This document shows positions 1-61,703 of a stretch of DNA of 61,703 nucleotides, in pieces. The translations under genes were made by a program, and so were the position numbers. Origin of the DNA: Ruminococcus sp. (lineage in GTDB: Bacteria; Bacillota; Clostridia; Oscillospirales; Ruminococcaceae); assembly GCA_024403995.1 (NCBI GenBank), contig JAKSQT010000007.1, forward strand, positions 1-61,703, read 5' to 3'. The first letter of the stretch is position 1; each line of letters opens with the position of its first letter. The notes below the pieces were generated by a model that had not been told where the DNA came from, did not search any database, and saw nothing but the letters and a program-made list of their open reading frames with translations.

Positions 1-2
1 TG

Positions 3-653
3 GAAATTCAGGAGCATCAGCAGACAGAGGATGATATATATCGGACGATGTTTGCTGATTATCCCGATAAGGTCGTATGCGATTATGACGAATACGGACA
101 GTCCAAGCTTTTTGTAGAGACCAGACTGAAAACGCATTCCACAAGAAGAACACTTCCGCTGATTCCTCATATTAAAGAGATGCTTCTTGAAAAGAAGGAT
201 ATGGACAAGCGCTATAAGAAACTCTGTGGTAAAGAATACAATACGGAGTTTGAGGGCTTTGTGTGCTGTGATCCCTATGGAAAGCTCATCAGTCCGAACA
301 CGGTCACTCACGATTTTCATCAGGTGATCAAGAAGAACGGATTGAAGATGCTTCGCTTTCATGATCTGAGACATAGCTGTGCAAGTCTTTTGCTTGCAAA
401 TGATATTCCGATGAAGTCAATTCAGGAATGGCTCGGTCATGCGACATTTAATATCACAGCGAACCTTTATAGCCATTTGGAGTATCATGCTAAGGTCACT
501 TCGGCTGAAACCATTGCAAGGGTTCTTAGCGGAAAAAAAGATGCTCCCACCGACATAAAAGAGACTGCGTCGGAAGAAGCAACCAAGAAGTCAAACAGCA
601 GAAAAAAGAAGAAAGATACCTCTGCGGACAAGTCACAGCCCGCAGCCGTGTAA
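3..653 (+). CDS. Tyrosine recombinase (integrase), C-terminal part, 5' end outside window
   Basis: The frame is open from base 3, so this is the 3' portion of a larger gene. The visible part covers the second half of the phage-integrase catalytic domain: a beta-hairpin segment (KTHSTRRTLPL), the H-x-x-R box (FHDLRHS), the GH box (WLGHATF) and the nucleophile tyrosine in NLYSH. The first catalytic arginine must lie upstream. The last 40 or so residues are a Lys/Glu-rich tail. The family (Tn916/phage type) cuts and rejoins att sites; a gene with this layout usually sits at the very end of an integrative element. Three short direct repeats follow it at 716-747. I am sure of the family; the type of element cannot be told from here. 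Confidence 0.93.
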   Translation, partial: EIQEHQQTEDDIYRTMFADYPDKVVCDYDEYGQSKLFVETRLKTHSTRRTLPLIPHIKEMLLEKKDMDKRYKKLCGKEYNTEFEGFVCCDPYGKLISPNTVTHDFHQVIKKNGLKMLRFHDLRHSCASLLLANDIPMKSIQEWLGHATFNITANLYSHLEYHAKVTSAETIARVLSGKKDAPTDIKETASEEATKKSNSRKKKKDTSADKSQPAAV

Positions 654-715
654 TTATATAATATACTGTGACAAAACCGAGGACGAAATAGAAAGAATCG
701 AAAAAGAGCGATTTT

Positions 716-747
716 GGTAGAAAAAAAGGTAGAAATTTCTGGTAGAA
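716..747. repeat. Three direct GGTAGAA repeats downstream of integrase
   Basis: GGTAGAA occurs at 716-722, 728-734 and 741-747, with 12- and 13-bp periodicity, about 60 bp after the integrase stop. Evenly spaced short direct repeats near an integrase end are what arm-type binding sites look like. The role is inferred. Confidence 0.5.
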
Positions 748-834
748 GTCAATTATATGATTTCACGGGAGTTTCGCAAAAGCCGTAATACCGAAAGAAA
801 AAGCATATAAAACGAAAAAGTTCATATAATGCGC

Positions 835-863
835 TGGACTTTGAGCCGATTTTATGCTATACT
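835..863 (+). promoter_or_regulatory. SigA-type promoter for the small membrane protein gene
   Basis: -35 TGGACT at 835-840, 17-bp spacer, and an extended -10 TGcTATACT at 855-863. It ends about 30 bp before the start codon at 895. Confidence 0.6.
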
Positions 864-894
864 AATGCTATCAACATTCAAAGGAGCTTGCTAT

Positions 895-1110
895 ATGTTT
901 GACCTCAAAAAAGAAACTTTCAAAAAGAATCTGTTTCTCACCCTGCAAATTATTTTCACCATACTAACGCTTGTCGCCTGCGGACTGCTCTGGTTCGATG
1001 TTATTTCAAATCCCGGGCTGTGTGTCATTATGATGCTGGTCACCCTCATATTCAGCGCACTCTATCGCAACAGCAAAAAAGCCATTGAAGAAAATACTGA
1101 GGACAAATAA
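895..1110 (+). CDS. Small two-helix membrane protein, unknown function
   Basis: 71 residues. I chose the ATG at 895 because AAAGGAG (880-886) sits at the right distance; a longer reading from 829 would overlap the promoter. The protein has a charged N-terminus (FDLKKETFKKN), two hydrophobic stretches of about 20 residues joined by a short turn (roughly residues 13-33 and 38-58), and a charged C-terminal tail (RNSKKAIEENTEDK). This suggests a helical hairpin in the membrane. I do not recognise a family. It stands alone between the integrase and an oppositely oriented peptidase, so it may be either element cargo or chromosomal. Confidence 0.6.
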   Translation: MFDLKKETFKKNLFLTLQIIFTILTLVACGLLWFDVISNPGLCVIMMLVTLIFSALYRNSKKAIEENTEDK

Positions 1111-1315
1111 AATCGGGATGCGAAACTGTTATTTTACTCCTAATGAAATCGCGTACAGGAACTTTGCATTTCATCAATTCTCAGCCGCGCAGCATTACGT
1201 AATTTGATGAAGTGCGGAAAAAATGCTGTCCCAGGGAGTCCGTGTATCTGCCGAGGACAAAATCCCCCTTAGGCTTCACACGTTTTTCGTGTGTCTGCTC
1301 TATACGTTTACAGTG

Positions 1316-1345
1316 AAAAAAGGAGCGATTTTTAGTCGCTCCTTT
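1316..1345 (-). terminator. Terminator of the M24 peptidase gene
   Basis: A 10-bp perfect stem, AAAGGAGCGA (1319-1328) with TCGCTCCTTT (1336-1345). Read on the minus strand it is followed by a run of T, so it ends transcripts from the peptidase gene. A second small hairpin (CACACG/CGTGTG, 1277-1293) lies beside it. Confidence 0.75.
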
Positions 1346-1384
1346 AACTTTGTAAAAGGGAAATTAGACATATAAAAAACGAAC

Positions 1385-2110
1385 TTACAATTCAATCAGT
1401 TTTCCGTTTGAAAAATAATATATATTTTCCTTTTTGTATCCGTATTTGGAATCAGGAATCGAAATGTGCGGTTCAAATGTGAAATAATCAACAGACGACA
1501 ATAACAAATGATTTTCCTTTTCAATATAGACTCGTTCATCCTTATTCTTTACAATGGAATGCCCAAGATTGCCCATAAAGTCAAGGTTCAGAAAGCCATG
1601 CTCAATGATAAATTGATTGATATGCAGATAGAGTTCTTCAAATGTGGTTTCAGGCGTTACAAATGCAAGCATTTCCTGATGTAACCGTTCTTCCATAAGC
1701 AGACCGTTCCGCCATTCATCGTTTTGAATCTGCTCTATGCAGTCAACAGTCTTTCCGTTTTCCATAACAAGGGTTCGGGCATAGTCACCCCAGATGTGTT
1801 GCTTCTGAGGACTCAGGTCAATCGTAATGATATCATTTTCCATGATTATTCTATCTGATGTAACATATTCTCGTCCTGAAACGGAAATCGTTGTTTCATC
1901 TCCTGAAAAAATAAATGCTCCGATATCCCAGTACCAAAATGAATCCGCCCCTAATTCCAGTAATTTCTTTTCGCAAATGTCACGAACTTCAAGCAAAGTC
2001 ATTCCTGCATGGATCGTTTTTCTTACATATTCGATTGTTTGCTTTGCAATTTTTTGTACTTCAAAATATCCCATACTTTTCACTTTCATAAATTCATGTT
2101 TGAAACTCAC
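1385..2110 (-). CDS. M24 family metallopeptidase (Xaa-Pro aminopeptidase-like)
   Basis: 241 residues, only the pita-bread catalytic domain without the N-terminal domain of full Xaa-Pro peptidases. Candidate dimetal ligands are visible in family order: Asp in TIDLSP, Asp in WGDYART, His in LGHSI, Glu in FTFEPH and Glu in KKENIYYF. The family hydrolyses N-terminal Xaa-Pro or Met bonds, or lacks peptidase activity in some members (creatinase type); I cannot tell the substrate. The longest reading begins with GTG at 2110, but its ribosome site is weak; ATG codons at residues 8 and 13 are alternatives. It is a single gene with its own terminator, transcribed away from the redox operon. Confidence 0.8.
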   Translation of the reverse strand: MSFKHEFMKVKSMGYFEVQKIAKQTIEYVRKTIHAGMTLLEVRDICEKKLLELGADSFWYWDIGAFIFSGDETTISVSGREYVTSDRIIMENDIITIDLSPQKQHIWGDYARTLVMENGKTVDCIEQIQNDEWRNGLLMEERLHQEMLAFVTPETTFEELYLHINQFIIEHGFLNLDFMGNLGHSIVKNKDERVYIEKENHLLLSSVDYFTFEPHISIPDSKYGYKKENIYYFSNGKLIEL

Positions 2111-2545
2111 TTAAATCCCGATTTTAGCAAGTATGTGAATCAGATACACTCACATCAACAGGATACCACTTTTCCAGAATACGCAAACTCGTGTGTGTGA
2201 GGCTGATATCTTCACACAAACAGTATACCATCTTTCCCCAGAAAAAGCAAGCCCTGCTTGTAAACGGTGACCTTGCGTCTTTACGAATTTTGTATGCAAG
2301 ATATAGATTTCAGGAAGCTCATTCTCATCTCCGTATTCTTCAACGGACTGTCAATCTGTCCAAAACAGCATGGTGAAGTTTGTAGTGTTCGCCGAAATTT
2401 CTATCAGACTATTGACTTAGAGTGAGCTGAAAGTTGTATAATAGTAAAAGGTATACTTAGATGTGTACGCGGACATGAATGTGCGAAAAGCATATATTCT
2501 GACTCCGCAGCTGATATCCAATTTTCTGATTCAGGAGGAACCACA
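2111..2545. other. Intergenic region, divergent promoters
   Basis: 435 bp with no credible gene. On the minus strand a TATACT at 2222-2227 has a poor -35 (TTGCTT, 2245-2250) 17 bp away and may serve the M24 gene. On the plus strand the 19-bp-spaced promoter at 2412-2442 serves the redox operon. I see nothing recognisable in 2260-2400; it could be decayed coding DNA. Confidence 0.4.
2412..2442 (+). promoter_or_regulatory. Promoter with 19-bp spacer and dyad, MerR-type
   Basis: -35 TTGACT (2412-2417) and a perfect -10 TATAAT (2437-2442) are separated by 19 bp, two more than optimal. The spacer holds an imperfect dyad (ACTTaGAGTG / AGCTgAAAGT, 2416-2435). Overlong spacers with a centred dyad are the hallmark of promoters activated by MerR-family regulators, which untwist the DNA. 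No MerR gene is seen in this window. Confidence 0.6.
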
Positions 2546-3064
2546 ATGGAAGCAATCAACAATCTTATCACCAGAAGAAGTGTCAGACAGTTCAAGGCAG
2601 AACCCGTGCCGAAGGAAATCCTTGAAAAGATCATCGAAGCAGGCACCTATGCACCGACAGGCATGAACTGGCAGTCACCGATCATTATTGCCGTCACTAA
2701 CAAGGAACTGCGCGACCGCATCTCTGCATGGAATGCAAAGATCATCGGCGGCGGTTCTGATCCGTTTTACGGTGCGCCGACTGTTCTGATCGTACTTGCG
2801 GACAAATCAAAACCGACATATCTCTATGACGGCAGTCTGGTCATGGGCAATCTGATGAATGCCGCACACGCATACGGCATTGCAAGCTGCTGGATCCATC
2901 GCGCAAAAGAAGAATTTGAATCCGAGGAGGGCAAGGCACTCCTCAAAGAACTCGGCATTTCGGGAGACTATGAGGGCATCGGACACTGCATTCTAGGCTA
3001 TGCCGACTGTGCGGAAATTCCTGCCCGTCCGCGAAAGGAAAACTATGTTTTCTGGGCAGAATAA
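2546..3064 (+). CDS. Nitroreductase family protein (FMN-dependent)
   Basis: 172 residues, a compact nitroreductase fold. The family signature begins at residue 9 with RRSVRQF (FMN phosphate contact) and continues with AGTYAPTGMNWQ; the C-terminal region has the usual CILGYAD strand followed by a basic PRPRKENY. The start has a strong ribosome site (AGGAGG, 2536-2541). Such enzymes reduce nitro compounds, quinones or enones with NAD(P)H. It is first in a four-gene operon of oxidoreductases and shares a junction with the next gene, whose start lies inside its 3' end. A detoxification role under the MerR-type promoter is inferred, not shown. Confidence 0.88.
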   Translation: MEAINNLITRRSVRQFKAEPVPKEILEKIIEAGTYAPTGMNWQSPIIIAVTNKELRDRISAWNAKIIGGGSDPFYGAPTVLIVLADKSKPTYLYDGSLVMGNLMNAAHAYGIASCWIHRAKEEFESEEGKALLKELGISGDYEGIGHCILGYADCAEIPARPRKENYVFWAE

Positions 3065-3845
3065 AAAAGAACAGATCATCATTGACGCACATATGCATCT
3101 GCCCGTTTATGAGGGTGCGGTGCTGTTAGAGGAAAAAAAAGAAAAACTGCTGCAAAAGCTGAAACAGAACAAAATTGCAAAATGTGTCGTGATCTCGGAT
3201 TCCACGCTTGAAAGCGAGATCGGCAGTATGGATGACTGTGCAGAATTATTCGCGCATACAAATCAAGTATCAGTTGTCGGAGGAATCAGCCCGTTCATTG
3301 CCTTTGCGCAGCAGTTTCTCAAATTAAAGGATTACATTGCACAAAAGAAACTTGTCGGAATCAAGCTGTTCCCCGGCTTTGAGGAATACAATTTATCGGA
3401 TAACAGCTTGCAGCCGATATATGAATTTGCAGAAAATGCGAATATACCGGTGTTATTCCATTCAGGCTGGGAAAACAGTCAATATGCAGCTTGGGAAGAT
3501 GCAGCCAAAGTATTGGAACAATATCCGAAGCTGAAACTGGTATGCTGTCATTGCTTTTATCCGAAAATTTCTGACTGCTTGAAACTGACTTCATACCCGA
3601 ATATGTTCTTTGAATTGTCATCTGTTGCTGATGATCTGTCTGTATTTGACAGGATCAAAAAAGACATTGTGAATCTGATAAAGACTGCTCCGGACAGAGT
3701 GATATTCGGTTCGGATTACGGAAGCTGCAATCTGGAGCAGCACATTCAGGCAATCGCAGAACTGGAATTGGATGCAGATATTTCGGATAAAGTTTTTTAT
3801 CAGAATGCAATGAAACTCTATCAACTGAAAGAAGAAGAATTATGA
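3045..3845 (+). CDS. Amidohydrolase family metal-dependent hydrolase
   Basis: 266 residues from the ATG at 3045, preceded by AAAGGA; the start overlaps the nitroreductase end by 20 bp. The metal-site signature is clear: DAHMHL near residue 15 (H-x-H), GIKLFPG, LFHSGW (third His), LVCCHCF (fourth His) and a C-terminal FGSDYG aspartate. This matches the amidohydrolase_2 / TIM-barrel group that includes decarboxylases and lactonases. The substrate is not predictable. It ends in ATGA, overlapping the next start by 4 bp, so translation is probably coupled. Confidence 0.85.
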   Translation: MFSGQNKKEQIIIDAHMHLPVYEGAVLLEEKKEKLLQKLKQNKIAKCVVISDSTLESEIGSMDDCAELFAHTNQVSVVGGISPFIAFAQQFLKLKDYIAQKKLVGIKLFPGFEEYNLSDNSLQPIYEFAENANIPVLFHSGWENSQYAAWEDAAKVLEQYPKLKLVCCHCFYPKISDCLKLTSYPNMFFELSSVADDLSVFDRIKKDIVNLIKTAPDRVIFGSDYGSCNLEQHIQAIAELELDADISDKVFYQNAMKLYQLKEEEL

Positions 3846-4771
3846 AAATGATCAATATTGCAAACGGTCCGCAGAATGTCTCCGCGATCGTTCAGGAATG
3901 CATGAGAATGCCCGCACTCTCCAAGGAGGATGCGGCAAAGGTCATCCGCACGGCATTTGACTGCGGCATCAATTTCTTTGACCACGCAACCTGCTATGGT
4001 GAGAACGGTGAAGCAGAAACTCGCTTCTGCGAAGCGTTTCCGCTGAGCGGTATCAAACGTGAGGATATTATCATTCAGAGCAAATGCGGACTTTGCTTCG
4101 ACCGCAACGAATTTGACTGGACAAAGGAAAACATCCTTTCCAGCGTGGATGACAGTCTCCGCAGACTCGGCATTGACTATCTGGATACACTTCTGCTGCA
4201 CCGCCCTGATCTGCTCTTTGATCCTGAGGAGGTCGCAGAGGCTTTTTCTGCACTCGAACAAGCCGGAAAAGTTCATTTCTTCGGTGTCAGCAACCTGATG
4301 CCAATGCAGATCGAACTGCTCAAAAAATATGTCAAGCAGCCGCTGATCATCAATCAGGTACAGTTTTCTCTGGAACAATCGCAGCTCATCGACCAGTCAC
4401 TTTACATGAACAACAAAACCACGGAGCTGTCTGTCAACCGTGACGGAAGTGCTCTCGATTACTGTCGCTTGAACGATATGACTGTACAGGCTTGGTCACC
4501 GCTGCAATTCGGTATGTTTGGCGGTACATTCATCGACAACCCAAAATTCCCTGAACTCAACAAAGCACTCGAAGAAATCGCAGAACGAGAGGGCGTTACA
4601 AAGGCGGCTGTGGCGATCGCATGGATCCTGCGCCATCCTGCCCGAATGCAGGCGATCATCGGTACAATGAACCCTGCACACATCAAAGATATCTGCGTTG
4701 CTGCGGATGTGACACTTTCGCATCATGACTGGTATGCCCTCTATCTTGCATCCGGAAAATTCCTGCCGTAA
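3842..4771 (+). CDS. Aldo/keto reductase
   Basis: 309 residues, single-domain AKR barrel. Catalytic tetrad candidates are in order: Asp in NFFDHA, Tyr in TCYGENG, Lys in QSKCGL, and His in LLLHRPD. GVSNLMP and NQVQFS are the usual barrel motifs and IIGTMNP is the C-terminal cofactor-phosphate region. It resembles the YdhF-type group of NADPH-dependent reductases. It overlaps the upstream amidohydrolase by 4 bp and is followed after 33 bp by the fusion gene. The substrate is probably a reactive aldehyde or ketone, by family. Confidence 0.9.
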   Translation: MKMINIANGPQNVSAIVQECMRMPALSKEDAAKVIRTAFDCGINFFDHATCYGENGEAETRFCEAFPLSGIKREDIIIQSKCGLCFDRNEFDWTKENILSSVDDSLRRLGIDYLDTLLLHRPDLLFDPEEVAEAFSALEQAGKVHFFGVSNLMPMQIELLKKYVKQPLIINQVQFSLEQSQLIDQSLYMNNKTTELSVNRDGSALDYCRLNDMTVQAWSPLQFGMFGGTFIDNPKFPELNKALEEIAEREGVTKAAVAIAWILRHPARMQAIIGTMNPAHIKDICVAADVTLSHHDWYALYLASGKFLP

Positions 4772-4804
4772 GCGCAGACATCGTTACCACAGGAGGTATC
4801 ACGA

Positions 4805-6646
4805 ATGATCGGAGATTATAACCGCAATCAGCCTGTAAAATGGGGTGTACTGGGCACTGCAGGCATCGCAGCAGGCTGTACGATCCCCGGTATGCAGAAA
4901 GCCGAAAACTGCGAACTCTACGCGATCGCTGGCAGAAGCATCGAAAAGGCAGAGTCCTTCAAAAAACGGTTCGGATTTCAAAAAGCATATCAAGGCTATG
5001 ACGCGCTGCTGGCGGATCGTGAGGTCGAAGCGGTCTATATTCCGCTGCCAAACGATCTCCACTATGAATGGGTCATAAAAGCACTAAAAGCACACAAACA
5101 CGTTCTTTGTGAAAAGCCGATCGCTATGAATGAATCCGAACTGCGCCGAATGTTCCATACCGCTAAGGAAAACGGCGTCATTCTGATGGAAGCGTTTGCG
5201 TACTTGCACAGTCCGTTTATCAGCCGTCTGAAATCGGTCATCGCAGACGGTGAGATCGGTCAGATAGACTATATCGACACCGCGTTCCTGACACAGGGAT
5301 ACTCATCGGATTTCCGCTTGCATAAGGAACAAGGCGGCGGCATCTACGATGTCGGCTGCTACTGCACATCCATGATTCTTTCCCTCATAGATGCACCGAT
5401 ACAATATATCAAAGCCGATGCAGAACTTGATCATACCGGTGTCGATCATATGGCATCGGTAATGATCGGATTTGCAGACGGTTCAAGAGCATCTTTCCAT
5501 GCAGGCATGAATCTCGGCACCGATACCTGCGACAGATATGACCGACTGTTTATTCACGGCTCAAACGGATATATCCGTTCCGACGTTGAATATAACGAAG
5601 AAGGTACGCTGTCGTTTGACGTTACCGTGAAAAACGAACACGGTGAACGCATCACCCGAACGGAAACAGTCACGGCAGGCTCCAATTATGCGTTGGAACT
5701 TGAACAGATGAACGCCTGTATCCGTGGCAAAGCACAGCCGCATATCACGGAAGAGTTTTCCATCAAAAATATGCGTCTGCTGGACCGCATTCTCGATGCG
5801 GCAGGTTATACCGAATCACGCAGAGAATTTATCCTGTCAAACGGTGTGGCAATTCCTGCGGTCGGTTTCGGTTCTTACCGCTCCACAGAGAACGGTTCGC
5901 AGACGATTACCGACGCACTCTCTGTCGGATACCGTTATATTGATACGGCAGCATTCTACCAAAACGAAGAAGAAATCGGGAAAGCCATCGCAGAATCCGG
6001 CATTCCGCGTGAAGAACTGTTCCTTTGCAGCAAAGTTTGGCCGACTGATCTTGGATATGAGAATACTCTCACAGCGGTTGCGGAATCCTGCAAAAAACTG
6101 CGGACGGATTATCTGGACATGTATCTGATCCATTGGCCGAAATGCAATGCAGACGATACAGATTGGCTGGAAAAAGTTCAGCAGTCATGGAAAGCAATGG
6201 AAGAACTCTATGTACAGGGCAAAATACGCGTGATCGGTGTGTCAAACTTCCTTCCGCACCATCTCCGACCGCTCCTTGATACTGCAACCATCCGTCCGTT
6301 TGTCGATCAGCTCGAACTGCACGTCGGATATATGCAGGAATATGCGCTTTCCTATCTCAAAGAAAACGGCATTTTGCCGCAGGCATGGAGTCCGCTCGGC
6401 AGAGCAAGACTGCTGAACGATTCGGAAATTACAAAGATTGCAGCGAAATATGACTGTACCAACGCGCAACTGCTCCTGAGATATCTCAATCAGCGCGGTA
6501 TTTCCGTGATTCCCAAATCCTCATCCAGAGAAAGAATGCTGGAAAACCTCGATATCTTCCGATTCATGATTTCTTCGGACGATATGTCGTACCTTTCCTG
6601 CCTGTCAGAACGTGGCTGGTCAGGTGAGCATCCGGACATCAAATAA
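4805..6646 (+). CDS. Fusion: Gfo/Idh/MocA oxidoreductase + aldo/keto reductase
   Basis: 613 residues in one uninterrupted frame with a strong ribosome site (AGGAGGT, 4791-4797). Residues 1 to about 335 are a Gfo/Idh/MocA dehydrogenase: Rossmann start GVLGTAGIA, the strand YIPLPNDLHYEW, the EKP motif (CEKPIAMN), and GGGIYDVGCY in the substrate domain. Residues about 340-613 are a complete AKR: FGSYRS, Asp in YIDTAAFY with Tyr, Lys in CSKVWP, His in LIHWPK, GVSNF, and IPKSS at the cofactor end. Both halves look catalytically intact. The two families normally occur as separate proteins, so this is an unusual bifunctional oxidoreductase. A two-step conversion on one sugar-like substrate is an inference. 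Confidence 0.9.
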   Translation: MIGDYNRNQPVKWGVLGTAGIAAGCTIPGMQKAENCELYAIAGRSIEKAESFKKRFGFQKAYQGYDALLADREVEAVYIPLPNDLHYEWVIKALKAHKHVLCEKPIAMNESELRRMFHTAKENGVILMEAFAYLHSPFISRLKSVIADGEIGQIDYIDTAFLTQGYSSDFRLHKEQGGGIYDVGCYCTSMILSLIDAPIQYIKADAELDHTGVDHMASVMIGFADGSRASFHAGMNLGTDTCDRYDRLFIHGSNGYIRSDVEYNEEGTLSFDVTVKNEHGERITRTETVTAGSNYALELEQMNACIRGKAQPHITEEFSIKNMRLLDRILDAAGYTESRREFILSNGVAIPAVGFGSYRSTENGSQTITDALSVGYRYIDTAAFYQNEEEIGKAIAESGIPREELFLCSKVWPTDLGYENTLTAVAESCKKLRTDYLDMYLIHWPKCNADDTDWLEKVQQSWKAMEELYVQGKIRVIGVSNFLPHHLRPLLDTATIRPFVDQLELHVGYMQEYALSYLKENGILPQAWSPLGRARLLNDSEITKIAAKYDCTNAQLLLRYLNQRGISVIPKSSSRERMLENLDIFRFMISSDDMSYLSCLSERGWSGEHPDIK

Positions 6647-6677
6647 GCACACATTCCTCTGCCAGTCTTATCAAACG

Positions 6678-6708
6678 AAAACGCTGTCCATTGATCGGAC
6701 AGCGTTTT
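6678..6708 (+). terminator. Terminator of the redox operon
   Basis: A 12-bp perfect stem, AAAACGCTGTCC with GGACAGCGTTTT, and a 7-nt loop, starting 32 bp after the fusion gene stop. Confidence 0.85.
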
Positions 6709-6774
6709 CCATGTCGACTGATTCTACTTTATTATTCATTTTTCCTTTTTCTTGAAGAAAATATAAAAAAACGC

Positions 6775-6803
6775 TTTACTTTTCATAAGAAATATGTTAT
6801 AAT
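6775..6803 (+). promoter_or_regulatory. Promoter of GH9 gene
   Basis: -35 TTTACT (6775-6780), 17-bp spacer, extended -10 TGtTATAAT (6795-6803). The leader to the ATG at 6877 is about 65 nt. Confidence 0.65.
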
Positions 6804-6876
6804 TACAAACAGCGGGATTGCTTCGGGATTTTATGACAGCAAGACTGCGTACATTTTTGAAAGTGAGGGTTATGGA

Positions 6877-9747
6877 ATGAAAACAAAATTCACATCTCGA
6901 CTGGTCAGCGTTGCCGCAAGCACTGCGGTCCTGCTGTCCGCAACCGTTCTACCAATGCCGTCTGCTTTGACTGCCCAAGCAATGACAGGTGGCAATCTGA
7001 TCTACAACGACTTTGAAACCAACAACGCACTGCCGTGGCATTATGTCGTAACACCCCCGGCAAAACTGGAACGTCTGGAAAGCGATAAGGGCGAACTGGA
7101 CATCAAGATTCTCAATAACGGAGGTCAGGACGTCGGCGGCGAAAGCCGTTGGGATTGTCAGCTTCGGCATCGAAAGCTAAAATTCCGTGCCGGTGACCAG
7201 TATACGCTGCACGCCGAAGTCAGATCGGATACTGACGGCGAAATTTATACAAGAATCTCAGATCTGAAAAGAGATGTTGAAATCTGGCACAATGGTGTTG
7301 GCAAAGGCGAGGCGGAATTCGATCAGAACTGGGCTTGTATGCCCCTGAAAGCAAACGAAAAATTGACGATTGATTCCACATGGACTTGTGCAGCAGACTT
7401 GGATGATGCGGAATGGGCTTGGGAGTTCGGCGGCGCAGGCGACTATCAGGACGTCGACTGCTTCCCTGAGGGCACGGTGCTTCACTTCGATAACTTAATG
7501 CTCAACAATGATACGAGAGACGACGATGGTTATGTATCATATAGTCGTTTTAAACCTGATATAGTAATCAACAATGAGGGTTATCAGGCAGATGCACCCA
7601 AAACAGCTACTTACACAACAGCTTATCCCGATAACGTGCCTTCCACCATTTATCTGATTTCAGCCGATAACGAAGTAAAAAAAGAAATCAAGCTGAAAAA
7701 GCCTGTATATGACGAAATGGCAGGCACCTATGCGACGGTCATCGATTTCTCGGATTTCACTAAGGAAGGCGAGTACTATTTCGCTGTGAAAAAGGACGAT
7801 GGTACGTATAAGCGGATTTCTTATGAGTTCATGATTCAGGATGATGTCTATCATGATATCGCGAAATCGGCGCTCAACTACTTCTATCAAAACCGCGCCA
7901 ATACCGATATTAAACCCGATTATATTGCAGACAAAGGCGATAATACCATTGAGAATACTCTCGCCCATGTCGGAATTGCCGAAAAAGCGTATGTTCTCTC
8001 CGACTGGCCGAAATACAATTACAAGCCGACAAAAAACGATAAAGAGATCTCCATTAACGGCGGCTGGTATACGGGCAGTGACCGCATCAAGAGTACCACC
8101 GATGGCGCATACAGCGCATGGATGCTCCAGAACCTTTACGAGTTTTCACAGCTCTCCGAAAACGGCAAGAAGGCTGTCGCTGATAAATCTGGCAGAATGC
8201 TGATCCCTGAAAACGGCAACGATATTCCTGACCTTCTGGACGAAGCACGCTATGAACTCGAATTCCTGTTCGATATGCAGATCGATGAGGAAGACGGGTA
8301 TGAAATGACACTCCCGAAGAATTATGAGGACGTTGATCCGTCCGTATATGTCGGCATGGTCCACAGCAGTGTCAAGGACAACCAGTTTGTCGGTGTGTCC
8401 AAAAACTGGGATTATATAGATGAATACGATGCAGTAGGTCTCGTTACACCACCCTCGACCGAAGCCACTTATGCATTTGCTGCGGTCTGCGCACAGGCTG
8501 CACGTCTGTGGAAAGACTATGATGAAGACTTTGCAGGCAAGTGTCTGTCTAAGGCACAGCACGCATTCGATGCTGCATCCGCTGCACCGATGCTGTATAT
8601 TGAGAATTCCGATGTAATCTATACAAATTCCAATACGCGTGATGCAGGTGCTGAAAATGCAAAGATCTGGGCTGCAACCGAGCTTGCGATCACAACCAAC
8701 TCCCCTGCTTATCTGACTACCGACGATGTCATCTGGGAAGCGATTTCTTTCCATGACGCTGTCGAAACTGAATATGACGAGGCTGATGCTTCTGCCAACA
8801 GCGTTGAAGAACTTGGCGCATTCGGCGCAGACAATACCTACGCGCTCTCTGCTCTGTCGCTGATCGTTCACCCCGACATCCTCGGTGAGTACAGCAGCGC
8901 ACCTTCAAAGAATCTTGTCGCTGCTGCTGACGACATTCTGAAAGCGCAGTCGGCGAACAGCTTCGGTATGCCTGTTGAAGCACACAAGTATACTCAAACG
9001 CTGCACAACGGCAAGGTCGAAGCGGATATTATCGGCTTCAACTACGGTTCGAATGCAGACGTCGTTTCCAATGCGATCATCCTCGCCTATGCATCTGCTG
9101 ATTCAAAGGATGATAAGTACATAAACGGCGCATATCAGGCAGTTGAATACCTGATGGGCAGAAATCCGCTCGCAAACTCCTATGTCACAGGTACAAACGG
9201 TGGTCACACATGTTATCCGTACCATCGCTACTGGGCACATGGTTTGGATGAAGAATTTCCGTATCCGCCTGCCGGCGTTCTGGTCTCCGGTCCCAACAAC
9301 ATGGAATACCTCGACAGCGAATATATGATGATGTCGGGCTATACCTTTGACAGGGATCTCATCGCACCGATGCAATTCTACCTTGATGATAATGAATGCT
9401 ATAATGTCAATGAAGTCAGCGCACCGATCAACGCTTCGTTTGCTTGGCTGATGAATGTCCTCGCAAACAATGTTGACGACAACACAGCCGAAGTACTTGA
9501 TCCTGAATTCTCTATTGACTGGACAAAGCGCGGCGACATCAATGGCGATAGTGAAATCAATATTTCTGATGCTATCTACCTCTCCAGATATTCCGCAGAA
9601 GACGCAAATCTTGAGAGCACAGGCATCCAAGCTGTCAAGGAACAGATGGATGTCAATGATGACGGAAAAATCAATGGTGAAGACGTTGTACTGATTCTCC
9701 GCCGCATTTCCTGGGGCGACAAGTTTGATACTTACGGCAAAAACTGA
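6877..9747 (+). CDS. Secreted GH9 glycoside hydrolase with C-terminal dockerin
   Basis: 956 residues from the ATG at 6877, which follows AGTGAGGG and begins a clear signal peptide (MKTKFTSRLV to about residue 36). Order: a CBM4-like beta module (about 37-205), an Ig-like domain (about 225-315) of the kind that precedes GH9, the GH9 barrel (about 325-865) and a type I dockerin (886-953) with two calcium loops (GDINGDSEIN and DVNDDGKING). In the catalytic domain the acid/base Glu is E846 in NEVSAP and the conserved His is H783 in YPYHRYW. The usual DAGD motif reads TGSD at 399-402, keeping the second Asp (the base in family members) but losing the first. Predicted role: endo- or processive glucanase docked to a scaffoldin outside the cell. 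Confidence 0.9.
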   Translation: MKTKFTSRLVSVAASTAVLLSATVLPMPSALTAQAMTGGNLIYNDFETNNALPWHYVVTPPAKLERLESDKGELDIKILNNGGQDVGGESRWDCQLRHRKLKFRAGDQYTLHAEVRSDTDGEIYTRISDLKRDVEIWHNGVGKGEAEFDQNWACMPLKANEKLTIDSTWTCAADLDDAEWAWEFGGAGDYQDVDCFPEGTVLHFDNLMLNNDTRDDDGYVSYSRFKPDIVINNEGYQADAPKTATYTTAYPDNVPSTIYLISADNEVKKEIKLKKPVYDEMAGTYATVIDFSDFTKEGEYYFAVKKDDGTYKRISYEFMIQDDVYHDIAKSALNYFYQNRANTDIKPDYIADKGDNTIENTLAHVGIAEKAYVLSDWPKYNYKPTKNDKEISINGGWYTGSDRIKSTTDGAYSAWMLQNLYEFSQLSENGKKAVADKSGRMLIPENGNDIPDLLDEARYELEFLFDMQIDEEDGYEMTLPKNYEDVDPSVYVGMVHSSVKDNQFVGVSKNWDYIDEYDAVGLVTPPSTEATYAFAAVCAQAARLWKDYDEDFAGKCLSKAQHAFDAASAAPMLYIENSDVIYTNSNTRDAGAENAKIWAATELAITTNSPAYLTTDDVIWEAISFHDAVETEYDEADASANSVEELGAFGADNTYALSALSLIVHPDILGEYSSAPSKNLVAAADDILKAQSANSFGMPVEAHKYTQTLHNGKVEADIIGFNYGSNADVVSNAIILAYASADSKDDKYINGAYQAVEYLMGRNPLANSYVTGTNGGHTCYPYHRYWAHGLDEEFPYPPAGVLVSGPNNMEYLDSEYMMMSGYTFDRDLIAPMQFYLDDNECYNVNEVSAPINASFAWLMNVLANNVDDNTAEVLDPEFSIDWTKRGDINGDSEINISDAIYLSRYSAEDANLESTGIQAVKEQMDVNDDGKINGEDVVLILRRISWGDKFDTYGKN

Positions 9748-9764
9748 TTTCCCCTACATAATTC

Positions 9765-9798
9765 AACAGGCAGATACGGTTTTCCGTATCTGCCTGTT
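9765..9798. terminator. Bidirectional terminator between GH9 and subtilase genes
   Basis: A perfect 15-bp stem, AACAGGCAGATACGG with its complement, and a TTTT loop, lying between two convergent genes; T-rich on the plus side. Confidence 0.88.
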
Positions 9799-9803
9799 CT
9801 TTG

Positions 9804-12800
9804 TTATTCAAGGATTTTCAGCAGCGACAGCAGCACATCCTGAATGGTTAGCATATCATCTGCATCCAGATCTGCCTCTGCAAATGCAGTTTCACTCATC
9901 TGCATTCCCTCGGATTCTGCGCTGTTGCGTGCAAGTGTCAAAACATCATCATAGTTGACTGTTCCGTCACCGGATACGTCTGCTTCTTCGGTTTTTTCCG
10001 GTTCTACAGCCGCAAAGCAAAGTCCGCTTTCGTGGCAGTACGTATCGACCGCGCCGTTCAATTCTCCATATATCGTTCGGTTGTCGTTCAATTCCTGATA
10101 GATCGACATTTCAACACCTACAAAGGGATACTCTGTCCCCTGTTCTGTATCTGAAATCACATCAGGAATCACAATACCGACTGCCTCCGTCAAGATTTCT
10201 GTCAGGACAGCACCTTCCGCATCTACCCGATATTTCAGCCCATCCACCGTCACATATCGAATCTCTTTGTCCTCAGAAATTTCCAGCAGGTAGTATTCTT
10301 TTCCCTCCACATAAGATACAAGTTCCAGATTATTGATGCAGAGAATCGTACAGGTTTCCCCTGCTTTCAGCGAAATATGTTCAGTTCCGATCGGAAGCGG
10401 CTTTCCGTCAGGCGCATAGATGACCGTACAGATATTGCTGATTTCATGGTCAGGCTGCGTCAGCAAATAGTCGCCGTCATGCGCTGCGGTAAATTCATAC
10501 GGCGCGATCTGCGACAAAGGAAGTCCTGTTTCGTAATATGGTGTATCAAGTTCCAATTTCGTCCATGAATCAAAGTTTGTTTTTTCGCTTGGAAATGCAT
10601 CCTTCGACGAATAAACCGTATAGAAGAAATCGGATAGGATTCCGACATACTTGCCCTTGCCTTTCAGCCGCAGTTCTGCACGTCCCAGATACTTTACAGA
10701 TTTGTCATACAGCACTTCATAATCCACGCCCTCTGTCAGCAGCGTTTCTCCGTCATAAACCGCAAATACGGGCTCAGCCTCACTGCCATTCCAGAATGCC
10801 AGCGTATCCAGTTCCAGCGTACAGTCGTCCAACAGTCGGTAATCCGATGTCAGCGTAAAACTGATGTTTCCCGTTTCATAGCGGTTCGTAAAGGATACAC
10901 CCACGCGATACTGCTTGCCTGCTTCGACTGTGACTGCTTCATATCCATACCCCGCAGTACAGAGATCGTTCATTTGCTTGCCATTTTCGTCATAAATCGT
11001 GATTGTCGTGTTGTTACACTGTTCTTTGATGAAGCAATAGTCTGTCTGATCGGGAATCCAGCGGTACATTTGCTGCTGCTTGTCACTGGTTATCTCTGCG
11101 GTTGTGGTTCCCTCCTGCAAAAGTTCATCCGTTTCGGCAATCTCAGTCGGAATGATACAGAAGTCTGTGGTACGGCTTCCGACATAGTTTCCAATGCCAT
11201 TGATCTTCACGGAATATCTGCCGCATTCTTTCATGGCAGATGTGCCGACCACTTCGTAATCCACACCCTCTTTCAGCGTTATATCATCCAGAAGTACAGT
11301 CGCATTCGGTTTCACTTTCGCTCCCGTATACACACAGTCGGAAACCGATACGTCTGCTGTTTCAAGCGATATGCGCTCCGTATTGATTCGGAAAATATTG
11401 CGTGTATCAGTCTGCGAATCATCGGTTTTTCTTTTGTATACATACAAGTAACAAACATCTGCTTCTACATCGTACCAGTCGTTGCAGTCGAAATCTCCGT
11501 AACTTCCAAGAATTCCATACAGACCTCCGCTTAGCACTTCAAAAGAAACAGCGCAGGAATACGGCACATTCACCACATACACACAATTCGGCTCCCATTG
11601 CACCGCTTCATTGCATTCGATCCGGATATATGTATCCTCTCCATTCTCTTCATAAGGACATTCTCCATACGGACTCGGTTCTTCTATCTCCCAGAGTTCA
11701 CCAATGAGGACAGAAATGTCAGAGAACGGCAGATACGGTGTCTGCTTACGCTTTGCATAGAAAGCGAGCTGTGAATTTTGCGGGCCTGCAAAGATGCCGG
11801 CAGTAAATTTCTTCATCAGACGAATATCCTGCAGCTTATCACCGACTGCAAGCGCATACATTTTCACAGACGGTAAGTTATAATCATTGCTGTCGGTCAG
11901 CACTTCCAGATTCGGGAGGTAAATCAGATTCTTTGCACCATTCAAAACATCGGTCGGGACAACTGTCAGCTTCGGAAGCGTCAGATATTCTCCGCTTGCA
12001 TCGTAAAATGCGTTGCTTGCGATCTCTGTCAGCGAATCAAAGCTTGCAGGCTGTGTAAACCGAACCCCCGACAATCCATATGCGCCGATTTTCGTGATCG
12101 AAGAAAATGGCAGATCCACTTCCAGCGTTGTGGGTTCCAGATAGCACTCGCTGTTGACGCCTTCAAACACATTTTCGCCTATCTTCGTTACGGCAGGCGC
12201 AGACAGGTATTTCAAATAATTGGAATGCGCAAACACACGATTCGGCAAGGTTGTGATGTTGTCTGAAAGTGTCACTTGGTTCAGACTGCAATTTTCAAAA
12301 GCGGCTTCTCCCAGATACTCCAAAGAAGAAAACTCCACAGGATCTACAAAAGTACAGCCCCGAAATGCCCTCGCACCAATCTTTGTGAGCTGCGACCAGT
12401 CAATTTCACAAAAAGAAAACCATACGCTGCCGTTAAATGTGTCATCCGCAATTTCAGTCAGTTCAGGAGAGAAATTCCACTCTATTGCGGATACACAGGT
12501 ATCACAAAATGCGGCTCGCCCGATTTTGCGGAGAGTTCCAACCCTGCATAAACCGAGAGATACATCGCCGCTGAATGCATACGCTCCGATTTCTTCCACG
12601 CCGGCACCGATAAAGTCGTTCAGCGTCGGTATATCCTGGAATGCATGGGCACCGATCTTTGTCACGGAACCGGGACATACAACACGGCGTACTTCTTTTC
12701 CCATAAATGCATAATCTCCGATTGCGGTCAAACTTCCGTCAGGGAAATCTGCTGACAAATCGACCTCCTCCGAAACACCGACATACGAAACCAACACACC

Positions 12801-14534
12801 GTTTTCCACGATATAAGGATTCTCAATATCTTTATTTTCAATGCAGAGTTCCTCTTTGACGATGCGGCTTGGAAGTGCTGTTCCATAACTGCGAGCCTGC
12901 AAAATACAGGATTTTGTTACCGTAAACGGTTCGGTATAGAGAATCCCGTTTTCATCCGTGGGAATCGAACCGTCCATTGTATAGTATATTTTAGCATTCT
13001 TAACCGAACAGTTTAATGTGACAAGTGCAGAACGATTGTACACTTCATACTCTGTGTTTACATCCATTTCGATGTCAAATGTCGGCTCTGCACAATGTTC
13101 TTTTTCAAATGAGAAATCATCCAGACAGACACAACCCCATCCACAGCAGACGTCATACGCATCCTCTTGTATTTTCATCGCATTCAGTTTCAGATAATCA
13201 TATGCCTGCTGTGTGGTCATGGTTTTATCATAGGATAAGAGATCTGCGATCAAACCGGAAGCGAACGGAGTTGCCATACTTGTGCCGTCCATATATGCAG
13301 TCGCATTCTGACTGCCGATATACGCGCTGAATATTCCCACACCCGGCGCACCAAAATCGACTTCTTCGCCATAGTTGGAAAAGAAAGCGGCTCTAAAGCC
13401 GTTCAGCGCGGCAATCGTAATGCATTCCGAACAGTTTGCAGGTGTATGATTCTTTGTTTTATCGCAGTCATTTCCTGCGGCGACACAACAGGGAATATCT
13501 GCTTCCGCTATTTTTTTGCTTGCATCTGCAAACAGCGGAGAATACCCCTGACCGCCAAGACTCATACTGATAACATCGACGCCCTGTTCGAGCGCATACA
13601 TCATGCCGCAGTACACTTCCAGATCTGTACCGTAGCCCTGTTCATTCAAAACACAAACCGGCAGTATTTTCACATTATCCGGCGTTGTCTGACAGATAAT
13701 GCCTGCACAATGCGTACCGTGTCCGTTTGCATCTTCAAAATTTCCGCTCTCAGTCGCACACGTTGCGATTCCGCCCTCTGCAATGCGGTTCTCGAACCAT
13801 GTATGCGTGGTATTGATGCCCGTATCCAGCACAGCAACGGTAATTTCAGGCAAATCTTCTACCTCTGCTTCGAGCCATTCACAGTATTCTGCCGAACCGA
13901 CCTGTTCAACACCCCATGTATCAATTTGATTCGGAACGACAATTTTTGAAGACAGCACCCCGTCACAATGACAAATACCGTCAGGACAAACATAGGAAAT
14001 GTCTGACACCTTTGAAAGCTGCTGATATGCCCGATAGGATTCCTCAACGGTATCGAATTGCAGCACATGAAGATCACCATAGCCGCTTGCGATCTCCTCA
14101 CCGCCGAACGGTTTGACATTCTTTTCGGATTTGACGATCAGACGAGCATTCTGGAACGGTGAACGGACAACAACTTCGCCTGTTTCCGCATCTTTGCTGA
14201 CCTCACAGCCAAGCTGCTCGACCGCTTCGTCCAACGAAAGGATTCCCTGTTCGGTTTCAAGATGCAGTTCGCCGTCCGACACATTCCATTCGCCCCATTG
14301 CCGTCCAACAGACGCACCGTCACATTCCAGCACATTCGTTTGTTTTGAAAAACGCAGTTCGGAAAACGCCGTTTTCTGAACAGGAATCTCTTTTTGAAGA
14401 AGTTCAGCAAATTCCGACACAGATACCCCTGTTTTTTTCGCATACAGATGAAGCTGTGGGGAATCCGTCAGCATACTTCCACTTAGTAAAAGACCTGCCA
14501 ATAATATAGATGTTATTTTGTTTTGATGATACAT
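9804..14534 (-). CDS. Secreted subtilisin-like protease with leucine-rich repeats and C-terminal dockerin
   Basis: 1576 residues. The start is fixed by AGGAGGA 8 nt upstream (14542-14548) and a signal peptide follows. A propeptide-like stretch leads into an S8 domain (about 205-460) with all catalytic residues: D237 (AVLDTG), H272 (NGHGTHCAG), N355 (AAGN) and S419 (GTSMATP). Next come a chitobiase-C-like module (YYTMDGSIPTDENG), a long run of BspA-type leucine-rich repeats (about 570-930; repeated IGAYAF / IADDTF / FENCS patterns), two similar beta modules each ending in a GxGxYVG pattern, and a dockerin (last 65 residues: DVSGDGTVNYDD and DLDADDMLTIQD). The dockerin implies display on the cellulosome, so this is an extracellular protease carried beside glycosidases. 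Target proteins are unknown; processing of cellulosomal or host and plant proteins is possible. Confidence 0.9.
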   Translation of the reverse strand: MYHQNKITSILLAGLLLSGSMLTDSPQLHLYAKKTGVSVSEFAELLQKEIPVQKTAFSELRFSKQTNVLECDGASVGRQWGEWNVSDGELHLETEQGILSLDEAVEQLGCEVSKDAETGEVVVRSPFQNARLIVKSEKNVKPFGGEEIASGYGDLHVLQFDTVEESYRAYQQLSKVSDISYVCPDGICHCDGVLSSKIVVPNQIDTWGVEQVGSAEYCEWLEAEVEDLPEITVAVLDTGINTTHTWFENRIAEGGIATCATESGNFEDANGHGTHCAGIICQTTPDNVKILPVCVLNEQGYGTDLEVYCGMMYALEQGVDVISMSLGGQGYSPLFADASKKIAEADIPCCVAAGNDCDKTKNHTPANCSECITIAALNGFRAAFFSNYGEEVDFGAPGVGIFSAYIGSQNATAYMDGTSMATPFASGLIADLLSYDKTMTTQQAYDYLKLNAMKIQEDAYDVCCGWGCVCLDDFSFEKEHCAEPTFDIEMDVNTEYEVYNRSALVTLNCSVKNAKIYYTMDGSIPTDENGILYTEPFTVTKSCILQARSYGTALPSRIVKEELCIENKDIENPYIVENGVLVSYVGVSEEVDLSADFPDGSLTAIGDYAFMGKEVRRVVCPGSVTKIGAHAFQDIPTLNDFIGAGVEEIGAYAFSGDVSLGLCRVGTLRKIGRAAFCDTCVSAIEWNFSPELTEIADDTFNGSVWFSFCEIDWSQLTKIGARAFRGCTFVDPVEFSSLEYLGEAAFENCSLNQVTLSDNITTLPNRVFAHSNYLKYLSAPAVTKIGENVFEGVNSECYLEPTTLEVDLPFSSITKIGAYGLSGVRFTQPASFDSLTEIASNAFYDASGEYLTLPKLTVVPTDVLNGAKNLIYLPNLEVLTDSNDYNLPSVKMYALAVGDKLQDIRLMKKFTAGIFAGPQNSQLAFYAKRKQTPYLPFSDISVLIGELWEIEEPSPYGECPYEENGEDTYIRIECNEAVQWEPNCVYVVNVPYSCAVSFEVLSGGLYGILGSYGDFDCNDWYDVEADVCYLYVYKRKTDDSQTDTRNIFRINTERISLETADVSVSDCVYTGAKVKPNATVLLDDITLKEGVDYEVVGTSAMKECGRYSVKINGIGNYVGSRTTDFCIIPTEIAETDELLQEGTTTAEITSDKQQQMYRWIPDQTDYCFIKEQCNNTTITIYDENGKQMNDLCTAGYGYEAVTVEAGKQYRVGVSFTNRYETGNISFTLTSDYRLLDDCTLELDTLAFWNGSEAEPVFAVYDGETLLTEGVDYEVLYDKSVKYLGRAELRLKGKGKYVGILSDFFYTVYSSKDAFPSEKTNFDSWTKLELDTPYYETGLPLSQIAPYEFTAAHDGDYLLTQPDHEISNICTVIYAPDGKPLPIGTEHISLKAGETCTILCINNLELVSYVEGKEYYLLEISEDKEIRYVTVDGLKYRVDAEGAVLTEILTEAVGIVIPDVISDTEQGTEYPFVGVEMSIYQELNDNRTIYGELNGAVDTYCHESGLCFAAVEPEKTEEADVSGDGTVNYDDVLTLARNSAESEGMQMSETAFAEADLDADDMLTIQDVLLSLLKILE

Positions 14535-14579
14535 TTATTCGTCCTCCTGTAAGATAATATTTGGTAAGTCTGCAATACT

Positions 14580-14608
14580 ATTATACAATTTTCTCATGTA
14601 CTTGTCAA
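14580..14608 (-). promoter_or_regulatory. Consensus SigA promoter of the subtilase gene
   Basis: Minus-strand TTGACA (14608-14603), 17-bp spacer and TATAAT (14585-14580): a perfect match at both hexamers. Confidence 0.85.
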
Positions 14609-14620
14609 GAATAACAAATC

Positions 14621-14656
14621 AAAAAACGCCTGAAACTCTAAAATTTCAGGCGTTTT
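14621..14656 (-). terminator. Terminator of the Rnf-like operon
   Basis: A 13-bp perfect stem, AAAACGCCTGAAA with TTTCAGGCGTTTT (14623-14656). Read on the minus strand it is followed by six T. It separates this operon from the subtilase promoter. Confidence 0.85.
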
Positions 14657-14662
14657 GCAAAT

Positions 14663-15889
14663 TCATTGTATCAAAATCTGGGAGTATCCGATCTCATACA
14701 TCGTATCAATCACAGATTGCAGCTGCTGTTCCGTCAGATTGTCGCTGCGGATGCACGGAAGTACATTCATCGCGCCTGTGATCTCCTCTGCGATCTGCAT
14801 CAGAATCAGCGTCTTGTCCTCATAGGCAAGCTTGGATACATCATATCGTTCGGCGGCATAGAAAAATGTTCCGTCAAACTTATGGAAATCTATCATCACA
14901 CACGCTGTTCCAATCGACAGCTGATCAGGTGCAAGTCCCTCCTCCTGATTATCAATGGCAAGACTCAGGTCACACTCATACACCGCAGAAGGTACTGTTT
15001 CCCCAATCGCATTGAGCATTCCAACCAAGCCGCTTCTTCTGGATGCTTCATCGCTCAGCATCGGCCCCAGAGCTTCCAGATCTGCCGCATAGAAATTCGG
15101 ATATGCGACACCGCCGCAGATGATCCGCTGGAAACCGGCATTCGAGATCTCTGCCGCAATCTGCTGCAGGTAACTGCGTGACACATCCGAAAACGGCGAT
15201 ATCCACGGTTTTCCACCGGAACCCTCTGCATCATCCAGCCAGAGCTTGTCCTCGACAGTCGTGCGATAGCCTGCCTCCGCTTTTACGATCGGCAAAAGGC
15301 TATCCGCGGTCGTTTCGATGCGTGCAACAGGGAATACACCGCACGCAGAAATCGTCGAAGCAATCTCTGAGAGCGTAGGGAGCGTATCTGCCGATGCACC
15401 GGACTGCTTTGCCTCAGGAACAGATGAATTATATTGCAGCGCACCGCCTCCCAGTTTCAGCGGCACTACGACAGAACCATAGCCGTTTGCAGCGGCTTCC
15501 GATACAACCGTCCGCAGTTTATCCAAGTCACTCAGAGCATTCGGATTCAGATACAGCGAAAGCTGAAGCGGTTCATTGATCGGTTCCAGATATTCTTCTG
15601 TTGTCGTCAGAACCGTTGTCGTTGTCTGAACCGTTGTTGTTTCCAAAGCAGTCATTGTTGCTTCGGCGTAAATATATGGATTCGGGGTTGTGGTCGGGTG
15701 TTTGGCTTCTTTTTTCAGACGCGATGCCAGCGGTCCGACTACATTGTAGCCGACCAACCCCAGAAACAGCAGTACGATCACTGCAAGAACCGTTGTCAGC
15801 GCAGTCCGCATCGGATGATACTGACTGAACACACGGCGGTTTTTCACACGATATGTGTAGATTTTTCGACCCTTTCGTCTTGTTTGCAC
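14663..15889 (-). CDS. Membrane-anchored protein with putative glycosidase-like barrel (DUF4015-like)
   Basis: 408 residues. I chose the GTG at 15889 because GAGGAGA sits just upstream; a TTG at 15916 would extend it into the previous gene. The N-terminus is very basic (TRRKGRK), followed by one membrane helix (about residues 28-51), a Thr-rich linker (TTTVQTTTTVLTTTEE) and an exported domain of about 300 residues. That domain has alternating strands and helices (LSLYLNP, VVVPLKLGG, PVARIE, RIICGGVAYP, CVMIDFH) like a TIM barrel and recalls the DUF4015 putative glycoside hydrolases. It is last in the operon with the Rnf-like genes. Catalytic residues cannot be assigned with confidence. Confidence 0.55.
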   Translation of the reverse strand: MQTRRKGRKIYTYRVKNRRVFSQYHPMRTALTTVLAVIVLLFLGLVGYNVVGPLASRLKKEAKHPTTTPNPYIYAEATMTALETTTVQTTTTVLTTTEEYLEPINEPLQLSLYLNPNALSDLDKLRTVVSEAAANGYGSVVVPLKLGGGALQYNSSVPEAKQSGASADTLPTLSEIASTISACGVFPVARIETTADSLLPIVKAEAGYRTTVEDKLWLDDAEGSGGKPWISPFSDVSRSYLQQIAAEISNAGFQRIICGGVAYPNFYAADLEALGPMLSDEASRRSGLVGMLNAIGETVPSAVYECDLSLAIDNQEEGLAPDQLSIGTACVMIDFHKFDGTFFYAAERYDVSKLAYEDKTLILMQIAEEITGAMNVLPCIRSDNLTEQQLQSVIDTMYEIGYSQILIQ

Positions 15890-15908
15890 GTTGGTTCTCC
15901 TCTCTCTG

Positions 15909-16475
15909 TCAGCCAACCGTCCGAATCAGACAGGATGCCGCCATAGATAATACTCCGATATAAATCAGCATTGCAGGCCAGCCTCTGACCGCCTGCGGAC
16001 ATTTCTCACAGTTCAGATACGGTGCTGCCGCATCCATCATCCAGCCTGTCAGCAGCATTCCGATTCCGCAGCGCAGTCCGAAATGCCATGCCTGTGTCAG
16101 ACTGCCTGCATTTTCAGCAGTCAGCAGGCATACACCCATGACTGCGCAGGAAAATGCGGATTGATGCAAAGCGGATGCAGCTCGTTTTCTGATTTGCTGC
16201 GGCAGGAATCCGCATACAAACAGACAAACCGCATACAGTACCGCACAGGATAGAATATACATCAGCGGTCGCAGATATACAGAAGTGTCCGCCAGAAACG
16301 GTTCCAGTAAAAATGCCGCAGATGCACCAAAAGTACAGAAAATCGTCAGGAACAGACATATCAGCCATCTGCTGCCGCCGACTCTCTCCTGCTTTCCAAG
16401 CAAGGAAAGTCCGAGTGCTTTTGTCAGAAGCAGATTGGTCGTGATGCAAAGGATACATTCATTCAGCAGATACAT
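15909..16475 (-). CDS. RnfA-like membrane protein, degenerate
   Basis: 188 residues from the ATG at 16475, overlapping the RnfE-like gene by 17 bp. About six hydrophobic helices. It aligns by eye with RnfA/NqrE: the N-terminal segment TTNLLLTKALGLSLLG corresponds to the family's half-helix where LGLCPFLG is expected, and VYLRPLMYILSCAVL corresponds to the second half-helix (IPLIxxNCAxLG). One of the two conserved Cys that bind the shared [2Fe-2S] cluster is therefore Ser here; the other is kept. In known complexes RnfA pairs with RnfE. Assignment to the family is fairly sure; normal electron transfer is doubtful. Confidence 0.65.
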   Translation of the reverse strand: MYLLNECILCITTNLLLTKALGLSLLGKQERVGGSRWLICLFLTIFCTFGASAAFLLEPFLADTSVYLRPLMYILSCAVLYAVCLFVCGFLPQQIRKRAASALHQSAFSCAVMGVCLLTAENAGSLTQAWHFGLRCGIGMLLTGWMMDAAAPYLNCEKCPQAVRGWPAMLIYIGVLSMAASCLIRTVG

Positions 16476-17079
16476 CGGAATCACTCTGCTCCTTTCCCTG
16501 TCCGCAGAGAACTGCCTGCGCAAATGCCGCAAACAGTCCCAGCAGAATGATACCCAGCGATACACCCGACATCGATGGCAGAACTCCGCCTGACGGCAAA
16601 ATCGTTTCGCCCATCAATGTTCCAAATCCCAAAAGCTCACGCACGGCACCCATCAGCAGGATTACAAGGTCAAAGCCGAGAATATCCGCAAAGACCATAC
16701 CCACAAAACGGAGCCAGCCGCTTTTGACAAAATGATAGTCACGCTGTGAGGTCAGCAGCAGGCTGACAGTCAGAAGCGGAAGATAAATCCCAAGCGAAAT
16801 CTTCGGAAATAAAAATTCACCTGCGACAGCCGTCGGGATATACACCAAAGCGGCAATCAGGGAATACGATAGAATGCGAAGTGCATAAGGAATTTTTCGC
16901 GGTACCAGTCCTGACAGAAGGATTGTCAGCACAGTAATGGCATCGAACGAAAAACAAAGCATCAGCGCACGCTGCATGGTATCTGTACAGACTGCCGCAG
17001 GAGCGGTGATCAGTCCGGCAACCAGTATGATATTACGGCGGAACAGTCCCTCTGCGGCGGTTTGCGTTTGTATTTTCAT
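16459..17079 (-). CDS. RnfE-like membrane protein lacking both cluster cysteines
   Basis: 206 residues from the ATG at 17079, which overlaps the RnfD-like stop as ATGA. The family layout is recognisable: LFRRNIILVAGLITAPAAV replaces the expected ...GLCPTLAV, LGIYLPLLTVSLLL replaces LGIYIPLIVVNCLIL, and FADILGFDLVILLMGAVRELLGFG followed by PSG..LPS matches the conserved VRELLGxG region of RnfE/NqrD. Both Cys expected to ligate the intramembrane [2Fe-2S] cluster are missing. Five to six membrane helices. It would sit between the RnfD- and RnfA-like subunits in the cytoplasmic membrane. Confidence 0.7.
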   Translation of the reverse strand: MKIQTQTAAEGLFRRNIILVAGLITAPAAVCTDTMQRALMLCFSFDAITVLTILLSGLVPRKIPYALRILSYSLIAALVYIPTAVAGEFLFPKISLGIYLPLLTVSLLLTSQRDYHFVKSGWLRFVGMVFADILGFDLVILLMGAVRELLGFGTLMGETILPSGGVLPSMSGVSLGIILLGLFAAFAQAVLCGQGKEQSDSDVSAE

Positions 17080-18011
17080 ACGGCTTGTTCCTCCGCCTCT
17101 GACTGTTTCAGTTTCTCGCTCAGCGTATGCATCCACAGAGCAAGCGGCTGCATGAGCACCGACAAGATCACAGGCGCGTTTTCAATATGCAGGACACCCG
17201 CAAGATAATATGAAAAACAGCCTGCAAGCAATCCGTATACCAAACCAAACAATCCTTTCGGTGCAGTCAACGGATCACCAAACAGATAAATCGCCGCAAA
17301 CAGCGTCATATTGGTCATACAGACATAGAAAAATGCATCGACCACATAAGCGTAGTATATCGTAGCAGTCCATAGTGCCGCAGAGGAAATCAAAACGCCT
17401 GCTACTGTCGGAAGTGAAACACTTCTCGTACAGACAAGTGCAAACAATGCCACACAAAGAAGCAGAAGATTGCAGCTGCCCATCGGCAGACGCTCTCCAA
17501 TCAGCACCCATGTATCGGGTTTTCCGAGAATCGTTCCGCTGACATTCCAAAGATGACTTGCGCTGTCTGTCAGCAGAACATCTGCGCATGAACCGCTTGG
17601 CAGAATCCCTGCATCGGCAGGTACACGCAATACCGCATCGTGCCATGTCAGCAGCGAAAACACATAACCGACAGACGCTGTCGGAAACAACAGGTTCTCT
17701 CCGCCGCCAAAAATTTGTCTGCCGATGATAATTGCAAAAATACAGGCAATGATAACAACAGTATACGGAACCGTCACAGGAAACATCAATGCCAGCAGCA
17801 AACCGCACGCTGCTGCCTCCAAATGCTCCAGATGAAACGGTTTCTTTCGAATATAAAGGCAAAGCAGCTCCGTCAGCATAGATACGGCGGCGGCTGTCCC
17901 ACACAGAAACAGGACACGAATTCCGTACTGAATAACAGGTACCAACATGATACAGCAGAGCGTTATAATTCTGTTCAAAGACACATAGAAACGCGGTTTC
18001 GCCTGCCGCAT
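17076..18011 (-). CDS. RnfD-like membrane protein
   Basis: 311 residues, start supported by GGAGGTG just upstream (18019-18025). The protein has about nine hydrophobic helices. The RnfD/NqrB landmarks GRQIFGGGENLLFPTA (about 98-112) and YLFGDPLTAPKG (C-terminal third) are present. Where the family has the FMN-attachment motif SGATP, this protein has SASHL around residue 150-154, so the acceptor Thr would be Ser152. The gene opens an operon D-E-A followed by a membrane-anchored protein; rnfG, rnfC and rnfB are absent from the neighbourhood. In full complexes RnfD carries covalent FMN and helps move Na+ or H+. Confidence 0.75.
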   Translation of the reverse strand: MRQAKPRFYVSLNRIITLCCIMLVPVIQYGIRVLFLCGTAAAVSMLTELLCLYIRKKPFHLEHLEAAACGLLLALMFPVTVPYTVVIIACIFAIIIGRQIFGGGENLLFPTASVGYVFSLLTWHDAVLRVPADAGILPSGSCADVLLTDSASHLWNVSGTILGKPDTWVLIGERLPMGSCNLLLLCVALFALVCTRSVSLPTVAGVLISSAALWTATIYYAYVVDAFFYVCMTNMTLFAAIYLFGDPLTAPKGLFGLVYGLLAGCFSYYLAGVLHIENAPVILSVLMQPLALWMHTLSEKLKQSEAEEQAV

Positions 18012-18063
18012 CTGTATTCACCTCCATAAAATGTGCAATCCGTTCAAGAAAGGAGCGATGCCG

Positions 18064-18639
18064 ATGACAATGGAACAACTCTCCGCACAAACCGTCAAAA
18101 TTCAGCTCTCCCTCACAGAATTGAAAGTCTTTCTCCACGATTCGCAGGACATCAGTCCGAATTCTCCGCAAATGCTGCGGCTGATTTCCTTTTTGCTCGC
18201 AAAATCAGAACTATACTGTGAAATTCCGTTCTCTGAGGGGCAGGTCACAGTCGAACTGCTTTCTGCATCTGACGGCGGCTTGATCTTCTACTTCACCTGC
18301 TGCCCAAACATCCCCAAACAGCAAAAAAAGAATTCCCATGCTGTGCGATACTTGTCCATGTTTCCGCTCTATGCGGATTTACAGGAATGCTGCAAGCAAC
18401 TGCTGAAACACGAGATCCAATGTGCCAATTCCCGTTTGTATCAGTGCAAAAGCGGCTGGGTGCTTCTCGTGCATCCGAATGGCAAAAAGAATACTGTTTG
18501 TCAGCATTTGCTGGCAGAATATGGCACTCCGCTTCCTGACTCCCCATTGCTGCGTGCAAGACTCGAAGAATACGGTCACTGTCTGTATGAAAAAAATGCA
18601 GCAGCAGCAATCGCTGCGGAATCGGATGATATCTCTTAG
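18064..18639 (+). CDS. Adaptor protein MecA-like
   Basis: 191 residues. ATG at 18064 is 8 nt after AAGGAG; earlier in-frame ATG and GTG codons are too close to or before this site. The N-terminal segment (TMEQLSAQTVKIQLSLTELK) has the strand-turn-helix pattern of MecA substrate-binding domains, and the C-terminal half (from about 85) has strands and a helix where MecA meets ClpC (FPLYADLQECCKQL; SRLYQCKSGWVLLVHP). MecA proteins feed substrates to ClpCP and tune competence, sporulation and secretion. It diverges from the Rnf-like operon with only about 50 bp between, and converges on rpe. The fold assignment rests on weak similarity. Confidence 0.6.
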   Translation: MTMEQLSAQTVKIQLSLTELKVFLHDSQDISPNSPQMLRLISFLLAKSELYCEIPFSEGQVTVELLSASDGGLIFYFTCCPNIPKQQKKNSHAVRYLSMFPLYADLQECCKQLLKHEIQCANSRLYQCKSGWVLLVHPNGKKNTVCQHLLAEYGTPLPDSPLLRARLEEYGHCLYEKNAAAAIAAESDDIS

Positions 18640-19292
18640 CGTTCACGCAGACTGGCTACTGCCGCCTGCGGATTCTCTGCATTGACGATATAGGTTCCGG
18701 ATACCATGTAATCCGCGCCTGCCTCCCGACAGCGTGCAGCAGTTTCAGCCTGAATACCGCCGTCTACCTGAATATGGAGATTTCGGTGTTCGGCTTTCAG
18801 ATGTGCTGAAAGCGCACGGATTTTTTGCAGCACTTCTTCCATGAATTTCTGACTGCCCCAACCGGGATATACTGTCATCAGCAGGATATAATCATTATCA
18901 TTCAGCAGCGGAAGGATCGGATAAAGCTGTTCCAGCGGCGTGTCGGGCGAAACCGCAAGGCCGCAGGGCAATCCGCAGGCATGAATAACAGAAATCGTTT
19001 TGGAAATATCGGAATCACTTTCAATATGGAACGAAATCATATCCGCACCTGCTTCTGCAAAACGCTTGACAAACCGAAGCGGTTCCTTGATCATCAGGTG
19101 GACATCAATCGGAAGCGATGCACAGCGTTTCAGGCTTTGCAGTACAGGCAGTCCAAATGACAGATTATCAACAAAACAGCCGTCCATCACATCGTAGTGC
19201 AGATAGTCTGCGCCTGCGTCTGCGACAACAGTTGATACATCCGCAAGATGTGCCAGATCGGCATTCAAAATGGAAGCAAATACTTTTGTCAT
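18636..19292 (-). CDS. rpe: Ribulose-phosphate 3-epimerase
   Basis: 218 residues from the ATG at 19292 (GGAGGA upstream). Strong family match: SILNADLAHL at the N-terminus, HYDVMDGCFVDNLSFG with the metal-site His and Asp, DVHLMIKEP, GLAVSPDTP, MTVYPGWGSQKF, and VDGGIQAETA with the second catalytic Asp. It interconverts ribulose 5-phosphate and xylulose 5-phosphate in the pentose phosphate pathway in the cytoplasm. It has its own promoter, and its stop overlaps the convergent mecA stop by 4 bp. Confidence 0.95.
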   Translation of the reverse strand: MTKVFASILNADLAHLADVSTVVADAGADYLHYDVMDGCFVDNLSFGLPVLQSLKRCASLPIDVHLMIKEPLRFVKRFAEAGADMISFHIESDSDISKTISVIHACGLPCGLAVSPDTPLEQLYPILPLLNDNDYILLMTVYPGWGSQKFMEEVLQKIRALSAHLKAEHRNLHIQVDGGIQAETAARCREAGADYMVSGTYIVNAENPQAAVASLRER

Positions 19293-19336
19293 AGCTGATT
19301 CCTCCAATGGTTCCGTTGCAATTTACACTACCTTTC

Positions 19337-19365
19337 ATTATAGCGCAAAATCGCTCTTTCGTCAA
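19337..19365 (-). promoter_or_regulatory. SigA promoter of rpe
   Basis: Minus-strand TTGACG (19365-19360), 17-bp spacer, TATAAT (19342-19337). The leader is about 40 nt. Confidence 0.8.
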
Positions 19366-19478
19366 GCATAGAATGGATTTGCACACGGTTTTTTCCGCTT
19401 TTGGATAATCAGCTAAAAATTGTTTTTTTGTTTCGACAATCCTTGTGAAATCATCGAATCAAACGGAGGGCAAGACAG

Positions 19479-19624
19479 TCATTTCTGCCTTGCCCAGTCG
19501 TTCAGCAATGATGCGATGGCTTCCAGATCGTCAGGATTTCATTCTGTGCATCCGAAAGACATCCTGTTTCCGTTTCCGCGGTTTTCGTAAAAACAGGCGT
19601 ATAGATCCGCATATCCTCGTCCAT
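19479..19624 (-). pseudogene. Possible frameshifted small gene downstream of the helical protein
   Basis: ATG at 19624 follows GGAGGGG and lies 24 bp after the previous stop. The first frame reads MDEDMRIYTPVF... and would stop at 19502 after 40 residues. Its last dozen residues look like noise, whereas the neighbouring frame from about 19527 reads LEAIASLLNDWARQK and then stops at 19479, a convincing protein end. One frameshift (real or a sequence error) near 19525-19535 would join them into about 46 residues. Function unknown. Confidence 0.35.
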
Positions 19625-19647
19625 ATTTCCCCTCCGCGATCTCATGT

Positions 19648-20082
19648 TTACAGATATTCTTTCAAACTTTCCAGATACGCATTTTCTCGTTTGAGGATCT
19701 CTTGTCCTGTCTGTTGTGTATCCTTTGGAATGTCAGAATGCGCGTGTATAGTTTGCAGGATGGTAATGATACCCATGTTTGTTCCTTCCACCATCAGTTT
19801 TGCGAGATTCTCGTCGCTTTCGTCCACCAACGTGTGAAGCTTGATTCCCATATCGCTGTAAGCTTTCAGCCATGCAGGATTGTCAGTCGGCTGGTCGCCG
19901 GACGCAGAAAATGTGTGCAGCAATTCGACCTGCTGTTCTCGATATGCTGCAAGCTGTTTCTCTAACAAAGCACGGAAATTCGGATGTTTTGTATGCTTTA
20001 GCACCGCTTCAATCGCCTGTGCGCCCATTGTCGCATTCTGGTAGTAGACATTCATGACTGCTTTTGTTTCCTCATTCATCAT
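19648..20082 (-). CDS. Small helical-bundle protein, unknown function
   Basis: 144 residues starting MMNEETKAVM; GGGAG upstream fixes the start near 20079-20082. It is almost entirely amphipathic helix (AVMNVYYQNATMGAQAIEAV, then RALLEKQLAAYREQQ, then HTLVDESDENLAKLMVEG, then a long C-terminal helix ending LESLKEYL). This suggests a four-helix bundle of the DUF2383/ferritin-like kind, but no metal-ligand pattern is evident. It diverges from the PdaA-like gene. A CATACTA box with a poor GTGTA 17 bp upstream (20138-20166, minus strand) hints at forespore expression, weakly. Confidence 0.6.
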   Translation of the reverse strand: MMNEETKAVMNVYYQNATMGAQAIEAVLKHTKHPNFRALLEKQLAAYREQQVELLHTFSASGDQPTDNPAWLKAYSDMGIKLHTLVDESDENLAKLMVEGTNMGIITILQTIHAHSDIPKDTQQTGQEILKRENAYLESLKEYL

Positions 20083-20227
20083 GTCAATTTGCTCCCTTCC
20101 ATTGATACAGAACTGCCGCATCGACAGTCTGCATGGATAGTATGGCTGATTCAGTTTAGAATACACAGAGAAAACTCTGCCTGGATATTTGCTTCTGAAC
20201 GTCAATCTTCCTGTGAAATTGTTCTTT

Positions 20228-20256
20228 GTATAGCGTTTCGATACACGGACATACTG
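20228..20256 (+). promoter_or_regulatory. Candidate SigF/SigG promoter of the PdaA-like gene
   Basis: GTATA (20228-20232), 14 bp, then GGACATACTG (20247-20256), ending 41 bp before the ATG. The same three-part layout occurs before spoIIR (34541-34569). It fits the forespore sigma pattern (GyATA / GGnnAnAnT) and no sigma-A promoter is evident. Confidence 0.6.
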
Positions 20257-20297
20257 TTTCTCAGCGGCTCTGCCGCAAAACGAAAGGAGGCATTTCT

Positions 20298-21026
20298 ATG
20301 AAACGACTCGTCAGCATTCTGCTTGGCGCGATCCTGAGTTGTACCCTGCTGCTGCCAATGAACGCGCTAGCCCTCGGATACGGTCAGGGCATTCAACGTG
20401 ATGCCGCAAACTGTCCGACAGGTGCCGTCGAATTTGAAGCACAATACGGACAATTCGGCGCATATGCCATGACACCCGACAAAAGCCGCATTATTCTGAC
20501 ATTCGACCAGGGCTACGAAAACGGCTATACCGCTCAGATTCTCGATACGCTCAAAGAAAAGAACGTATCTGCTGTTTTCTTTCTGACCGGTGACTATGCA
20601 AAACGGGAATCCGATCTGGTCGAACGAATGATCGCAGAGGGACACACGCTTGGTAATCACGGCATGACACACGCGGCGATCCCGACACTCTCCCCTGCAC
20701 AGCTTGAAGATGAAGTCATGTCCCTCCACAAATACGTGCTGGACACGTATGGTTACGAAATGCAGTATTTCCGTCCGCCATGCGGTGAATATGACGCGGC
20801 ATCGCTCGAACTGGTACAGGGACTCGGTTATCAGACCGTCTTTTGGAGTTATGCCTATGTGGACTGGAATCCCGATGCTCAGCCGCATCCGCAGTCTGCA
20901 CTCTTGGGATTGACAGATGCTGCACACGGCGGTGCGATCTATCTCCTGCACTCCGTATCCAAAACAAATGCGGAGATTCTTGGCAGCCTGATCGACAATC
21001 TGCGTGCAATAGGATATACTGTATAG
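20298..21026 (+). CDS. Polysaccharide deacetylase, PdaA-like (peptidoglycan muramic acid deacetylase)
   Basis: 242 residues from the ATG at 20298 (AAAGGAGG upstream), with a signal peptide to about residue 26 (NALA). The NodB domain has the first motif as TFDQGYENGY, typical of PdaA-like enzymes where the second Asp of TFDDG is replaced, then GNHGMTH with the two metal His, RPPCGEYD, and LLHSVS at the end. PdaA removes acetyl groups from muramic acid so that cortex muramic-delta-lactam can form. The candidate forespore promoter fits that role; an alternative is a general wall or chitooligosaccharide deacetylase. Confidence 0.82.
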   Translation: MKRLVSILLGAILSCTLLLPMNALALGYGQGIQRDAANCPTGAVEFEAQYGQFGAYAMTPDKSRIILTFDQGYENGYTAQILDTLKEKNVSAVFFLTGDYAKRESDLVERMIAEGHTLGNHGMTHAAIPTLSPAQLEDEVMSLHKYVLDTYGYEMQYFRPPCGEYDAASLELVQGLGYQTVFWSYAYVDWNPDAQPHPQSALLGLTDAAHGGAIYLLHSVSKTNAEILGSLIDNLRAIGYTV

Positions 21027-21027
21027 C

Positions 21028-21060
21028 AAAAAAGGCATCCGCACAATACGGATGCCTTTT
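21028..21060. terminator. Bidirectional terminator between PdaA-like gene and V-ATPase operon
   Basis: A 12-bp perfect stem, AAAAGGCATCCG with CGGATGCCTTTT, located between convergent stops; A-rich on the left and T-rich on the right, so usable both ways. Confidence 0.88.
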
Positions 21061-21062
21061 AC

Positions 21063-21680
21063 TCATGCTTTTTCGTTTTTTTGTGCCTTGATGATCTTCA
21101 TGCGCGTGAATTCTTCTCGCTCTTTTTCTTCAAGGCTGTCGGAAATCATGCGGACAATTCCAAGATAACGCGGAATCAATACATTTTTCAGCGCGTTTGC
21201 ACGACGTTGTGTCGCTGAGATCGCGTTCGCCAGACGATAGACACCGTTGTCCACCTCTGCCAGCATCAGCGTCATATCGCGTGCCTTGCAAAAAGCGGCA
21301 TATGCTTCGTCCAACTCGGTATTCGTGCTGAGAAAGCCATACGGAATCAGCGCATCTGCTTCATCATGCTGTATAATCGGAATCTCAACACCCATGACGC
21401 TCTTGGTTTGCAGCGTGATCTGTCTGTCCAGCGGTACAGAATTCGCAAAGCGTTCTACAACACCAAGCGTGATATTCGCTTCCTGCAAACAGGCATAGGC
21501 ATCTTCGTAGGTCTTTTCGATCGTACCGCGAAGCTGTTTCGCACGGTCAACCAACTGCATCAGTTCACGAATCAGTACATTCCGCTTTCTGTCCATCAAA
21601 TCATAGCCCAGCTTGCAAAGTGCCAGATTTCGCTTGGCTGCCATCAGATTTCCTTTGGTCGGAAATACCTGATCAGCCAT
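21063..21680 (-). CDS. ntpD: V-type ATPase subunit D
   Basis: 205 residues, the central-stalk subunit that rotates inside the A3B3 ring. It starts [26 protein letters not shown], the classic family signature, and has long N- and C-terminal helices (the C-terminal one contains [13 protein letters not shown]) that form a coiled coil. It is the last gene of the operon, and its start overlaps the end of subunit B by 8 bp. Length is normal. Confidence 0.95.
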
Positions 21681-23091
21681 TCTCTGCCTTCACTTTCCGC
21701 AGAAGTGCTTCTGCTGCTTCAGGGTTATAATGTTCTTCCAGCATTTTATCATCCAGACGGTCAAGTGCCGACTTCGGAAGCATCGACAACAGCGTCCAGC
21801 CCAGGTCAAGTGTCTGTTCCATCGAACGGTTTTCATCAAACCGCTGTGCAAGGAAACATTCCTCAAACTGCTTGCCGAATTTCAGATACTGCTTATCCAG
21901 AGGAGAAAGCTCCTCCTCACCAATGACAGATGCCAGAGAACGTGCATCCTGAACCTGCGCATAGGATGCAAACAGCTGGTTCGCAACGGCAGAATGGTCG
22001 CCTCTCGTATATCCTTCACCGATACCGTCCTTCATCAGACGGGACAGCGACGGCAAAACAGCAATCGGCGGATAGACACCCTGTTGTTCCAGACCTCTGT
22101 CCAGAACGATCTGTCCCTCGGTAATGTATCCCGTCAGGTCAGGTACAGGATGCGTAATATCGTCATTCGGCATGGTCAGGATCGGAAGCTGTGTCACAGA
22201 ACCCTCAATACCCTCGATAATGCCTGCACGCTCATACAGAGATGCCAAGTCAGAATAGAGATAGCCGGGATAGCCCTTTCGTCCGGGGATCTCACCCTTT
22301 GACGAAGAAAGTTCACGCAGTGCTTCCGCATAGGCAGTCATATCCGTCATGACAACCAGAATGTGCATATGCTTCTCGTACGCAAGATACTCGGCGGCAG
22401 TCAATGCACAGCGCGGTGTAATTATACGCTCAACGATCGGATCATTTGCAAGGTTCAGGAACATGACAACATTCTGCAAAACGCCTGATTCCTCAAAGCT
22501 TCTGCGGAAAAAGTCTGCAACGTCGTTCTGGATGCCCATTGCGGCAAAGACAACAGCAAACTGTGTGTTCTGTGCTTTTGCGATCTTCGCCTGCTGTACG
22601 ATCTGTACCGCAAGCTTATTGTGCGACAAACCTGTGCCTGAAAAAATCGGCAGTTTCTGTCCGCGGATCAATGTCATCAGACAGTCAATCGAAGAGATAC
22701 CTGTCTGAATGTAGTTTCTCGGATACTGACGCGATACGGGGTTGAGCGGCTGTCCGTTGACATCGCCGTATTTTTCAGCCATGACTTCGCCCAGACCATC
22801 CAGCGGTCTGCCTGCACCCGTAAATACTCTGCCAAGCAAATCGCCTGACAGCGGCAGTTCCATCGGTCTGCCTGTAAACGAGGTGCGCGAATTGGTCAGA
22901 GAAAGTCCGTTTGTACCCTCAAAGACCTGCAAAACCGCCTTATCGCCTTCCAGCATGACAACTCTGCCTGTGCGCTCTGTACCGTCTTCCAGTACGACAC
23001 GCGCCATTTCATCAAACGATGCATCCTTCACATGGTCAAGAATGACAAGCGAGCCGCTGATACTGCTTAAACCCTGATACTGTAAGCTCAT
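21673..23091 (-). CDS. ntpB: V-type ATPase subunit B
   Basis: 472 residues. Family landmarks include [13 protein letters not shown], the [20 protein letters not shown] stretch where a P-loop would be (degenerate, as expected for a non-catalytic subunit), [11 protein letters not shown] and [15 protein letters not shown]. It alternates with subunit A in the soluble head and contributes the arginine finger side. It overlaps subunit A by 4 bp and D by 8 bp, so the three are translationally coupled. Confidence 0.96.
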
Positions 23092-24863
23092 ACGACCGCC
23101 TCCTTCTTCTGACTGCGAAGTTCGTCCAGCATTTTGTCAATTTTCGCTGTCAAAGTATCGAATTCCTCCAGCTTCGCATTCGGAATATCATACTTCACTT
23201 TCAGCGCGAGTTCGAATACACCACTTGTACGAATCGCTTCCAGATCGACATATTCGGCAAGCAGTTCTTTTGTGCGATGATAAATGTGCAGAATCAATTC
23301 CATCATGCGGAACTGTTTCGGCAGCGGTACATAAGTATCCTCTGCGTGATATGCATTCTGCTGCAAGAAACCGACACGAATCACACGCGCAATGTCGATG
23401 ATTAGCTTCTGGTCATCAGGCAGAACATCTGCACCAATCAGACGAACAATATCCATCAGTGTCTGCTCCTCTTTGAGAATTGCACTCAATTCGGTTCGGT
23501 ACGCAGTGAAGTTCGGGTTGACTTCCTGATTATAGTACGCTGCCAGATCATCGGTATATTCGCTGTAACTAAGTGTCCAGTTGATCGCAGGATAATGTCT
23601 TGCATAGGCAAGTGCCTTATCAAGTCCCCAGAAACAACGGACAAAACGCTTGGTATTCTGGGTTACAGGCTCGGAGAAGTCAGAACCCTGCGGCGAAACA
23701 GCACCGATAACGGATACACTGCCCTCTCTGCCGCTGAGTGTTTCAAATGCGCCTGTACGCTCGTAGAATTCAGAAAGACGCGACGGTAGATATGCAGGGA
23801 AACCTTCTTCCGCAGGCATTTCTTCCAGACGTCCAGAGATCTCACGCAAAGCTTCTGCCCAACGGGAAGTCGAGTCTGCCATAATCGCAATGTGATAACC
23901 CATATCACGATAATATTCTGCCAGCGTAATACCTGTATAAATCGACGCTTCACGCGCTGCCACAGGCATATTCGAGGTATTGGCGATCAGCACGGTACGC
24001 TCCATCAATGAACGGCCTGTACGCGGGTCTTTGAGGGCTGTGAATTCTTCCAGAACCTGCGTCATTTCGTTTCCGCGCTCACCGCAGCCGATATAGACGA
24101 TAATATCTGCATCGCACCATTTTGCGATCTGATGCTGTGTCATGGTTTTGCCCGTACCGAAACCGCCAGGAATTGCCGCCGTGCCGCCGCGTGCAATCGG
24201 GAACAGCGTATCAATGACACGCTGGCCTGTAATCATCGGACGGGACGGTGCCAGACGCTTCGATGCAGGTCTGGAACGGCGAATCGGCCACTTCTGGCAG
24301 AGTGTCAGAGAATGAACCTTGCCGTTTTCATCTTCTACACGGATAATTTCATCGTTGATACGATATTTTCCGTTTGGTGCAGCATAGACGACCTTACCCG
24401 TCAGCATCGGCGGTATCATGCACAGATGCAGAATAACGGAGGTTTCCGGACAGGATGCATAGACCTCGCCGCCGTGAACAGATACACCAACACGCACTTT
24501 GACTGTTACATCAAATTCACGTTCGGTATCGAGAATCGGGACGGAAAGTCCCTCGCCGATAAATGCGCCGGATTCCGCTTCCAATGTACGGAGCGGACGT
24601 TCGATACCGTCAAAGATATTCGTCAGGATGCCGGGGCCAAGCGTTACGGACATCGGTGCGCCCGTTGGCTCGACAGGCTCGCCTGTTTGCAGTCCGGACG
24701 TTGATTCATAAACCTGAATCGTCGTTTCTGTATCGGTCAGACCGATGACTTCGCCAATCAGACGGCGTTTTCCGACATAGACCATCTCCATCATAGAGAA
24801 AACGTCGGTGTTGCGAATTTTTACAACAGGGCCGTTGATGCTGTAAATGACAGGCTGATTCAT
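23088..24863 (-). CDS. ntpA: V-type ATPase catalytic subunit A
   Basis: 591 residues, normal length and without intein. The P-loop is GGFGTGKT at 233-240, followed by [13 protein letters not shown] with the catalytic-Glu region, and [21 protein letters not shown]. The non-homologous insert typical of A subunits is present after residue 110. It hydrolyses or makes ATP on the cytoplasmic face, coupled to ion movement through subunits I and K. Start and stop overlap both neighbours by 4 bp. Confidence 0.97.
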
Positions 24864-25453
24864 TTTTCAGCACCTCCGTCCAAACGATAATTTCGATAAA
24901 AATTGCGTGTCTGCATCAGATACGCCTCGTCCAGCGTGCGGTTTTCACAGATACTGCCGTCCGCCGAAAGCACCGACAATCCGCCCATATGAATGGAATT
25001 GTCAACACGGAATTCAACCTTATTCTGGCAGACTGCCGCCAATTTCTCCTGCATCGGCATATCCTGCTCGCGCAGCAGTACCACAGCTTCCGCCTCGGGC
25101 TGATGTTTGGTCAGCAGAGATTCCATCCAGCTTTCATACTGTGCCGAAGCGACAAAGTCTGTCAGCTTCTGTTCCAGTTTCTCAAACAGCTCCTGCAAAA
25201 GTGCCTGCCGTCTTTGCAGCAACGCAGTCTTGCAGCGGAAGCCCGTCTGGGAAATTCTTTTTTGATATTTTGCGGCAATTTCTGTCTTGGCATCAGACAA
25301 TGTACGCTCTGCACTTGCTATACTGCGCTCCTCGGATTCCCGAAGCAGCGCGTCAGCCTGTGCCTGCGCTTTCTCCTGATCCTCCTGAATGCGGAGGTCA
25401 ATGCTCTGATTCACTTCTTCCAGAAATTGTGCAAGCTTTTGTGATGCGTCCAT
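24860..25453 (-). CDS. ntpE: V-type ATPase subunit E (peripheral stalk)
   Basis: 197 residues. The N-terminal half is a long charged helix rich in Gln, Ala and Glu (residues about 15-75), as expected for the stator coiled coil with subunit G/H; the C-terminal half is a small alpha/beta domain (VVLLREQDMP, VEFRVDNSIHMGGL, CENRTLDEAY). It lies between F and A in the operon and overlaps A by 4 bp. Confidence 0.88.
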   Translation of the reverse strand: MDASQKLAQFLEEVNQSIDLRIQEDQEKAQAQADALLRESEERSIASAERTLSDAKTEIAAKYQKRISQTGFRCKTALLQRRQALLQELFEKLEQKLTDFVASAQYESWMESLLTKHQPEAEAVVLLREQDMPMQEKLAAVCQNKVEFRVDNSIHMGGLSVLSADGSICENRTLDEAYLMQTRNFYRNYRLDGGAEK

Positions 25454-25485
25454 AGTGCTTCATTCCTCTCTGGGGGAAATTCCGT

Positions 25486-25794
25486 TCAGATATGGATGCC
25501 GACCGTCTGTTCCAGATAACGGGACAGCGATGCGGTCATATCTGATTTGCCGTGTCGGTCAGGAATGACGACGATCAGGGGCGTTGTGACCGTTTCCTTG
25601 ATTTGTGTCAGTTCCGATTCGATGACTGCGGCAACCTTTTCGGTTAGAAAGACAACTGCGATATCCGGATCGTGCAGAATACGGCGCAGCTCGCTGACGA
25701 TCTCATCATGCTCATGCAGGACGACACCGTCGATCCCTGCAAGCCGCATTCCCATCCGTGTATCAATGTTGTCGCTGATCAACTGACAGCGCAT
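25486..25794 (-). CDS. V-type ATPase subunit F (NtpG-type)
   Basis: 102 residues, a compact alpha/beta protein with the family pattern: SDNIDTRMGMRLAGI at the start, DIAVVFLTEKVAA in the middle and PLIVVIPDRHG near the end. It is a central-stalk subunit binding subunit D. It starts only 6 bp after the K subunit stop. The length matches the family. Confidence 0.9.
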   Translation of the reverse strand: MRCQLISDNIDTRMGMRLAGIDGVVLHEHDEIVSELRRILHDPDIAVVFLTEKVAAVIESELTQIKETVTTPLIVVIPDRHGKSDMTASLSRYLEQTVGIHI

Positions 25795-25800
25795 AGCGAA

Positions 25801-26253
25801 TTACAGCTTGCCGAGGATCATAATTGCAATCAGCAGGCCATAGATGGCAACACCTTCGCCGAGTGCAACGAAAATCAGAGCTTTACCAAATACCTTCGGT
25901 TCTTCTGCGATCGCACCGATTGCAGCAGGTGCAGCATTACCAACGGCGATACCACAACCGATCGAACCAACACCAACTGCCAGTGCAGCAGCCAGATAGC
26001 CAAGACCTGCGGACGGATTTGCAGCGGTCGCTGCAACAGCTTCTGCTGCCTCAGCCGCATGGATCATGCCGCCGACAGGGAATGCAACTGCACAAAGAAC
26101 AACAACTGCAAATGCACAAAGATTGGTGATCAGCGCACGGCGCATGGTCTTTGCGGATTTCTTCTGACGAATCGCCATATAAACAGGCAGTGCGAGAATT
26201 GCTACGATCAGCAGCGGAAGCAGAACAATTTCAAGAATACTCATAACAGACAT
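25801..26253 (-). CDS. ntpK: V-type ATPase membrane rotor subunit K
   Basis: 150 residues with four hydrophobic helices: a first, diverged hairpin (about 8-62) and a canonical second hairpin. The second hairpin has the Gly/Ala-rich helix (GVGSIGCGIAVGNAAPAAIG), the loop AIAEEPK and the last helix carrying the ion-binding Glu (FVALGEGVAIYG). The first hairpin lacks the Gly repeat pattern. A Gln ligand typical of Na+ binding rings is not evident, so I leave the ion specificity open. It forms the c-ring in the membrane. Confidence 0.93.
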   Translation of the reverse strand: MSVMSILEIVLLPLLIVAILALPVYMAIRQKKSAKTMRRALITNLCAFAVVVLCAVAFPVGGMIHAAEAAEAVAATAANPSAGLGYLAAALAVGVGSIGCGIAVGNAAPAAIGAIAEEPKVFGKALIFVALGEGVAIYGLLIAIMILGKL

Positions 26254-26282
26254 GGGATTTTCCTCCTAATAATATTTTCAAT

Positions 26283-28244
26283 TCATATGGTTTGCTCCGA
26301 TACAGCATCGGAGTCATCATCAAAGGATACGGCAATCGGGGTAAAAGGTTTTCCGTCGCCATCGTAACAGCGCGAGAAGATCTCGTAGAATTCCAGACGC
26401 AGTACCTGAATACCGACGATCAAGCCTTCCAAGCCCATAACAAACAGGTTTCCGAGAATCACCACGATCGGCGATGCCGCTTTGCCTGTGGTCTCTGCAA
26501 GCAGCATGACTACACTCATCAAGCCTGCGTGGGAGAATACAAAACCGCCCACACGGATAAATGACAGCGTATTGGTCGCGTAGCCAAGCAGGAATTCAAA
26601 GCATTCGAAGAAGTTCGATGCAATGAAGTCGCCAACAGAGGTGAATTCGATCGGCTTTCTTGCAACGATCGCACCCAACGGCTCACGGAAGAACATTGCA
26701 AGCAGCGGAAGTACAACAAGGAAAATGATGTACGGTGCGCTGATCACGCTCTTGCCTGTCAGAACACCAATCACGATGCCCAGAAGTGCGGCAAAGAAGA
26801 TAAAGCCGAAAATACCGTTGTTGCCGAAAATCGCTTCCGCGAAATTCTTCTGTTTCAATCGGATAATGACATTGATCACGATCGACAGCAGAATAATAAC
26901 TGCGCCGATACCGATCGCTCCGAAAATAAAGACGTTCGTGTTTTCCATCGCGTGCAGCGGCAGGAACGAAATACCCATCTTTTCATACATCGGGTCAAGC
27001 AGGTCTTCAAAGCCGAACACCGAACCGTAAAGCAATCCGAAGAACGCGCTCGAAAGTCCGATTCTGCCGATGATCGAACCAAGCGGCATATCCTTTTTCT
27101 TCGCAAGGAAGAAACCGATCGCAGACATCAGCAAGCCCTGTCCCAAATCACCGAACATGATACCGAACAGCAGCGTGTACGTAATGGCAAGCAATGTTGT
27201 CGGGTTAAAACCGTTGTAACTCGGCAGACCGTACATCTCCGTGAACATTGCAAACGGCTTCGAGAACCAGCCGTTTTTCAGCTTGACAGGCGGCTGCATC
27301 TTCGAATCTGACCACGGCTCTTCATAGCCGATCGTCAGCTTCGGTACCTTTTCGACACACTTGCCGAAGTTCTCCTTCTCTGCTGTGGGAATATATCCCA
27401 TCAGGCAGAAGAACTTTCCGCGCAGTACAGCGCATTGTCCGCGCAGTTTGAATACCTCATTCTGATATTTCAGGAAGCGGTACATCTTTCCGAGCTTTTC
27501 AGCTTCAGAACTGTAGATCTCCGAAAGTTCCTTTTCCTGCGTTTCAATCTCCTGTTTCTTGTCCGCCACCGTTTTTTGAAGGTCGTTCATTGCCTCTGTC
27601 GGTGTGCCGTGGACAAAATCAGGAATGCGGAATTCCTCAAACAGCAATCCGCGCATGATGGAATCGACCGATGCGATCTGGTCGGGTGTGGAGAAGTAAA
27701 ATCCCCAAGCATATGCGCCTGTGCTGTCGTACTTTGTAAAGACGAAGCTCTGACTGGAATAAAAATCCAGTTTTTCTAAGTTCTCCTCGGGAAGCTTTCC
27801 GAATCTGCACACCACATGATTGCAGTGCAGCAGCTTTCCCAAGTCCTCTTCGGAATTTTGCAGATGAGAAAGATGTACAAGCGCCGTTTCGCATTCCGCA
27901 AGCAGTTCCTTATTCTTTACGAGCGTGTCCTGCTTCTCCTGTAAGGACGATGTAATACGGTCCAGTTCCGCATTGATGATCTCAGGCGTAAATTCTGCTG
28001 CGTCGATTTTCTCATCGGATTGCAGCGGAACATTGCGCAGATCAAGACTCAGCAGCCGTTTCAGCGGTTCTGCATAGGGATTGGACTGTACCAGAGAAGC
28101 CGCGTTTTCATCAGAACCTGCCATAATCCGCGAGGCATTTTCCATATGGAACACCTTACTGTCCAGACAGGCAATAATTGCGTGACTCAGCTGCTCCAAA
28201 GGTCCTGTAATTCGGACAAGCTCCAGTTTTTCAATGGATGACAA
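26283..28244 (-). CDS. ntpI: V-type ATPase subunit I (membrane stator)
   Basis: 653 residues. The N-terminal half is soluble, with two long helical arms. The C-terminal half, from about residue 345, holds seven to eight membrane helices, beginning TYTLLFGIMFGDLGQGLL, a strongly conserved family block, with SFIRVGGFVFSHAGLM near the end containing the essential Arg. It provides the ion half-channels beside the K ring. It is followed by subunit K after 29 bp. Confidence 0.96.
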   Translation of the reverse strand: MSSIEKLELVRITGPLEQLSHAIIACLDSKVFHMENASRIMAGSDENAASLVQSNPYAEPLKRLLSLDLRNVPLQSDEKIDAAEFTPEIINAELDRITSSLQEKQDTLVKNKELLAECETALVHLSHLQNSEEDLGKLLHCNHVVCRFGKLPEENLEKLDFYSSQSFVFTKYDSTGAYAWGFYFSTPDQIASVDSIMRGLLFEEFRIPDFVHGTPTEAMNDLQKTVADKKQEIETQEKELSEIYSSEAEKLGKMYRFLKYQNEVFKLRGQCAVLRGKFFCLMGYIPTAEKENFGKCVEKVPKLTIGYEEPWSDSKMQPPVKLKNGWFSKPFAMFTEMYGLPSYNGFNPTTLLAITYTLLFGIMFGDLGQGLLMSAIGFFLAKKKDMPLGSIIGRIGLSSAFFGLLYGSVFGFEDLLDPMYEKMGISFLPLHAMENTNVFIFGAIGIGAVIILLSIVINVIIRLKQKNFAEAIFGNNGIFGFIFFAALLGIVIGVLTGKSVISAPYIIFLVVLPLLAMFFREPLGAIVARKPIEFTSVGDFIASNFFECFEFLLGYATNTLSFIRVGGFVFSHAGLMSVVMLLAETTGKAASPIVVILGNLFVMGLEGLIVGIQVLRLEFYEIFSRCYDGDGKPFTPIAVSFDDDSDAVSEQTI

Positions 28245-28262
28245 CTTAACACCTCCTAAGCT

Positions 28263-29315
28263 TTACGCTTCCAGAATCAGATGGGACTGCATAAATGCGA
28301 CTGATTTTCCGTATCGAATGCCTTCGATCAGCGTAATCAGGTTTCGCACTTCCACCTGAAAGAGGAAATGAACGGCATACAGACTCACCGCTGCGTGCCC
28401 CGAAAAATGCAGGGCATTCTGTGCGGTGCGGTAGCGGAGTGTCTGGAACGCTTTTTCCATCTGCTGACGGTCAAAGCCCTGTGTACCCGTACCAAGCATT
28501 CTGCCGTATTTTGTTGTTTTAAGAATCTGCTGGAACGATACATCATCCGGTGCATCATAAAGCTGCTGCATGACCCGTTTCGGAATTTTTCCTTCCACAG
28601 GCAGCATCATTTTTCCCAGCGTATCTGCATCCGCATGAAACATACTTTTCAAACGGTATGCGTTGATCAGATTGATCAGGTCGATCTGCTCACCGATAAA
28701 ATCATCCAGCGCAGTCCAGTCGCTGCCTTTCACGATCTTCTTTGCATCCTCCCGAATCTGCTGCAAGTAAAACGAACGCAATGCAATTTCACAGGCAGTA
28801 AAGTCCTTCGGAACGGTATTCTCTGCAAAAAAGGTTTTCAGAACAGGCGCATACGGCGTATGTGCAACGGCTTCAACAATTTCATCCTGCGTTTTGGCTC
28901 TTGCGAGCTTTTCCAGCGGAAAACAGGTATAGGGCGAAAGCCACGCATACATCTCTGTAATATAGTCCGCATTTTCGTCGGACAAAAACTGAATGGCTTT
29001 CAGGATCTCCTGCACCTCATAATCCATCAGATAGAAACGGAAAAACGGTGTATCGTGAATCTGTTCCAGCTTGCAGAAGTGCATATCGCGTTCAAAAATC
29101 GAGCGTTCCAGTACACTTTCCAGATAGCCGCGGTGGACATATGCAGGCTCTATCTCACGAAGCAGCTCCGAATATGCAGGCGTGTTTTTGAGATAGGAAG
29201 CAACCTCTGTCACAGAATGCATCGACATCAGTTCACGGTAATCCTGCCATCGCAGACGTTTCCCGTAGACACTTCGGATAGATGCAACTGTGGCACGATA
29301 TGATTGATTTGCCAT
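28263..29315 (-). CDS. ntpC: V-type ATPase subunit C (NtpC)
   Basis: 350 residues, all-helical, built from three related domains as in NtpC/subunit d. The N-terminus YRATVASIRSVYGKRL and the segments DFIGEQIDLINLINAYRLK and VEVRNLITLIEGIRYG are characteristic. It links the central stalk to the rotor ring. Here it precedes subunit I, whereas in the Enterococcus ntp operon it follows E, so the gene order is rearranged. Confidence 0.92.
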   Translation of the reverse strand: MANQSYRATVASIRSVYGKRLRWQDYRELMSMHSVTEVASYLKNTPAYSELLREIEPAYVHRGYLESVLERSIFERDMHFCKLEQIHDTPFFRFYLMDYEVQEILKAIQFLSDENADYITEMYAWLSPYTCFPLEKLARAKTQDEIVEAVAHTPYAPVLKTFFAENTVPKDFTACEIALRSFYLQQIREDAKKIVKGSDWTALDDFIGEQIDLINLINAYRLKSMFHADADTLGKMMLPVEGKIPKRVMQQLYDAPDDVSFQQILKTTKYGRMLGTGTQGFDRQQMEKAFQTLRYRTAQNALHFSGHAAVSLYAVHFLFQVEVRNLITLIEGIRYGKSVAFMQSHLILEA

Positions 29316-29317
29316 GA

Positions 29318-29638
29318 TTATGCCTCCGCATCCGCAAGAACAGCCTGATAAAGCTCTGTCAGCAGTGTATCCTGCCGTGCAGCAAACAATTCTTCCAGCG
29401 CGGCGGACTGTGCTTCATACTCCGATTGCAGCTTTGCAGTCTGAGATTCGCATTCAGCGCGTGTCTGCTCCTCAAATTCGAAAACAGCGTCCGAAGTCTG
29501 GTGAGAACGAGCCTCATTGAGCGCAGCAGCCTTCTGCTTCGCTTCTTCCAGCGTTTTCGTGCAGCCGTCCGCTGCATCCTGCAAACGCTGATCTGCGGCA
29601 GCATCCAGTTCCAGAATCATCCGAATGGTATTATCCAT
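29318..29638 (-). CDS. V-type ATPase subunit G/H (peripheral stalk coiled coil)
   Basis: 106 residues, almost one continuous charged helix (DAAADQRLQDAADGCTKTLEE... to VLADAEA), as in the stator partner of subunit E. First gene of the operon, with GGAG about 9 nt upstream, and only 2 bp before subunit C. Assignment relies on position, size and coiled-coil character. Confidence 0.8.
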   Translation of the reverse strand: MDNTIRMILELDAAADQRLQDAADGCTKTLEEAKQKAAALNEARSHQTSDAVFEFEEQTRAECESQTAKLQSEYEAQSAALEELFAARQDTLLTELYQAVLADAEA

Positions 29639-29657
29639 GAATCCAACTCCTTTTTGT

Positions 29658-29696
29658 AAAAAGAGTACCCTGACAGAAGTTCACTGTCAGGCGTAC
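29658..29696 (-). terminator. Terminator-like hairpin in the V-ATPase leader (possible attenuator)
   Basis: On the minus strand, a 12-bp stem with one bulge (29665-29676 with 29684-29696; core CCTGACAG/CTGTCAGG) is followed by CTCTTTTT (29665-29658), directly before the ribosome site of the first gene. It lies inside the leader, about 50 nt after the promoter, so read-through must be allowed or regulated. Confidence 0.6.
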
Positions 29697-29744
29697 CGTG
29701 CCGGCAGACAAATCAACAGCATCTTCCAAGCACAATACTTATTT

Positions 29745-29773
29745 ATTATATACCCATTCTCAGAAAATGTCAA
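29745..29773 (-). promoter_or_regulatory. Consensus SigA promoter of the V-ATPase operon
   Basis: Minus-strand TTGACA (29773-29768), 17-bp spacer, TATAAT (29750-29745). Perfect hexamers, about 105 bp before the first ATG. Confidence 0.85.
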
Positions 29774-29835
29774 GTCATTTTCCAACATTTCAATAAGCTG
29801 AAATATCAATTAAAAAATTCGTATACACAAAGAAA

Positions 29836-29865
29836 ATCGGAGTTCCTGCAAAGAAGAACTCCGAT
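29836..29865 (-). terminator. Terminator of the UPF0210/ACT operon
   Basis: A 10-bp stem, ATCGGAGTTC with GAACTCCGAT. On the minus strand it is followed by TTTTCTTTG; on the plus strand by CGTTTTTT. Confidence 0.8.
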
Positions 29866-29895
29866 CGTTTTTTGTACCTATGAAATGCGTGGGGT

Positions 29896-31254
29896 TCAGT
29901 TTTTAACGCTGTGCATCGGTGCAGGGATCCTGCCACCGCGTGCAATGAATTTATCTGCACTTTCTCTCCGAATCGGCATGACAGGGCCGCTTCCGAACAA
30001 ACCGCCGAAATCAAGCATATCGCCTTCTTTTTTGCCGATCGCAGGGATCACACGAACAGCGGTCGTCTTGTTGTTGACCATGCCGATCGCCGCCTCGTCT
30101 GCAATGATCGCAGAAATCGTCGAAACAGGCGTATCGCCAGGAATCACGATCATATCCAAGCCGACTGAGCAGACAGCCGTCATCGCTTCCAGCTTTTCCA
30201 GCGTCAGTACGCCCGAAACTGCTGCATCGATCATACCTGCATCCTCAGACACAGGAATGAATGCGCCCGACAAACCGCCGACACTCGAAGACGCCATAAC
30301 GCCGCCTTTTTTCACAGCATCGTTGAGCATTGCAAGTGCCGCAGTCGTTCCGTGCATACCACAGACAGAAAGTCCCATGCCTTCGAGAATATGTGCCACG
30401 GAGTCACCAACCGCAGGTGTCGGTGCAAGCGACAAGTCAACAATTCCGAACGGTACATCCAGCATCTTGGACGCTCTGGTACCGACAAGCTGTCCCATTC
30501 TGGTGATCTTGAATGCGGTGCGCTTAATGATATCCGCCAGTTTGTCAATCGACGCATCCGGATACTTTTCTATCGCAGCACGGACAACGCCAGGTCCGCT
30601 GACGCCGACATGGACCTCACAATCAGGCTCGCCGACACCGTGGAAAGCACCTGCCATGAACGGATTATCCTCAGGCGCATTGCAGAGAACAACAAGCTTT
30701 GCAGGCCCCATGAAATTTTTATCCTGTGTCAGCTTCGCAGCCTCCATGACCACATCGCCCATCATTCTGACCGCATCCATGTTGATGCCTGCCTTTGTGG
30801 AACCGATGTTGACCGATGCACACAGATTAGTCGTTTCTGCCAGAGCCTGCGGAATCGCACGGATCAACGCCTCATCGCCTGCGCTGAATCCCTTATGTAC
30901 CAGTGCAGAAAATCCGCCGATAAAGTTGACACCTGTGGTTTCAGCTGCACGCTGCAAGGTTCTTGCCAGCTGCACAGGATCGCCGCCTTTGGCTGCTGCA
31001 CAGAGCATTGCCGCAGGGGTAATGGAAATTCGCTTGTTGATAATCGGAATACCGTATTCGGTTTCGATCTGTTCGCCTGTTGCCACGAGTTTTTCCGCTT
31101 TTCGGGTGATTTTCTCATACACCTTATCACAAACTGCATTCATGTCATCCGAACAGCAGTCCAGCAGAGAAATACCCATTGTAATGGTACGAATGTCCAG
31201 ACACTCGTCCTGTATCATTCGTATGGTTTCGAGAATATCAGAAGTATTGAGCAT
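29896..31254 (-). CDS. PFL family protein (UPF0210/DUF711)
   Basis: 452 residues from the ATG at 31254 (GGAGGG upstream). The sequence is typical of the UPF0210 family throughout: [55 protein letters not shown], and the C-terminal [18 protein letters not shown]. The fold is related to pyruvate formate-lyase, but glycyl-radical catalysis is not established for it. It is nearly always paired with the small ACT protein found here 13 bp upstream. Role unknown. Confidence 0.93.
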
Positions 31255-31267
31255 TGGTATCCCTCCG

Positions 31268-31537
31268 TCAAATGCGGTGCATCGAGTTGAAGATATCTTC
31301 GTGCATCGTGTGGATCGAAAGGCCAAGCTCCTCGCCCAATGCTGACAGCTTTGCAGACAGCTTGGAAAAATCACAGTTCAGGTTCTGAATATCGACCAGC
31401 ATGAACATTGCAAACAAATCCTGCAAAACGCTCTGTGTCACCTCTGTGACATTCGCATTGCATTCTGCGCAGATGCCGCTGACTTTGTGAAGAATTCCGA
31501 CCGTATCATGTCCAATTACGGTAATGACTGCTTTCAT
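31268..31537 (-). CDS. ACT domain protein (UPF0237)
   Basis: 89 residues from the ATG at 31537, after GGAGG. A single ACT fold: [19 protein letters not shown], then [24 protein letters not shown], then a helix and [16 protein letters not shown] domains bind small ligands such as amino acids and regulate partners. The tight pairing with UPF0210 is conserved in many Firmicutes, so it is probably its regulatory subunit (inference). Confidence 0.92.
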
Positions 31538-31566
31538 ATGAAAAACCTCCATATCATTTTTCTATT

Positions 31567-31595
31567 ATTATAGCACATTTTTTTCGGATTGAAAA
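31567..31595 (-). promoter_or_regulatory. Promoter of the ACT/UPF0210 operon
   Basis: Minus-strand extended -10 TGcTATAAT (31575-31567) with a weak -35 TTTTCA (31595-31590) 17 bp upstream. Confidence 0.6.
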
Positions 31596-31627
31596 GGGGG
31601 AAAGGGAATTTTATAAATTTCTGACAA

Positions 31628-32281
31628 TTAGTGGTTCAGGCAATAGATCACAACACCGCAGACAACCAGTATCAGCACACAAACAACCGATGCAGCAATC
31701 GCAGAACCGCGATTTTCCTTTGATACACTCCCCTTTGTCACAAAACCTGCCTGCTGCAAAACCTGCACAAACGGCCGGTATATCAGCAGAGTCAGCGCAG
31801 AATTGATACCCGATTTCAATAAATTGAACGGTAAAAAAACTGTTGTGAGCATCGGAACGATCTCCTCGCGTGTGACACCCATATAAAGCGGCGAAATCAG
31901 GTAATTCCAAAGCAGCATTGTCACCGTCATCGCTGCCATGCCTGCAACCAGTCCAAGTACCGCGCCCATCAGCGTTTTTCTGCGCTTATATATCAACGAG
32001 GCGATACAGGCAAATGCCGCGCTCGACAGAAAATTCATCACCATACCGATAAAGCCTGTGGTACTGACAGGCAATTCCAGTACAGCAGTCACGAACGCAA
32101 CCGCCGCCGCTGCCAGAGGACCATACAAAAAACCGGAAAGTACAATGAAAATATCTTTCGGTTCATATTTCAGAAAGCTGACCACAGGGATCTTGATGAG
32201 AAACATTGTCAGCCATCCAAGTGCGCACATCATCGCAAGAATGGAAATTTTTTTGGTTCTGCTTTGAGATGCAGTCGGCAT
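31628..32281 (-). CDS. ribU: Riboflavin-type ECF transporter substrate-binding component (RibU-like)
   Basis: 217 residues from the ATG at 32281, preceded by GAGGAGG. Six membrane helices. The N-terminal block ALGWLTMFLIKIPVVSF and the segment LKYEPKDIFIVLSGFLYGP match the riboflavin-specific S components, which bind the vitamin and share the common ECF ATPase/EcfT module. An FMN riboswitch lies directly upstream, which supports flavin uptake. Energy-coupling genes are not in this window. Confidence 0.9.
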   Translation of the reverse strand: MPTASQSRTKKISILAMMCALGWLTMFLIKIPVVSFLKYEPKDIFIVLSGFLYGPLAAAAVAFVTAVLELPVSTTGFIGMVMNFLSSAAFACIASLIYKRRKTLMGAVLGLVAGMAAMTVTMLLWNYLISPLYMGVTREEIVPMLTTVFLPFNLLKSGINSALTLLIYRPFVQVLQQAGFVTKGSVSKENRGSAIAASVVCVLILVVCGVVIYCLNH

Positions 32282-32303
32282 CGAAAACAACCTCCTCAAA
32301 CAT

Positions 32304-32336
32304 AAAAAGCGCACCCATGATGCTTCATGGGTGCGC
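32304..32336 (-). terminator. Riboswitch terminator before ribU
   Basis: A 12-bp perfect stem, GCGCACCCATGA with TCATGGGTGCGC (32309-32336), followed on the minus strand by TTTTT. It is the OFF structure between the FMN aptamer and the gene. Confidence 0.85.
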
Positions 32337-32363
32337 GGATTGTACATGAAATTTTCGTGTACG

Positions 32364-32476
32364 ATTCGTTTCTTTCATCCGGACTATACCGTCGGTATCG
32401 GAGTTTCACCGATTCATGCCGTCAAAACGGCTCGCGGACTGTCACCGCCGGTGAGGAATTACGCCTCGCCCTGAAA
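32364..32476 (-). ncRNA. FMN riboswitch (RFN element)
   Basis: Read on the minus strand the conserved RFN blocks are present in order: TTCAGGGCGAGG, ATTCCTCACCGGCGGT, GTCCGCGAGC, GGTGAAACTCCGATACCGAC, GGTATAGTCCGGATGAAAGA. They form the closing stem and the expected side hairpins. FMN binding should favour the terminator at 32304-32336 and switch off ribU. It starts only 14 bp after the stop of the CD1247-like gene, with no clear promoter in the gap. Confidence 0.95.
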
Positions 32477-32489
32477 CAAATTGCTCAAA

Positions 32490-33038
32490 TCAAGCTTCGG
32501 GAGCGTCCTCCGCTTCCTCTGCTTCATCCTCGTCATCGGCAACGCTGGGGATAATGGTATCATAATCAAAATCCAGCGATTCGCCGCAGCCGGGACATAC
32601 AATGCTGCCTTCTTCCAGAATGGTTTCGTCAATGATGATCGTATCGCCGCAGGTCGGGCACTGTACTTCGTACTGTGCTTCCTCGTCTTCCTCGCCGAGA
32701 TAATCGATGTCGTCCGGGTCGATCACATTGCCCAAGTCGAAATCATCGTCATCATCGTCGTCATTCCATCCCCAGCCGCTCTCGTCTTCGTCATCATCCT
32801 CATCGTCCTCGTCATCATCACAGTAGAGGTCTTCCTCCACAGAACCGAGGTCTTCATCCAGAATGTCGCAAAGCTCAGTCACTTCATCGAGCTGGGACTG
32901 CAAATCATCAATGTAGACCGCCATTTCCTCCATGACCTCAGCCATTTGGGCGATCGCCTTGCCTTCTTTTGTGGTGGTGTCCAACTCCATACCGTCGAAC
33001 AAGCCCTTCATATAAGCGATTTTTTCAGTCAGTTTCAT
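32490..33038 (-). CDS. Acidic zinc-ribbon protein, CD1247 N-terminal domain family
   Basis: 182 residues from the ATG at 33038 (GGATGGAG upstream). The N-terminal helices (LTEKIAYMKGLFDGMELDTT; EVMEEMAVYIDDLQSQLDEV) match the CD1247-type domain of clostridia. Then come an extremely acidic stretch (about 75-115, runs of Asp) and one zinc ribbon (CPTCGD ... CPGCGE), ending in another acidic tail. Function unknown; it may contact nucleic-acid-binding proteins or ribosomal factors. It lies 65 bp downstream of efp and is probably co-transcribed. Confidence 0.8.
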   Translation of the reverse strand: MKLTEKIAYMKGLFDGMELDTTTKEGKAIAQMAEVMEEMAVYIDDLQSQLDEVTELCDILDEDLGSVEEDLYCDDDEDDEDDDEDESGWGWNDDDDDDDFDLGNVIDPDDIDYLGEEDEEAQYEVQCPTCGDTIIIDETILEEGSIVCPGCGESLDFDYDTIIPSVADDEDEAEEAEDAPEA

Positions 33039-33103
33039 GCGTTTCTCCATCCTTTCCGATGCGGTGCAGCGTAATTTTGAATTTTCCTCAGAGTCAGGAA
33101 CGA

Positions 33104-33661
33104 TTATGCACGCTCCATGTACTCGCCGGTACGGGTATCAATACGGATCATATCGCCTTCATCGATGAACAGCGGAACCTTGATCTCTGCGCCGGTCTCA
33201 ACGATAGCAGGCTTGGTTGCGTTGGTAGCGGTGTTGCCCTTGAAGCCGGGATCGGTCTTTGTGACCTGAAGCTCGACAAAGAAAGGAGGCTCAACGCCGA
33301 ATACCTTGCCCTTATAGGACAGAACCTTGACTTCCATTTCTTCCTTGACGAAAGCAAAGCTGTCGCCGAGGATATCCTTGCTGATCGGAACCTGCTCATA
33401 GGTTTCGAGATCCATGAAATAGTAGAGATCGCCGTCATTGTAGCTGTACTGCATATCCTTGCGCTCAACATATGCGGTCGGGAATTTTGCGGTCGGGTTG
33501 AAAGAAGTTTCAACAACAGCACCGGTGATAACGTTCTTATACTTGGTACGTACAAAAGCAGCACCCTTACCGGGTTTTACGTGCTGGAATTCGATGACCT
33601 GAACGACCTGACCGTCCATCTCAAATGTCATACCATTGCGGAAATCGCCTGCAGAAATCAT
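33104..33661 (-). CDS. efp: Elongation factor P
   Basis: 185 residues from the ATG at 33661 (GGAGG upstream). It is a three-barrel protein of normal length starting [17 protein letters not shown], with the tip loop [14 protein letters not shown] carrying the conserved lysine of PGKG and the C-terminal signature [21 protein letters not shown]. It relieves ribosome stalling at polyproline stretches. The codon use is of the highly expressed type. No modification enzymes are seen in the window. Confidence 0.98.
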
Positions 33662-33717
33662 AAAATAAACCTCCAAATAATTTCAGACAGCTTTGCTATC
33701 CAATTCAATATGCATCT

Positions 33718-33746
33718 ATTTTACACCACTTTCTGCGATTTGGCAA
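33718..33746 (-). promoter_or_regulatory. SigA promoter of efp
   Basis: Minus-strand TTGCCA (33746-33741), 17-bp spacer, TAAAAT (33723-33718). About 57 nt leader. Confidence 0.7.
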
Positions 33747-33847
33747 TACCTAACGAGAAAAAAAGAGCACCTCACTAAATAATTTTTGTTTTGCTGTCGA
33801 TATTTTAGCGGATTGCACAAGAACAGCCGCTGCTTTTGCTGCAACTA

Positions 33848-34498
33848 TTATATTGCGTCCTCTTTCTCTGTGTGAATCTCTTCCGTCAATTTCTCAAAGG
33901 CATAGTTTCGAATGCCGCGCACGATCTCTACGCATTTGAACCGTACCGCGTATTTCGACGGATTGGCAGTCATATCACATACCCCTGCGCTGAATTCTTC
34001 CGACATTTCTGACACCGCATTGCATCCTGCCGCCGGGACACAAAGCGACGGATACATCACGCACCACCAGTTATGTCCTTCTGCCGCACCGATTTCCACG
34101 CGCAGTGCATGATATATCCCGGCAGGGAGTGTCACATCCTCATATGTCCTTACAGGAAATTCCGTATCACAGAGCAGAACACACACATTCTCACTGCTGC
34201 CGTATGCACGCAGGGTTTCTTCCGCAATCGCTTTGATTTCAGGAAGATGCTGCTGTAACTGTATTTCTGCACCGGCTGCATTTTCAGCATTGTACATCCA
34301 TCTCTCCGACTGTGACAAAAGCGCATCCCGAACATGAAGTTTCAGCATCTGATCCGCGTCCGAATCGGAATTTGCCAGTATATGCAGCCGCAGTACACCG
34401 TTCTCCAGTTCTGTCAGCCGCTGCTCCGTCACAGCGATGCTTGCCGCTCCGACAATCAGCAGCACCATCATCAGTATCCCAAGCATTTTTCGTTTCAT
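33848..34498 (-). CDS. spoIIR: Stage II sporulation protein R
   Basis: 216 residues from the ATG at 34498 (AGGAGG upstream). One N-terminal membrane or signal segment (about 6-24), then the family signature LRLHILANSDSDADQMLKL and VRDALL, and the C-terminal block VRTYEDVTLPAGIYHALRVEIG and WWCVMYPSLC. SpoIIR is made in the forespore under SigF and signals across the septum to activate SpoIIGA, which processes pro-SigE. Its presence shows sporulation ancestry. The promoter candidate upstream fits SigF control. Confidence 0.93.
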   Translation of the reverse strand: MKRKMLGILMMVLLIVGAASIAVTEQRLTELENGVLRLHILANSDSDADQMLKLHVRDALLSQSERWMYNAENAAGAEIQLQQHLPEIKAIAEETLRAYGSSENVCVLLCDTEFPVRTYEDVTLPAGIYHALRVEIGAAEGHNWWCVMYPSLCVPAAGCNAVSEMSEEFSAGVCDMTANPSKYAVRFKCVEIVRGIRNYAFEKLTEEIHTEKEDAI

Positions 34499-34540
34499 AT
34501 CATTTCCTCCTGCTTTCTTTACAGTATTTGGATCAACCCT

Positions 34541-34569
34541 CAGTATGTCCGCAATCTGCAACCTTATAC
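34541..34569 (-). promoter_or_regulatory. Candidate SigF promoter of spoIIR
   Basis: Minus-strand GTATA (34569-34565), 14-bp spacer, GGACATACTG (34550-34541), 42 bp before the start codon. The same boxes and spacing occur before the PdaA-like gene. Confidence 0.65.
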
Positions 34570-34641
34570 CGTAAATTTTCCTGAATTTTTATCGTTTTTG
34601 CATGATTTCATTCTGACGCCGCAAATTCTTCAAATTTTCTC

Positions 34642-34670
34642 TTGCTTTTTTTGACAGAATCATGTATAAT
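34642..34670 (+). promoter_or_regulatory. Promoter of fba
   Basis: Perfect TATAAT at 34665-34670. The -35 at 17 bp is poor (TTGCTT, 34642-34647); a perfect TTGACA at 34651-34656 is only 8 bp away and cannot be used with this -10. Confidence 0.5.
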
Positions 34671-34739
34671 AGATGACGGTGAAATCCACCAAATGAGAAT
34701 ACTGTCCGAAAATGACAGTTCTAATAGGAGGAAATTATA

Positions 34740-35603
34740 ATGCTGGTATCTGCAAAAGAAATGCTGAACAAGGCTAGAGACGGCAAGTACGCTGTCGGTC
34801 AGTTCAACATCAACAATCTCGAATGGACCAAGGCGATCCTGCAAACGGCTCAGGAGCTCAACTCCCCTGTTATCCTCGGTGTTTCCGAAGGCGCAGGCAA
34901 GTATATGTGCGGCTACACCACCGTTGTCGGCATGGTCAAGGGCATGATCGAGGAACTCGGTATCACCGTTCCTGTTGCACTTCACCTCGACCACGGTACC
35001 TTCGAAGGTGCAAAAGCTTGCATCAACGCAGGTTTCTCGTCCATCATGTTCGACGGCTCTCACTACCCGATCGAAGAAAACATCGCAAAGACCACCGCTC
35101 TCGTCAACACCTGCGACGTTCTCGGCATCTCCCTTGAAGCTGAAGTCGGCGCTATCGGCGGCGAAGAAGACGGTGTCATCGGTAAGGGCGAATGTGCAGA
35201 TCCTGATGAGTGCAAGGCTATCGCTGATCTCGGCGTAACCATGCTCGCTGCCGGTATCGGCAATATTCACGGTAAATATCCCGAAAACTGGGAAGGCCTT
35301 AGCTTCGAGACCCTCGCTGCTGTTAAGGAAAAGGTCGGCGATATGCCCCTCGTTCTCCACGGCGGTACAGGCATCCCTGCTGACATGATCAAGAAAGCAA
35401 TCTCCCTCGGCGTTGCAAAGATCAACGTCAACACCGAATGCCAGCTCGCTTTCGCTGCTGAAACCAGAAAGTATGTCGAAGCAGGCAAGGATCTCCAGGG
35501 CAAGGGCTTCGATCCCAGAAAGCTCCTCGCTCCCGGCGTTGAGGCTATCAAAGCTACCGTTAAGGAAAAGATGGAACTGTTCGGTTCTGTCGGCAAAGCT
35601 TAA
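34740..35603 (+). CDS. fba: Class II fructose-bisphosphate aldolase
   Basis: 287 residues, start after AGGAGG (34725-34731). Zinc and catalytic residues are visible: LHLDHG (D84, H85), the Glu-rich loop EAEVGAIGG, GNIHGKYP and LVLHGGTGIP, and NVNTE near the phosphate site. It cleaves fructose 1,6-bisphosphate to two trioses in glycolysis. Codon use is strongly biased to C-ending codons, as in very highly expressed genes. Monocistronic, with its own terminator. Confidence 0.97.
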   Translation: MLVSAKEMLNKARDGKYAVGQFNINNLEWTKAILQTAQELNSPVILGVSEGAGKYMCGYTTVVGMVKGMIEELGITVPVALHLDHGTFEGAKACINAGFSSIMFDGSHYPIEENIAKTTALVNTCDVLGISLEAEVGAIGGEEDGVIGKGECADPDECKAIADLGVTMLAAGIGNIHGKYPENWEGLSFETLAAVKEKVGDMPLVLHGGTGIPADMIKKAISLGVAKINVNTECQLAFAAETRKYVEAGKDLQGKGFDPRKLLAPGVEAIKATVKEKMELFGSVGKA

Positions 35604-35620
35604 TTTCCGAATTTACGCAC

Positions 35621-35657
35621 AAAAGCGGAGTCCGTTTTCTTCGGGCTCCGCTTTTTC
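35621..35657 (+). terminator. Terminator of fba
   Basis: Stem AAAAGCGGAG with CTCCGCTTTT, extended by an inner CCG/CGG after one mismatch, then a T-rich tail. Confidence 0.85.
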
Positions 35658-35680
35658 TGTGATTTATTTTTCAAAAAGGC

Positions 35681-35709
35681 TTGACAAATCTTTTATTTTG
35701 TGCTATAAT
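35681..35709 (+). promoter_or_regulatory. Consensus promoter of the tRNA-Ser operon
   Basis: TTGACA (35681-35686), 17-bp spacer with TGc, TATAAT (35704-35709); the tRNA begins 20 bp later. Confidence 0.9.
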
Positions 35710-35728
35710 GATTAAGCTGAATCCGGAC

Positions 35729-35817
<89 letters not shown>

Positions 35818-35847
35818 TATTTTTCTAACGGATCTCGCATTCACCAT

Positions 35848-35937
35848 GGAGAAATACCCAAGCGGTGAAGGGGCTCCCCTGCTAAGGGAGTAGGGCTCGA
35901 AAGGGTCGCGAGGGTTCAAATCCCTCTTTCTCCGCCA
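35848..35937 (+). tRNA. tRNA-Ser (anticodon GCU)
   Basis: 90 nt with encoded CCA. Acceptor arms GGAGAAA/TTTCTCC with discriminator G, anticodon stem CTCCC/GGGAG with loop CTGCTAA giving GCU, a long variable arm and T loop GGTTCAAATCC. It reads AGC/AGU and follows the first tRNA-Ser by 30 bp, so both share one transcript. Confidence 0.97.
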
Positions 35938-35945
35938 TAGTTTTT

Positions 35946-35989
35946 GACAAAGCGCACAGGACAGAATATTCTGCACTGTGCGCTTTGTC
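35946..35989 (+). terminator. Nested palindrome after the tRNAs, probable terminator
   Basis: A perfect 14-bp inverted repeat (GACAAAGCGCACAG, 35946-35959, with 35976-35989) encloses a second perfect palindrome, CAGAATATTCTG (35962-35973). It lies 8 bp after the tRNA and lacks a long T tail. Confidence 0.55.
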
Positions 35990-36033
35990 ATATATGGACG
36001 TCGGACAGAAGCATAAAACGACTGTCCTACGCT

Positions 36034-36149
36034 GTATAGTTATTCTTTTGCGTTGGTTGATCATTCGCTTATAGATACGACGTATGTGTCGATTATTTGA
36101 CGCATACGTATAGTTATTCTTTTTATCGATTGATAGTTCGCTTATAGAT
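36034..36149. repeat. Pair of about 42-bp direct repeats flanking an inverted repeat
   Basis: Copy 1 (36034-36076) and copy 2 (36108-36149) share GTATAGTTATTCTTTT at one end and TTCGCTTATAGAT at the other, with a diverged middle. Between them is an 11-bp inverted repeat with one mismatch (36080-36090 with 36099-36109). There is no gene in 35990-36201. It may be operator or origin-like DNA linked to the adjacent ribbon-helix-helix gene. Confidence 0.6.
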
Positions 36150-36201
36150 TGCGTGTGGGTTCGTCGGTATGCCACAGGCTTTACCCAGCAATGAGAATTC
36201 A

Positions 36202-36369
36202 TTAGGTAGTGCTTTTTTCTTCAATCAAAGAACGAATAAATGCGCTAACAGATTGAAAGCCTTGTTCTTTTGCTCGTTTTACAAATTCCTTGTGTTCGTC
36301 AGCTGTCACCCGGACACGAATCATACGCTCTTTATTTTCTTTTCTTGCATTCTTTTCGACCATGTTCAT
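36202..36369 (-). CDS. Small ribbon-helix-helix protein (Arc/mobilisation type)
   Basis: 55 residues from the ATG at 36369 (GGAGG upstream). A basic N-terminus precedes a strand (MIRVRVTADEHKEF) and two helices (VKRAKEQGF; SVSAFIRSLIEE), the pattern of RHH DNA-binding proteins such as plasmid mobilisation or antitoxin regulators. No relaxase or toxin gene is adjacent. The repeats just downstream (36034-36149) are candidate binding sites. It reads as a leftover of a mobile element beside tRNA genes. Confidence 0.75.
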   Translation of the reverse strand: MNMVEKNARKENKERMIRVRVTADEHKEFVKRAKEQGFQSVSAFIRSLIEEKSTT

Positions 36370-36494
36370 AATGCACCTCCAGTCGCGTATTTTCAATCAA
36401 ACCAATCATTTTGTCTTCAAAAATGGATAGCCGATTTCAAGCAGCCGTTTCTTTCTGTCAGCAGACATTATTCCTTTTTTGTTATCCTTATCAG

Positions 36495-37502
36495 TTACTT
36501 TCCCTTAGAATTTTTCTGCCAATTCCAAGAGTCTCTGCACATATCTTGCAGGGACTTTTCTGCTTTCCAGCCGAGAAGTTCTTCTGCTTTCTGTGGGTTT
36601 GCATAGCAAGTTGCAATGTCACCTGCACGACGCGGTGCGATCTCGTAGGGAATGGTCAGCTGATTGGCTTCTTCGAAGGCATGGACAATATCCAGAACGC
36701 TGTATCCGATACCTGTGCCGAGGTTGATGACCTCACAGCCCGTGTGCTGTTTGCTGTAATCGTATGCGGCGACATGACCTTTCGCAAGGTCTACCACATG
36801 AATATAGTCGCGGACACCCGTACCGTCAGGTGTCGGGTAATCGTTGCCGAATACGGACAGATGGTCACGGATTCCTGCCGCCACCTGCGTGATATAAGGC
36901 ATCAGGTTGTTGGGGATGCCGTTTGGCTTTTCGCCAATCAAGCCTGATTCATGTGCGCCGATGGGGTTGAAGTATCGCAGTAAGACGATAGACAGCTCCT
37001 GATCAGCGGCAGTAGCGTCGCGCAAAATCTGTTCGTTCATCAGCTTTGTCCAGCCGTAAGGATTGGTGCAGCCGAGTTCGTCATTGTCCTCTGTGTACGG
37101 AACATTTTCAGATTTACTATATACGGTCGCCGAGGAACTGAATATCAGACGTTTACATCCAAATTCCTGCATAACTTCCAACAGCGACAGAGTCGTGTCG
37201 AGGTTGTTTCGGTAGTACATCAGCGGTTTTTGTACTGACTCCCCTACTGCCTTATATCCTGCAAAATGCACCACGGCATCAATCGTTTGCTCCGAGAAAA
37301 TTTTTCGGAGCATTTCTTTGTCGGTGACATCGCCCTGATAGAATGCGGGCGTCTTGCCTGTGATCGTTCCGATGCGTTCTGCAACGGATGCATCGCTGTT
37401 GAAGAGGTTGTCGATGATAACAACGTCATTGCCTTGATTTATCATTTCAACGGCGGTGTGCGAGCCGATAAAGCCCGTTCCGCCTGTCAGTAGAATGCTC
37501 AT
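36495..37502 (-). CDS. galE: UDP-glucose 4-epimerase
   Basis: 335 residues. Rossmann start LLTGGTGFIGSH, NAD contact IIDNLFNSD, catalytic Ser/Tyr/Lys in SSSATVY and NPYGWTK, and the substrate block RYFNPIGAHESG. It interconverts UDP-glucose and UDP-galactose (or the GlcNAc forms). It is the last gene of the polysaccharide operon and overlaps its neighbour by 4 bp, so it likely supplies galactose-type sugars for the polymer. In the 98 bp after its stop I see no terminator, only a 20-codon open frame (36406-36468). Confidence 0.96.
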   Translation of the reverse strand: MSILLTGGTGFIGSHTAVEMINQGNDVVIIDNLFNSDASVAERIGTITGKTPAFYQGDVTDKEMLRKIFSEQTIDAVVHFAGYKAVGESVQKPLMYYRNNLDTTLSLLEVMQEFGCKRLIFSSSATVYSKSENVPYTEDNDELGCTNPYGWTKLMNEQILRDATAADQELSIVLLRYFNPIGAHESGLIGEKPNGIPNNLMPYITQVAAGIRDHLSVFGNDYPTPDGTGVRDYIHVVDLAKGHVAAYDYSKQHTGCEVINLGTGIGYSVLDIVHAFEEANQLTIPYEIAPRRAGDIATCYANPQKAEELLGWKAEKSLQDMCRDSWNWQKNSKGK

Positions 37503-38674
37503 TGGGAGTTCTCCTTATCAAACAAATGAAACTCAGCATATATTGCCTTGCGTTTTTTCGCATTCGCAAGAGTATGTGCGCTGTCCAATTTCCGCTGGCC
37601 CGATTTGACCATTTTCAAGTAATCGCTAACCACACGAATACTACTTGTATTCTGTGCTTTCGCCTTTGCCCGAATGGTATGGAATACTTGAATGACGGGA
37701 GCACGTTTTGTTACGGTATGATCGCCACGATCAGAGATGTACTTGATCTGATTATATCGGTCATTGTCTTTGAACCCGAAGTTACCGCCTGACAGGATAT
37801 CTTCCATCAGTCCGACAAGCACCGATTCGTCCACCGTGCCAGCCCATTCGCGTTTGGGTATATGCAGATACCGCATAGATACCAGCGTGAGAATCTGCGC
37901 GAATCGCCACAAGCCGCATCGTTGCAGCTTGTCCTCGAAAATGGCGCGAAATTCATCATTTGAGAGACTGGATGCAAATACTGCCCAGTCGCACAAGTGT
38001 CGCAGTCCGATGCCCTCAGAGGTCAAATGAGAGGCTGTGTGGAGCAACAACACCAGTCCATGATGGAATGTGTCCGGAATTTTGATTGTTCCATTCTCCG
38101 TCTGATAGTCCACCGCCGTTTCGATAATGTCAGAGAGATATTCGTCTACGATGGCTTGCGCTTCGCCCTCCGGCACACCATTGATACTGCGGTGCATCTC
38201 CCAAACGGAGTTGCGGCGATGGAATCCCAGATGCTTGCCCTGTATTTCTTCGTCCTTTGCAGTAAAGCCGATTTCAGTCAGTAATTCTGTGGCAGAGTCC
38301 ATGTCTTTTTCGGCAAGCAGAAAATCCACATCGCCCAAGACACGCAGAGCAGGATTGGGATAGTAAGATGCAGATGCTACGCCTTTGAGGATGACATAAG
38401 GGATGTTTCGCTTCGCCAGAGTGTCATTCAGCTCACTATGCTCGTATGTGACATTCGTGTTGACCGAAATATAGTAACGGAAACGATTTTCCCATTCTTC
38501 CTTTTTCTCAGAAGGAATAGTGAGATCCAGCTCCGTAAATATCAGCGGAAAGACCGCCTGCGACATCGCTTCTTGATAGAGCTTGTACCAGTCGATATCT
38601 GTGATTAGGATTTCCTGTCGTTCAAAAAGCGAAGATGCCAGTAACGACAGAAGTATTTGGTGCTGTTTGTCCAA
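37499..38674 (-). CDS. Nucleotidyltransferase family protein (NTP_transf_5)
   Basis: 391 residues. The minimal nucleotidyltransferase pattern is visible: VILKGVASASYYPNPALRV followed by LGDVDFLL with the two metal Asp. A HxxN/HTASHLTSEG segment and a helical C-terminal region follow, as in the uncharacterised NTP_transf_5 family. Such genes are common in capsule and EPS clusters, but their substrate is unknown. It overlaps galE by 4 bp. Confidence 0.8.
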   Translation of the reverse strand: MDKQHQILLSLLASSLFERQEILITDIDWYKLYQEAMSQAVFPLIFTELDLTIPSEKKEEWENRFRYYISVNTNVTYEHSELNDTLAKRNIPYVILKGVASASYYPNPALRVLGDVDFLLAEKDMDSATELLTEIGFTAKDEEIQGKHLGFHRRNSVWEMHRSINGVPEGEAQAIVDEYLSDIIETAVDYQTENGTIKIPDTFHHGLVLLLHTASHLTSEGIGLRHLCDWAVFASSLSNDEFRAIFEDKLQRCGLWRFAQILTLVSMRYLHIPKREWAGTVDESVLVGLMEDILSGGNFGFKDNDRYNQIKYISDRGDHTVTKRAPVIQVFHTIRAKAKAQNTSSIRVVSDYLKMVKSGQRKLDSAHTLANAKKRKAIYAEFHLFDKENSQ

Positions 38675-38703
38675 AGGGCAACTTCCTTTCTGTGAGATAA
38701 TGT

Positions 38704-39243
38704 TTATGTGTTCTCGACTTTGCGTTTTTCTTTCCTTTTTCGGAGCCAGTTGCTAAGAATATAGGAGAGGGAGCCGATTGTGGCACCCAGCGTATTCATT
38801 ATAACATCATCGGTTTCGCAAGTGCCCAGTCGGAATATAAGTTGTATTGTTTCTATGATAAGTGAAAAAAATAAAGCCGAAAAAATTGTGATTCGAATTG
38901 GATGTTTTACTCTTTCAGGGAGTGCATAGGGAAGAAATAGACCATATGGGAAGAAAAGGAATGCATTCATGACATACATTCTGAATGATTCATTCGTGAA
39001 ATTTAAGCGAACAAATGGAATAAATGAAAATTGATATATATTGATACTAGTCCGTCCAATATTTGTAACCAATAGAATTGCACATACAGAAAATATATAT
39101 AAAGAAAGGGAAACTCTTCGAACGAACTTTGGATATACTGTTGAGAGCGTTGCAAACAACAAAAGAGAAAGAAGCATTACAAGAATAATAGTACTCAAGG
39201 AACTTGTATAAAGAATGTGCAATAGATGATTAAGAAATCTCAT
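38704..39243 (-). CDS. VanZ-like membrane protein
   Basis: 179 residues with about five membrane helices and a basic tail. The VanZ landmarks are present: N-A-F-L-F-F-P-Y-G-L (helix 3), IIETIQLIFRLGTCETDDVI and NTLGATIGSLSYIL. VanZ-like proteins confer low-level resistance to glycopeptides in some hosts, but most are of unknown role at the cell surface. It overlaps the flippase gene by 14 bp. Confidence 0.85.
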   Translation of the reverse strand: MRFLNHLLHILYTSSLSTIILVMLLSLLLFATLSTVYPKFVRRVSLSLYIFSVCAILLVTNIGRTSINIYQFSFIPFVRLNFTNESFRMYVMNAFLFFPYGLFLPYALPERVKHPIRITIFSALFFSLIIETIQLIFRLGTCETDDVIMNTLGATIGSLSYILSNWLRKRKEKRKVENT

Positions 39244-40744
39244 TTTTAATCACCTTGGATAGAATATATCTAAATGTGTACTTCGCAATTTGACGTTCGA
39301 ATAGAGAAGAAACAGTAAAGAATATAATAAGCGTAAGTATGGTATATGGAATACAGATTAAAAACAATTTTCCATACGAATCAATGTTGAAATTAAGAAA
39401 GTGGTTAAGGCATAATATGAGGAAAAATGTTGTTAAATTTACAACCCAACGCTTGTAAGTCATCCAAACAGATCTTTGCAGTATACGACGATTTGCATAT
39501 AAGATAATATCATTGGAACGATACAGAAGTGCTGCAATGGTGCCGATTAAGACCCCATATATTCCCCAAAACTGAACCGCTACAACTGAGGTAACCAAAT
39601 TAATAGCTGCTTCTGCGATTGCACGATTTTGTGTCAATTTAAAATGTCCTGCAAAATTGATAACCTGGTTAGCGGCACTTCGACCACAAGATAATAATGA
39701 AATGGAAATGAATAGAAGAGGCAATTTTTTGTCTATATAATTGATATCTGAAACGCCGGCCGTATATAGTCTCATAAATGGCAAGATAAAATAGTTTGCA
39801 ATTGAATACAAAGCAAACACCAAAGTCATATAATAAAGCTCAAAAGCATCATACATCTTCATAAATCTTTTTTTATCAATATGGAATGTTTGACCAAGAG
39901 AAAAAATGAAGCTTGAAGATACTGTGCTTAATGCAGTACTAATCATACCAAACAACATGGTGTACATAGAATAGATACTTACAATTTTCAGCCCACAAAA
40001 TATTGTTAGTGTAATTGAATCGGTATTATTATAGATAAGTCCACTAATTTGATGTACAAGAACATTTTTACTTTGCGAAATTGCTTTGAAGTCAGGCTGA
40101 ACAGACAAATCGATCCAAGAATAGTTTTTTTTGATATATCTTGTAATATATATCATTTGGATCATACTGATGAACATTGCGATGGCTTGAACAAAAACAA
40201 CATTGCAGCCAGATGCCATCAAGACTATTTTGGCAATGTTTTTAAATACATTGGTAAACATTCCAAGTGCAGTCTGAACATAATTCTTACCTTCTGCTTG
40301 GAGTAATAGGAAATATTTAGCCTGAAAGAAATAATTTATTACGCTTCCAATCCCATTAAATATGATTACCAGAACAACAGTAATAGTGGGAATATCTGTT
40401 GATACCACAAGTGGATATATAATAGAAAAAAGGAGAATGGCTAGAAGATACAAAAAACCGGTTCGATGATAATATCGATTTGTTGCAGCTAATACTGCAT
40501 TGGTGGCTGCTTTATTCTCTTTTCCGAGTGTTTTATACAAAGCCTGAATAGTTGCAGTACCTATTCCAGCTTCCAACAGAGCAACATAAGAGTATATTTG
40601 TGTTACAGAACTGAGAAGGCCATTTGTTTCAGAACCGTAACTGGTTAATATTAGTCTTGGTACAATAATACCAAGTATTATTGATAGTAACTCACTAGCA
40701 ATTCCTAAAACAAGATTTAATGAGATTTTGCGACCTGTATTCAT
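39230..40744 (-). CDS. Polysaccharide flippase (Wzx/MATE-like)
   Basis: 504 residues with 12-14 hydrophobic helices. It starts GRKISLNLVLGIASELLSIILG and has LILTSYGSETNGLLSSVTQIYSYVALLEAGIGTA, a pattern typical of oligosaccharide flippases in EPS clusters. It should move lipid-linked repeat units across the membrane before polymerisation by the EpsG-like protein. The base composition is AT-rich compared with the flanking chromosome. It overlaps the upstream glycosyltransferase by 4 bp. Confidence 0.9.
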   Translation of the reverse strand: MNTGRKISLNLVLGIASELLSIILGIIVPRLILTSYGSETNGLLSSVTQIYSYVALLEAGIGTATIQALYKTLGKENKAATNAVLAATNRYYHRTGFLYLLAILLFSIIYPLVVSTDIPTITVVLVIIFNGIGSVINYFFQAKYFLLLQAEGKNYVQTALGMFTNVFKNIAKIVLMASGCNVVFVQAIAMFISMIQMIYITRYIKKNYSWIDLSVQPDFKAISQSKNVLVHQISGLIYNNTDSITLTIFCGLKIVSIYSMYTMLFGMISTALSTVSSSFIFSLGQTFHIDKKRFMKMYDAFELYYMTLVFALYSIANYFILPFMRLYTAGVSDINYIDKKLPLLFISISLLSCGRSAANQVINFAGHFKLTQNRAIAEAAINLVTSVVAVQFWGIYGVLIGTIAALLYRSNDIILYANRRILQRSVWMTYKRWVVNLTTFFLILCLNHFLNFNIDSYGKLFLICIPYTILTLIIFFTVSSLFERQIAKYTFRYILSKVIKNEIS

Positions 40745-41736
40745 TCTCTGTCCTCATGTGTAATGATACTCCATATTCTGTAGAGGAGTATTGTGATATG
40801 TTTGGATCTATGCCCACAAAAATGCAAGATACGAATATGTTGTGGAAGAAGCGAGATGTAGTTCGTAGCATTTTGATAGAAAGGATCATCTAAAATACTC
40901 TGAATTTCAGTATAATTCTTTTCACCTGCAAATTCGCGACATAATATGGATACTTTATATAAGAATTCATAATAGAATTGATTATAATCAATTCTAAATT
41001 GATGAATTTGATTGTCTTCTAACAACTTTTGACGATTTTCAACCCATTGATGATATTGGTTCTTTTGCGGAGTATGCATGATACTATTTGTATTTTGACA
41101 ATAGTAGTATAGTTGTTGAGGGCTAAATGCAAAAGAATCTGCAGACCGTAACACTTCATAGTTAAACCATGCATCTTCAGCACGACGGAGCTTTTCATTG
41201 AAATGAAATGCATTCAAAGACAAAAAACTATTTTTATATATTTTATTACAGAGTGAATACAATCCGGCGTGTGATCTGGAATAGTAAAGATATAAGAGTT
41301 CTTTTTTAATTTCTGAATTTGAACAAAGATAGCTTCTATAATTTAAAGGGATTTTTTCGATTTTTCCAGAATTGAAAATACAATAACTACACATAGCAAC
41401 ATCAACATCATTGTTCTTTGCAAGATTGTAGAGCGTTTCAAACATTTCTTCATCGACATAATCGTCGGAATCAACAAAACCAATATATTCACCATTGGCT
41501 TTTGAGATGCCGATGTTTCGAGCGGCAGAAGGGCCTTCGTTTTCTTTATGAACCACTGTTATTCGTGAATCTGTATTGGCAAAATCATCGCATATTTTCC
41601 CACTATTATCAGTTGAACCGTCATCGATTGCAAGTATTTCAATATCAGATAGCGTCTGATTGGTGAGAGAAAGCAAACAACGTTCGATACAGTTTTCAAC
41701 ATTATAGACAGGAAGAATAATGGATACCCTTGGCAT
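40741..41736 (-). CDS. Glycosyltransferase family 2
   Basis: 331 residues. GT-A fold with SIILPVYNVENCIERCLLSL, AIDDGSTDNSG, GPSAARNIGISKANGEYIGFVDSDDYVDEEM (DxD metal site) near residue 90. The C-terminal part is helical and likely binds the acceptor. It transfers a sugar from a nucleotide donor to the lipid-linked repeat; linkage and sugar cannot be predicted. AT-rich. Confidence 0.93.
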   Translation of the reverse strand: MPRVSIILPVYNVENCIERCLLSLTNQTLSDIEILAIDDGSTDNSGKICDDFANTDSRITVVHKENEGPSAARNIGISKANGEYIGFVDSDDYVDEEMFETLYNLAKNNDVDVAMCSYCIFNSGKIEKIPLNYRSYLCSNSEIKKELLYLYYSRSHAGLYSLCNKIYKNSFLSLNAFHFNEKLRRAEDAWFNYEVLRSADSFAFSPQQLYYYCQNTNSIMHTPQKNQYHQWVENRQKLLEDNQIHQFRIDYNQFYYEFLYKVSILCREFAGEKNYTEIQSILDDPFYQNATNYISLLPQHIRILHFCGHRSKHITILLYRIWSIITHEDRE

Positions 41737-41762
41737 TGAATCACCTCTATATATACAAATTA

Positions 41763-42917
41763 TCAGTGATCAAAAAATTCATTTTTAATTCTATGCGCCC
41801 AAATTTTCCATTTAGGAATTCTGGGAACATATTTTTGAATTGTTTTTTCAAAATCTGAACTTGAACTAAAAAGCTCATGAAGGAATTGTTCTCTATTGGG
41901 ATTTCCAGCATCAGGTGCATTTAGTCTTTTATTATGAGATGAAGCATAGTTGAGGTCAATAGTCTGGACTTCAAGTTGATTTTTCATCATTTCCCAAAAA
42001 ATGTTTCCTTTATTAGTATTGATCAGTATCAGCGATGCTCCATGATGGGGATCAAATCCTTTTTTCTCACCGCCCCAATAATCACCTAGAGTAATGTCAG
42101 ATATACGATTGATTTGGGCATAGGGACATATATGACAAGAGGGACGGAAGAGATAGCCGTTGTCATAGCCACGTAAAAAACCACAAGTGTTGTAATCTAA
42201 GATCTTTGTTTTTTCTGACATATACTTTAGTTTTAAAAGTTTTGAATTCCAGTGACCATTTACCTTCTCTTTGTGTCGAAAAGAAATTTGAGATATCTTG
42301 TCATGTCTTCGATCGAAACATTTGAGACAATATTCTAGAATCTGGCCGTTAGAAACACCATGACAGATTAAATCAACGAGCAACAGATTATCATATTCAA
42401 CATTCAAAAAAGATTTTAATGCAGCACATTGGCAAGGCGTGCCTGTAAAAACAACTTGTTTTCCTTGCTTTAATTCAGTATTTATTTGACTAAATATAGA
42501 AAGTATATGACTTTGAATATATTTTGACTTACGAAAAGCTTCATATGCCCGAGGAGCAGCAACCCCTTTGTGAATGACTTGGCTTCGACCATTCCACGAA
42601 GCACCATATATCATAGTGCTTTCTGAACACGCTTTTGTGATAGCATAAAATGCACCACCGGAAGAACTTTCCAACAAGATACTATCAAATTTGCATATTG
42701 CTGCCCAAGCAGAAATGGGATAATTCAACTCATGTGTCGTATTGTGTATGCAGATTCTATTGCACAAACCGCAATTAGTACACTTTTCAGTGTCAATTTT
42801 GGGATACAGAAACCCTTCTTCATCAGATAGCATGGAAATAGCTTTTTGAGGACATTTTACAACACACAAACCACAACCGCAACATTCTGTTTTCTGCCCT
42901 GATTGTAAATATGCCAT
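41763..42917 (-). CDS. Coenzyme F420 hydrogenase/dehydrogenase beta-subunit family protein
   Basis: 384 residues. Two ferredoxin-type motifs lie at the N-terminus (CCGCGLCVVKCPQKAI and CTNCGLCNRIC), giving sites for two [4Fe-4S] clusters. Then comes the FrhB-like flavin domain (SSGGAFYAI, FTGTPCQCAALK, DLICHGVSNG, ICPYAQINRISDITLGDYWG). Members of this family in EPS clusters are flavoproteins that probably reduce or modify sugars; F420 itself is not expected in this lineage. The usual companion polysaccharide pyruvyltransferase is not seen here. Confidence 0.88.
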   Translation of the reverse strand: MAYLQSGQKTECCGCGLCVVKCPQKAISMLSDEEGFLYPKIDTEKCTNCGLCNRICIHNTTHELNYPISAWAAICKFDSILLESSSGGAFYAITKACSESTMIYGASWNGRSQVIHKGVAAPRAYEAFRKSKYIQSHILSIFSQINTELKQGKQVVFTGTPCQCAALKSFLNVEYDNLLLVDLICHGVSNGQILEYCLKCFDRRHDKISQISFRHKEKVNGHWNSKLLKLKYMSEKTKILDYNTCGFLRGYDNGYLFRPSCHICPYAQINRISDITLGDYWGGEKKGFDPHHGASLILINTNKGNIFWEMMKNQLEVQTIDLNYASSHNKRLNAPDAGNPNREQFLHELFSSSSDFEKTIQKYVPRIPKWKIWAHRIKNEFFDH

Positions 42918-42919
42918 TA

Positions 42920-43345
42920 TTAATTCACCGTAGAACGTATCACTTCCGCAAGGAGTGTTGATGAGGTACCTTCAGTATGTGGAAGGAAAATCATATCAAC
43001 TCCTGTTCCTTCAAATTGCGCTATGTACTTATTGTACAGCTCAGAGCCTTTCCAATCGTCACCATGAAAGAGCGCATCATAGTGCAATGTATCCCAGGCT
43101 TTTCGTTTGTCCATATCCGTTTGAGGTACTACCTGATTGACATATTTAATAGCTTCAACAATTGCTATTCTTTCCTCAAACGGTACTATTGGTTTTTTAT
43201 GTTTGTATGATTCAACCAATTCATCAGTACTTACGCCAACAATGAGAAAATCACAATATTGTTTCGCATTTTTCAAGATGTTTAGATGTCCTATATGAAA
43301 CAGATCGAAAACGCCACTTGTATATCCAATTTTATATCTTTTCAT
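42920..43345 (-). CDS. Cytidylyltransferase (glycerol-3-phosphate cytidylyltransferase-like)
   Basis: 141 residues from the ATG at 43345, 9 nt after GAGGAG. Nucleotidyltransferase signature: GYTSGVFDLFHIGHLNILKNA (HxGH) and, near the end, LPHTEGTSSTLL (the ISTS-like box). This is the TagD-type fold that makes CDP-glycerol or similar CDP-alcohols. It begins 14 bp inside the LicD gene, so the two products probably act on the same phospho-substituent. Confidence 0.88.
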   Translation of the reverse strand: MKRYKIGYTSGVFDLFHIGHLNILKNAKQYCDFLIVGVSTDELVESYKHKKPIVPFEERIAIVEAIKYVNQVVPQTDMDKRKAWDTLHYDALFHGDDWKGSELYNKYIAQFEGTGVDMIFLPHTEGTSSTLLAEVIRSTVN

Positions 43346-44177
43346 ATCCATTATCTCCTCGTTTATATTCACGCCACGAATGTTCTAAATCTACTATTGC
43401 GGAACCGTGGACAGTCTTTTGTTGCTCAATTGGAGGCAGTTGCATATAATTATCACCATATAAATGTATTAAAACTTCTTTCCAACCTGAAGGTGCGGGA
43501 AATTTCTGTGTTTCAAATTGTATGAATTCTGTTTCAGCAAATACAGAACGATCAATTACTTTTCTCATGTATTTTCGATTTGAAAAATACACTACATTTC
43601 GTGTTTGATAATGATTGTAATCCTGTATCTTTCTATCATATTTTTCTTTGAATGCTTGTTCTTTGAAAGGTGGTATAAATGAGATTAGGTATTGGAAAAC
43701 GCGCATTTTCCAAGATGCTTTAGGATTATGATACTGGAAACGATATTGGTATATAAAATTCATAGTATCAAAATATCGCGCCCTATTTTTTAATTTGCAG
43801 GATTGTTCGGGAGCGTTGTCAATAGGGAATATATCAATATTGATCCCTTCCATTGCTCCATCTTTTCGTCCTCCAGATATAAATGCTGTATTTCTATCAT
43901 GTAATTTCATCCAAGGGTTACTCGTATTTGGATCAGTATATATAGATTGCAGTTCAAATTTGTCTTTATTTAGATATTCAAGACATGCTTGTGGGAATCT
44001 ATTATAATCCTTTCTCATCATTACAATATCTATATCATCATCCCAAGGAATAAAGCCGTTGTGTCTTACAGCACCTAGAAGGGTGCCAGCATAGATGAAA
44101 TATTTTAAATTTGCTGCTTTGCATACCCGATCAATTTCAACGAGTATATCAAAACATTTTTGTTGTGTTTCGTTCAT
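43332..44177 (-). CDS. LicD family phosphotransferase
   Basis: 281 residues. LicD signature: YFIYAGTLLGAVRHNGFIPWDDDIDIVM, with the paired Asp residues, then LQSIYTDPNTSNPWMKLHDRNT. LicD proteins transfer phosphocholine, phosphoribitol or phosphoglycerol from CDP donors to surface glycans. The adjacent CTP-dependent enzyme suggests a CDP-alcohol donor, so the polymer is likely decorated with a phospho-alcohol (inference). Confidence 0.9.
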   Translation of the reverse strand: MNETQQKCFDILVEIDRVCKAANLKYFIYAGTLLGAVRHNGFIPWDDDIDIVMMRKDYNRFPQACLEYLNKDKFELQSIYTDPNTSNPWMKLHDRNTAFISGGRKDGAMEGINIDIFPIDNAPEQSCKLKNRARYFDTMNFIYQYRFQYHNPKASWKMRVFQYLISFIPPFKEQAFKEKYDRKIQDYNHYQTRNVVYFSNRKYMRKVIDRSVFAETEFIQFETQKFPAPSGWKEVLIHLYGDNYMQLPPIEQQKTVHGSAIVDLEHSWREYKRGDNGYEKI

Positions 44178-44186
44178 TTAAGCCTC

Positions 44187-44735
44187 CTAGGCAATAAATC
44201 CACAAGTTGAACTTAATTTTTCTCGCATTTCCTTTTTCTTTTCATCAGATACATTTTGGCGAGTAGTGTATTCTTCTCCAAAACAAGGAACAGTATCTAT
44301 TAAGGCTTTATTCTTATTTATAAATTCCTCAATGGAAGTTATTTTTTTTGCTGGCGAACCAGCATATACAAATCCGCTTTCCAAGTCACGAGTTACTGTT
44401 GAATTAGCACCAACAATTACATTGTCACCAATATGTACGTTCGGTAACACAACACTATCTGCACCGATAAAAACATTGTTGCCAATCGTCACTTTACCAA
44501 TCTTGGCATATCCTAATAGCTGTTTTGTACTTGCATCATGTGCCAAAATATGAACTCTCGGAGCAAGAGTAACATTATCTCCTATTTCAATCAGCCAACA
44601 GTGTGCAGGATCAATAATGACTCCAATCAACCTATGGAAATTACTGCCCACTTTAAGTCCCATTTTTAATAACTTCTCGGTAGTGTACTCTCCACGAAGG
44701 CGATAGACGATTTCTTTCAGCAATTGCCGTATCAT
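44187..44735 (-). CDS. Hexapeptide-repeat acetyltransferase
   Basis: 182 residues. After a helical N-terminus the left-handed beta-helix repeats are clear: IEIGDNVTLAPRVHILAHD, IGKVTIGNNVFIGADSVV, NVHIGDNVIVGANSTVTRD, ending YAGSPAKKI. This is the MAT/CAT type that uses acetyl-CoA to O-acetylate a sugar. It overlaps the next glycosyltransferase by 4 bp and probably modifies the repeat unit. Confidence 0.9.
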   Translation of the reverse strand: MIRQLLKEIVYRLRGEYTTEKLLKMGLKVGSNFHRLIGVIIDPAHCWLIEIGDNVTLAPRVHILAHDASTKQLLGYAKIGKVTIGNNVFIGADSVVLPNVHIGDNVIVGANSTVTRDLESGFVYAGSPAKKITSIEEFINKNKALIDTVPCFGEEYTTRQNVSDEKKKEMREKLSSTCGFIA

Positions 44736-45943
44736 TCTGAATGCTCCTTTTCTAATAAATCGTATATCTTTTCAAGCGTTTCATGGCTTAAATAATCTCT
44801 CTGATATGTATTTTCAATCAGAGTATTTTGTAATTGCGTATCTGATAGAACTCTGCAAATCCCTTGTGCGCACTCATCATTGTCCATTGGAACGATAATC
44901 CCATCGAATCCATCTTCAAGTTGACTACTAGAAGTTGGATAACTGGTAATGATTACAGGTTTGTGAAGAAGTTGCGCTTCAAGAACAGACACACATTTTC
45001 CTTCATAGCGACTGGGTTGCACATATATGTCGCACGCTTTGATATATGGATAAGGATTCTCTTTTTTACCAAGCATAATTACGTGATCCTGCATATCTGT
45101 TGCAGCGATTTTGTCTTTGATAAATTGTTCATCCCCACCATATCCGATGATGTACCATTTGACATCAATCCCAGAGGATCGGATGATGCGACAGATATCT
45201 GGAATGTTGTCAAAGTTTTTGGCTTGGCAAAAACGACCGATAGACAACAATTTTACTGTTGATTGTGATGGGAATTCCATCTGAACGTTATTAGCATCAG
45301 CTAGAGAATAAAGATATCGAATGGGTATTATATTTGGAAGAAGTTTAACTTTCGCTTCAAGTTCAGGGAATACTTGTAAAAAGCTATCGGTTACATTATC
45401 TGAAATAGAAGCAATGCAGTCATATGCATCCCACATTTCCAGCTGAGATTGTTGATCTACCTGAACAATTGAATAATCAGTGTGAATCCAAGCGATTTTT
45501 CTATGTGCTTTTACCTTATTGGCCACATAATAATGAGGTGTTAAAAAACTAATTGCTAGGTCATATTGCTTTTCTGAAATTTGTGGCATAGCTGACATGG
45601 TATATTTGTGGCTATAATCGAGTGAAATATCATTTTCTCCTTGAATATTCAGTTCATCAACTCGTTTTCTTGCTTTCATTTTACCGTTGATGCGCCCGAG
45701 TGCAACACGAAATTGTCTTTTTCCAAAAGTTTGTATTATTGGAATAGCCATCGAAGCGTAGTGCGGTTCTTCCGGTAACAGATTGATATTAGATGGAATA
45801 TACTTCATAAGTTCACCTTGATGGCGCATCAAAAATAAATCCACCTCATATTTTGTTGTATCAATCGTTTCCAGTAAACCAAGCAATGCTTTTTCGGCAC
45901 CGCCGATTTCCATTGCATGGGAAAAAATCAGAATCTTTTTCAT
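44732..45943 (-). CDS. Glycosyltransferase family 4
   Basis: 403 residues, GT-B fold. N-terminal Rossmann start ILIFSHAMEIGGAEKALLGLLE, second-domain strand KLLSIGRFCQAKNFDNIPDI and the donor-site block DIYVQPSRYEGKCVSVLEAQ with the conserved E-x7-E spacing. It retains anomeric stereochemistry by family. Donor and acceptor unknown. AT-rich. Confidence 0.93.
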   Translation of the reverse strand: MKKILIFSHAMEIGGAEKALLGLLETIDTTKYEVDLFLMRHQGELMKYIPSNINLLPEEPHYASMAIPIIQTFGKRQFRVALGRINGKMKARKRVDELNIQGENDISLDYSHKYTMSAMPQISEKQYDLAISFLTPHYYVANKVKAHRKIAWIHTDYSIVQVDQQSQLEMWDAYDCIASISDNVTDSFLQVFPELEAKVKLLPNIIPIRYLYSLADANNVQMEFPSQSTVKLLSIGRFCQAKNFDNIPDICRIIRSSGIDVKWYIIGYGGDEQFIKDKIAATDMQDHVIMLGKKENPYPYIKACDIYVQPSRYEGKCVSVLEAQLLHKPVIITSYPTSSSQLEDGFDGIIVPMDNDECAQGICRVLSDTQLQNTLIENTYQRDYLSHETLEKIYDLLEKEHSE

Positions 45944-45954
45944 TATTCATTTCC

Positions 45955-46974
45955 TTATATGGAGGAGACAATCTTTGCAATCGGCTTTTGAATGGTCGAA
46001 AGAACCATTGAAATTGGGATGGTGATTGCAAGCATAAGAAGAAAGATAAAAGCAGGATATCTGGCACAGTATACTAAATCCACATATAAAACAGAATAGA
46101 AAAACATATGTGTCAGCCAGATATTTGTTGAATGTTTTCCAATAAGGAAAAATATTTTTTCAAGAAACAAGGGCTTTTTTGATAGCTGAAACATCGTAAT
46201 GATAATCAAGCCGGTAAATGGTGCAACAATCAAACTAGGGACGATTAAGGTGTGTCCGATTAGGATTGCAATAAACATAATTCCGAAGATACCACGTTTG
46301 AACCAAGGATTCAGCTTGTTCAAGAAAGTTCCAACGACTGTAAAGTACCGATACTTGAAACATAAAGCGCCAATCACGTATTCGAACCAAGTGACTCCAA
46401 ATGGTCCAATTTTATCAAGGAAAAGATTTCCTGTATTGACTCTGAAACGCAAAAAATGACATAGTACGTAAATAACCCCACCAATACCAATCAAAAGGAT
46501 AGGATTGGTTTCCTTTATAATTTTCATCATAAGTGGTGAAATAAGAACAAGGATAGTGTATGCGTACATATACCACCATGCACCATTATAAGAATTTGAC
46601 AGCATGAAAATGTTTAACAGCAGTTTTGAAAGGCTGCCTGGCATAAAATCACTATGTCCAGATATTACGCTGACAATTGAAAATACTAGAATAATCAGCC
46701 AGAAATTACAGAGCAGAATAAGTAAACTTTTCAGTCGTTTTCGATAGAACGAAGAATCATCAGATAATTTCATATGAGCATAACCTGAACAAAATGCAAA
46801 ACCCATGACACAAAAATCCGACATCTGCGCTAAATAAAAGCTGAGCGGTTTTCCAAAGATAAAAATTAAAGGCGTAAATAATCCTTCATAAGACTTATCT
46901 AATAAATGCAAGCAAAGCATAGCTAGAACAGATAAGCCTTGTAACATCTTTGAATCGTTTTTTGAGAGTTCCAT
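45955..46974 (-). CDS. Acyltransferase family 3 membrane protein
   Basis: 339 residues with about ten membrane helices. It starts ELSKNDSKMLQGLSVLAMLCLHL, as in membrane acyltransferases where a conserved His follows the first helix; AFCSGYAHMK and WWYMYAYTILVLISPLM are further landmarks. Such proteins O-acetylate or succinylate surface glycans from the cytoplasmic acyl-CoA pool. It is one of two in this operon. Confidence 0.85.
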   Translation of the reverse strand: MELSKNDSKMLQGLSVLAMLCLHLLDKSYEGLFTPLIFIFGKPLSFYLAQMSDFCVMGFAFCSGYAHMKLSDDSSFYRKRLKSLLILLCNFWLIILVFSIVSVISGHSDFMPGSLSKLLLNIFMLSNSYNGAWWYMYAYTILVLISPLMMKIIKETNPILLIGIGGVIYVLCHFLRFRVNTGNLFLDKIGPFGVTWFEYVIGALCFKYRYFTVVGTFLNKLNPWFKRGIFGIMFIAILIGHTLIVPSLIVAPFTGLIIITMFQLSKKPLFLEKIFFLIGKHSTNIWLTHMFFYSVLYVDLVYCARYPAFIFLLMLAITIPISMVLSTIQKPIAKIVSSI

Positions 46975-46975
46975 A

Positions 46976-47692
46976 TTAGTCTTTCCCTTTTATTTTGGAA
47001 AGGAAATCGTTTCCAAACAATCTATGCAATGGTCGCGCAAGTTTACTACGAATGATACTTTTCTTGCTAAGCCAGCTTTTACCATAGTGATTGATAGAAT
47101 AAGTGTTTGCGGTTTTAGACAGGATACCTGTCGCATCGTCCAGAGGGTTGAAGTAATCAATCGGAAATACTATGACATTGTCTTTTAAATTCTGTTCTTT
47201 GCCATTTTTGACAAGGCCGTATTGAACCAATGTTTCGGTATTCAGAATAGGACAACCAATGAGTTGAAATGACCCATCAGGATTTTGAGTTAATGTACTA
47301 TATCTTTCCATCATGGCTTCAATAACAGGATGATTGGCAACTGCACCAAAACCAAGTCCCGTGTTGACGAATTCAGAGTTTTCAAATCCGAAATAAGCAT
47401 CATTATCGAGTAAACCATTTGGTGACTTAATCAGTTCAACATCAGTATCGAAGTATATACCGCCGTGTTGATGTATGAGAAGAAGCCGAACATAATCAGT
47501 CAGAAATGCCCACTTTCTATTTTCATAGCAATACCGAGTGTATTCGTTGTAATTGACATCGAAATTATCCTCATTCCATTCGATAATTTCATAATCAGGG
47601 CAATACTTTCTCCAGCTGGCAATGCATTTCTGAGCAAGCTTCGGTTTTTCACCTCTGCCAAACCAGCAGTAATGGATTTTCTTTGGAATCAT
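46976..47692 (-). CDS. Glycosyltransferase family 32
   Basis: 238 residues from the ATG at 47692, with AAAGGA upstream; the stop of the previous gene overlaps as ATGA. The GT32 start IPKKIHYCWFGRGEKPKLAQKC and the metal-binding motif HQHGGIYFDTDVELIKSP are unmistakable, followed by GFENSEFVNTGLGFGA. It adds a hexose, often galactose or mannose, by retaining chemistry. Confidence 0.93.
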   Translation of the reverse strand: MIPKKIHYCWFGRGEKPKLAQKCIASWRKYCPDYEIIEWNEDNFDVNYNEYTRYCYENRKWAFLTDYVRLLLIHQHGGIYFDTDVELIKSPNGLLDNDAYFGFENSEFVNTGLGFGAVANHPVIEAMMERYSTLTQNPDGSFQLIGCPILNTETLVQYGLVKNGKEQNLKDNVIVFPIDYFNPLDDATGILSKTANTYSINHYGKSWLSKKSIIRSKLARPLHRLFGNDFLSKIKGKD

Positions 47693-48660
47693 ATATGTAT
47701 CCTTTCGGTAATGATTTTTGAAAACCGTTGCATGACTGTTGCAATACATATTGTTAGTATGAAAATAATGCAACAACCAAGTATCCAATTTTCTGTAATA
47801 TCAAAAATGCGAAATGGTCCAACGCAAAACATATAATGATATAAGTATATTTCGAAGCTAATTGAACTCAGGTAGTTTACTATTCGACCTGCAGTTTTAT
47901 TTTGAAACAAGAACGCAAATATATACAAAAGCGCAAACGAGGTAAGAGTCTGTGTATAGCCTACAGCAATTCGGTCGTACAAAATACTCCCATCAAAGTA
48001 ATAGCGTGCTATCAATCTAATTGAGCACATCGAAATCATCATAATAAAAGAAAAACAAGCATATTTTCGCGTGATAGGAATTTTGGAAATGTTTTGGCCA
48101 AGAATAAAAGCAATTCCATACCAGCAAACCAATGAGAAGATAACAAACACAAAAGGCTGTGGAAAGATTGCTAATAGTATCGGAATTACAGAGAGAATGA
48201 TTACAAAACAAAAAGGCTTTGAGGATCTGGATGAGAGATAACTCAATAATGGAGTGATGAGATAACAAATTAAGAGTGGAGTAATAAACCATGTGTGATC
48301 TCCGCCGCGAATTCCTACATTTGAACCTTGTAATCCGAAGATAAACCATAGCCAGTTGGTAGAAATACGAATTCGACATATCAAATGAATCAGAAATAGA
48401 ATTCCAACAAATAATTCATATGGGATAAAGATGCGTAAAACTCGTTTTAAATACCAGTGAAGCGGATTTTCATGTATGTTCTTTTGTATGCCAAAGAGAA
48501 CACCTGATAGAATAATGAACATTTCGACGCCGATACTAAAGAACTGTGACGACATTTTCAAAAGTGGGTATGGGCATTCAGATGTAAAGTGGCATAACAG
48601 AATGAAAAGAGTGCCCGTGACACGAAAAAACGTAAAATATTCCTTGTGCTCAGTCCTCAT
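47689..48660 (-). CDS. Acyltransferase family 3 membrane protein (second copy)
   Basis: 323 residues with about nine membrane helices. It starts HKEYFTFFRVTGTLFILLCHFTSEC, with the conserved His after helix 1, then FFSIGVEMFIILSGVLFG. It is not a close copy of the acyltransferase at 45955-46974, so two separate acyl decorations are likely. It overlaps the genes on both sides by 4 bp. Confidence 0.88.
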   Translation of the reverse strand: MRTEHKEYFTFFRVTGTLFILLCHFTSECPYPLLKMSSQFFSIGVEMFIILSGVLFGIQKNIHENPLHWYLKRVLRIFIPYELFVGILFLIHLICRIRISTNWLWFIFGLQGSNVGIRGGDHTWFITPLLICYLITPLLSYLSSRSSKPFCFVIILSVIPILLAIFPQPFVFVIFSLVCWYGIAFILGQNISKIPITRKYACFSFIMMISMCSIRLIARYYFDGSILYDRIAVGYTQTLTSFALLYIFAFLFQNKTAGRIVNYLSSISFEIYLYHYMFCVGPFRIFDITENWILGCCIIFILTICIATVMQRFSKIITERIHI

Positions 48661-49544
48661 AACGATGCAACCTTCTGTCTAATATATATCGTTAATGCTA
48701 TACCAAACGGAATCGCAAGAACTGTAAGAAACTTTTTGGGAGATTCTTTTATAAAATGCTTGTTCTTACTCAAAATGCTGCTAGACACATAATGAATGCA
48801 GTCAATAAAATTGCGTTTTCTTGACTTTATATATTTCATATTCTCTTTCCGAACAAAAGCGAATCCTTTAGGATTACGAAGATACTGACGAAACATATTC
48901 ATGGATGAACCGTCAGCTTGATATTCAACATTACATAGAATATCATTTGTTGTAATCATTTGATATTGCTGATCGCATAGTTGATATTTCCAGCCAAGCG
49001 AAACGTATTTCTCGCCTTCAAATACTGGATAAGGCGGTAACGATTTCATTATGTCAGTACGGTACACAAGTTTTTTATCTCCCCTGCCGCCGGACTCGTA
49101 GAATCCTTGAAGAGTAGTATATTTCATATCTTTCGGAAATGAAGTTCCGATGACCTTTCCACTTGACATATCAGCATCTAAGCCGATAATGCCGGCATAC
49201 TTGTCGCTTTTTTTGTCTTTCCATAACTGAAGAATTTTTGATACCGCACCTTCTGCAAGCGCATCATCTGAATCGATGCATACATTCAATTCTGTATCAA
49301 TATTCTCATAGGCAGTGTTATGGGCGGTATGCATTCCACCGTTTTCCTTGTAGATATATCGAATTTCAAAGCCATTATCCAGTTGCTGCCATTCTCTTAC
49401 TAACTCGGCAGTCTTGTCTGACGATCCGTCATCAACGATCAACCAAACAAAATCTTTACAATTCTGCGCAAGCAACGATTGATAGGTTCTTGGTAAAGTA
49501 TGGGCGCGATTGTATGCGGGGGTAAAAATAGTCAGCAATTTCAA
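48657..49544 (-). CDS. Glycosyltransferase family 2
   Basis: 295 residues if it starts with TTG at 49544, which has GGGAGG 7 nt upstream and overlaps the previous stop as TTGA, the same coupling as elsewhere in the operon; an ATG at 49559 adds five residues. GT-A signature: TIFTPAYNRAHTLPRTYQSL, WLIVDDGSSDKT, CIDSDDALAEGA (DxD). The C-terminus has a basic segment and a hydrophobic helix that could anchor it to the membrane. Confidence 0.92.
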   Translation of the reverse strand: MKLLTIFTPAYNRAHTLPRTYQSLLAQNCKDFVWLIVDDGSSDKTAELVREWQQLDNGFEIRYIYKENGGMHTAHNTAYENIDTELNVCIDSDDALAEGAVSKILQLWKDKKSDKYAGIIGLDADMSSGKVIGTSFPKDMKYTTLQGFYESGGRGDKKLVYRTDIMKSLPPYPVFEGEKYVSLGWKYQLCDQQYQMITTNDILCNVEYQADGSSMNMFRQYLRNPKGFAFVRKENMKYIKSRKRNFIDCIHYVSSSILSKNKHFIKESPKKFLTVLAIPFGIALTIYIRQKVASL

Positions 49545-50659
49545 TTTGCAGCCTCCCATGCTTTTAGATAGAAATCCTGAAGCACTTTTGCATTTGATTG
49601 AATGTCATATCCGGATTGTCTGATTTCTTCTGTTGTATTTCTTCGTTCCGTTTTTGAGAGTTTGATGATTTCGTCAGCCCATTGACTTGCAGGCATAGAA
49701 AGAGGATATACATGGACTAAATCCGTTTTTTTGCATTCAATGGGTATTCTGTCGGATATCAAAAGCGGTAGACCGGATGCTTGCGCTTCAATGCTTGCTA
49801 AAGAAAGACCTTCAAAAAAAGAAGGGAATAGAAACACATCCATCGCCTGCATAACATCGGCAACATCAGTTCTCGTTCCAAGAAATTGTACTTGCTTTTC
49901 AATTCCCAATGTTTTCACTTTATCGTGGATAGCTGCTCCATCATCACCAGAATCATTGCCAACCAAAAGCAGAACAGCGTCACCATTCTTTTTTAATAGT
50001 TCAGAAAACACGTCAATAATAAACGGATGATTTTTCTGGTAGTTAAAACGTCCGACATGACCAACGACTAATTGCGTTGAGATGCCAAGGCTTTCCCTGA
50101 CTTGCTCCCTGATATTAGGAGCGTAGGCATATGCTTCAGCATCAATGGCATTATTGAGCTGAATAAAGCTATCCTTATATTGCTTTCCAAACAGCCATTC
50201 TCCGGATTCTTCTCCGCACATAAATCTGTGTGTGATATACGGCTTCATCATGGTTTTATAGTACCAGCGTACAGGAGATTTAATGTCAAACCCGTGTGGG
50301 CTGTTATGGGCATGGCAGATTCGCACAGGCACATTGGCTGTTTTCGCTTCTATAAAATCATAATATCCAAGCTCAGACATATGAGAATGTATAATTCTGT
50401 ATTCAGGGTGATCACGATAAAACTTCGACACTTGTTTCCGATAATTGAACGAAGTCCAAGGTCTAATTTCGGGCATATGATATATTTTTCCACCTAATGC
50501 TAGGATTTCATCGTCATAAGCACCTTTTTCTCTTCTGTGCACCATAAAATCAAATTGTACTTTCGTTCGATCAATATGCCGATAATAATTCATTACCATG
50601 GTTTCTGCGCCACCACGGTTCATAATAGTAAATAGATTCAAGATTCTAATCGGTTCCAT
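49541..50659 (-). CDS. Glycosyltransferase family 4 (EpsF-like)
   Basis: 372 residues. GT-B fold starting IRILNLFTIMNRGGAETMVMNYYRHID, then VGHVGRFNYQKNHPFIIDVFSELL and DVFLFPSFFEGLSLASIEAQASGLP with the paired Glu. The RGGAETM and MNYY start resembles EpsF-type enzymes of Firmicute exopolysaccharide clusters. It is preceded by the EpsG-like polymerase gene. Confidence 0.93.
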   Translation of the reverse strand: MEPIRILNLFTIMNRGGAETMVMNYYRHIDRTKVQFDFMVHRREKGAYDDEILALGGKIYHMPEIRPWTSFNYRKQVSKFYRDHPEYRIIHSHMSELGYYDFIEAKTANVPVRICHAHNSPHGFDIKSPVRWYYKTMMKPYITHRFMCGEESGEWLFGKQYKDSFIQLNNAIDAEAYAYAPNIREQVRESLGISTQLVVGHVGRFNYQKNHPFIIDVFSELLKKNGDAVLLLVGNDSGDDGAAIHDKVKTLGIEKQVQFLGTRTDVADVMQAMDVFLFPSFFEGLSLASIEAQASGLPLLISDRIPIECKKTDLVHVYPLSMPASQWADEIIKLSKTERRNTTEEIRQSGYDIQSNAKVLQDFYLKAWEAAN

Positions 50660-50674
50660 TTTTTCCTCACAAGA

Positions 50675-51790
50675 TTAATTGAAGTTTCCAAGGATATCGC
50701 TTCCATAATAGAATGAACCACTTCTGTTCATTTGATATAAATAATAAGTTAGATACAGCAGATAAAAAACAGGCTTGATGATTTTTCTGTTTTGGTCGCT
50801 AATCGTTCTGTTTAATAGATAAGGATACAGAATCACATTAAAAATTTCTGTATATACAGATAACCGAATAATATATAATCCGCTTGTGAAAGAGGCTAAG
50901 AGATTCAGCATAAAAGTAATCAGCGACATATTCACACAGAGATTTATCATTTTTCCTTCCAGTTTATCTCTGTCAATATAGGAAATGATAACAGGAATAA
51001 TTGTAATAAAAGCACGAATGATGGAAGAACCTGAGTTACTCTGCATAATATCGATAACATAGTCATATGTTGTGTCTGATAAAGTAGTGTCCATAATGGA
51101 TAGAATGGGTTGAAAAAAGACCATTCCAATCGAAAAAGCAATGAGAATCAAGTTTTGCTTATTGCTCCATGCTTTTCCTCTTACCAAAAAATACACAATG
51201 ATGAACAGATATGCGGAGCTATGAAGTTGTGCAGCAAGACAACAGGTAATAATATATTGAACCGGCTTTTCTTCAATGATAAATTTCGATGCATAAAAAA
51301 GAATAACAACAGCCATCCATTGACGCATCATGGAAAAGTAATTGAAGTAAAGAGAACTCACGAAAAAAAAGAAACATCCATCCCAAAGGCTCACTGAGTA
51401 TTTACGAAGGACAGCAATTAGGAGAATGGATTCGATGATTGCAAAGAAAAGAAACCATGCGTGATAATTGTCAGATACCAGCACTTTAAATACTGCCGCT
51501 ATTGTATCAAAGCCCTTATCTTTACCGTCACCGCTCCATATTTCCTTAATGTGGTCAAGAGTCGCTGGAAGCCGTTGAAAAGAAGTCCTATATGCGCCTG
51601 AATCATTTACACTTGTACGCATACCGGCTAAAAACGAAAGATAGCCAAAAATAATAGTCCATGGAATGATTGGAGCTTTCAAATTCACATTGTTATTTTG
51701 AGTAACAGATATGGCATAGGATCGTATTCTTGATTCCCATATGACACTTACAATAGCAATAACAAGCAGAATAGAAAAATGAATAATCAT
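50675..51790 (-). CDS. EpsG family polymerase-like membrane protein
   Basis: 371 residues with about ten membrane helices. Conserved EpsG traits include GMRTSVNDSGAYRTSFQ near the first large loop, KGFDTIAAVFKV and HSSAYLFIIVYFL. It is thought to polymerise repeat units outside the membrane, as Wzy does. No other polymerase candidate is found in the operon, which supports that role. Confidence 0.88.
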   Translation of the reverse strand: MIIHFSILLVIAIVSVIWESRIRSYAISVTQNNNVNLKAPIIPWTIIFGYLSFLAGMRTSVNDSGAYRTSFQRLPATLDHIKEIWSGDGKDKGFDTIAAVFKVLVSDNYHAWFLFFAIIESILLIAVLRKYSVSLWDGCFFFFVSSLYFNYFSMMRQWMAVVILFYASKFIIEEKPVQYIITCCLAAQLHSSAYLFIIVYFLVRGKAWSNKQNLILIAFSIGMVFFQPILSIMDTTLSDTTYDYVIDIMQSNSGSSIIRAFITIIPVIISYIDRDKLEGKMINLCVNMSLITFMLNLLASFTSGLYIIRLSVYTEIFNVILYPYLLNRTISDQNRKIIKPVFYLLYLTYYLYQMNRSGSFYYGSDILGNFN

Positions 51791-51796
51791 GAAATC

Positions 51797-52849
51797 TCAC
51801 CTAGAAATGATATGCTGTATTACCTTTAAGAGAAATACAATAGCAACAGAACATCGGTATTTCGCGCACTTATAGAATACTTTCCAATGAATCGGAAAGT
51901 ACTGGTAATCCAGTTGGCAGTATGCTTCTCGATATTCAGGCAATGAAATAATACGCTTGATTTCTTTGCATTTTCCAATAAAAGATTTGTCAGAAGACAT
52001 TTCGTTTAGACCTAATCCGAGCAAACTTAAGGCAATTCTGTTTTGAAGCGCAGTATTGTATTGTGAATCCAATTTATGTTCTTGAATATACGAGTTCATA
52101 ATCTGAAAAAGATTCTGCCACTGGTCGAACAACTTTTCCCTATATCCCGATGTAACCGATTCAGTTGTAGTACGACGATAATGGTAAAAGTATTCAGGAA
52201 GGTATACAGCTCTTTGAACACGTTCAAATACAAACAGATTATACAACCCGTCCTCATATGTGCCTATTTTTTTTAGATCTGTAAATGATATGCCATCTAA
52301 AAGGGAGCGCTTATATAATTTTCCCCATACTGGACAAAGAGAATCAGCAAATTCCGGATGAGCAAGTTCTTCGCCAATAATACCTACAAAACGTCGATGA
52401 AGGTGGTAGGCAACATCATCACTCTCAAAAATACGTTCCTGTGGGAACAGTTTCTTTTGTTCCGAACGATGCTCAAATTCGCTGGTGTATGACCACATGA
52501 CAACATCTGCGTCTGTGTTGGTCAACTTGGAGATTGCAGTTTGACACGTTTCAGCGTCAATCCAGTCATCAGCGTCAACGAACATGACATATTCGCCAGA
52601 TGCGTGTTTTATTCCATTGTTTCTTGCAGCTGATACACCTGCATTTTTCTGGTCAATCACTTTGATGCGATTATCTTTAGCTTGGAAATCACGAAGTATC
52701 TCTAAACTAGTATCAGAAGAACCGTCATTGACAGCGATTATCTCCAGATTATCGTAGCTTTGTTTGATTAGGCTAGAAATGCAATCAGACAAGTATTGCT
52801 GTGCATTATATACTGGGACAATAATACTGATTAAAGGCTGATTGCTCAT
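51797..52849 (-). CDS. Glycosyltransferase family 2
   Basis: 350 residues from the ATG at 52849 (AGAGGA upstream). GT-A motifs: ISIIVPVYNAQQYLSDCISSL, AVNDGSSDTS, GVSAARNNGIKHASGEYVMFVDADDWID (DxD). The C-terminal helical region is about 120 residues. It is similar in plan to the transferase at 40741-41736 but not a duplicate. Confidence 0.94.
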   Translation of the reverse strand: MSNQPLISIIVPVYNAQQYLSDCISSLIKQSYDNLEIIAVNDGSSDTSLEILRDFQAKDNRIKVIDQKNAGVSAARNNGIKHASGEYVMFVDADDWIDAETCQTAISKLTNTDADVVMWSYTSEFEHRSEQKKLFPQERIFESDDVAYHLHRRFVGIIGEELAHPEFADSLCPVWGKLYKRSLLDGISFTDLKKIGTYEDGLYNLFVFERVQRAVYLPEYFYHYRRTTTESVTSGYREKLFDQWQNLFQIMNSYIQEHKLDSQYNTALQNRIALSLLGLGLNEMSSDKSFIGKCKEIKRIISLPEYREAYCQLDYQYFPIHWKVFYKCAKYRCSVAIVFLLKVIQHIISR

Positions 52850-52862
52850 TGCAAATCCTCTC

Positions 52863-53939
52863 TTATAGGCGTTCAAGAGTTGCTTGAACCACCTTTTCTT
52901 TATCAAACACATCTTCCATATGCGTTCTTCCGACTATTCCCATAGATTTTCGTTCTTCATATGAAAGTGTTATAAACCGTTTTATAGCCTGATACAAGCT
53001 ATCAACATTTTGCTTTTCGGCAAGAAATCCACTCTTACCATCAATTACTGCTTCCTTGCATCCCGCAATATTACTCGTAATCAGCGGTCTACCAGATGCT
53101 GCACATTCCAGATTGGTATTTGCCATGCCCTCATGCCACGAGGGAAGTACGAAGCAATGACATTTCTCTATAAACGGACGCACATCTTCCTGATAGCCAT
53201 GATAGAAAAGCCAGCCTTCAGATTCATATTGCTTCATGATATCTGCATAGTCTTCCTCATATCCACCAAGTACATCCAGAACACAGTTGTCCCCATCAGC
53301 GCGTAGTTTTTTCATTGCAGCAAAAAGTTCTTCTATCCCTTTTTCTTGCATGACACGCCCGATAAATAGAAATCTGGTCGTATCACAATCCGTAGGATAT
53401 TCAAGTAGGGAATAATGTTCCAGATTCACACCTGCGCCGTTCAGCAGGCAAGCCTGCTCTTTGCGGATGATCTGTTCGTCAAGGAAAATCTGCATATTTT
53501 CAGAATTTTCAAAGAATACAGTTTTCGCTTTTTTGAGGCTGACCTTGTACATTGTAGTGACAAGTGTTCTGAGCATTCCTTTTTTCTGAAACGCTGTGCC
53601 AAGTCCCGTAATATTCGCAGCATATGGGATTTTCAAGCAACGGCAGGCAAATCCGCCATATACATTCGGCTTTATAGTGTATGTAATGACTAGATCAGGC
53701 TTTTCATCTTTCAAAAGCTTTTTGTAGCGCAAGAACAGCGAAAAATCCGTAACAGGATTCATTCCGCGCCGTTCCATTGGTGTGTCAACGAATTTGCATC
53801 CCAGTTCAACCAGCTTATCCACTAATTCACCATATGGCAGCGAAATGACAACCTGATTTTCTTTGAGCAGTTCTGCAATCAGCTCTTTACGAAACTGATA
53901 CAGTCCGAGGTCAAAATTAGTGAGTATCAGAATTTTCAT
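52863..53939 (-). CDS. Glycosyltransferase family 4, PglA-like
   Basis: 358 residues from the ATG at 53939, whose 5' end overlaps the acetyltransferase by 23 bp. Motifs: KILILTNFDLGLYQFRKELI, DLVITYTIKPNVYGGFACR, ITGLGTAFQKKG, FLFIGRVMQEKGIEELF and HCFVLPSWHEGMANTNLECAASGRP. This matches the PglA/CapM group, which adds the second sugar (often GalNAc) to an undecaprenyl-linked bacillosamine-type sugar. Its position right after PglC- and PglD-like genes supports that step. Confidence 0.9.
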   Translation of the reverse strand: MKILILTNFDLGLYQFRKELIAELLKENQVVISLPYGELVDKLVELGCKFVDTPMERRGMNPVTDFSLFLRYKKLLKDEKPDLVITYTIKPNVYGGFACRCLKIPYAANITGLGTAFQKKGMLRTLVTTMYKVSLKKAKTVFFENSENMQIFLDEQIIRKEQACLLNGAGVNLEHYSLLEYPTDCDTTRFLFIGRVMQEKGIEELFAAMKKLRADGDNCVLDVLGGYEEDYADIMKQYESEGWLFYHGYQEDVRPFIEKCHCFVLPSWHEGMANTNLECAASGRPLITSNIAGCKEAVIDGKSGFLAEKQNVDSLYQAIKRFITLSYEERKSMGIVGRTHMEDVFDKEKVVQATLERL

Positions 53940-54534
53940 GTTTTCTTGCAGGAACACCGAAATAGGTTCCGCTCTCCTCTATATTCCGAATGACAACAGC
54001 ACCTGCACCAATCATACAATTTTCGCTGATGTCCAGATTATTGCTGACTGCGGCACCAATGCCGATCCATGTACGGTTTCCGATATGAACCGTGCCTGCA
54101 ATATGTGCGCCTACCGATATATGAATGAAATCGCCAAGCACACAATCGTGGTCAACAGAAGCGCAGGTATTGATAATACATCCTTTTCCAATCACTGCAT
54201 CCGCATTGATCACAGCACCTGCCATAATGACAGTGCCGACAGAAATCTGTACGGTGTCTGCAATGACCGCAGAAGGATGTATCAAAACCGGAAATGTCCG
54301 ATGAGAAAACATCGTTTGAATGCGTTCACGAATCGCAACATTGCCGATGGCGACAAAAACATCGCCCTCGTAATTCTCCACATCCGCAGTCACACCACCA
54401 ACTCGATATGAACCGCAATGTGTCAGACTTTTGTTATCGTCAAAAAAGAGAATGCTGTCATAGCCGTTGAGCTTTGCAATGTCAGCAACTACTTTTCCGT
54501 GTCCGCTTGCACCAATAATCAATAACTGTTTCAC
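53917..54534 (-). CDS. Sugar O/N-acetyltransferase, PglD/NeuD-like
   Basis: 205 residues. An N-terminal nucleotide-sugar-binding fold (LLIIGASGHGKVVADIAKLNGY) precedes left-handed beta-helix repeats (SVGTVIMAGAVINADAVIGK, CASVDHDCVLGD, TVHIGNRTWIGIGAAVSNN) and ends YFGVPARK. The His in SVDHD is the conserved catalytic base of PglD. It would N-acetylate the 4-amino group of a UDP-sugar made by the aminotransferase two genes upstream. It overlaps the sugar transferase by 4 bp. Confidence 0.93.
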   Translation of the reverse strand: MKQLLIIGASGHGKVVADIAKLNGYDSILFFDDNKSLTHCGSYRVGGVTADVENYEGDVFVAIGNVAIRERIQTMFSHRTFPVLIHPSAVIADTVQISVGTVIMAGAVINADAVIGKGCIINTCASVDHDCVLGDFIHISVGAHIAGTVHIGNRTWIGIGAAVSNNLDISENCMIGAGAVVIRNIEESGTYFGVPARKHENSDTH

Positions 54535-55160
54535 AGCATAGCCTCTTTTGTCGTTTCTTCTGTTCCCATAAACTCTTCCATTGTTGCAGAGGATTCCGAA
54601 CTGATACCCTCTCGCTTAACAACAGCTTTGACTGTATCAATGATAATCTGAACGTCAGTCTTGAACGAGATATTACGCGTATACCAAACGTCCATCTTGA
54701 ATTTTTCTTCCCATGTGACAGCATTTCTGCCATGTGCCTGCGCATAACCTGTCAAACCGGGGCGAACATCATGCCTATGCTTTTGCTCCTCATTATAAAG
54801 CGGCAGATACTTTACCAGCAAAGGACGCGGTCCGATAATACTCATATCGCCTATCAAAATATTCGCAAGCTCTGGTAGCTCATCAAGTGAGGTGCTTCTG
54901 AGGAATCTGCCGTACTTATTCAATCTTACATCATCTGGCAGCAGATTGCCGTCTTTGTCCTTGCGATTATCCATTGTCCGAAATTTGATGAGCCTGAAAA
55001 TCTTCTCATTCTTTCCGGGACGCTGCTGGGTAAAGAACGGATTGCCGCGCATAAAGATTGTACCGAGAACGATCAGAATCAGCAGTAAGGGAGATAATAC
55101 GATCAACGCGCAGAGTGACAGCACAAAGCCCAGCACTCTCTTGATATATTTCGCGTACAA
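54531..55160 (-). CDS. Phosphoglycosyl transferase (PglC-like bacterial sugar transferase)
   Basis: 209 residues. One N-terminal membrane segment (about 8-35), then NPFFTQQRPGKNEKIF, RLIKFRTM, the catalytic Asp-Glu pair in STSLDELPELANIL, GDMSIIGPRPLL and RPGLTGYAQAHGRN. The short form, without extra N-terminal helices, is the PglC type. It starts the repeat unit by moving a phosphosugar to undecaprenyl phosphate. The tail (SSESSATMEEFMGTEETT) is not conserved in the family. Confidence 0.95.
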   Translation of the reverse strand: MYAKYIKRVLGFVLSLCALIVLSPLLLILIVLGTIFMRGNPFFTQQRPGKNEKIFRLIKFRTMDNRKDKDGNLLPDDVRLNKYGRFLRSTSLDELPELANILIGDMSIIGPRPLLVKYLPLYNEEQKHRHDVRPGLTGYAQAHGRNAVTWEEKFKMDVWYTRNISFKTDVQIIIDTVKAVVKREGISSESSATMEEFMGTEETTKEAML

Positions 55161-55172
55161 CGTACTCCCCCC

Positions 55173-56471
55173 TTATTCAAAGCATCTATGAATGATATCA
55201 ATAGTCACATTTTGTTCTGCCACTGTCATCTTATTATCAGACGGCAGACACAAACCGCGTCTGAAAATATCAGCACCGACATCCGTCATGGAGCCTGCAA
55301 TATATGCGTTGCTCTGACCTCTGCCGTTTCCGTTGGCAGTTACGAAGCCATGACTTCTGTAAATCGGCTGCATATGCATGGGTTTCCAAATCGGACGACC
55401 TTCTGCATTGAAAGCACTGAGAGCAGCCAAAATCTCTCCCGGACTGCTCTTGCCTGCTTCACTTTTCCAGAGTTCATCCAGTTCTCCACGGACAAACGGA
55501 GCCATCGCATCTTCATCAATCATCATGCAGGAAAGCCAGCAGTTCGGTTCGCTGTTCTCTGCATCAAACGGATTCATGGATACAGGCAAGTCTTTCAGTC
55601 CGTCCTTGTATCGCTCATAGATTGCTTTCTTCTGCGCGATATGTTCATCCAGATATGGTATCTGTCCACGGACAACACCTGCGATGATATTGCTCATACG
55701 ATAGTTGTAGCCGAGTTCCTCATGCTGATACCACGGAGCTGCCTCACGGCTCTGTGTAGACCATTTTCTGATTTTGTCTGCATCTGCTTTATCAGAACAC
55801 AGCAGCATACCGCCTGAACTTCCTGTGATGATCTTATTGCCATTGAACGAAACAACTGCATAATCGCCAAAAGTACCTGTCTGCTGTCCTTTATATGTAG
55901 CCCCCATACTTTCTGCGGCATCTTCAATAATGAGAGCACCATGCTTGTCAGCAATCTCCCTGATTTCGTCAATCTTTCCGGGCGTACCATACAGGTGGGC
56001 TACAACGATCAGTTTCACATCGGGATAAATCTCGAAAGCCTTTTCCAGAGCGATCGGATCCATATTCCATGTGTCACGCTCTGTATCAATAAACACGGGT
56101 TCGCCGCCCTCATAGGTAATCGGATTGACCGTGGCATCAAATGTCATATCCGAGGCAAAAACTTTGTGACCTTCCAGACTGCCGTGACTGACTTTCGGGA
56201 TACCGTAAAGCTTTTCTCCTGCAAGGCGAATTGCAAGGTGCAGCGCTGCGGTGCCACAGGACAATCCAATGGCATAATTGCAGCCAATGTAATCTGCGAC
56301 CTGCCGTTCGACTTCATTGATATTGGCTCCGACCGTGGACACCCAGTTTGTTCGGATTGCTTCGTCTACCCATTTCTGCTCATCACCGTGCATCGTAGGA
56401 GAAGCCAGCCAGATTTTGTGATCAAACGGCTTTATCCCATCAAAACGCTTATCTGAAAGATTCTGGTTCAT
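55173..56471 (-). CDS. DegT/DnrJ/EryC1/StrS aminotransferase (PglE-like)
   Basis: 432 residues, start after GGGGAG. PLP fold: IWLASPTMHGDEQKWVDEAI at the N-terminus, GLSCGTAALHLAIRLAG, VDTERDTWNMDP, IIEDAAESMGATYKGQQTGTFGD and the Schiff-base Lys in SFNGNKIITGSSGGML. It should make a 4-amino sugar nucleotide, the substrate for the PglD-like enzyme. The matching 4,6-dehydratase is not in this window. It is the promoter-proximal gene of the 21-gene operon. Confidence 0.94.
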   Translation of the reverse strand: MNQNLSDKRFDGIKPFDHKIWLASPTMHGDEQKWVDEAIRTNWVSTVGANINEVERQVADYIGCNYAIGLSCGTAALHLAIRLAGEKLYGIPKVSHGSLEGHKVFASDMTFDATVNPITYEGGEPVFIDTERDTWNMDPIALEKAFEIYPDVKLIVVAHLYGTPGKIDEIREIADKHGALIIEDAAESMGATYKGQQTGTFGDYAVVSFNGNKIITGSSGGMLLCSDKADADKIRKWSTQSREAAPWYQHEELGYNYRMSNIIAGVVRGQIPYLDEHIAQKKAIYERYKDGLKDLPVSMNPFDAENSEPNCWLSCMMIDEDAMAPFVRGELDELWKSEAGKSSPGEILAALSAFNAEGRPIWKPMHMQPIYRSHGFVTANGNGRGQSNAYIAGSMTDVGADIFRRGLCLPSDNKMTVAEQNVTIDIIHRCFE

Positions 56472-56545
56472 TCTATTTTACTCCCCTGTTTAATACTTCA
56501 TCAAAAATACTATTGATTAGACATTATATAAGCATTTACTATGAT

Positions 56546-56574
56546 ATTTTACCACAGACCACCGAATTAGTCAA
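56546..56574 (-). promoter_or_regulatory. SigA promoter of the polysaccharide operon
   Basis: Minus-strand TTGACT (56574-56569), 17-bp spacer, TAAAAT (56551-56546). A second AT-rich box (TATAAT, 56529-56524) lies closer to the gene. The leader is about 70 nt. Confidence 0.7.
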
Positions 56575-56701
56575 GCGAACAATCATCTCAAAAGACAGAT
56601 ACTCTATCATTTTGTGGCTACATACAAATACACACTATGATATATACAGTTCTATTATGCAGAATTGTGACGATTCAACAGTTATATACGGCCAAAATCA
56701 T

Positions 56702-56895
56702 TTATACACCCAGCCTCTTTACAGACTTGTAGAACCGTCCGCGCTTCATATTCATTTTCCGTATAGTTTCGACTGCTGTTTGTTCACCATTGCGCCATTT
56801 CTTGCATTCAGCACGGAATTTGGCTTCATCAAGCGGCATAGGCTTGCGGCCTTTGTACTTTCCGTTCTGTTTGATAATCGCTTTGCATTTTTTGC
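56702..56895 (-). pseudogene. Serine recombinase, C-terminal fragment
   Basis: About 60 residues read AIIKQNGKYKGRKPMPLDE..., then KWRNGEQTAVETIRKMNM and a final FYKSVKRLGV. This is the linker and helix-turn-helix end of resolvase/invertase family recombinases. There is no catalytic domain in frame; upstream in this frame only noise is read. The N-terminal part of what seems the same gene is at 57686-57841. Confidence 0.82.
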
Positions 56896-56918
56896 AATAA
56901 ATGCAACAGGTGAATAAA

Positions 56919-57566
56919 TCAAGTATTGTCGTCTGTTTTTTTCGGCAGCATTTCTTCAAACGCCCAGACAGATTTGCATTCCGGACAGTAATAAACGCTG
57001 TGTTTGTCAAAGTAATTGTTTGTAGGTTTTGCAAATCTTCCGAATTTAATATTGTTTTTGCACTTCGGACAAATATGCTCTGTTGTTTTTTCTTCTATAA
57101 ACTCCGCAGGGAATTTAAGTCCCCACATATCAATTTCTGATGCATCAGGAATCCGCACTCCGCCTTTTACGTACTTGCGGCAATTGGAAACATTCTCAGG
57201 GCATACATCGCCGATCCAGAATGTTTTGCAGCGATTGCAGCGATATACTTCTCTCTTTGTATAGCCTGTGACGGCATACATCAGCTTTTCCGCTCTGCAA
57301 TACGGACAGTCAATATCTGTGATTTTGCGATGATTCAATGCATCGTATTCTTCGATGCTGATTTCATAATCCGGTGAATCAAGATATTCATATTTAACGA
57401 CATCTTCTTCTTTATCAGATAAACCGATCATTTCTTTTTCCAAGCAGATTTCATCCATCCAGGTATGTTCCATTTCACCGCAAAGATAAAACGTGAATGT
57501 TTCGCCGTTATTTTTGATTGCTTTCATACGACGAATAGATCCTTCCCTGCAACGCGGACAGCGCAT
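56919..57566 (-). CDS. Cys-rich multi-zinc-ribbon protein, unknown function
   Basis: 215 residues from the ATG at 57566 (AAAGGAG with 7-nt spacing; an ATG two codons earlier is too close). CxxC pairs occur at CPRC near the start, CPYC and CNRC in the middle and CPKC and CPEC near the end, so two to three zinc ribbons are likely, each followed by aromatic residues (SVWAFEE, TFWIGD). The middle is acidic. I know no named family. It lies between two pieces of a serine recombinase, and a second copy of its 3' end lies at 57598-57697, so it came in by insertion or duplication. Confidence 0.7.
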   Translation of the reverse strand: MRCPRCREGSIRRMKAIKNNGETFTFYLCGEMEHTWMDEICLEKEMIGLSDKEEDVVKYEYLDSPDYEISIEEYDALNHRKITDIDCPYCRAEKLMYAVTGYTKREVYRCNRCKTFWIGDVCPENVSNCRKYVKGGVRIPDASEIDMWGLKFPAEFIEEKTTEHICPKCKNNIKFGRFAKPTNNYFDKHSVYYCPECKSVWAFEEMLPKKTDDNT

Positions 57567-57597
57567 AGTCATTCTCCTTTCAGGTTGTAGCAGTCGC

Positions 57598-57697
57598 TTA
57601 CATTTTCACTTTGATTCGTTTGTTTTTTTGGGGCAGCATTTCTTCAGCCGCCCAGACAGATTGGCATTCCGGACAGTAATAAACGCTATGTTTGCGG
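57598..57697 (-). pseudogene. Duplicated 3' end of the zinc-ribbon gene
   Basis: Reads KHSVYYCPECQSVWAAEEM then LPQKNKRIKVKM and a stop in frame, nearly the same as the end of the protein encoded at 56919-57566 (SVYYCPECKSVWAFEEMLP). DNA identity covers about 75 bp (57618-57694 against 56930-57006). It has no start codon and abuts the recombinase N-terminal fragment, sharing the bases CAAACA at the junction. Confidence 0.75.
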
Positions 57698-57841
57698 ACG
57701 GTTCATATTCTTGCCGCTGCACTTGTCAATGAATACTTTACTGATTTGAAAAGGAAATGAATCAAAGGACACGAGCTGACGTTCTTCATTCTGTTCGGCA
57801 GTTGACACTCTTGCATATCCAATATAAACCTTATTATCCAT
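57686..57841 (-). pseudogene. Serine recombinase, N-terminal fragment
   Basis: 51 residues from the ATG at 57841 (GGAGGT upstream): VYIGYARVSTAEQNEERQL holds the catalytic serine of resolvases, and VFIDKCSGKNMNRPQ matches the next conserved block. Then the frame runs into foreign sequence and stops. The family needs about 120 more residues for catalysis, so the gene is dead unless the pieces are rejoined. Confidence 0.85.
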
Positions 57842-57868
57842 AGTCAGACCTCCAATCTGTTCACTATA

Positions 57869-57897
57869 AGTATAGCACATATTTGCGAATGTGTAAA
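57869..57897 (-). promoter_or_regulatory. Promoter of the recombinase gene
   Basis: Minus-strand TTTACA (57897-57892), 17-bp spacer with TGc, TATACT (57874-57869). Still intact although the gene is broken. Confidence 0.7.
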
Positions 57898-57916
57898 TAG
57901 TGAAATGTAGACTTAT

Positions 57917-57941
57917 AACGAACAATATATGACTGTTCGTT
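57917..57941. promoter_or_regulatory. Inverted repeat, possible operator
   Basis: AACGAACA (57917-57924) and TGTTCGTT (57934-57941), 9 bp apart, lie upstream of the recombinase promoter and just before a plus-strand TATAAT (57947-57952). Spacing is too wide for a LexA box. Confidence 0.4.
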
Positions 57942-58040
57942 TAGGGTATAATCATATTGTTTTTTCTCTTTGTCATAGAGCGCGCTTGCCATGCCGACTT
58001 CCGCATTCCTTTTTATCGTTTCTCGATTCTATTCTAAGTC

Positions 58041-58078
58041 AAAAAAGCACCGCCTGAACAGCATTCAGGCGGTGCTTT
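58041..58078 (-). terminator. Terminator of the double-esterase gene
   Basis: A 15-bp perfect stem, AAAGCACCGCCTGAA with its complement, and a 5-nt loop, followed on the minus strand by six T. Confidence 0.88.
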
Positions 58079-58094
58079 GGTTTTCATGATTCCA

Positions 58095-60440
58095 TTATGC
58101 TTGGAATACAAACTGTAAGAAATTATAGAGGTGTGTACGAATGGAGTCATCACCGTGATGACCGTTCTGAACGACCTGCCAGATGTTCGGTACACCGTTT
58201 TTGTCGAAGTTGTTGTGATAACCCTCCGGAATGCTGGTGCCGACGACATCGTCAGCGGTGCCTGCGGTGATGTAGACCAGCGACGGAGATGCTTCCTCGC
58301 TGCTCCACTTGAAGCTGCCGGATACACCGGGTGCAGGACAAGCGGCACCTACATAACCGAACTTATCCGCATACTTCATGCCGATCTGGAGCGATTCTCT
58401 GCCGCCCATGGAGAAGCCTGTAACAGCAGTATTTTCTCTGCCTGTTGCGACACTGTATTTGCTCTCGATATGCGGCATCAGGCTGTCAACGATATCATCC
58501 ACGAATGCATCATATGCAGCATTGCTCTGGTTATCCATACCGGTCGGACCGTTCATTGTTGCACTGGTAAAGACGAGCGGGCTGACAACGATCATTTCCA
58601 CAGCCTTGCCCTGACTGATCAGGTTGCCGACCAGTTCTTTGGTTTTCATAGCTTCATTGTTGTTGCCGTTGGTCATCAGTCTGTCTTCGTCCTCGTAGTA
58701 ACCGTGCAGGATATAGACAACAGGGTATTCTTTGCTCGGATCATAGTTTGCAGGGAGCAGGATGTTATACGGCTTATCTTTGTTCGCTGCCTTGGATCTG
58801 TAATATTCCTTCTTGAGCGTACCATACTGTGTGCCGCCGTTCGTATTCAGAATGCTGTAGTCCAGATCTTTGAGGGCGGACTTGCAGACAGGTGTGTATT
58901 CGGAAATGGTGCGCATCTCTGCTTTTGGCGGAGTAACAGGTTCAGGGAATGCTGTGGTCTTGCCAAGCAGATACTGAACAAACCATTCGATATCGGTTTT
59001 GTCAACCGTACCGCTGTAATCAACGTCTGCCATTTTTTTCTGCGTATTGTTGGCGAAAGAGTTCATCATGCCGTTCTTTGCAAGGGTGAGGTCAGTCACA
59101 TTGATCACGCCGTTGCCGTCCACATCGCCCAGCTTGTAATTTGCAGGCTGTGCTACGCCTTCGGATTTTTTAATGACGATCTCATCCACATAGAAATCAC
59201 AGGTATCTGAAGCCGTTTCGATGTACAAAATCGGACTGGAACCGTCCTTGACCGTGTATTTGGATGCGGAGATCGTTGTCCATGTGCCTGAGCTGACGCT
59301 CTTTTCGGCAAACGTATCATATTCATCGCCGCTGCCGGTACTGTACTGTACCGTCATTTTGAAATCAACAGCGGAGCCGGTGGTCTGCTTGACCTTTGCG
59401 GAAACGTCGATAACCGTGCCAGCAGGGCAAATGCTGCTGATGTCATACGCAATGCCGTTCCATTCTGCGGTACGGCCTGTGACTGCCGCGGACTGGCTGC
59501 CGCTTGCAGACTGGTTTTTCGTAGCAGCGACCGTTGCGGAACGTCCGTCCCAGCCGCCAAGTCCGCTTTCAAAGTCGGAATACAGCAGCGCATCGCCGGA
59601 ATACGGATCGTCTTTCGGTGTATCGTCGTCATCCGGTTCATCTGTATTGCCGGGATTTGCACCGCCGAGATAGTCCTCGATCGTGCTTGCCCAGAACTTA
59701 CCCATTTTTTCATAACCCTTGCCGCTCGGATGGAGATTGTCAGAACCGATGTCGTTCATTCCGTCCAGACAGCCGTGAATGTCTGCAAACTGAACGTGCT
59801 TGCCTGCCTTGCTGTAACCCGATGCGACCGACTGGACCGTGCTGTTATAGTTGGCAACTTTTTGTGCATTGCCGCCGTACATTGTAAATTCGGGAATCGA
59901 GCCGATGAAGATCATACCGTCAGACGGCATATCTGCCAGCATATAGTCAAGGAGATCGTGCAGATGGCTGGAGCAGTCACTCATAGAACGGTTGGCTGTC
60001 ATGTCGTTGGTGCCAATGATGAGAAGGATGATGTCAGGTGAATACTTTTGGATCGCATTGTTATTTTTCAGTTCGTTGTACAGGCTGCCCTTATTGCCCT
60101 GTGATTTGCCCCAGTCGGGAACTTCTTTGATCTGATAGCCGCTGAAGCCTGCATGGTCGCTGTCGTACTGAACACTCTGTCCGTTGTAATTGAACGAAGC
60201 GTTCATATCTCTGTTCGGACCGACCATATCGAAGGAGATCCCCTTCTGCTTCAACGCATAGTCGAGATACTTACGGTAGCCGCCTGTTTCACCATCGCCG
60301 TTGGTGATGGAATCACCCACAGGCATGATCTTGATTTGGCTTGCCGCTTCTGCAACCTGTGTCGGCTTGGTAAATGCTGATGAAAACAGCGTAGTCGCCG
60401 TCAGAACAGCAGCCGACAGGATCGAGAGCATTTTTTTCAT
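58095..60440 (-). CDS. Secreted bifunctional esterase: SGNH (CE3-like) - CBM - dockerin - CE1
   Basis: 781 residues from the ATG at 60440 (AGGAGG upstream), signal peptide to about 34. Residues 36-258 are an SGNH esterase: GDSITNG with S44, GTND with N145, and D234/H237 in SDNLHPS, like CE3 acetyl xylan esterases. An acidic linker (PDDDDTPKDD) leads to a CBM22-like beta module (about 288-425). An internal dockerin follows (438-493; DVDGNGVINVTD and DVDYSGTVDKTD). The C-terminal domain (about 510-781) is a CE1/feruloyl esterase-like hydrolase with nucleophile S677 in GFSMGG, Asp near 730 and H761/762. It should strip acetyl and feruloyl groups from xylan while attached to the cellulosome. Confidence 0.93.
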   Translation of the reverse strand: MKKMLSILSAAVLTATTLFSSAFTKPTQVAEAASQIKIMPVGDSITNGDGETGGYRKYLDYALKQKGISFDMVGPNRDMNASFNYNGQSVQYDSDHAGFSGYQIKEVPDWGKSQGNKGSLYNELKNNNAIQKYSPDIILLIIGTNDMTANRSMSDCSSHLHDLLDYMLADMPSDGMIFIGSIPEFTMYGGNAQKVANYNSTVQSVASGYSKAGKHVQFADIHGCLDGMNDIGSDNLHPSGKGYEKMGKFWASTIEDYLGGANPGNTDEPDDDDTPKDDPYSGDALLYSDFESGLGGWDGRSATVAATKNQSASGSQSAAVTGRTAEWNGIAYDISSICPAGTVIDVSAKVKQTTGSAVDFKMTVQYSTGSGDEYDTFAEKSVSSGTWTTISASKYTVKDGSSPILYIETASDTCDFYVDEIVIKKSEGVAQPANYKLGDVDGNGVINVTDLTLAKNGMMNSFANNTQKKMADVDYSGTVDKTDIEWFVQYLLGKTTAFPEPVTPPKAEMRTISEYTPVCKSALKDLDYSILNTNGGTQYGTLKKEYYRSKAANKDKPYNILLPANYDPSKEYPVVYILHGYYEDEDRLMTNGNNNEAMKTKELVGNLISQGKAVEMIVVSPLVFTSATMNGPTGMDNQSNAAYDAFVDDIVDSLMPHIESKYSVATGRENTAVTGFSMGGRESLQIGMKYADKFGYVGAACPAPGVSGSFKWSSEEASPSLVYITAGTADDVVGTSIPEGYHNNFDKNGVPNIWQVVQNGHHGDDSIRTHLYNFLQFVFQA

Positions 60441-60495
60441 AACCTTTTTCCTCCTATATTTCATCTTATTTCGCAGCACATAGTGCGCTGTTTCC

Positions 60496-60524
60496 AGTAT
60501 ATAAAGATTTATAAGAAATGTCAA
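60496..60524 (-). promoter_or_regulatory. SigA promoter of the double-esterase gene
   Basis: Minus-strand TTGACA (60524-60519), 17-bp spacer, TATACT (60501-60496). Confidence 0.8.
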
Positions 60525-60643
60525 GCAAAATTTGACGAATTTCCTAATGTTCTTTCCATTTGTTGCGATTTTTTCCACTTTTCTACGGTCAGTACACAAA
60601 ATCTAATGATATGCACACACTGCATATTGAATCATAGAGACAC

Positions 60644-60683
60644 AAATACGCGGAACGTCTTTGGATGGACGTTCCGCGTATTT
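60644..60683. terminator. Orphan 16-bp hairpin between divergent promoters
   Basis: AAATACGCGGAACGTC (60644-60659) pairs perfectly with 60668-60683. No gene ends here, so it either terminates a small RNA or blocks cross-transcription. Confidence 0.5.
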
Positions 60684-60821
60684 TATATTCGATTGACGAT
60701 TACAGATCGTATCGTATGCACTCATTGTCGTCTGACGGAGGACTTGCATTCTTGGAGCCTATCATTCGTTTTTTTACGAATATAAGGCAGATGCAAAGTC
60801 AATCTTTTTGTTAGAAATATC

Positions 60822-60850
60822 TTGAAATATGCCGAAATATGTGTTATAAT
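60822..60850 (+). promoter_or_regulatory. SigA promoter of the secreted protein gene
   Basis: TTGAAA (60822-60827), 17-bp spacer ending in TGt, TATAAT (60845-60850). Confidence 0.75.
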
Positions 60851-60924
60851 AGTATGGCAAATCAGAATGCGCTGTACTCTTGCATTCGATTGACTCAAAT
60901 CAAAAAGAAAAGAGAGGTTTGAAA

Positions 60925-61703
60925 ATGAAAAAAATAGGTCTCCGAATGGTATCTGCGGCACTCGGTGCGATGCTGACATTCACCAATCCCATGCAGGCAT
61001 TTGCCGCAGCAAAGCAAAAGTACGTCAGCGATGTCATTCTCAGCTACGGCAATACCGAAGAAGAAGCGAAAAAATGGCTGACCGACAACGGCTATGAAGT
61101 TGTTGACAAAAACCTCAACGAAAACGCAGATTCCGTGTTTGACAAGGCGCGTGCTGTATACATGGGCTATCGCACCACAGATATGGCTTCGGAAGCCATC
61201 ACCGACATGAAAACCATGAATATGAACGGTGATTACAGCTTCGATAAGTACGAGGAAGTTCTCAAACAGCAGGAAACGAACATTCAGAAATTCGTGGAGG
61301 AATTTCTTGTTACGGTGCAGGAGTACCGCGAAAACTACAAGAACAATAATCCTCGCGCGATCGCAACACATGACATTCTCAATATGTTCCGCGATGATTT
61401 GAAAGACACCAGCGGCAATCTTCTGAGTACCAATCAGCTTTTGGGCGACCTGCTTTTGAATCCCGTTAAGCAGGAAATGTCCGATGCGGAATACGAAAAA
61501 CTGTCGGATGACGAAAAGAAACAGCACGCTGATCTGGTAGAAATGCTCCTGCGCGGAAACAGCGAGTCGATCAAGCTGATCGAACGGTATCTGGCTCTGG
61601 CAGCAGACTGCGGGGACGATACATGGATGGAACGCTTGGAAAACCTCTGCGGTGTCGATGGGCTTTACGATTCGTTCGAGAGCGAGAACAAGAAGAAAAC
61701 CAC
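60925..61703 (+). CDS. Secreted protein of unknown function, 3' end outside window
   Basis: Open from the ATG at 60925 (AGAGAGG upstream) to the window end, at least 259 residues. A signal peptide is clear (MKKIGLRMVSAALGAML to about 27, cutting after AFA). The next part, YVSDVILSYGNTEEEAKKWL then DNGYEVVDKNLNENADSVFD, looks like a small alpha/beta unit; after that the protein is charged and helical (KYEEVLKQQETNIQKFVEEF and onward). I do not recognise a family. The long charged helical region suggests a large cell-surface or secreted protein, perhaps with more modules beyond the window. Confidence 0.75.
   Translation, partial: MKKIGLRMVSAALGAMLTFTNPMQAFAAAKQKYVSDVILSYGNTEEEAKKWLTDNGYEVVDKNLNENADSVFDKARAVYMGYRTTDMASEAITDMKTMNMNGDYSFDKYEEVLKQQETNIQKFVEEFLVTVQEYRENYKNNNPRAIATHDILNMFRDDLKDTSGNLLSTNQLLGDLLLNPVKQEMSDAEYEKLSDDEKKQHADLVEMLLRGNSESIKLIERYLALAADCGDDTWMERLENLCGVDGLYDSFESENKKKT

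Follow-up and report, generated by a model that had tools for sequence, protein, structure and literature searches.

Two sites in the window (the whole stretch of 61,703 nucleotides that was analysed), one upstream of pdaA and the other upstream of spoIIR on the opposite strand, are predicted from their sequence to be forespore RNA polymerase promoters read by sigma-F and/or sigma-G, with a probability of about 0.9. The sites are real and conserved, and the element is of a known kind. We propose that sigma-F would transcribe spoIIR once asymmetric septation is done, and that sigma-G, possibly with early help from sigma-F, would later transcribe pdaA, whose product would lead to the muramic delta-lactam found in the cortex of the spore. 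The two sites would be alike because sigma-F and sigma-G read near-identical sequences and because a 14-nt spacing is usual in this family. We infer the activity of the sites, their transcription start sites and the pairing of each site with a sigma factor, and we take the roles of both proteins from known homologues. The analysis adds a family-wide promoter model, corrections to the interpretation of the spacing and of the origin of the contig, and a set of leader structures.

Putative promoter sites upstream of pdaA and spoIIR

The features of the two loci are as follows.
20228-20256, + strand: putative pdaA promoter site GTATA-N14-GGACATACTG, ending 41 nt 5' of the ATG at 20298
20228..20232, + strand: putative pdaA -35 element GTATA (pattern match and spacing peak at orthologues)
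20247..20256, + strand: putative pdaA -10 element GGACATACTG (pattern match and conservation at orthologues)
20283..20290, + strand: Shine-Dalgarno AAAGGAGG of pdaA (sequence)
20298..21026, + strand: pdaA, PdaA-type polysaccharide (muramic delta-lactam) deacetylase, 242 aa (profile and structure matches)
33848..34498, - strand: spoIIR, stage II sporulation protein R, 216 aa (PF09551, E 2.9e-45)
34506..34511, - strand: Shine-Dalgarno AGGAGG of spoIIR (sequence)
34569-34541, - strand: putative spoIIR promoter site GTATA-N14-GGACATACTG, ending 42 nt 5' of the ATG at 34498
34565..34569, - strand: putative spoIIR -35 element GTATA (GNATA kept 5' of spoIIR orthologues)
34541..34550, - strand: putative spoIIR -10 element GGACATACTG (pattern match and conservation at orthologues)

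The sequences of the sites and the identities of the two genes are established directly. SpoIIR scored 156.5 bits with TIGR02837, above the curated cut-off of 151.9. For the PdaA-like protein, TIGR02884 was the best of eight models at 217.7 bits, which is below its curated cut-off of 298, and the closest solved chains were 2j13 (named polysaccharide deacetylase), followed by 1w1a, 1w17, and 1ny1 (named PdaA), with E values of 4e-46 to 5e-45 for these four top chains. The segment FDQGYENGYT of the window protein aligned to FDNGYENGYT of 2j13, and the first motif FDxGYENG is a hallmark of PdaA.

The original prediction had placed identical boxes with a 14-bp spacer 41 bp before pdaA and 42 bp before spoIIR, and this description is exact: the two sites have 15 boxed bases in common, both with N14. 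Their spacers are identical at only 5/14 positions and thus the shared boxes do not look like a copied element. Forespore -10 elements follow the consensus GGnnAnAnT or CATnnTA, and read in the sigma-F register both sites consist of a GNATA-type -35 element with a -10 element within the 14-16 nt of forespore promoters (GTATA-N14-GGACATACT). The pattern GTATAN{13,16}GGNCATACT has these two matches in the window and none in each of 100 dinucleotide shuffles. These are also the only two matches in the 2,582,066-base assembly, with none for the reversed control. When the fixed N14 pattern was relaxed to ≤3 mismatches, the whole assembly yielded 788 matches versus 989 for the reversed control, which is no signal. 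The four 1-mismatch matches in the assembly all lie within open frames of 317 to 619 codons from stop to stop, and inspection of these together with five of the 2-mismatch matches found none with a recognisable promoter placement. A genome-wide scan had been proposed as a check on a forespore regulon; the scan returned only the two known sites and neither supports nor refutes such a regulon, given the narrow strict pattern and a contig that is probably foreign to the bin that contains it.

Conservation of the sites at orthologous genes

Conservation at orthologues is stronger evidence for the sites than the rarity of the pattern. Upstream regions of spoIIR were drawn from 30 loci (36/40 genomes with a match), the stretch L117, at least 80 named loci, and 26 loci (26/28 genomes), giving 137 sequences with overlaps, which were reduced to 85 at proteins <70% identical and then, once the window and an upstream of less than 90 nt had been removed, to 83. 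A GNATA-N16-18-CAWW site was present ≤90 nt from the start in 55/83 of these orthologues versus 15/696 control upstreams, taken from other genes of the named loci; 50 rounds of shuffling gave a mean of 2.7%. This pattern was picked after the upstreams had been seen; therefore, spacings from 11 to 19 nt were scanned with one fixed -10 form. Among the 83 orthologues (window left out), 27 sites were found at 14 nt and 32 at 15 nt, with ≤2 at any other spacing, and no orthologue had both a 14-nt and a 15-nt site. A looser -10 form gave the same two peaks, with 21 at 14 nt, 24 at 15 nt, and ≤4 elsewhere.

The corresponding scan for pdaA employed NNATA-N14-NNNYATAMTR and 48 family orthologues, with redundancy kept and the window left out; 20/48 had the site at 14 nt, while no other spacing from 11 to 19 nt yielded more than 4. 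At the level of a fixed motif, [GT]NATA-N16-18-CATAMT was present upstream of 8/40 pdaA orthologues (proteins <85% identical) versus 1/693 control upstreams. The exact motif tested is missing from 28/83 spoIIR and 32/40 pdaA orthologues, in some of which the script-chosen start codon may be wrong. Because inspection of the upstreams preceded the choice of the -10 forms of both genes, more reliance can be placed on the comparison between spacings. Among the three closest pdaA genes, all from genus g124, a clear site (GTATA-N17-CATCCTA) is present in G333 only.

Genes for small acid-soluble proteins (SASP, ssp) matched in 12/12 genomes, and 9 of the 12 upstreams were readable (L346, L347, and L348 were not found). 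T[GC]ATA-N17-CATA[AC]TA is present in 4/9 of those read (L337, L338, L344, and L345), and NATA-N17-TATAMTA can be recognised by eye in a further three (L339, L340, and L343); in L341 and L342 the motif was not found in the 110 nt read. Counted to CATACT, the spacing of the window sites is 17 nt, like that of the relatives' pdaA and ssp sites.

Overall, the conservation at orthologues provides strong, independent sequence evidence for forespore-type promoters, and this footprinting across spoIIR and pdaA orthologues bears out the proposal that sigma-F/sigma-G-type promoters precede both genes. Vegetative promoters of the sigma-A type, or matches that arose by chance, are very improbable explanations of the sites. 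CATACT does resemble a -10 hexamer and the loose 3-mismatch pattern has no genome-wide enrichment, but a sigma-70 consensus scan recovers neither site, the strict pattern was absent from all shuffles, and spacing peaks at orthologues are not expected by chance. Forespore-type promoters remain the preferred reading. The predominant anaerobes of the gut were for a long time mostly considered non-spore-forming, yet many have large sporulation gene sets, as described in PMC5814915. That divergent genera retain both the promoter sequence and its spacing suggests selection on forespore regulation in these bacteria.

For regulon prediction in this family, the model would be GNATA-N14/15-nnnnAnAnT-like for spoIIR and NNATA-N14-NNNYATAMTA for pdaA and ssp. 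The sigma-F promoters of Bacillus subtilis and its sigG promoter (PsigG) have the same kind of boxes as the window sites. According to PMC5942855, sigma-F promoters of B. subtilis more often have 15 nt, and a 14-nt spacing makes PsigG less active. The window sites share the 14-nt spacing with PsigG (PMC5942855). Unlike in B. subtilis, where 15 nt is the more frequent spacing and 14 nt is suboptimal (PMC5942855), the family has 14 and 15 nt about equally often before spoIIR and a peak at 14 nt before pdaA, so that the 14-nt spacing is a family trait. The earlier view that 14 nt reflects a re-spacing within this lineage is not supported by these counts (27 at 14 nt and 32 at 15 nt for spoIIR, 20/48 at 14 nt for pdaA).

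Assignment to sigma-F or sigma-G

For Clostridioides difficile, spoIIR is counted among the sigma-F genes and pdaA among the sigma-G genes in PMC3789822, in which SASP genes are sigma-G targets, a downstream A is a mark of sigma-G, and an upstream G is a mark of sigma-F. As at the window sites, the -35 and -10 elements are similar for both C. difficile sigma factors, and their recognition is described as promiscuous in PMC7438776. The window pdaA site differs from the sigma-G promoters of C. difficile in lacking the downstream A mark; position 20256 is a G. With all sites placed in one common register, the base after the -10 element is A in 25/28 of the relatives' pdaA and ssp sites and in 6/59 spoIIR sites, while the first base of the -10 element is G in 46/59 spoIIR and 13/28 pdaA and ssp sites. 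At both positions, both window sites have G.

These two bases are the basis for an alternative in which the pdaA site of this lineage now serves as an early forespore promoter of the sigma-F type, so that, unlike in C. difficile, both genes would belong to one regulon. The G after the -10 element departs from the A of most pdaA and ssp sites, the G that opens it is typical of the spoIIR sites, and the marks given in PMC3789822 point in the same direction. However, two further pdaA sites (L228 and L230) also end in G, and the whole-site log-odds of the window pdaA site are ambiguous, with a sign that depends upon the training set: -2.07 (the sigma-G side) with all 59 spoIIR sites and +1.74 with the 19 CATA-type sites, changing to -3.95 and -0.08, respectively, when the first -35 base is omitted, this base having been preselected as G in the spoIIR training sites. 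The comparison is a lenient one, because a motif had served to select the 7 ssp sites (three of them by eye) as well as the 21 pdaA sites, and because pdaA was taken to be a sigma-G gene. We regard a switch of pdaA to sigma-F as improbable, and the sequence is ambiguous as to which of the two sigma factors reads either site. In the preferred reading, in which sigma-F and sigma-G both recognise such boxes, the single shared regulon of the original prediction does not follow from the likeness of the sites, as the C. difficile lists lead one to expect different regulators and nothing in the boxes tells these apart. Nor does the sequence show the regulon to be a working one.

Origin of the contig and scan for a forespore regulon

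The window (contig C147, positions 1-61703, of the bin G000) is probably a mis-binned contig of a relative of genus g124. Its V-ATPase A is 81-87% identical to those of three g124 genomes versus 52-56% in the nominal genus g1, and no g1-type V-ATPase A copy was seen in the G000 bin. PdaA is likewise closest to g124, at 67-70% identity versus ≤64% full-length in g1 (one 67-residue fragment in G017 is 67% identical). The bin holds a second spoIIR (C68, 42% identical) and a second pdaA (C112, 61%), and among the g1 genomes searched G000 is the only one with two strong PdaA hits. By tetranucleotide composition, the pieces from 9-36 kb are closer to g124.

The contig could instead be native to the G000 organism, with the second spoIIR and pdaA acquired by duplication or transfer, which we consider unlikely but deserving of some weight. 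In tetranucleotides, the pieces at 1-9, 36-54, and 54-61 kb resemble the sampled remainder of G000 more than g124, the G+C content of the window outside 37-54 kb (0.473) falls between that of G000 (0.426) and that of g124 (0.518), and the estimated contamination of the bin is 2. SpoIIR identity does not discriminate, being 45-50% in g124 and up to 54% in g1, with ≤51% to named genomes among the matches listed. Two spoIIR genes are also present in the g1 genomes G006 and G009, but the estimated contamination of these is 6 and 5. Overall, we favour the mis-binned contig. The stretch at about 37000-54000 has a G+C content of 0.373 compared to 0.473 in the rest of the window and is bordered by an epimerase/dehydratase gene (36495-37502); our guess is that this stretch is a transferred surface-polysaccharide cluster.

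As the contig is probably mis-binned, the sigma factors of the bin may belong to another cell and are better judged in g124. The G000 bin has 26 sigma region-2 matches, among them SigE, SigK, SigG, SigF, and SigH types, with the SigF, SigG, and SigH types scoring below the cut-offs of their named models. All three g124 genomes (3/3) have SigG-like matches over the SigBFG cut-off together with weaker SigF-like matches. When the g124 genome G333 was typed, SigG, SigE, and SigK were each over the cut-off of one of two models and SigF was below. A search for sigF and sigG had been suggested alongside the original prediction, and its outcome is divided: both types occur in the bin and in 3/3 g124 genomes, while the bin types and the g124 SigF are below cut-off.

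Across the three g124 genomes, GNATA-N17-CATAMT had 58 matches versus 28 for the reversed control. Thirty of these loci were fetched and 24 of them lie in an open frame of at least 158 codons, indicating that many of the scan matches are due to chance, although one of the 24 (L280) is so placed because spoIIR's own frame extends upstream. Promoter-like placements included spoIIR (L280), a GerA-family germination gene (L304), a DUF1540 gene (L294), and a DUF378 gene (L290). The g124 scan supports a forespore regulon, short of proof. The DUF1540 and DUF378 genes, both downstream of sigma-G-like matches, are candidate forespore genes.

Secondary structure in the pdaA and spoIIR leaders

It is possible, at somewhat less than even odds, that the forespore genes of Oscillospiraceae have an RNA layer over the promoter, composed of stems that form only in read-through RNA at spoIIR and of 5' hairpins at pdaA. 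At pdaA, a conserved hairpin would open the mRNAs; in the window it is 5 bp long:
20264-20276, + strand: hairpin GCGGC-TCT-GCCGC, 5 bp, in the pdaA leader, expected near the mRNA 5' end (start site placed about 7 nt after the -10 element)

A leader hairpin of at least 5 bp is present in 29/40 pdaA orthologues versus 103/693 control upstreams, and a GC-rich one reaching 6 bp or more in 22/40 versus 43/693. The arms of these hairpins vary yet still pair (TGCGGA..TCCGCA and pairing variants). A hairpin can also be seen by eye in two ssp leaders, L344 and L345.

At spoIIR, 13/84 leaders (window included) have a perfectly paired stem of 8 bp or more that reaches the Shine-Dalgarno and would occlude it, versus 7/693 controls. 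The leaders with such stems, of 8-13 bp and mostly with the 5' arm placed at the border of the sigma-F -10 element, are:
L059, L078, L184, L189, L195, L196, L198
L201, L213, L214, L215, L217, L268

Stems of at least 8 bp occur in 13/50 leaders with a co-directional upstream gene and in 0/32 with an opposed neighbour (P 0.0012; two of the 84 leaders are without a neighbour call), a P value to be read in light of a threshold picked after a first look and of related, non-independent lineages. At other settings the association was weaker, with P values of 0.038 at 7 bp, 0.11 at 6 bp, and 0.058 in a rank test. In one case (L189), the co-directional upstream gene is 846 nt distant. Among the 21 stems of at least 7 bp, there are 11 in which the 5' arm stops 1-6 nt short of the -10 element's end; it is farther upstream in 2 (L192 and L215), is unplaced in 4 (L059, L066, L195, and L212), and is downstream of the -10 element in 4 (L079, L146, L177, and L198), and these downstream cases speak against a role in read-through RNA.

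Where spoIIR follows a co-directional gene, the inverted repeat of some lineages would join the edge of the sigma-F -10 element to the Shine-Dalgarno. Such a stem might form in read-through RNA only, in which case transcripts from the forespore promoter would be the only ones to yield the signal that fires sigma-E. In B. subtilis, complementary sequences at sigG are proposed to block the translation of upstream read-through RNA, and the hairpin cannot form in RNA from sigG's own promoter, as reported in PMC5942855. The read-through logic of the spoIIR stems would be the same as that described for sigG in PMC5942855; unlike at sigG, the gene is spoIIR and the stems are found in relatives and are absent from the window. 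If the stems act in read-through RNA, this would be a parallel to the B. subtilis sigG safeguard at another key gene. Within the literature returned by our search, no report of such stems at spoIIR was found.

In the window itself, the best stem of the spoIIR leader is 3 bp and the upstream neighbour is divergent. The gene divergent from pdaA (19648-20082, - strand) has a weak DUF2383 match below cut-off. The gene divergent from spoIIR encodes a class II fructose-bisphosphate aldolase, and directly 5' of it is a sigma-A-like site, ATGACA-N18-TATAAT, which matches at 11/12 positions (34712-34741, + strand).
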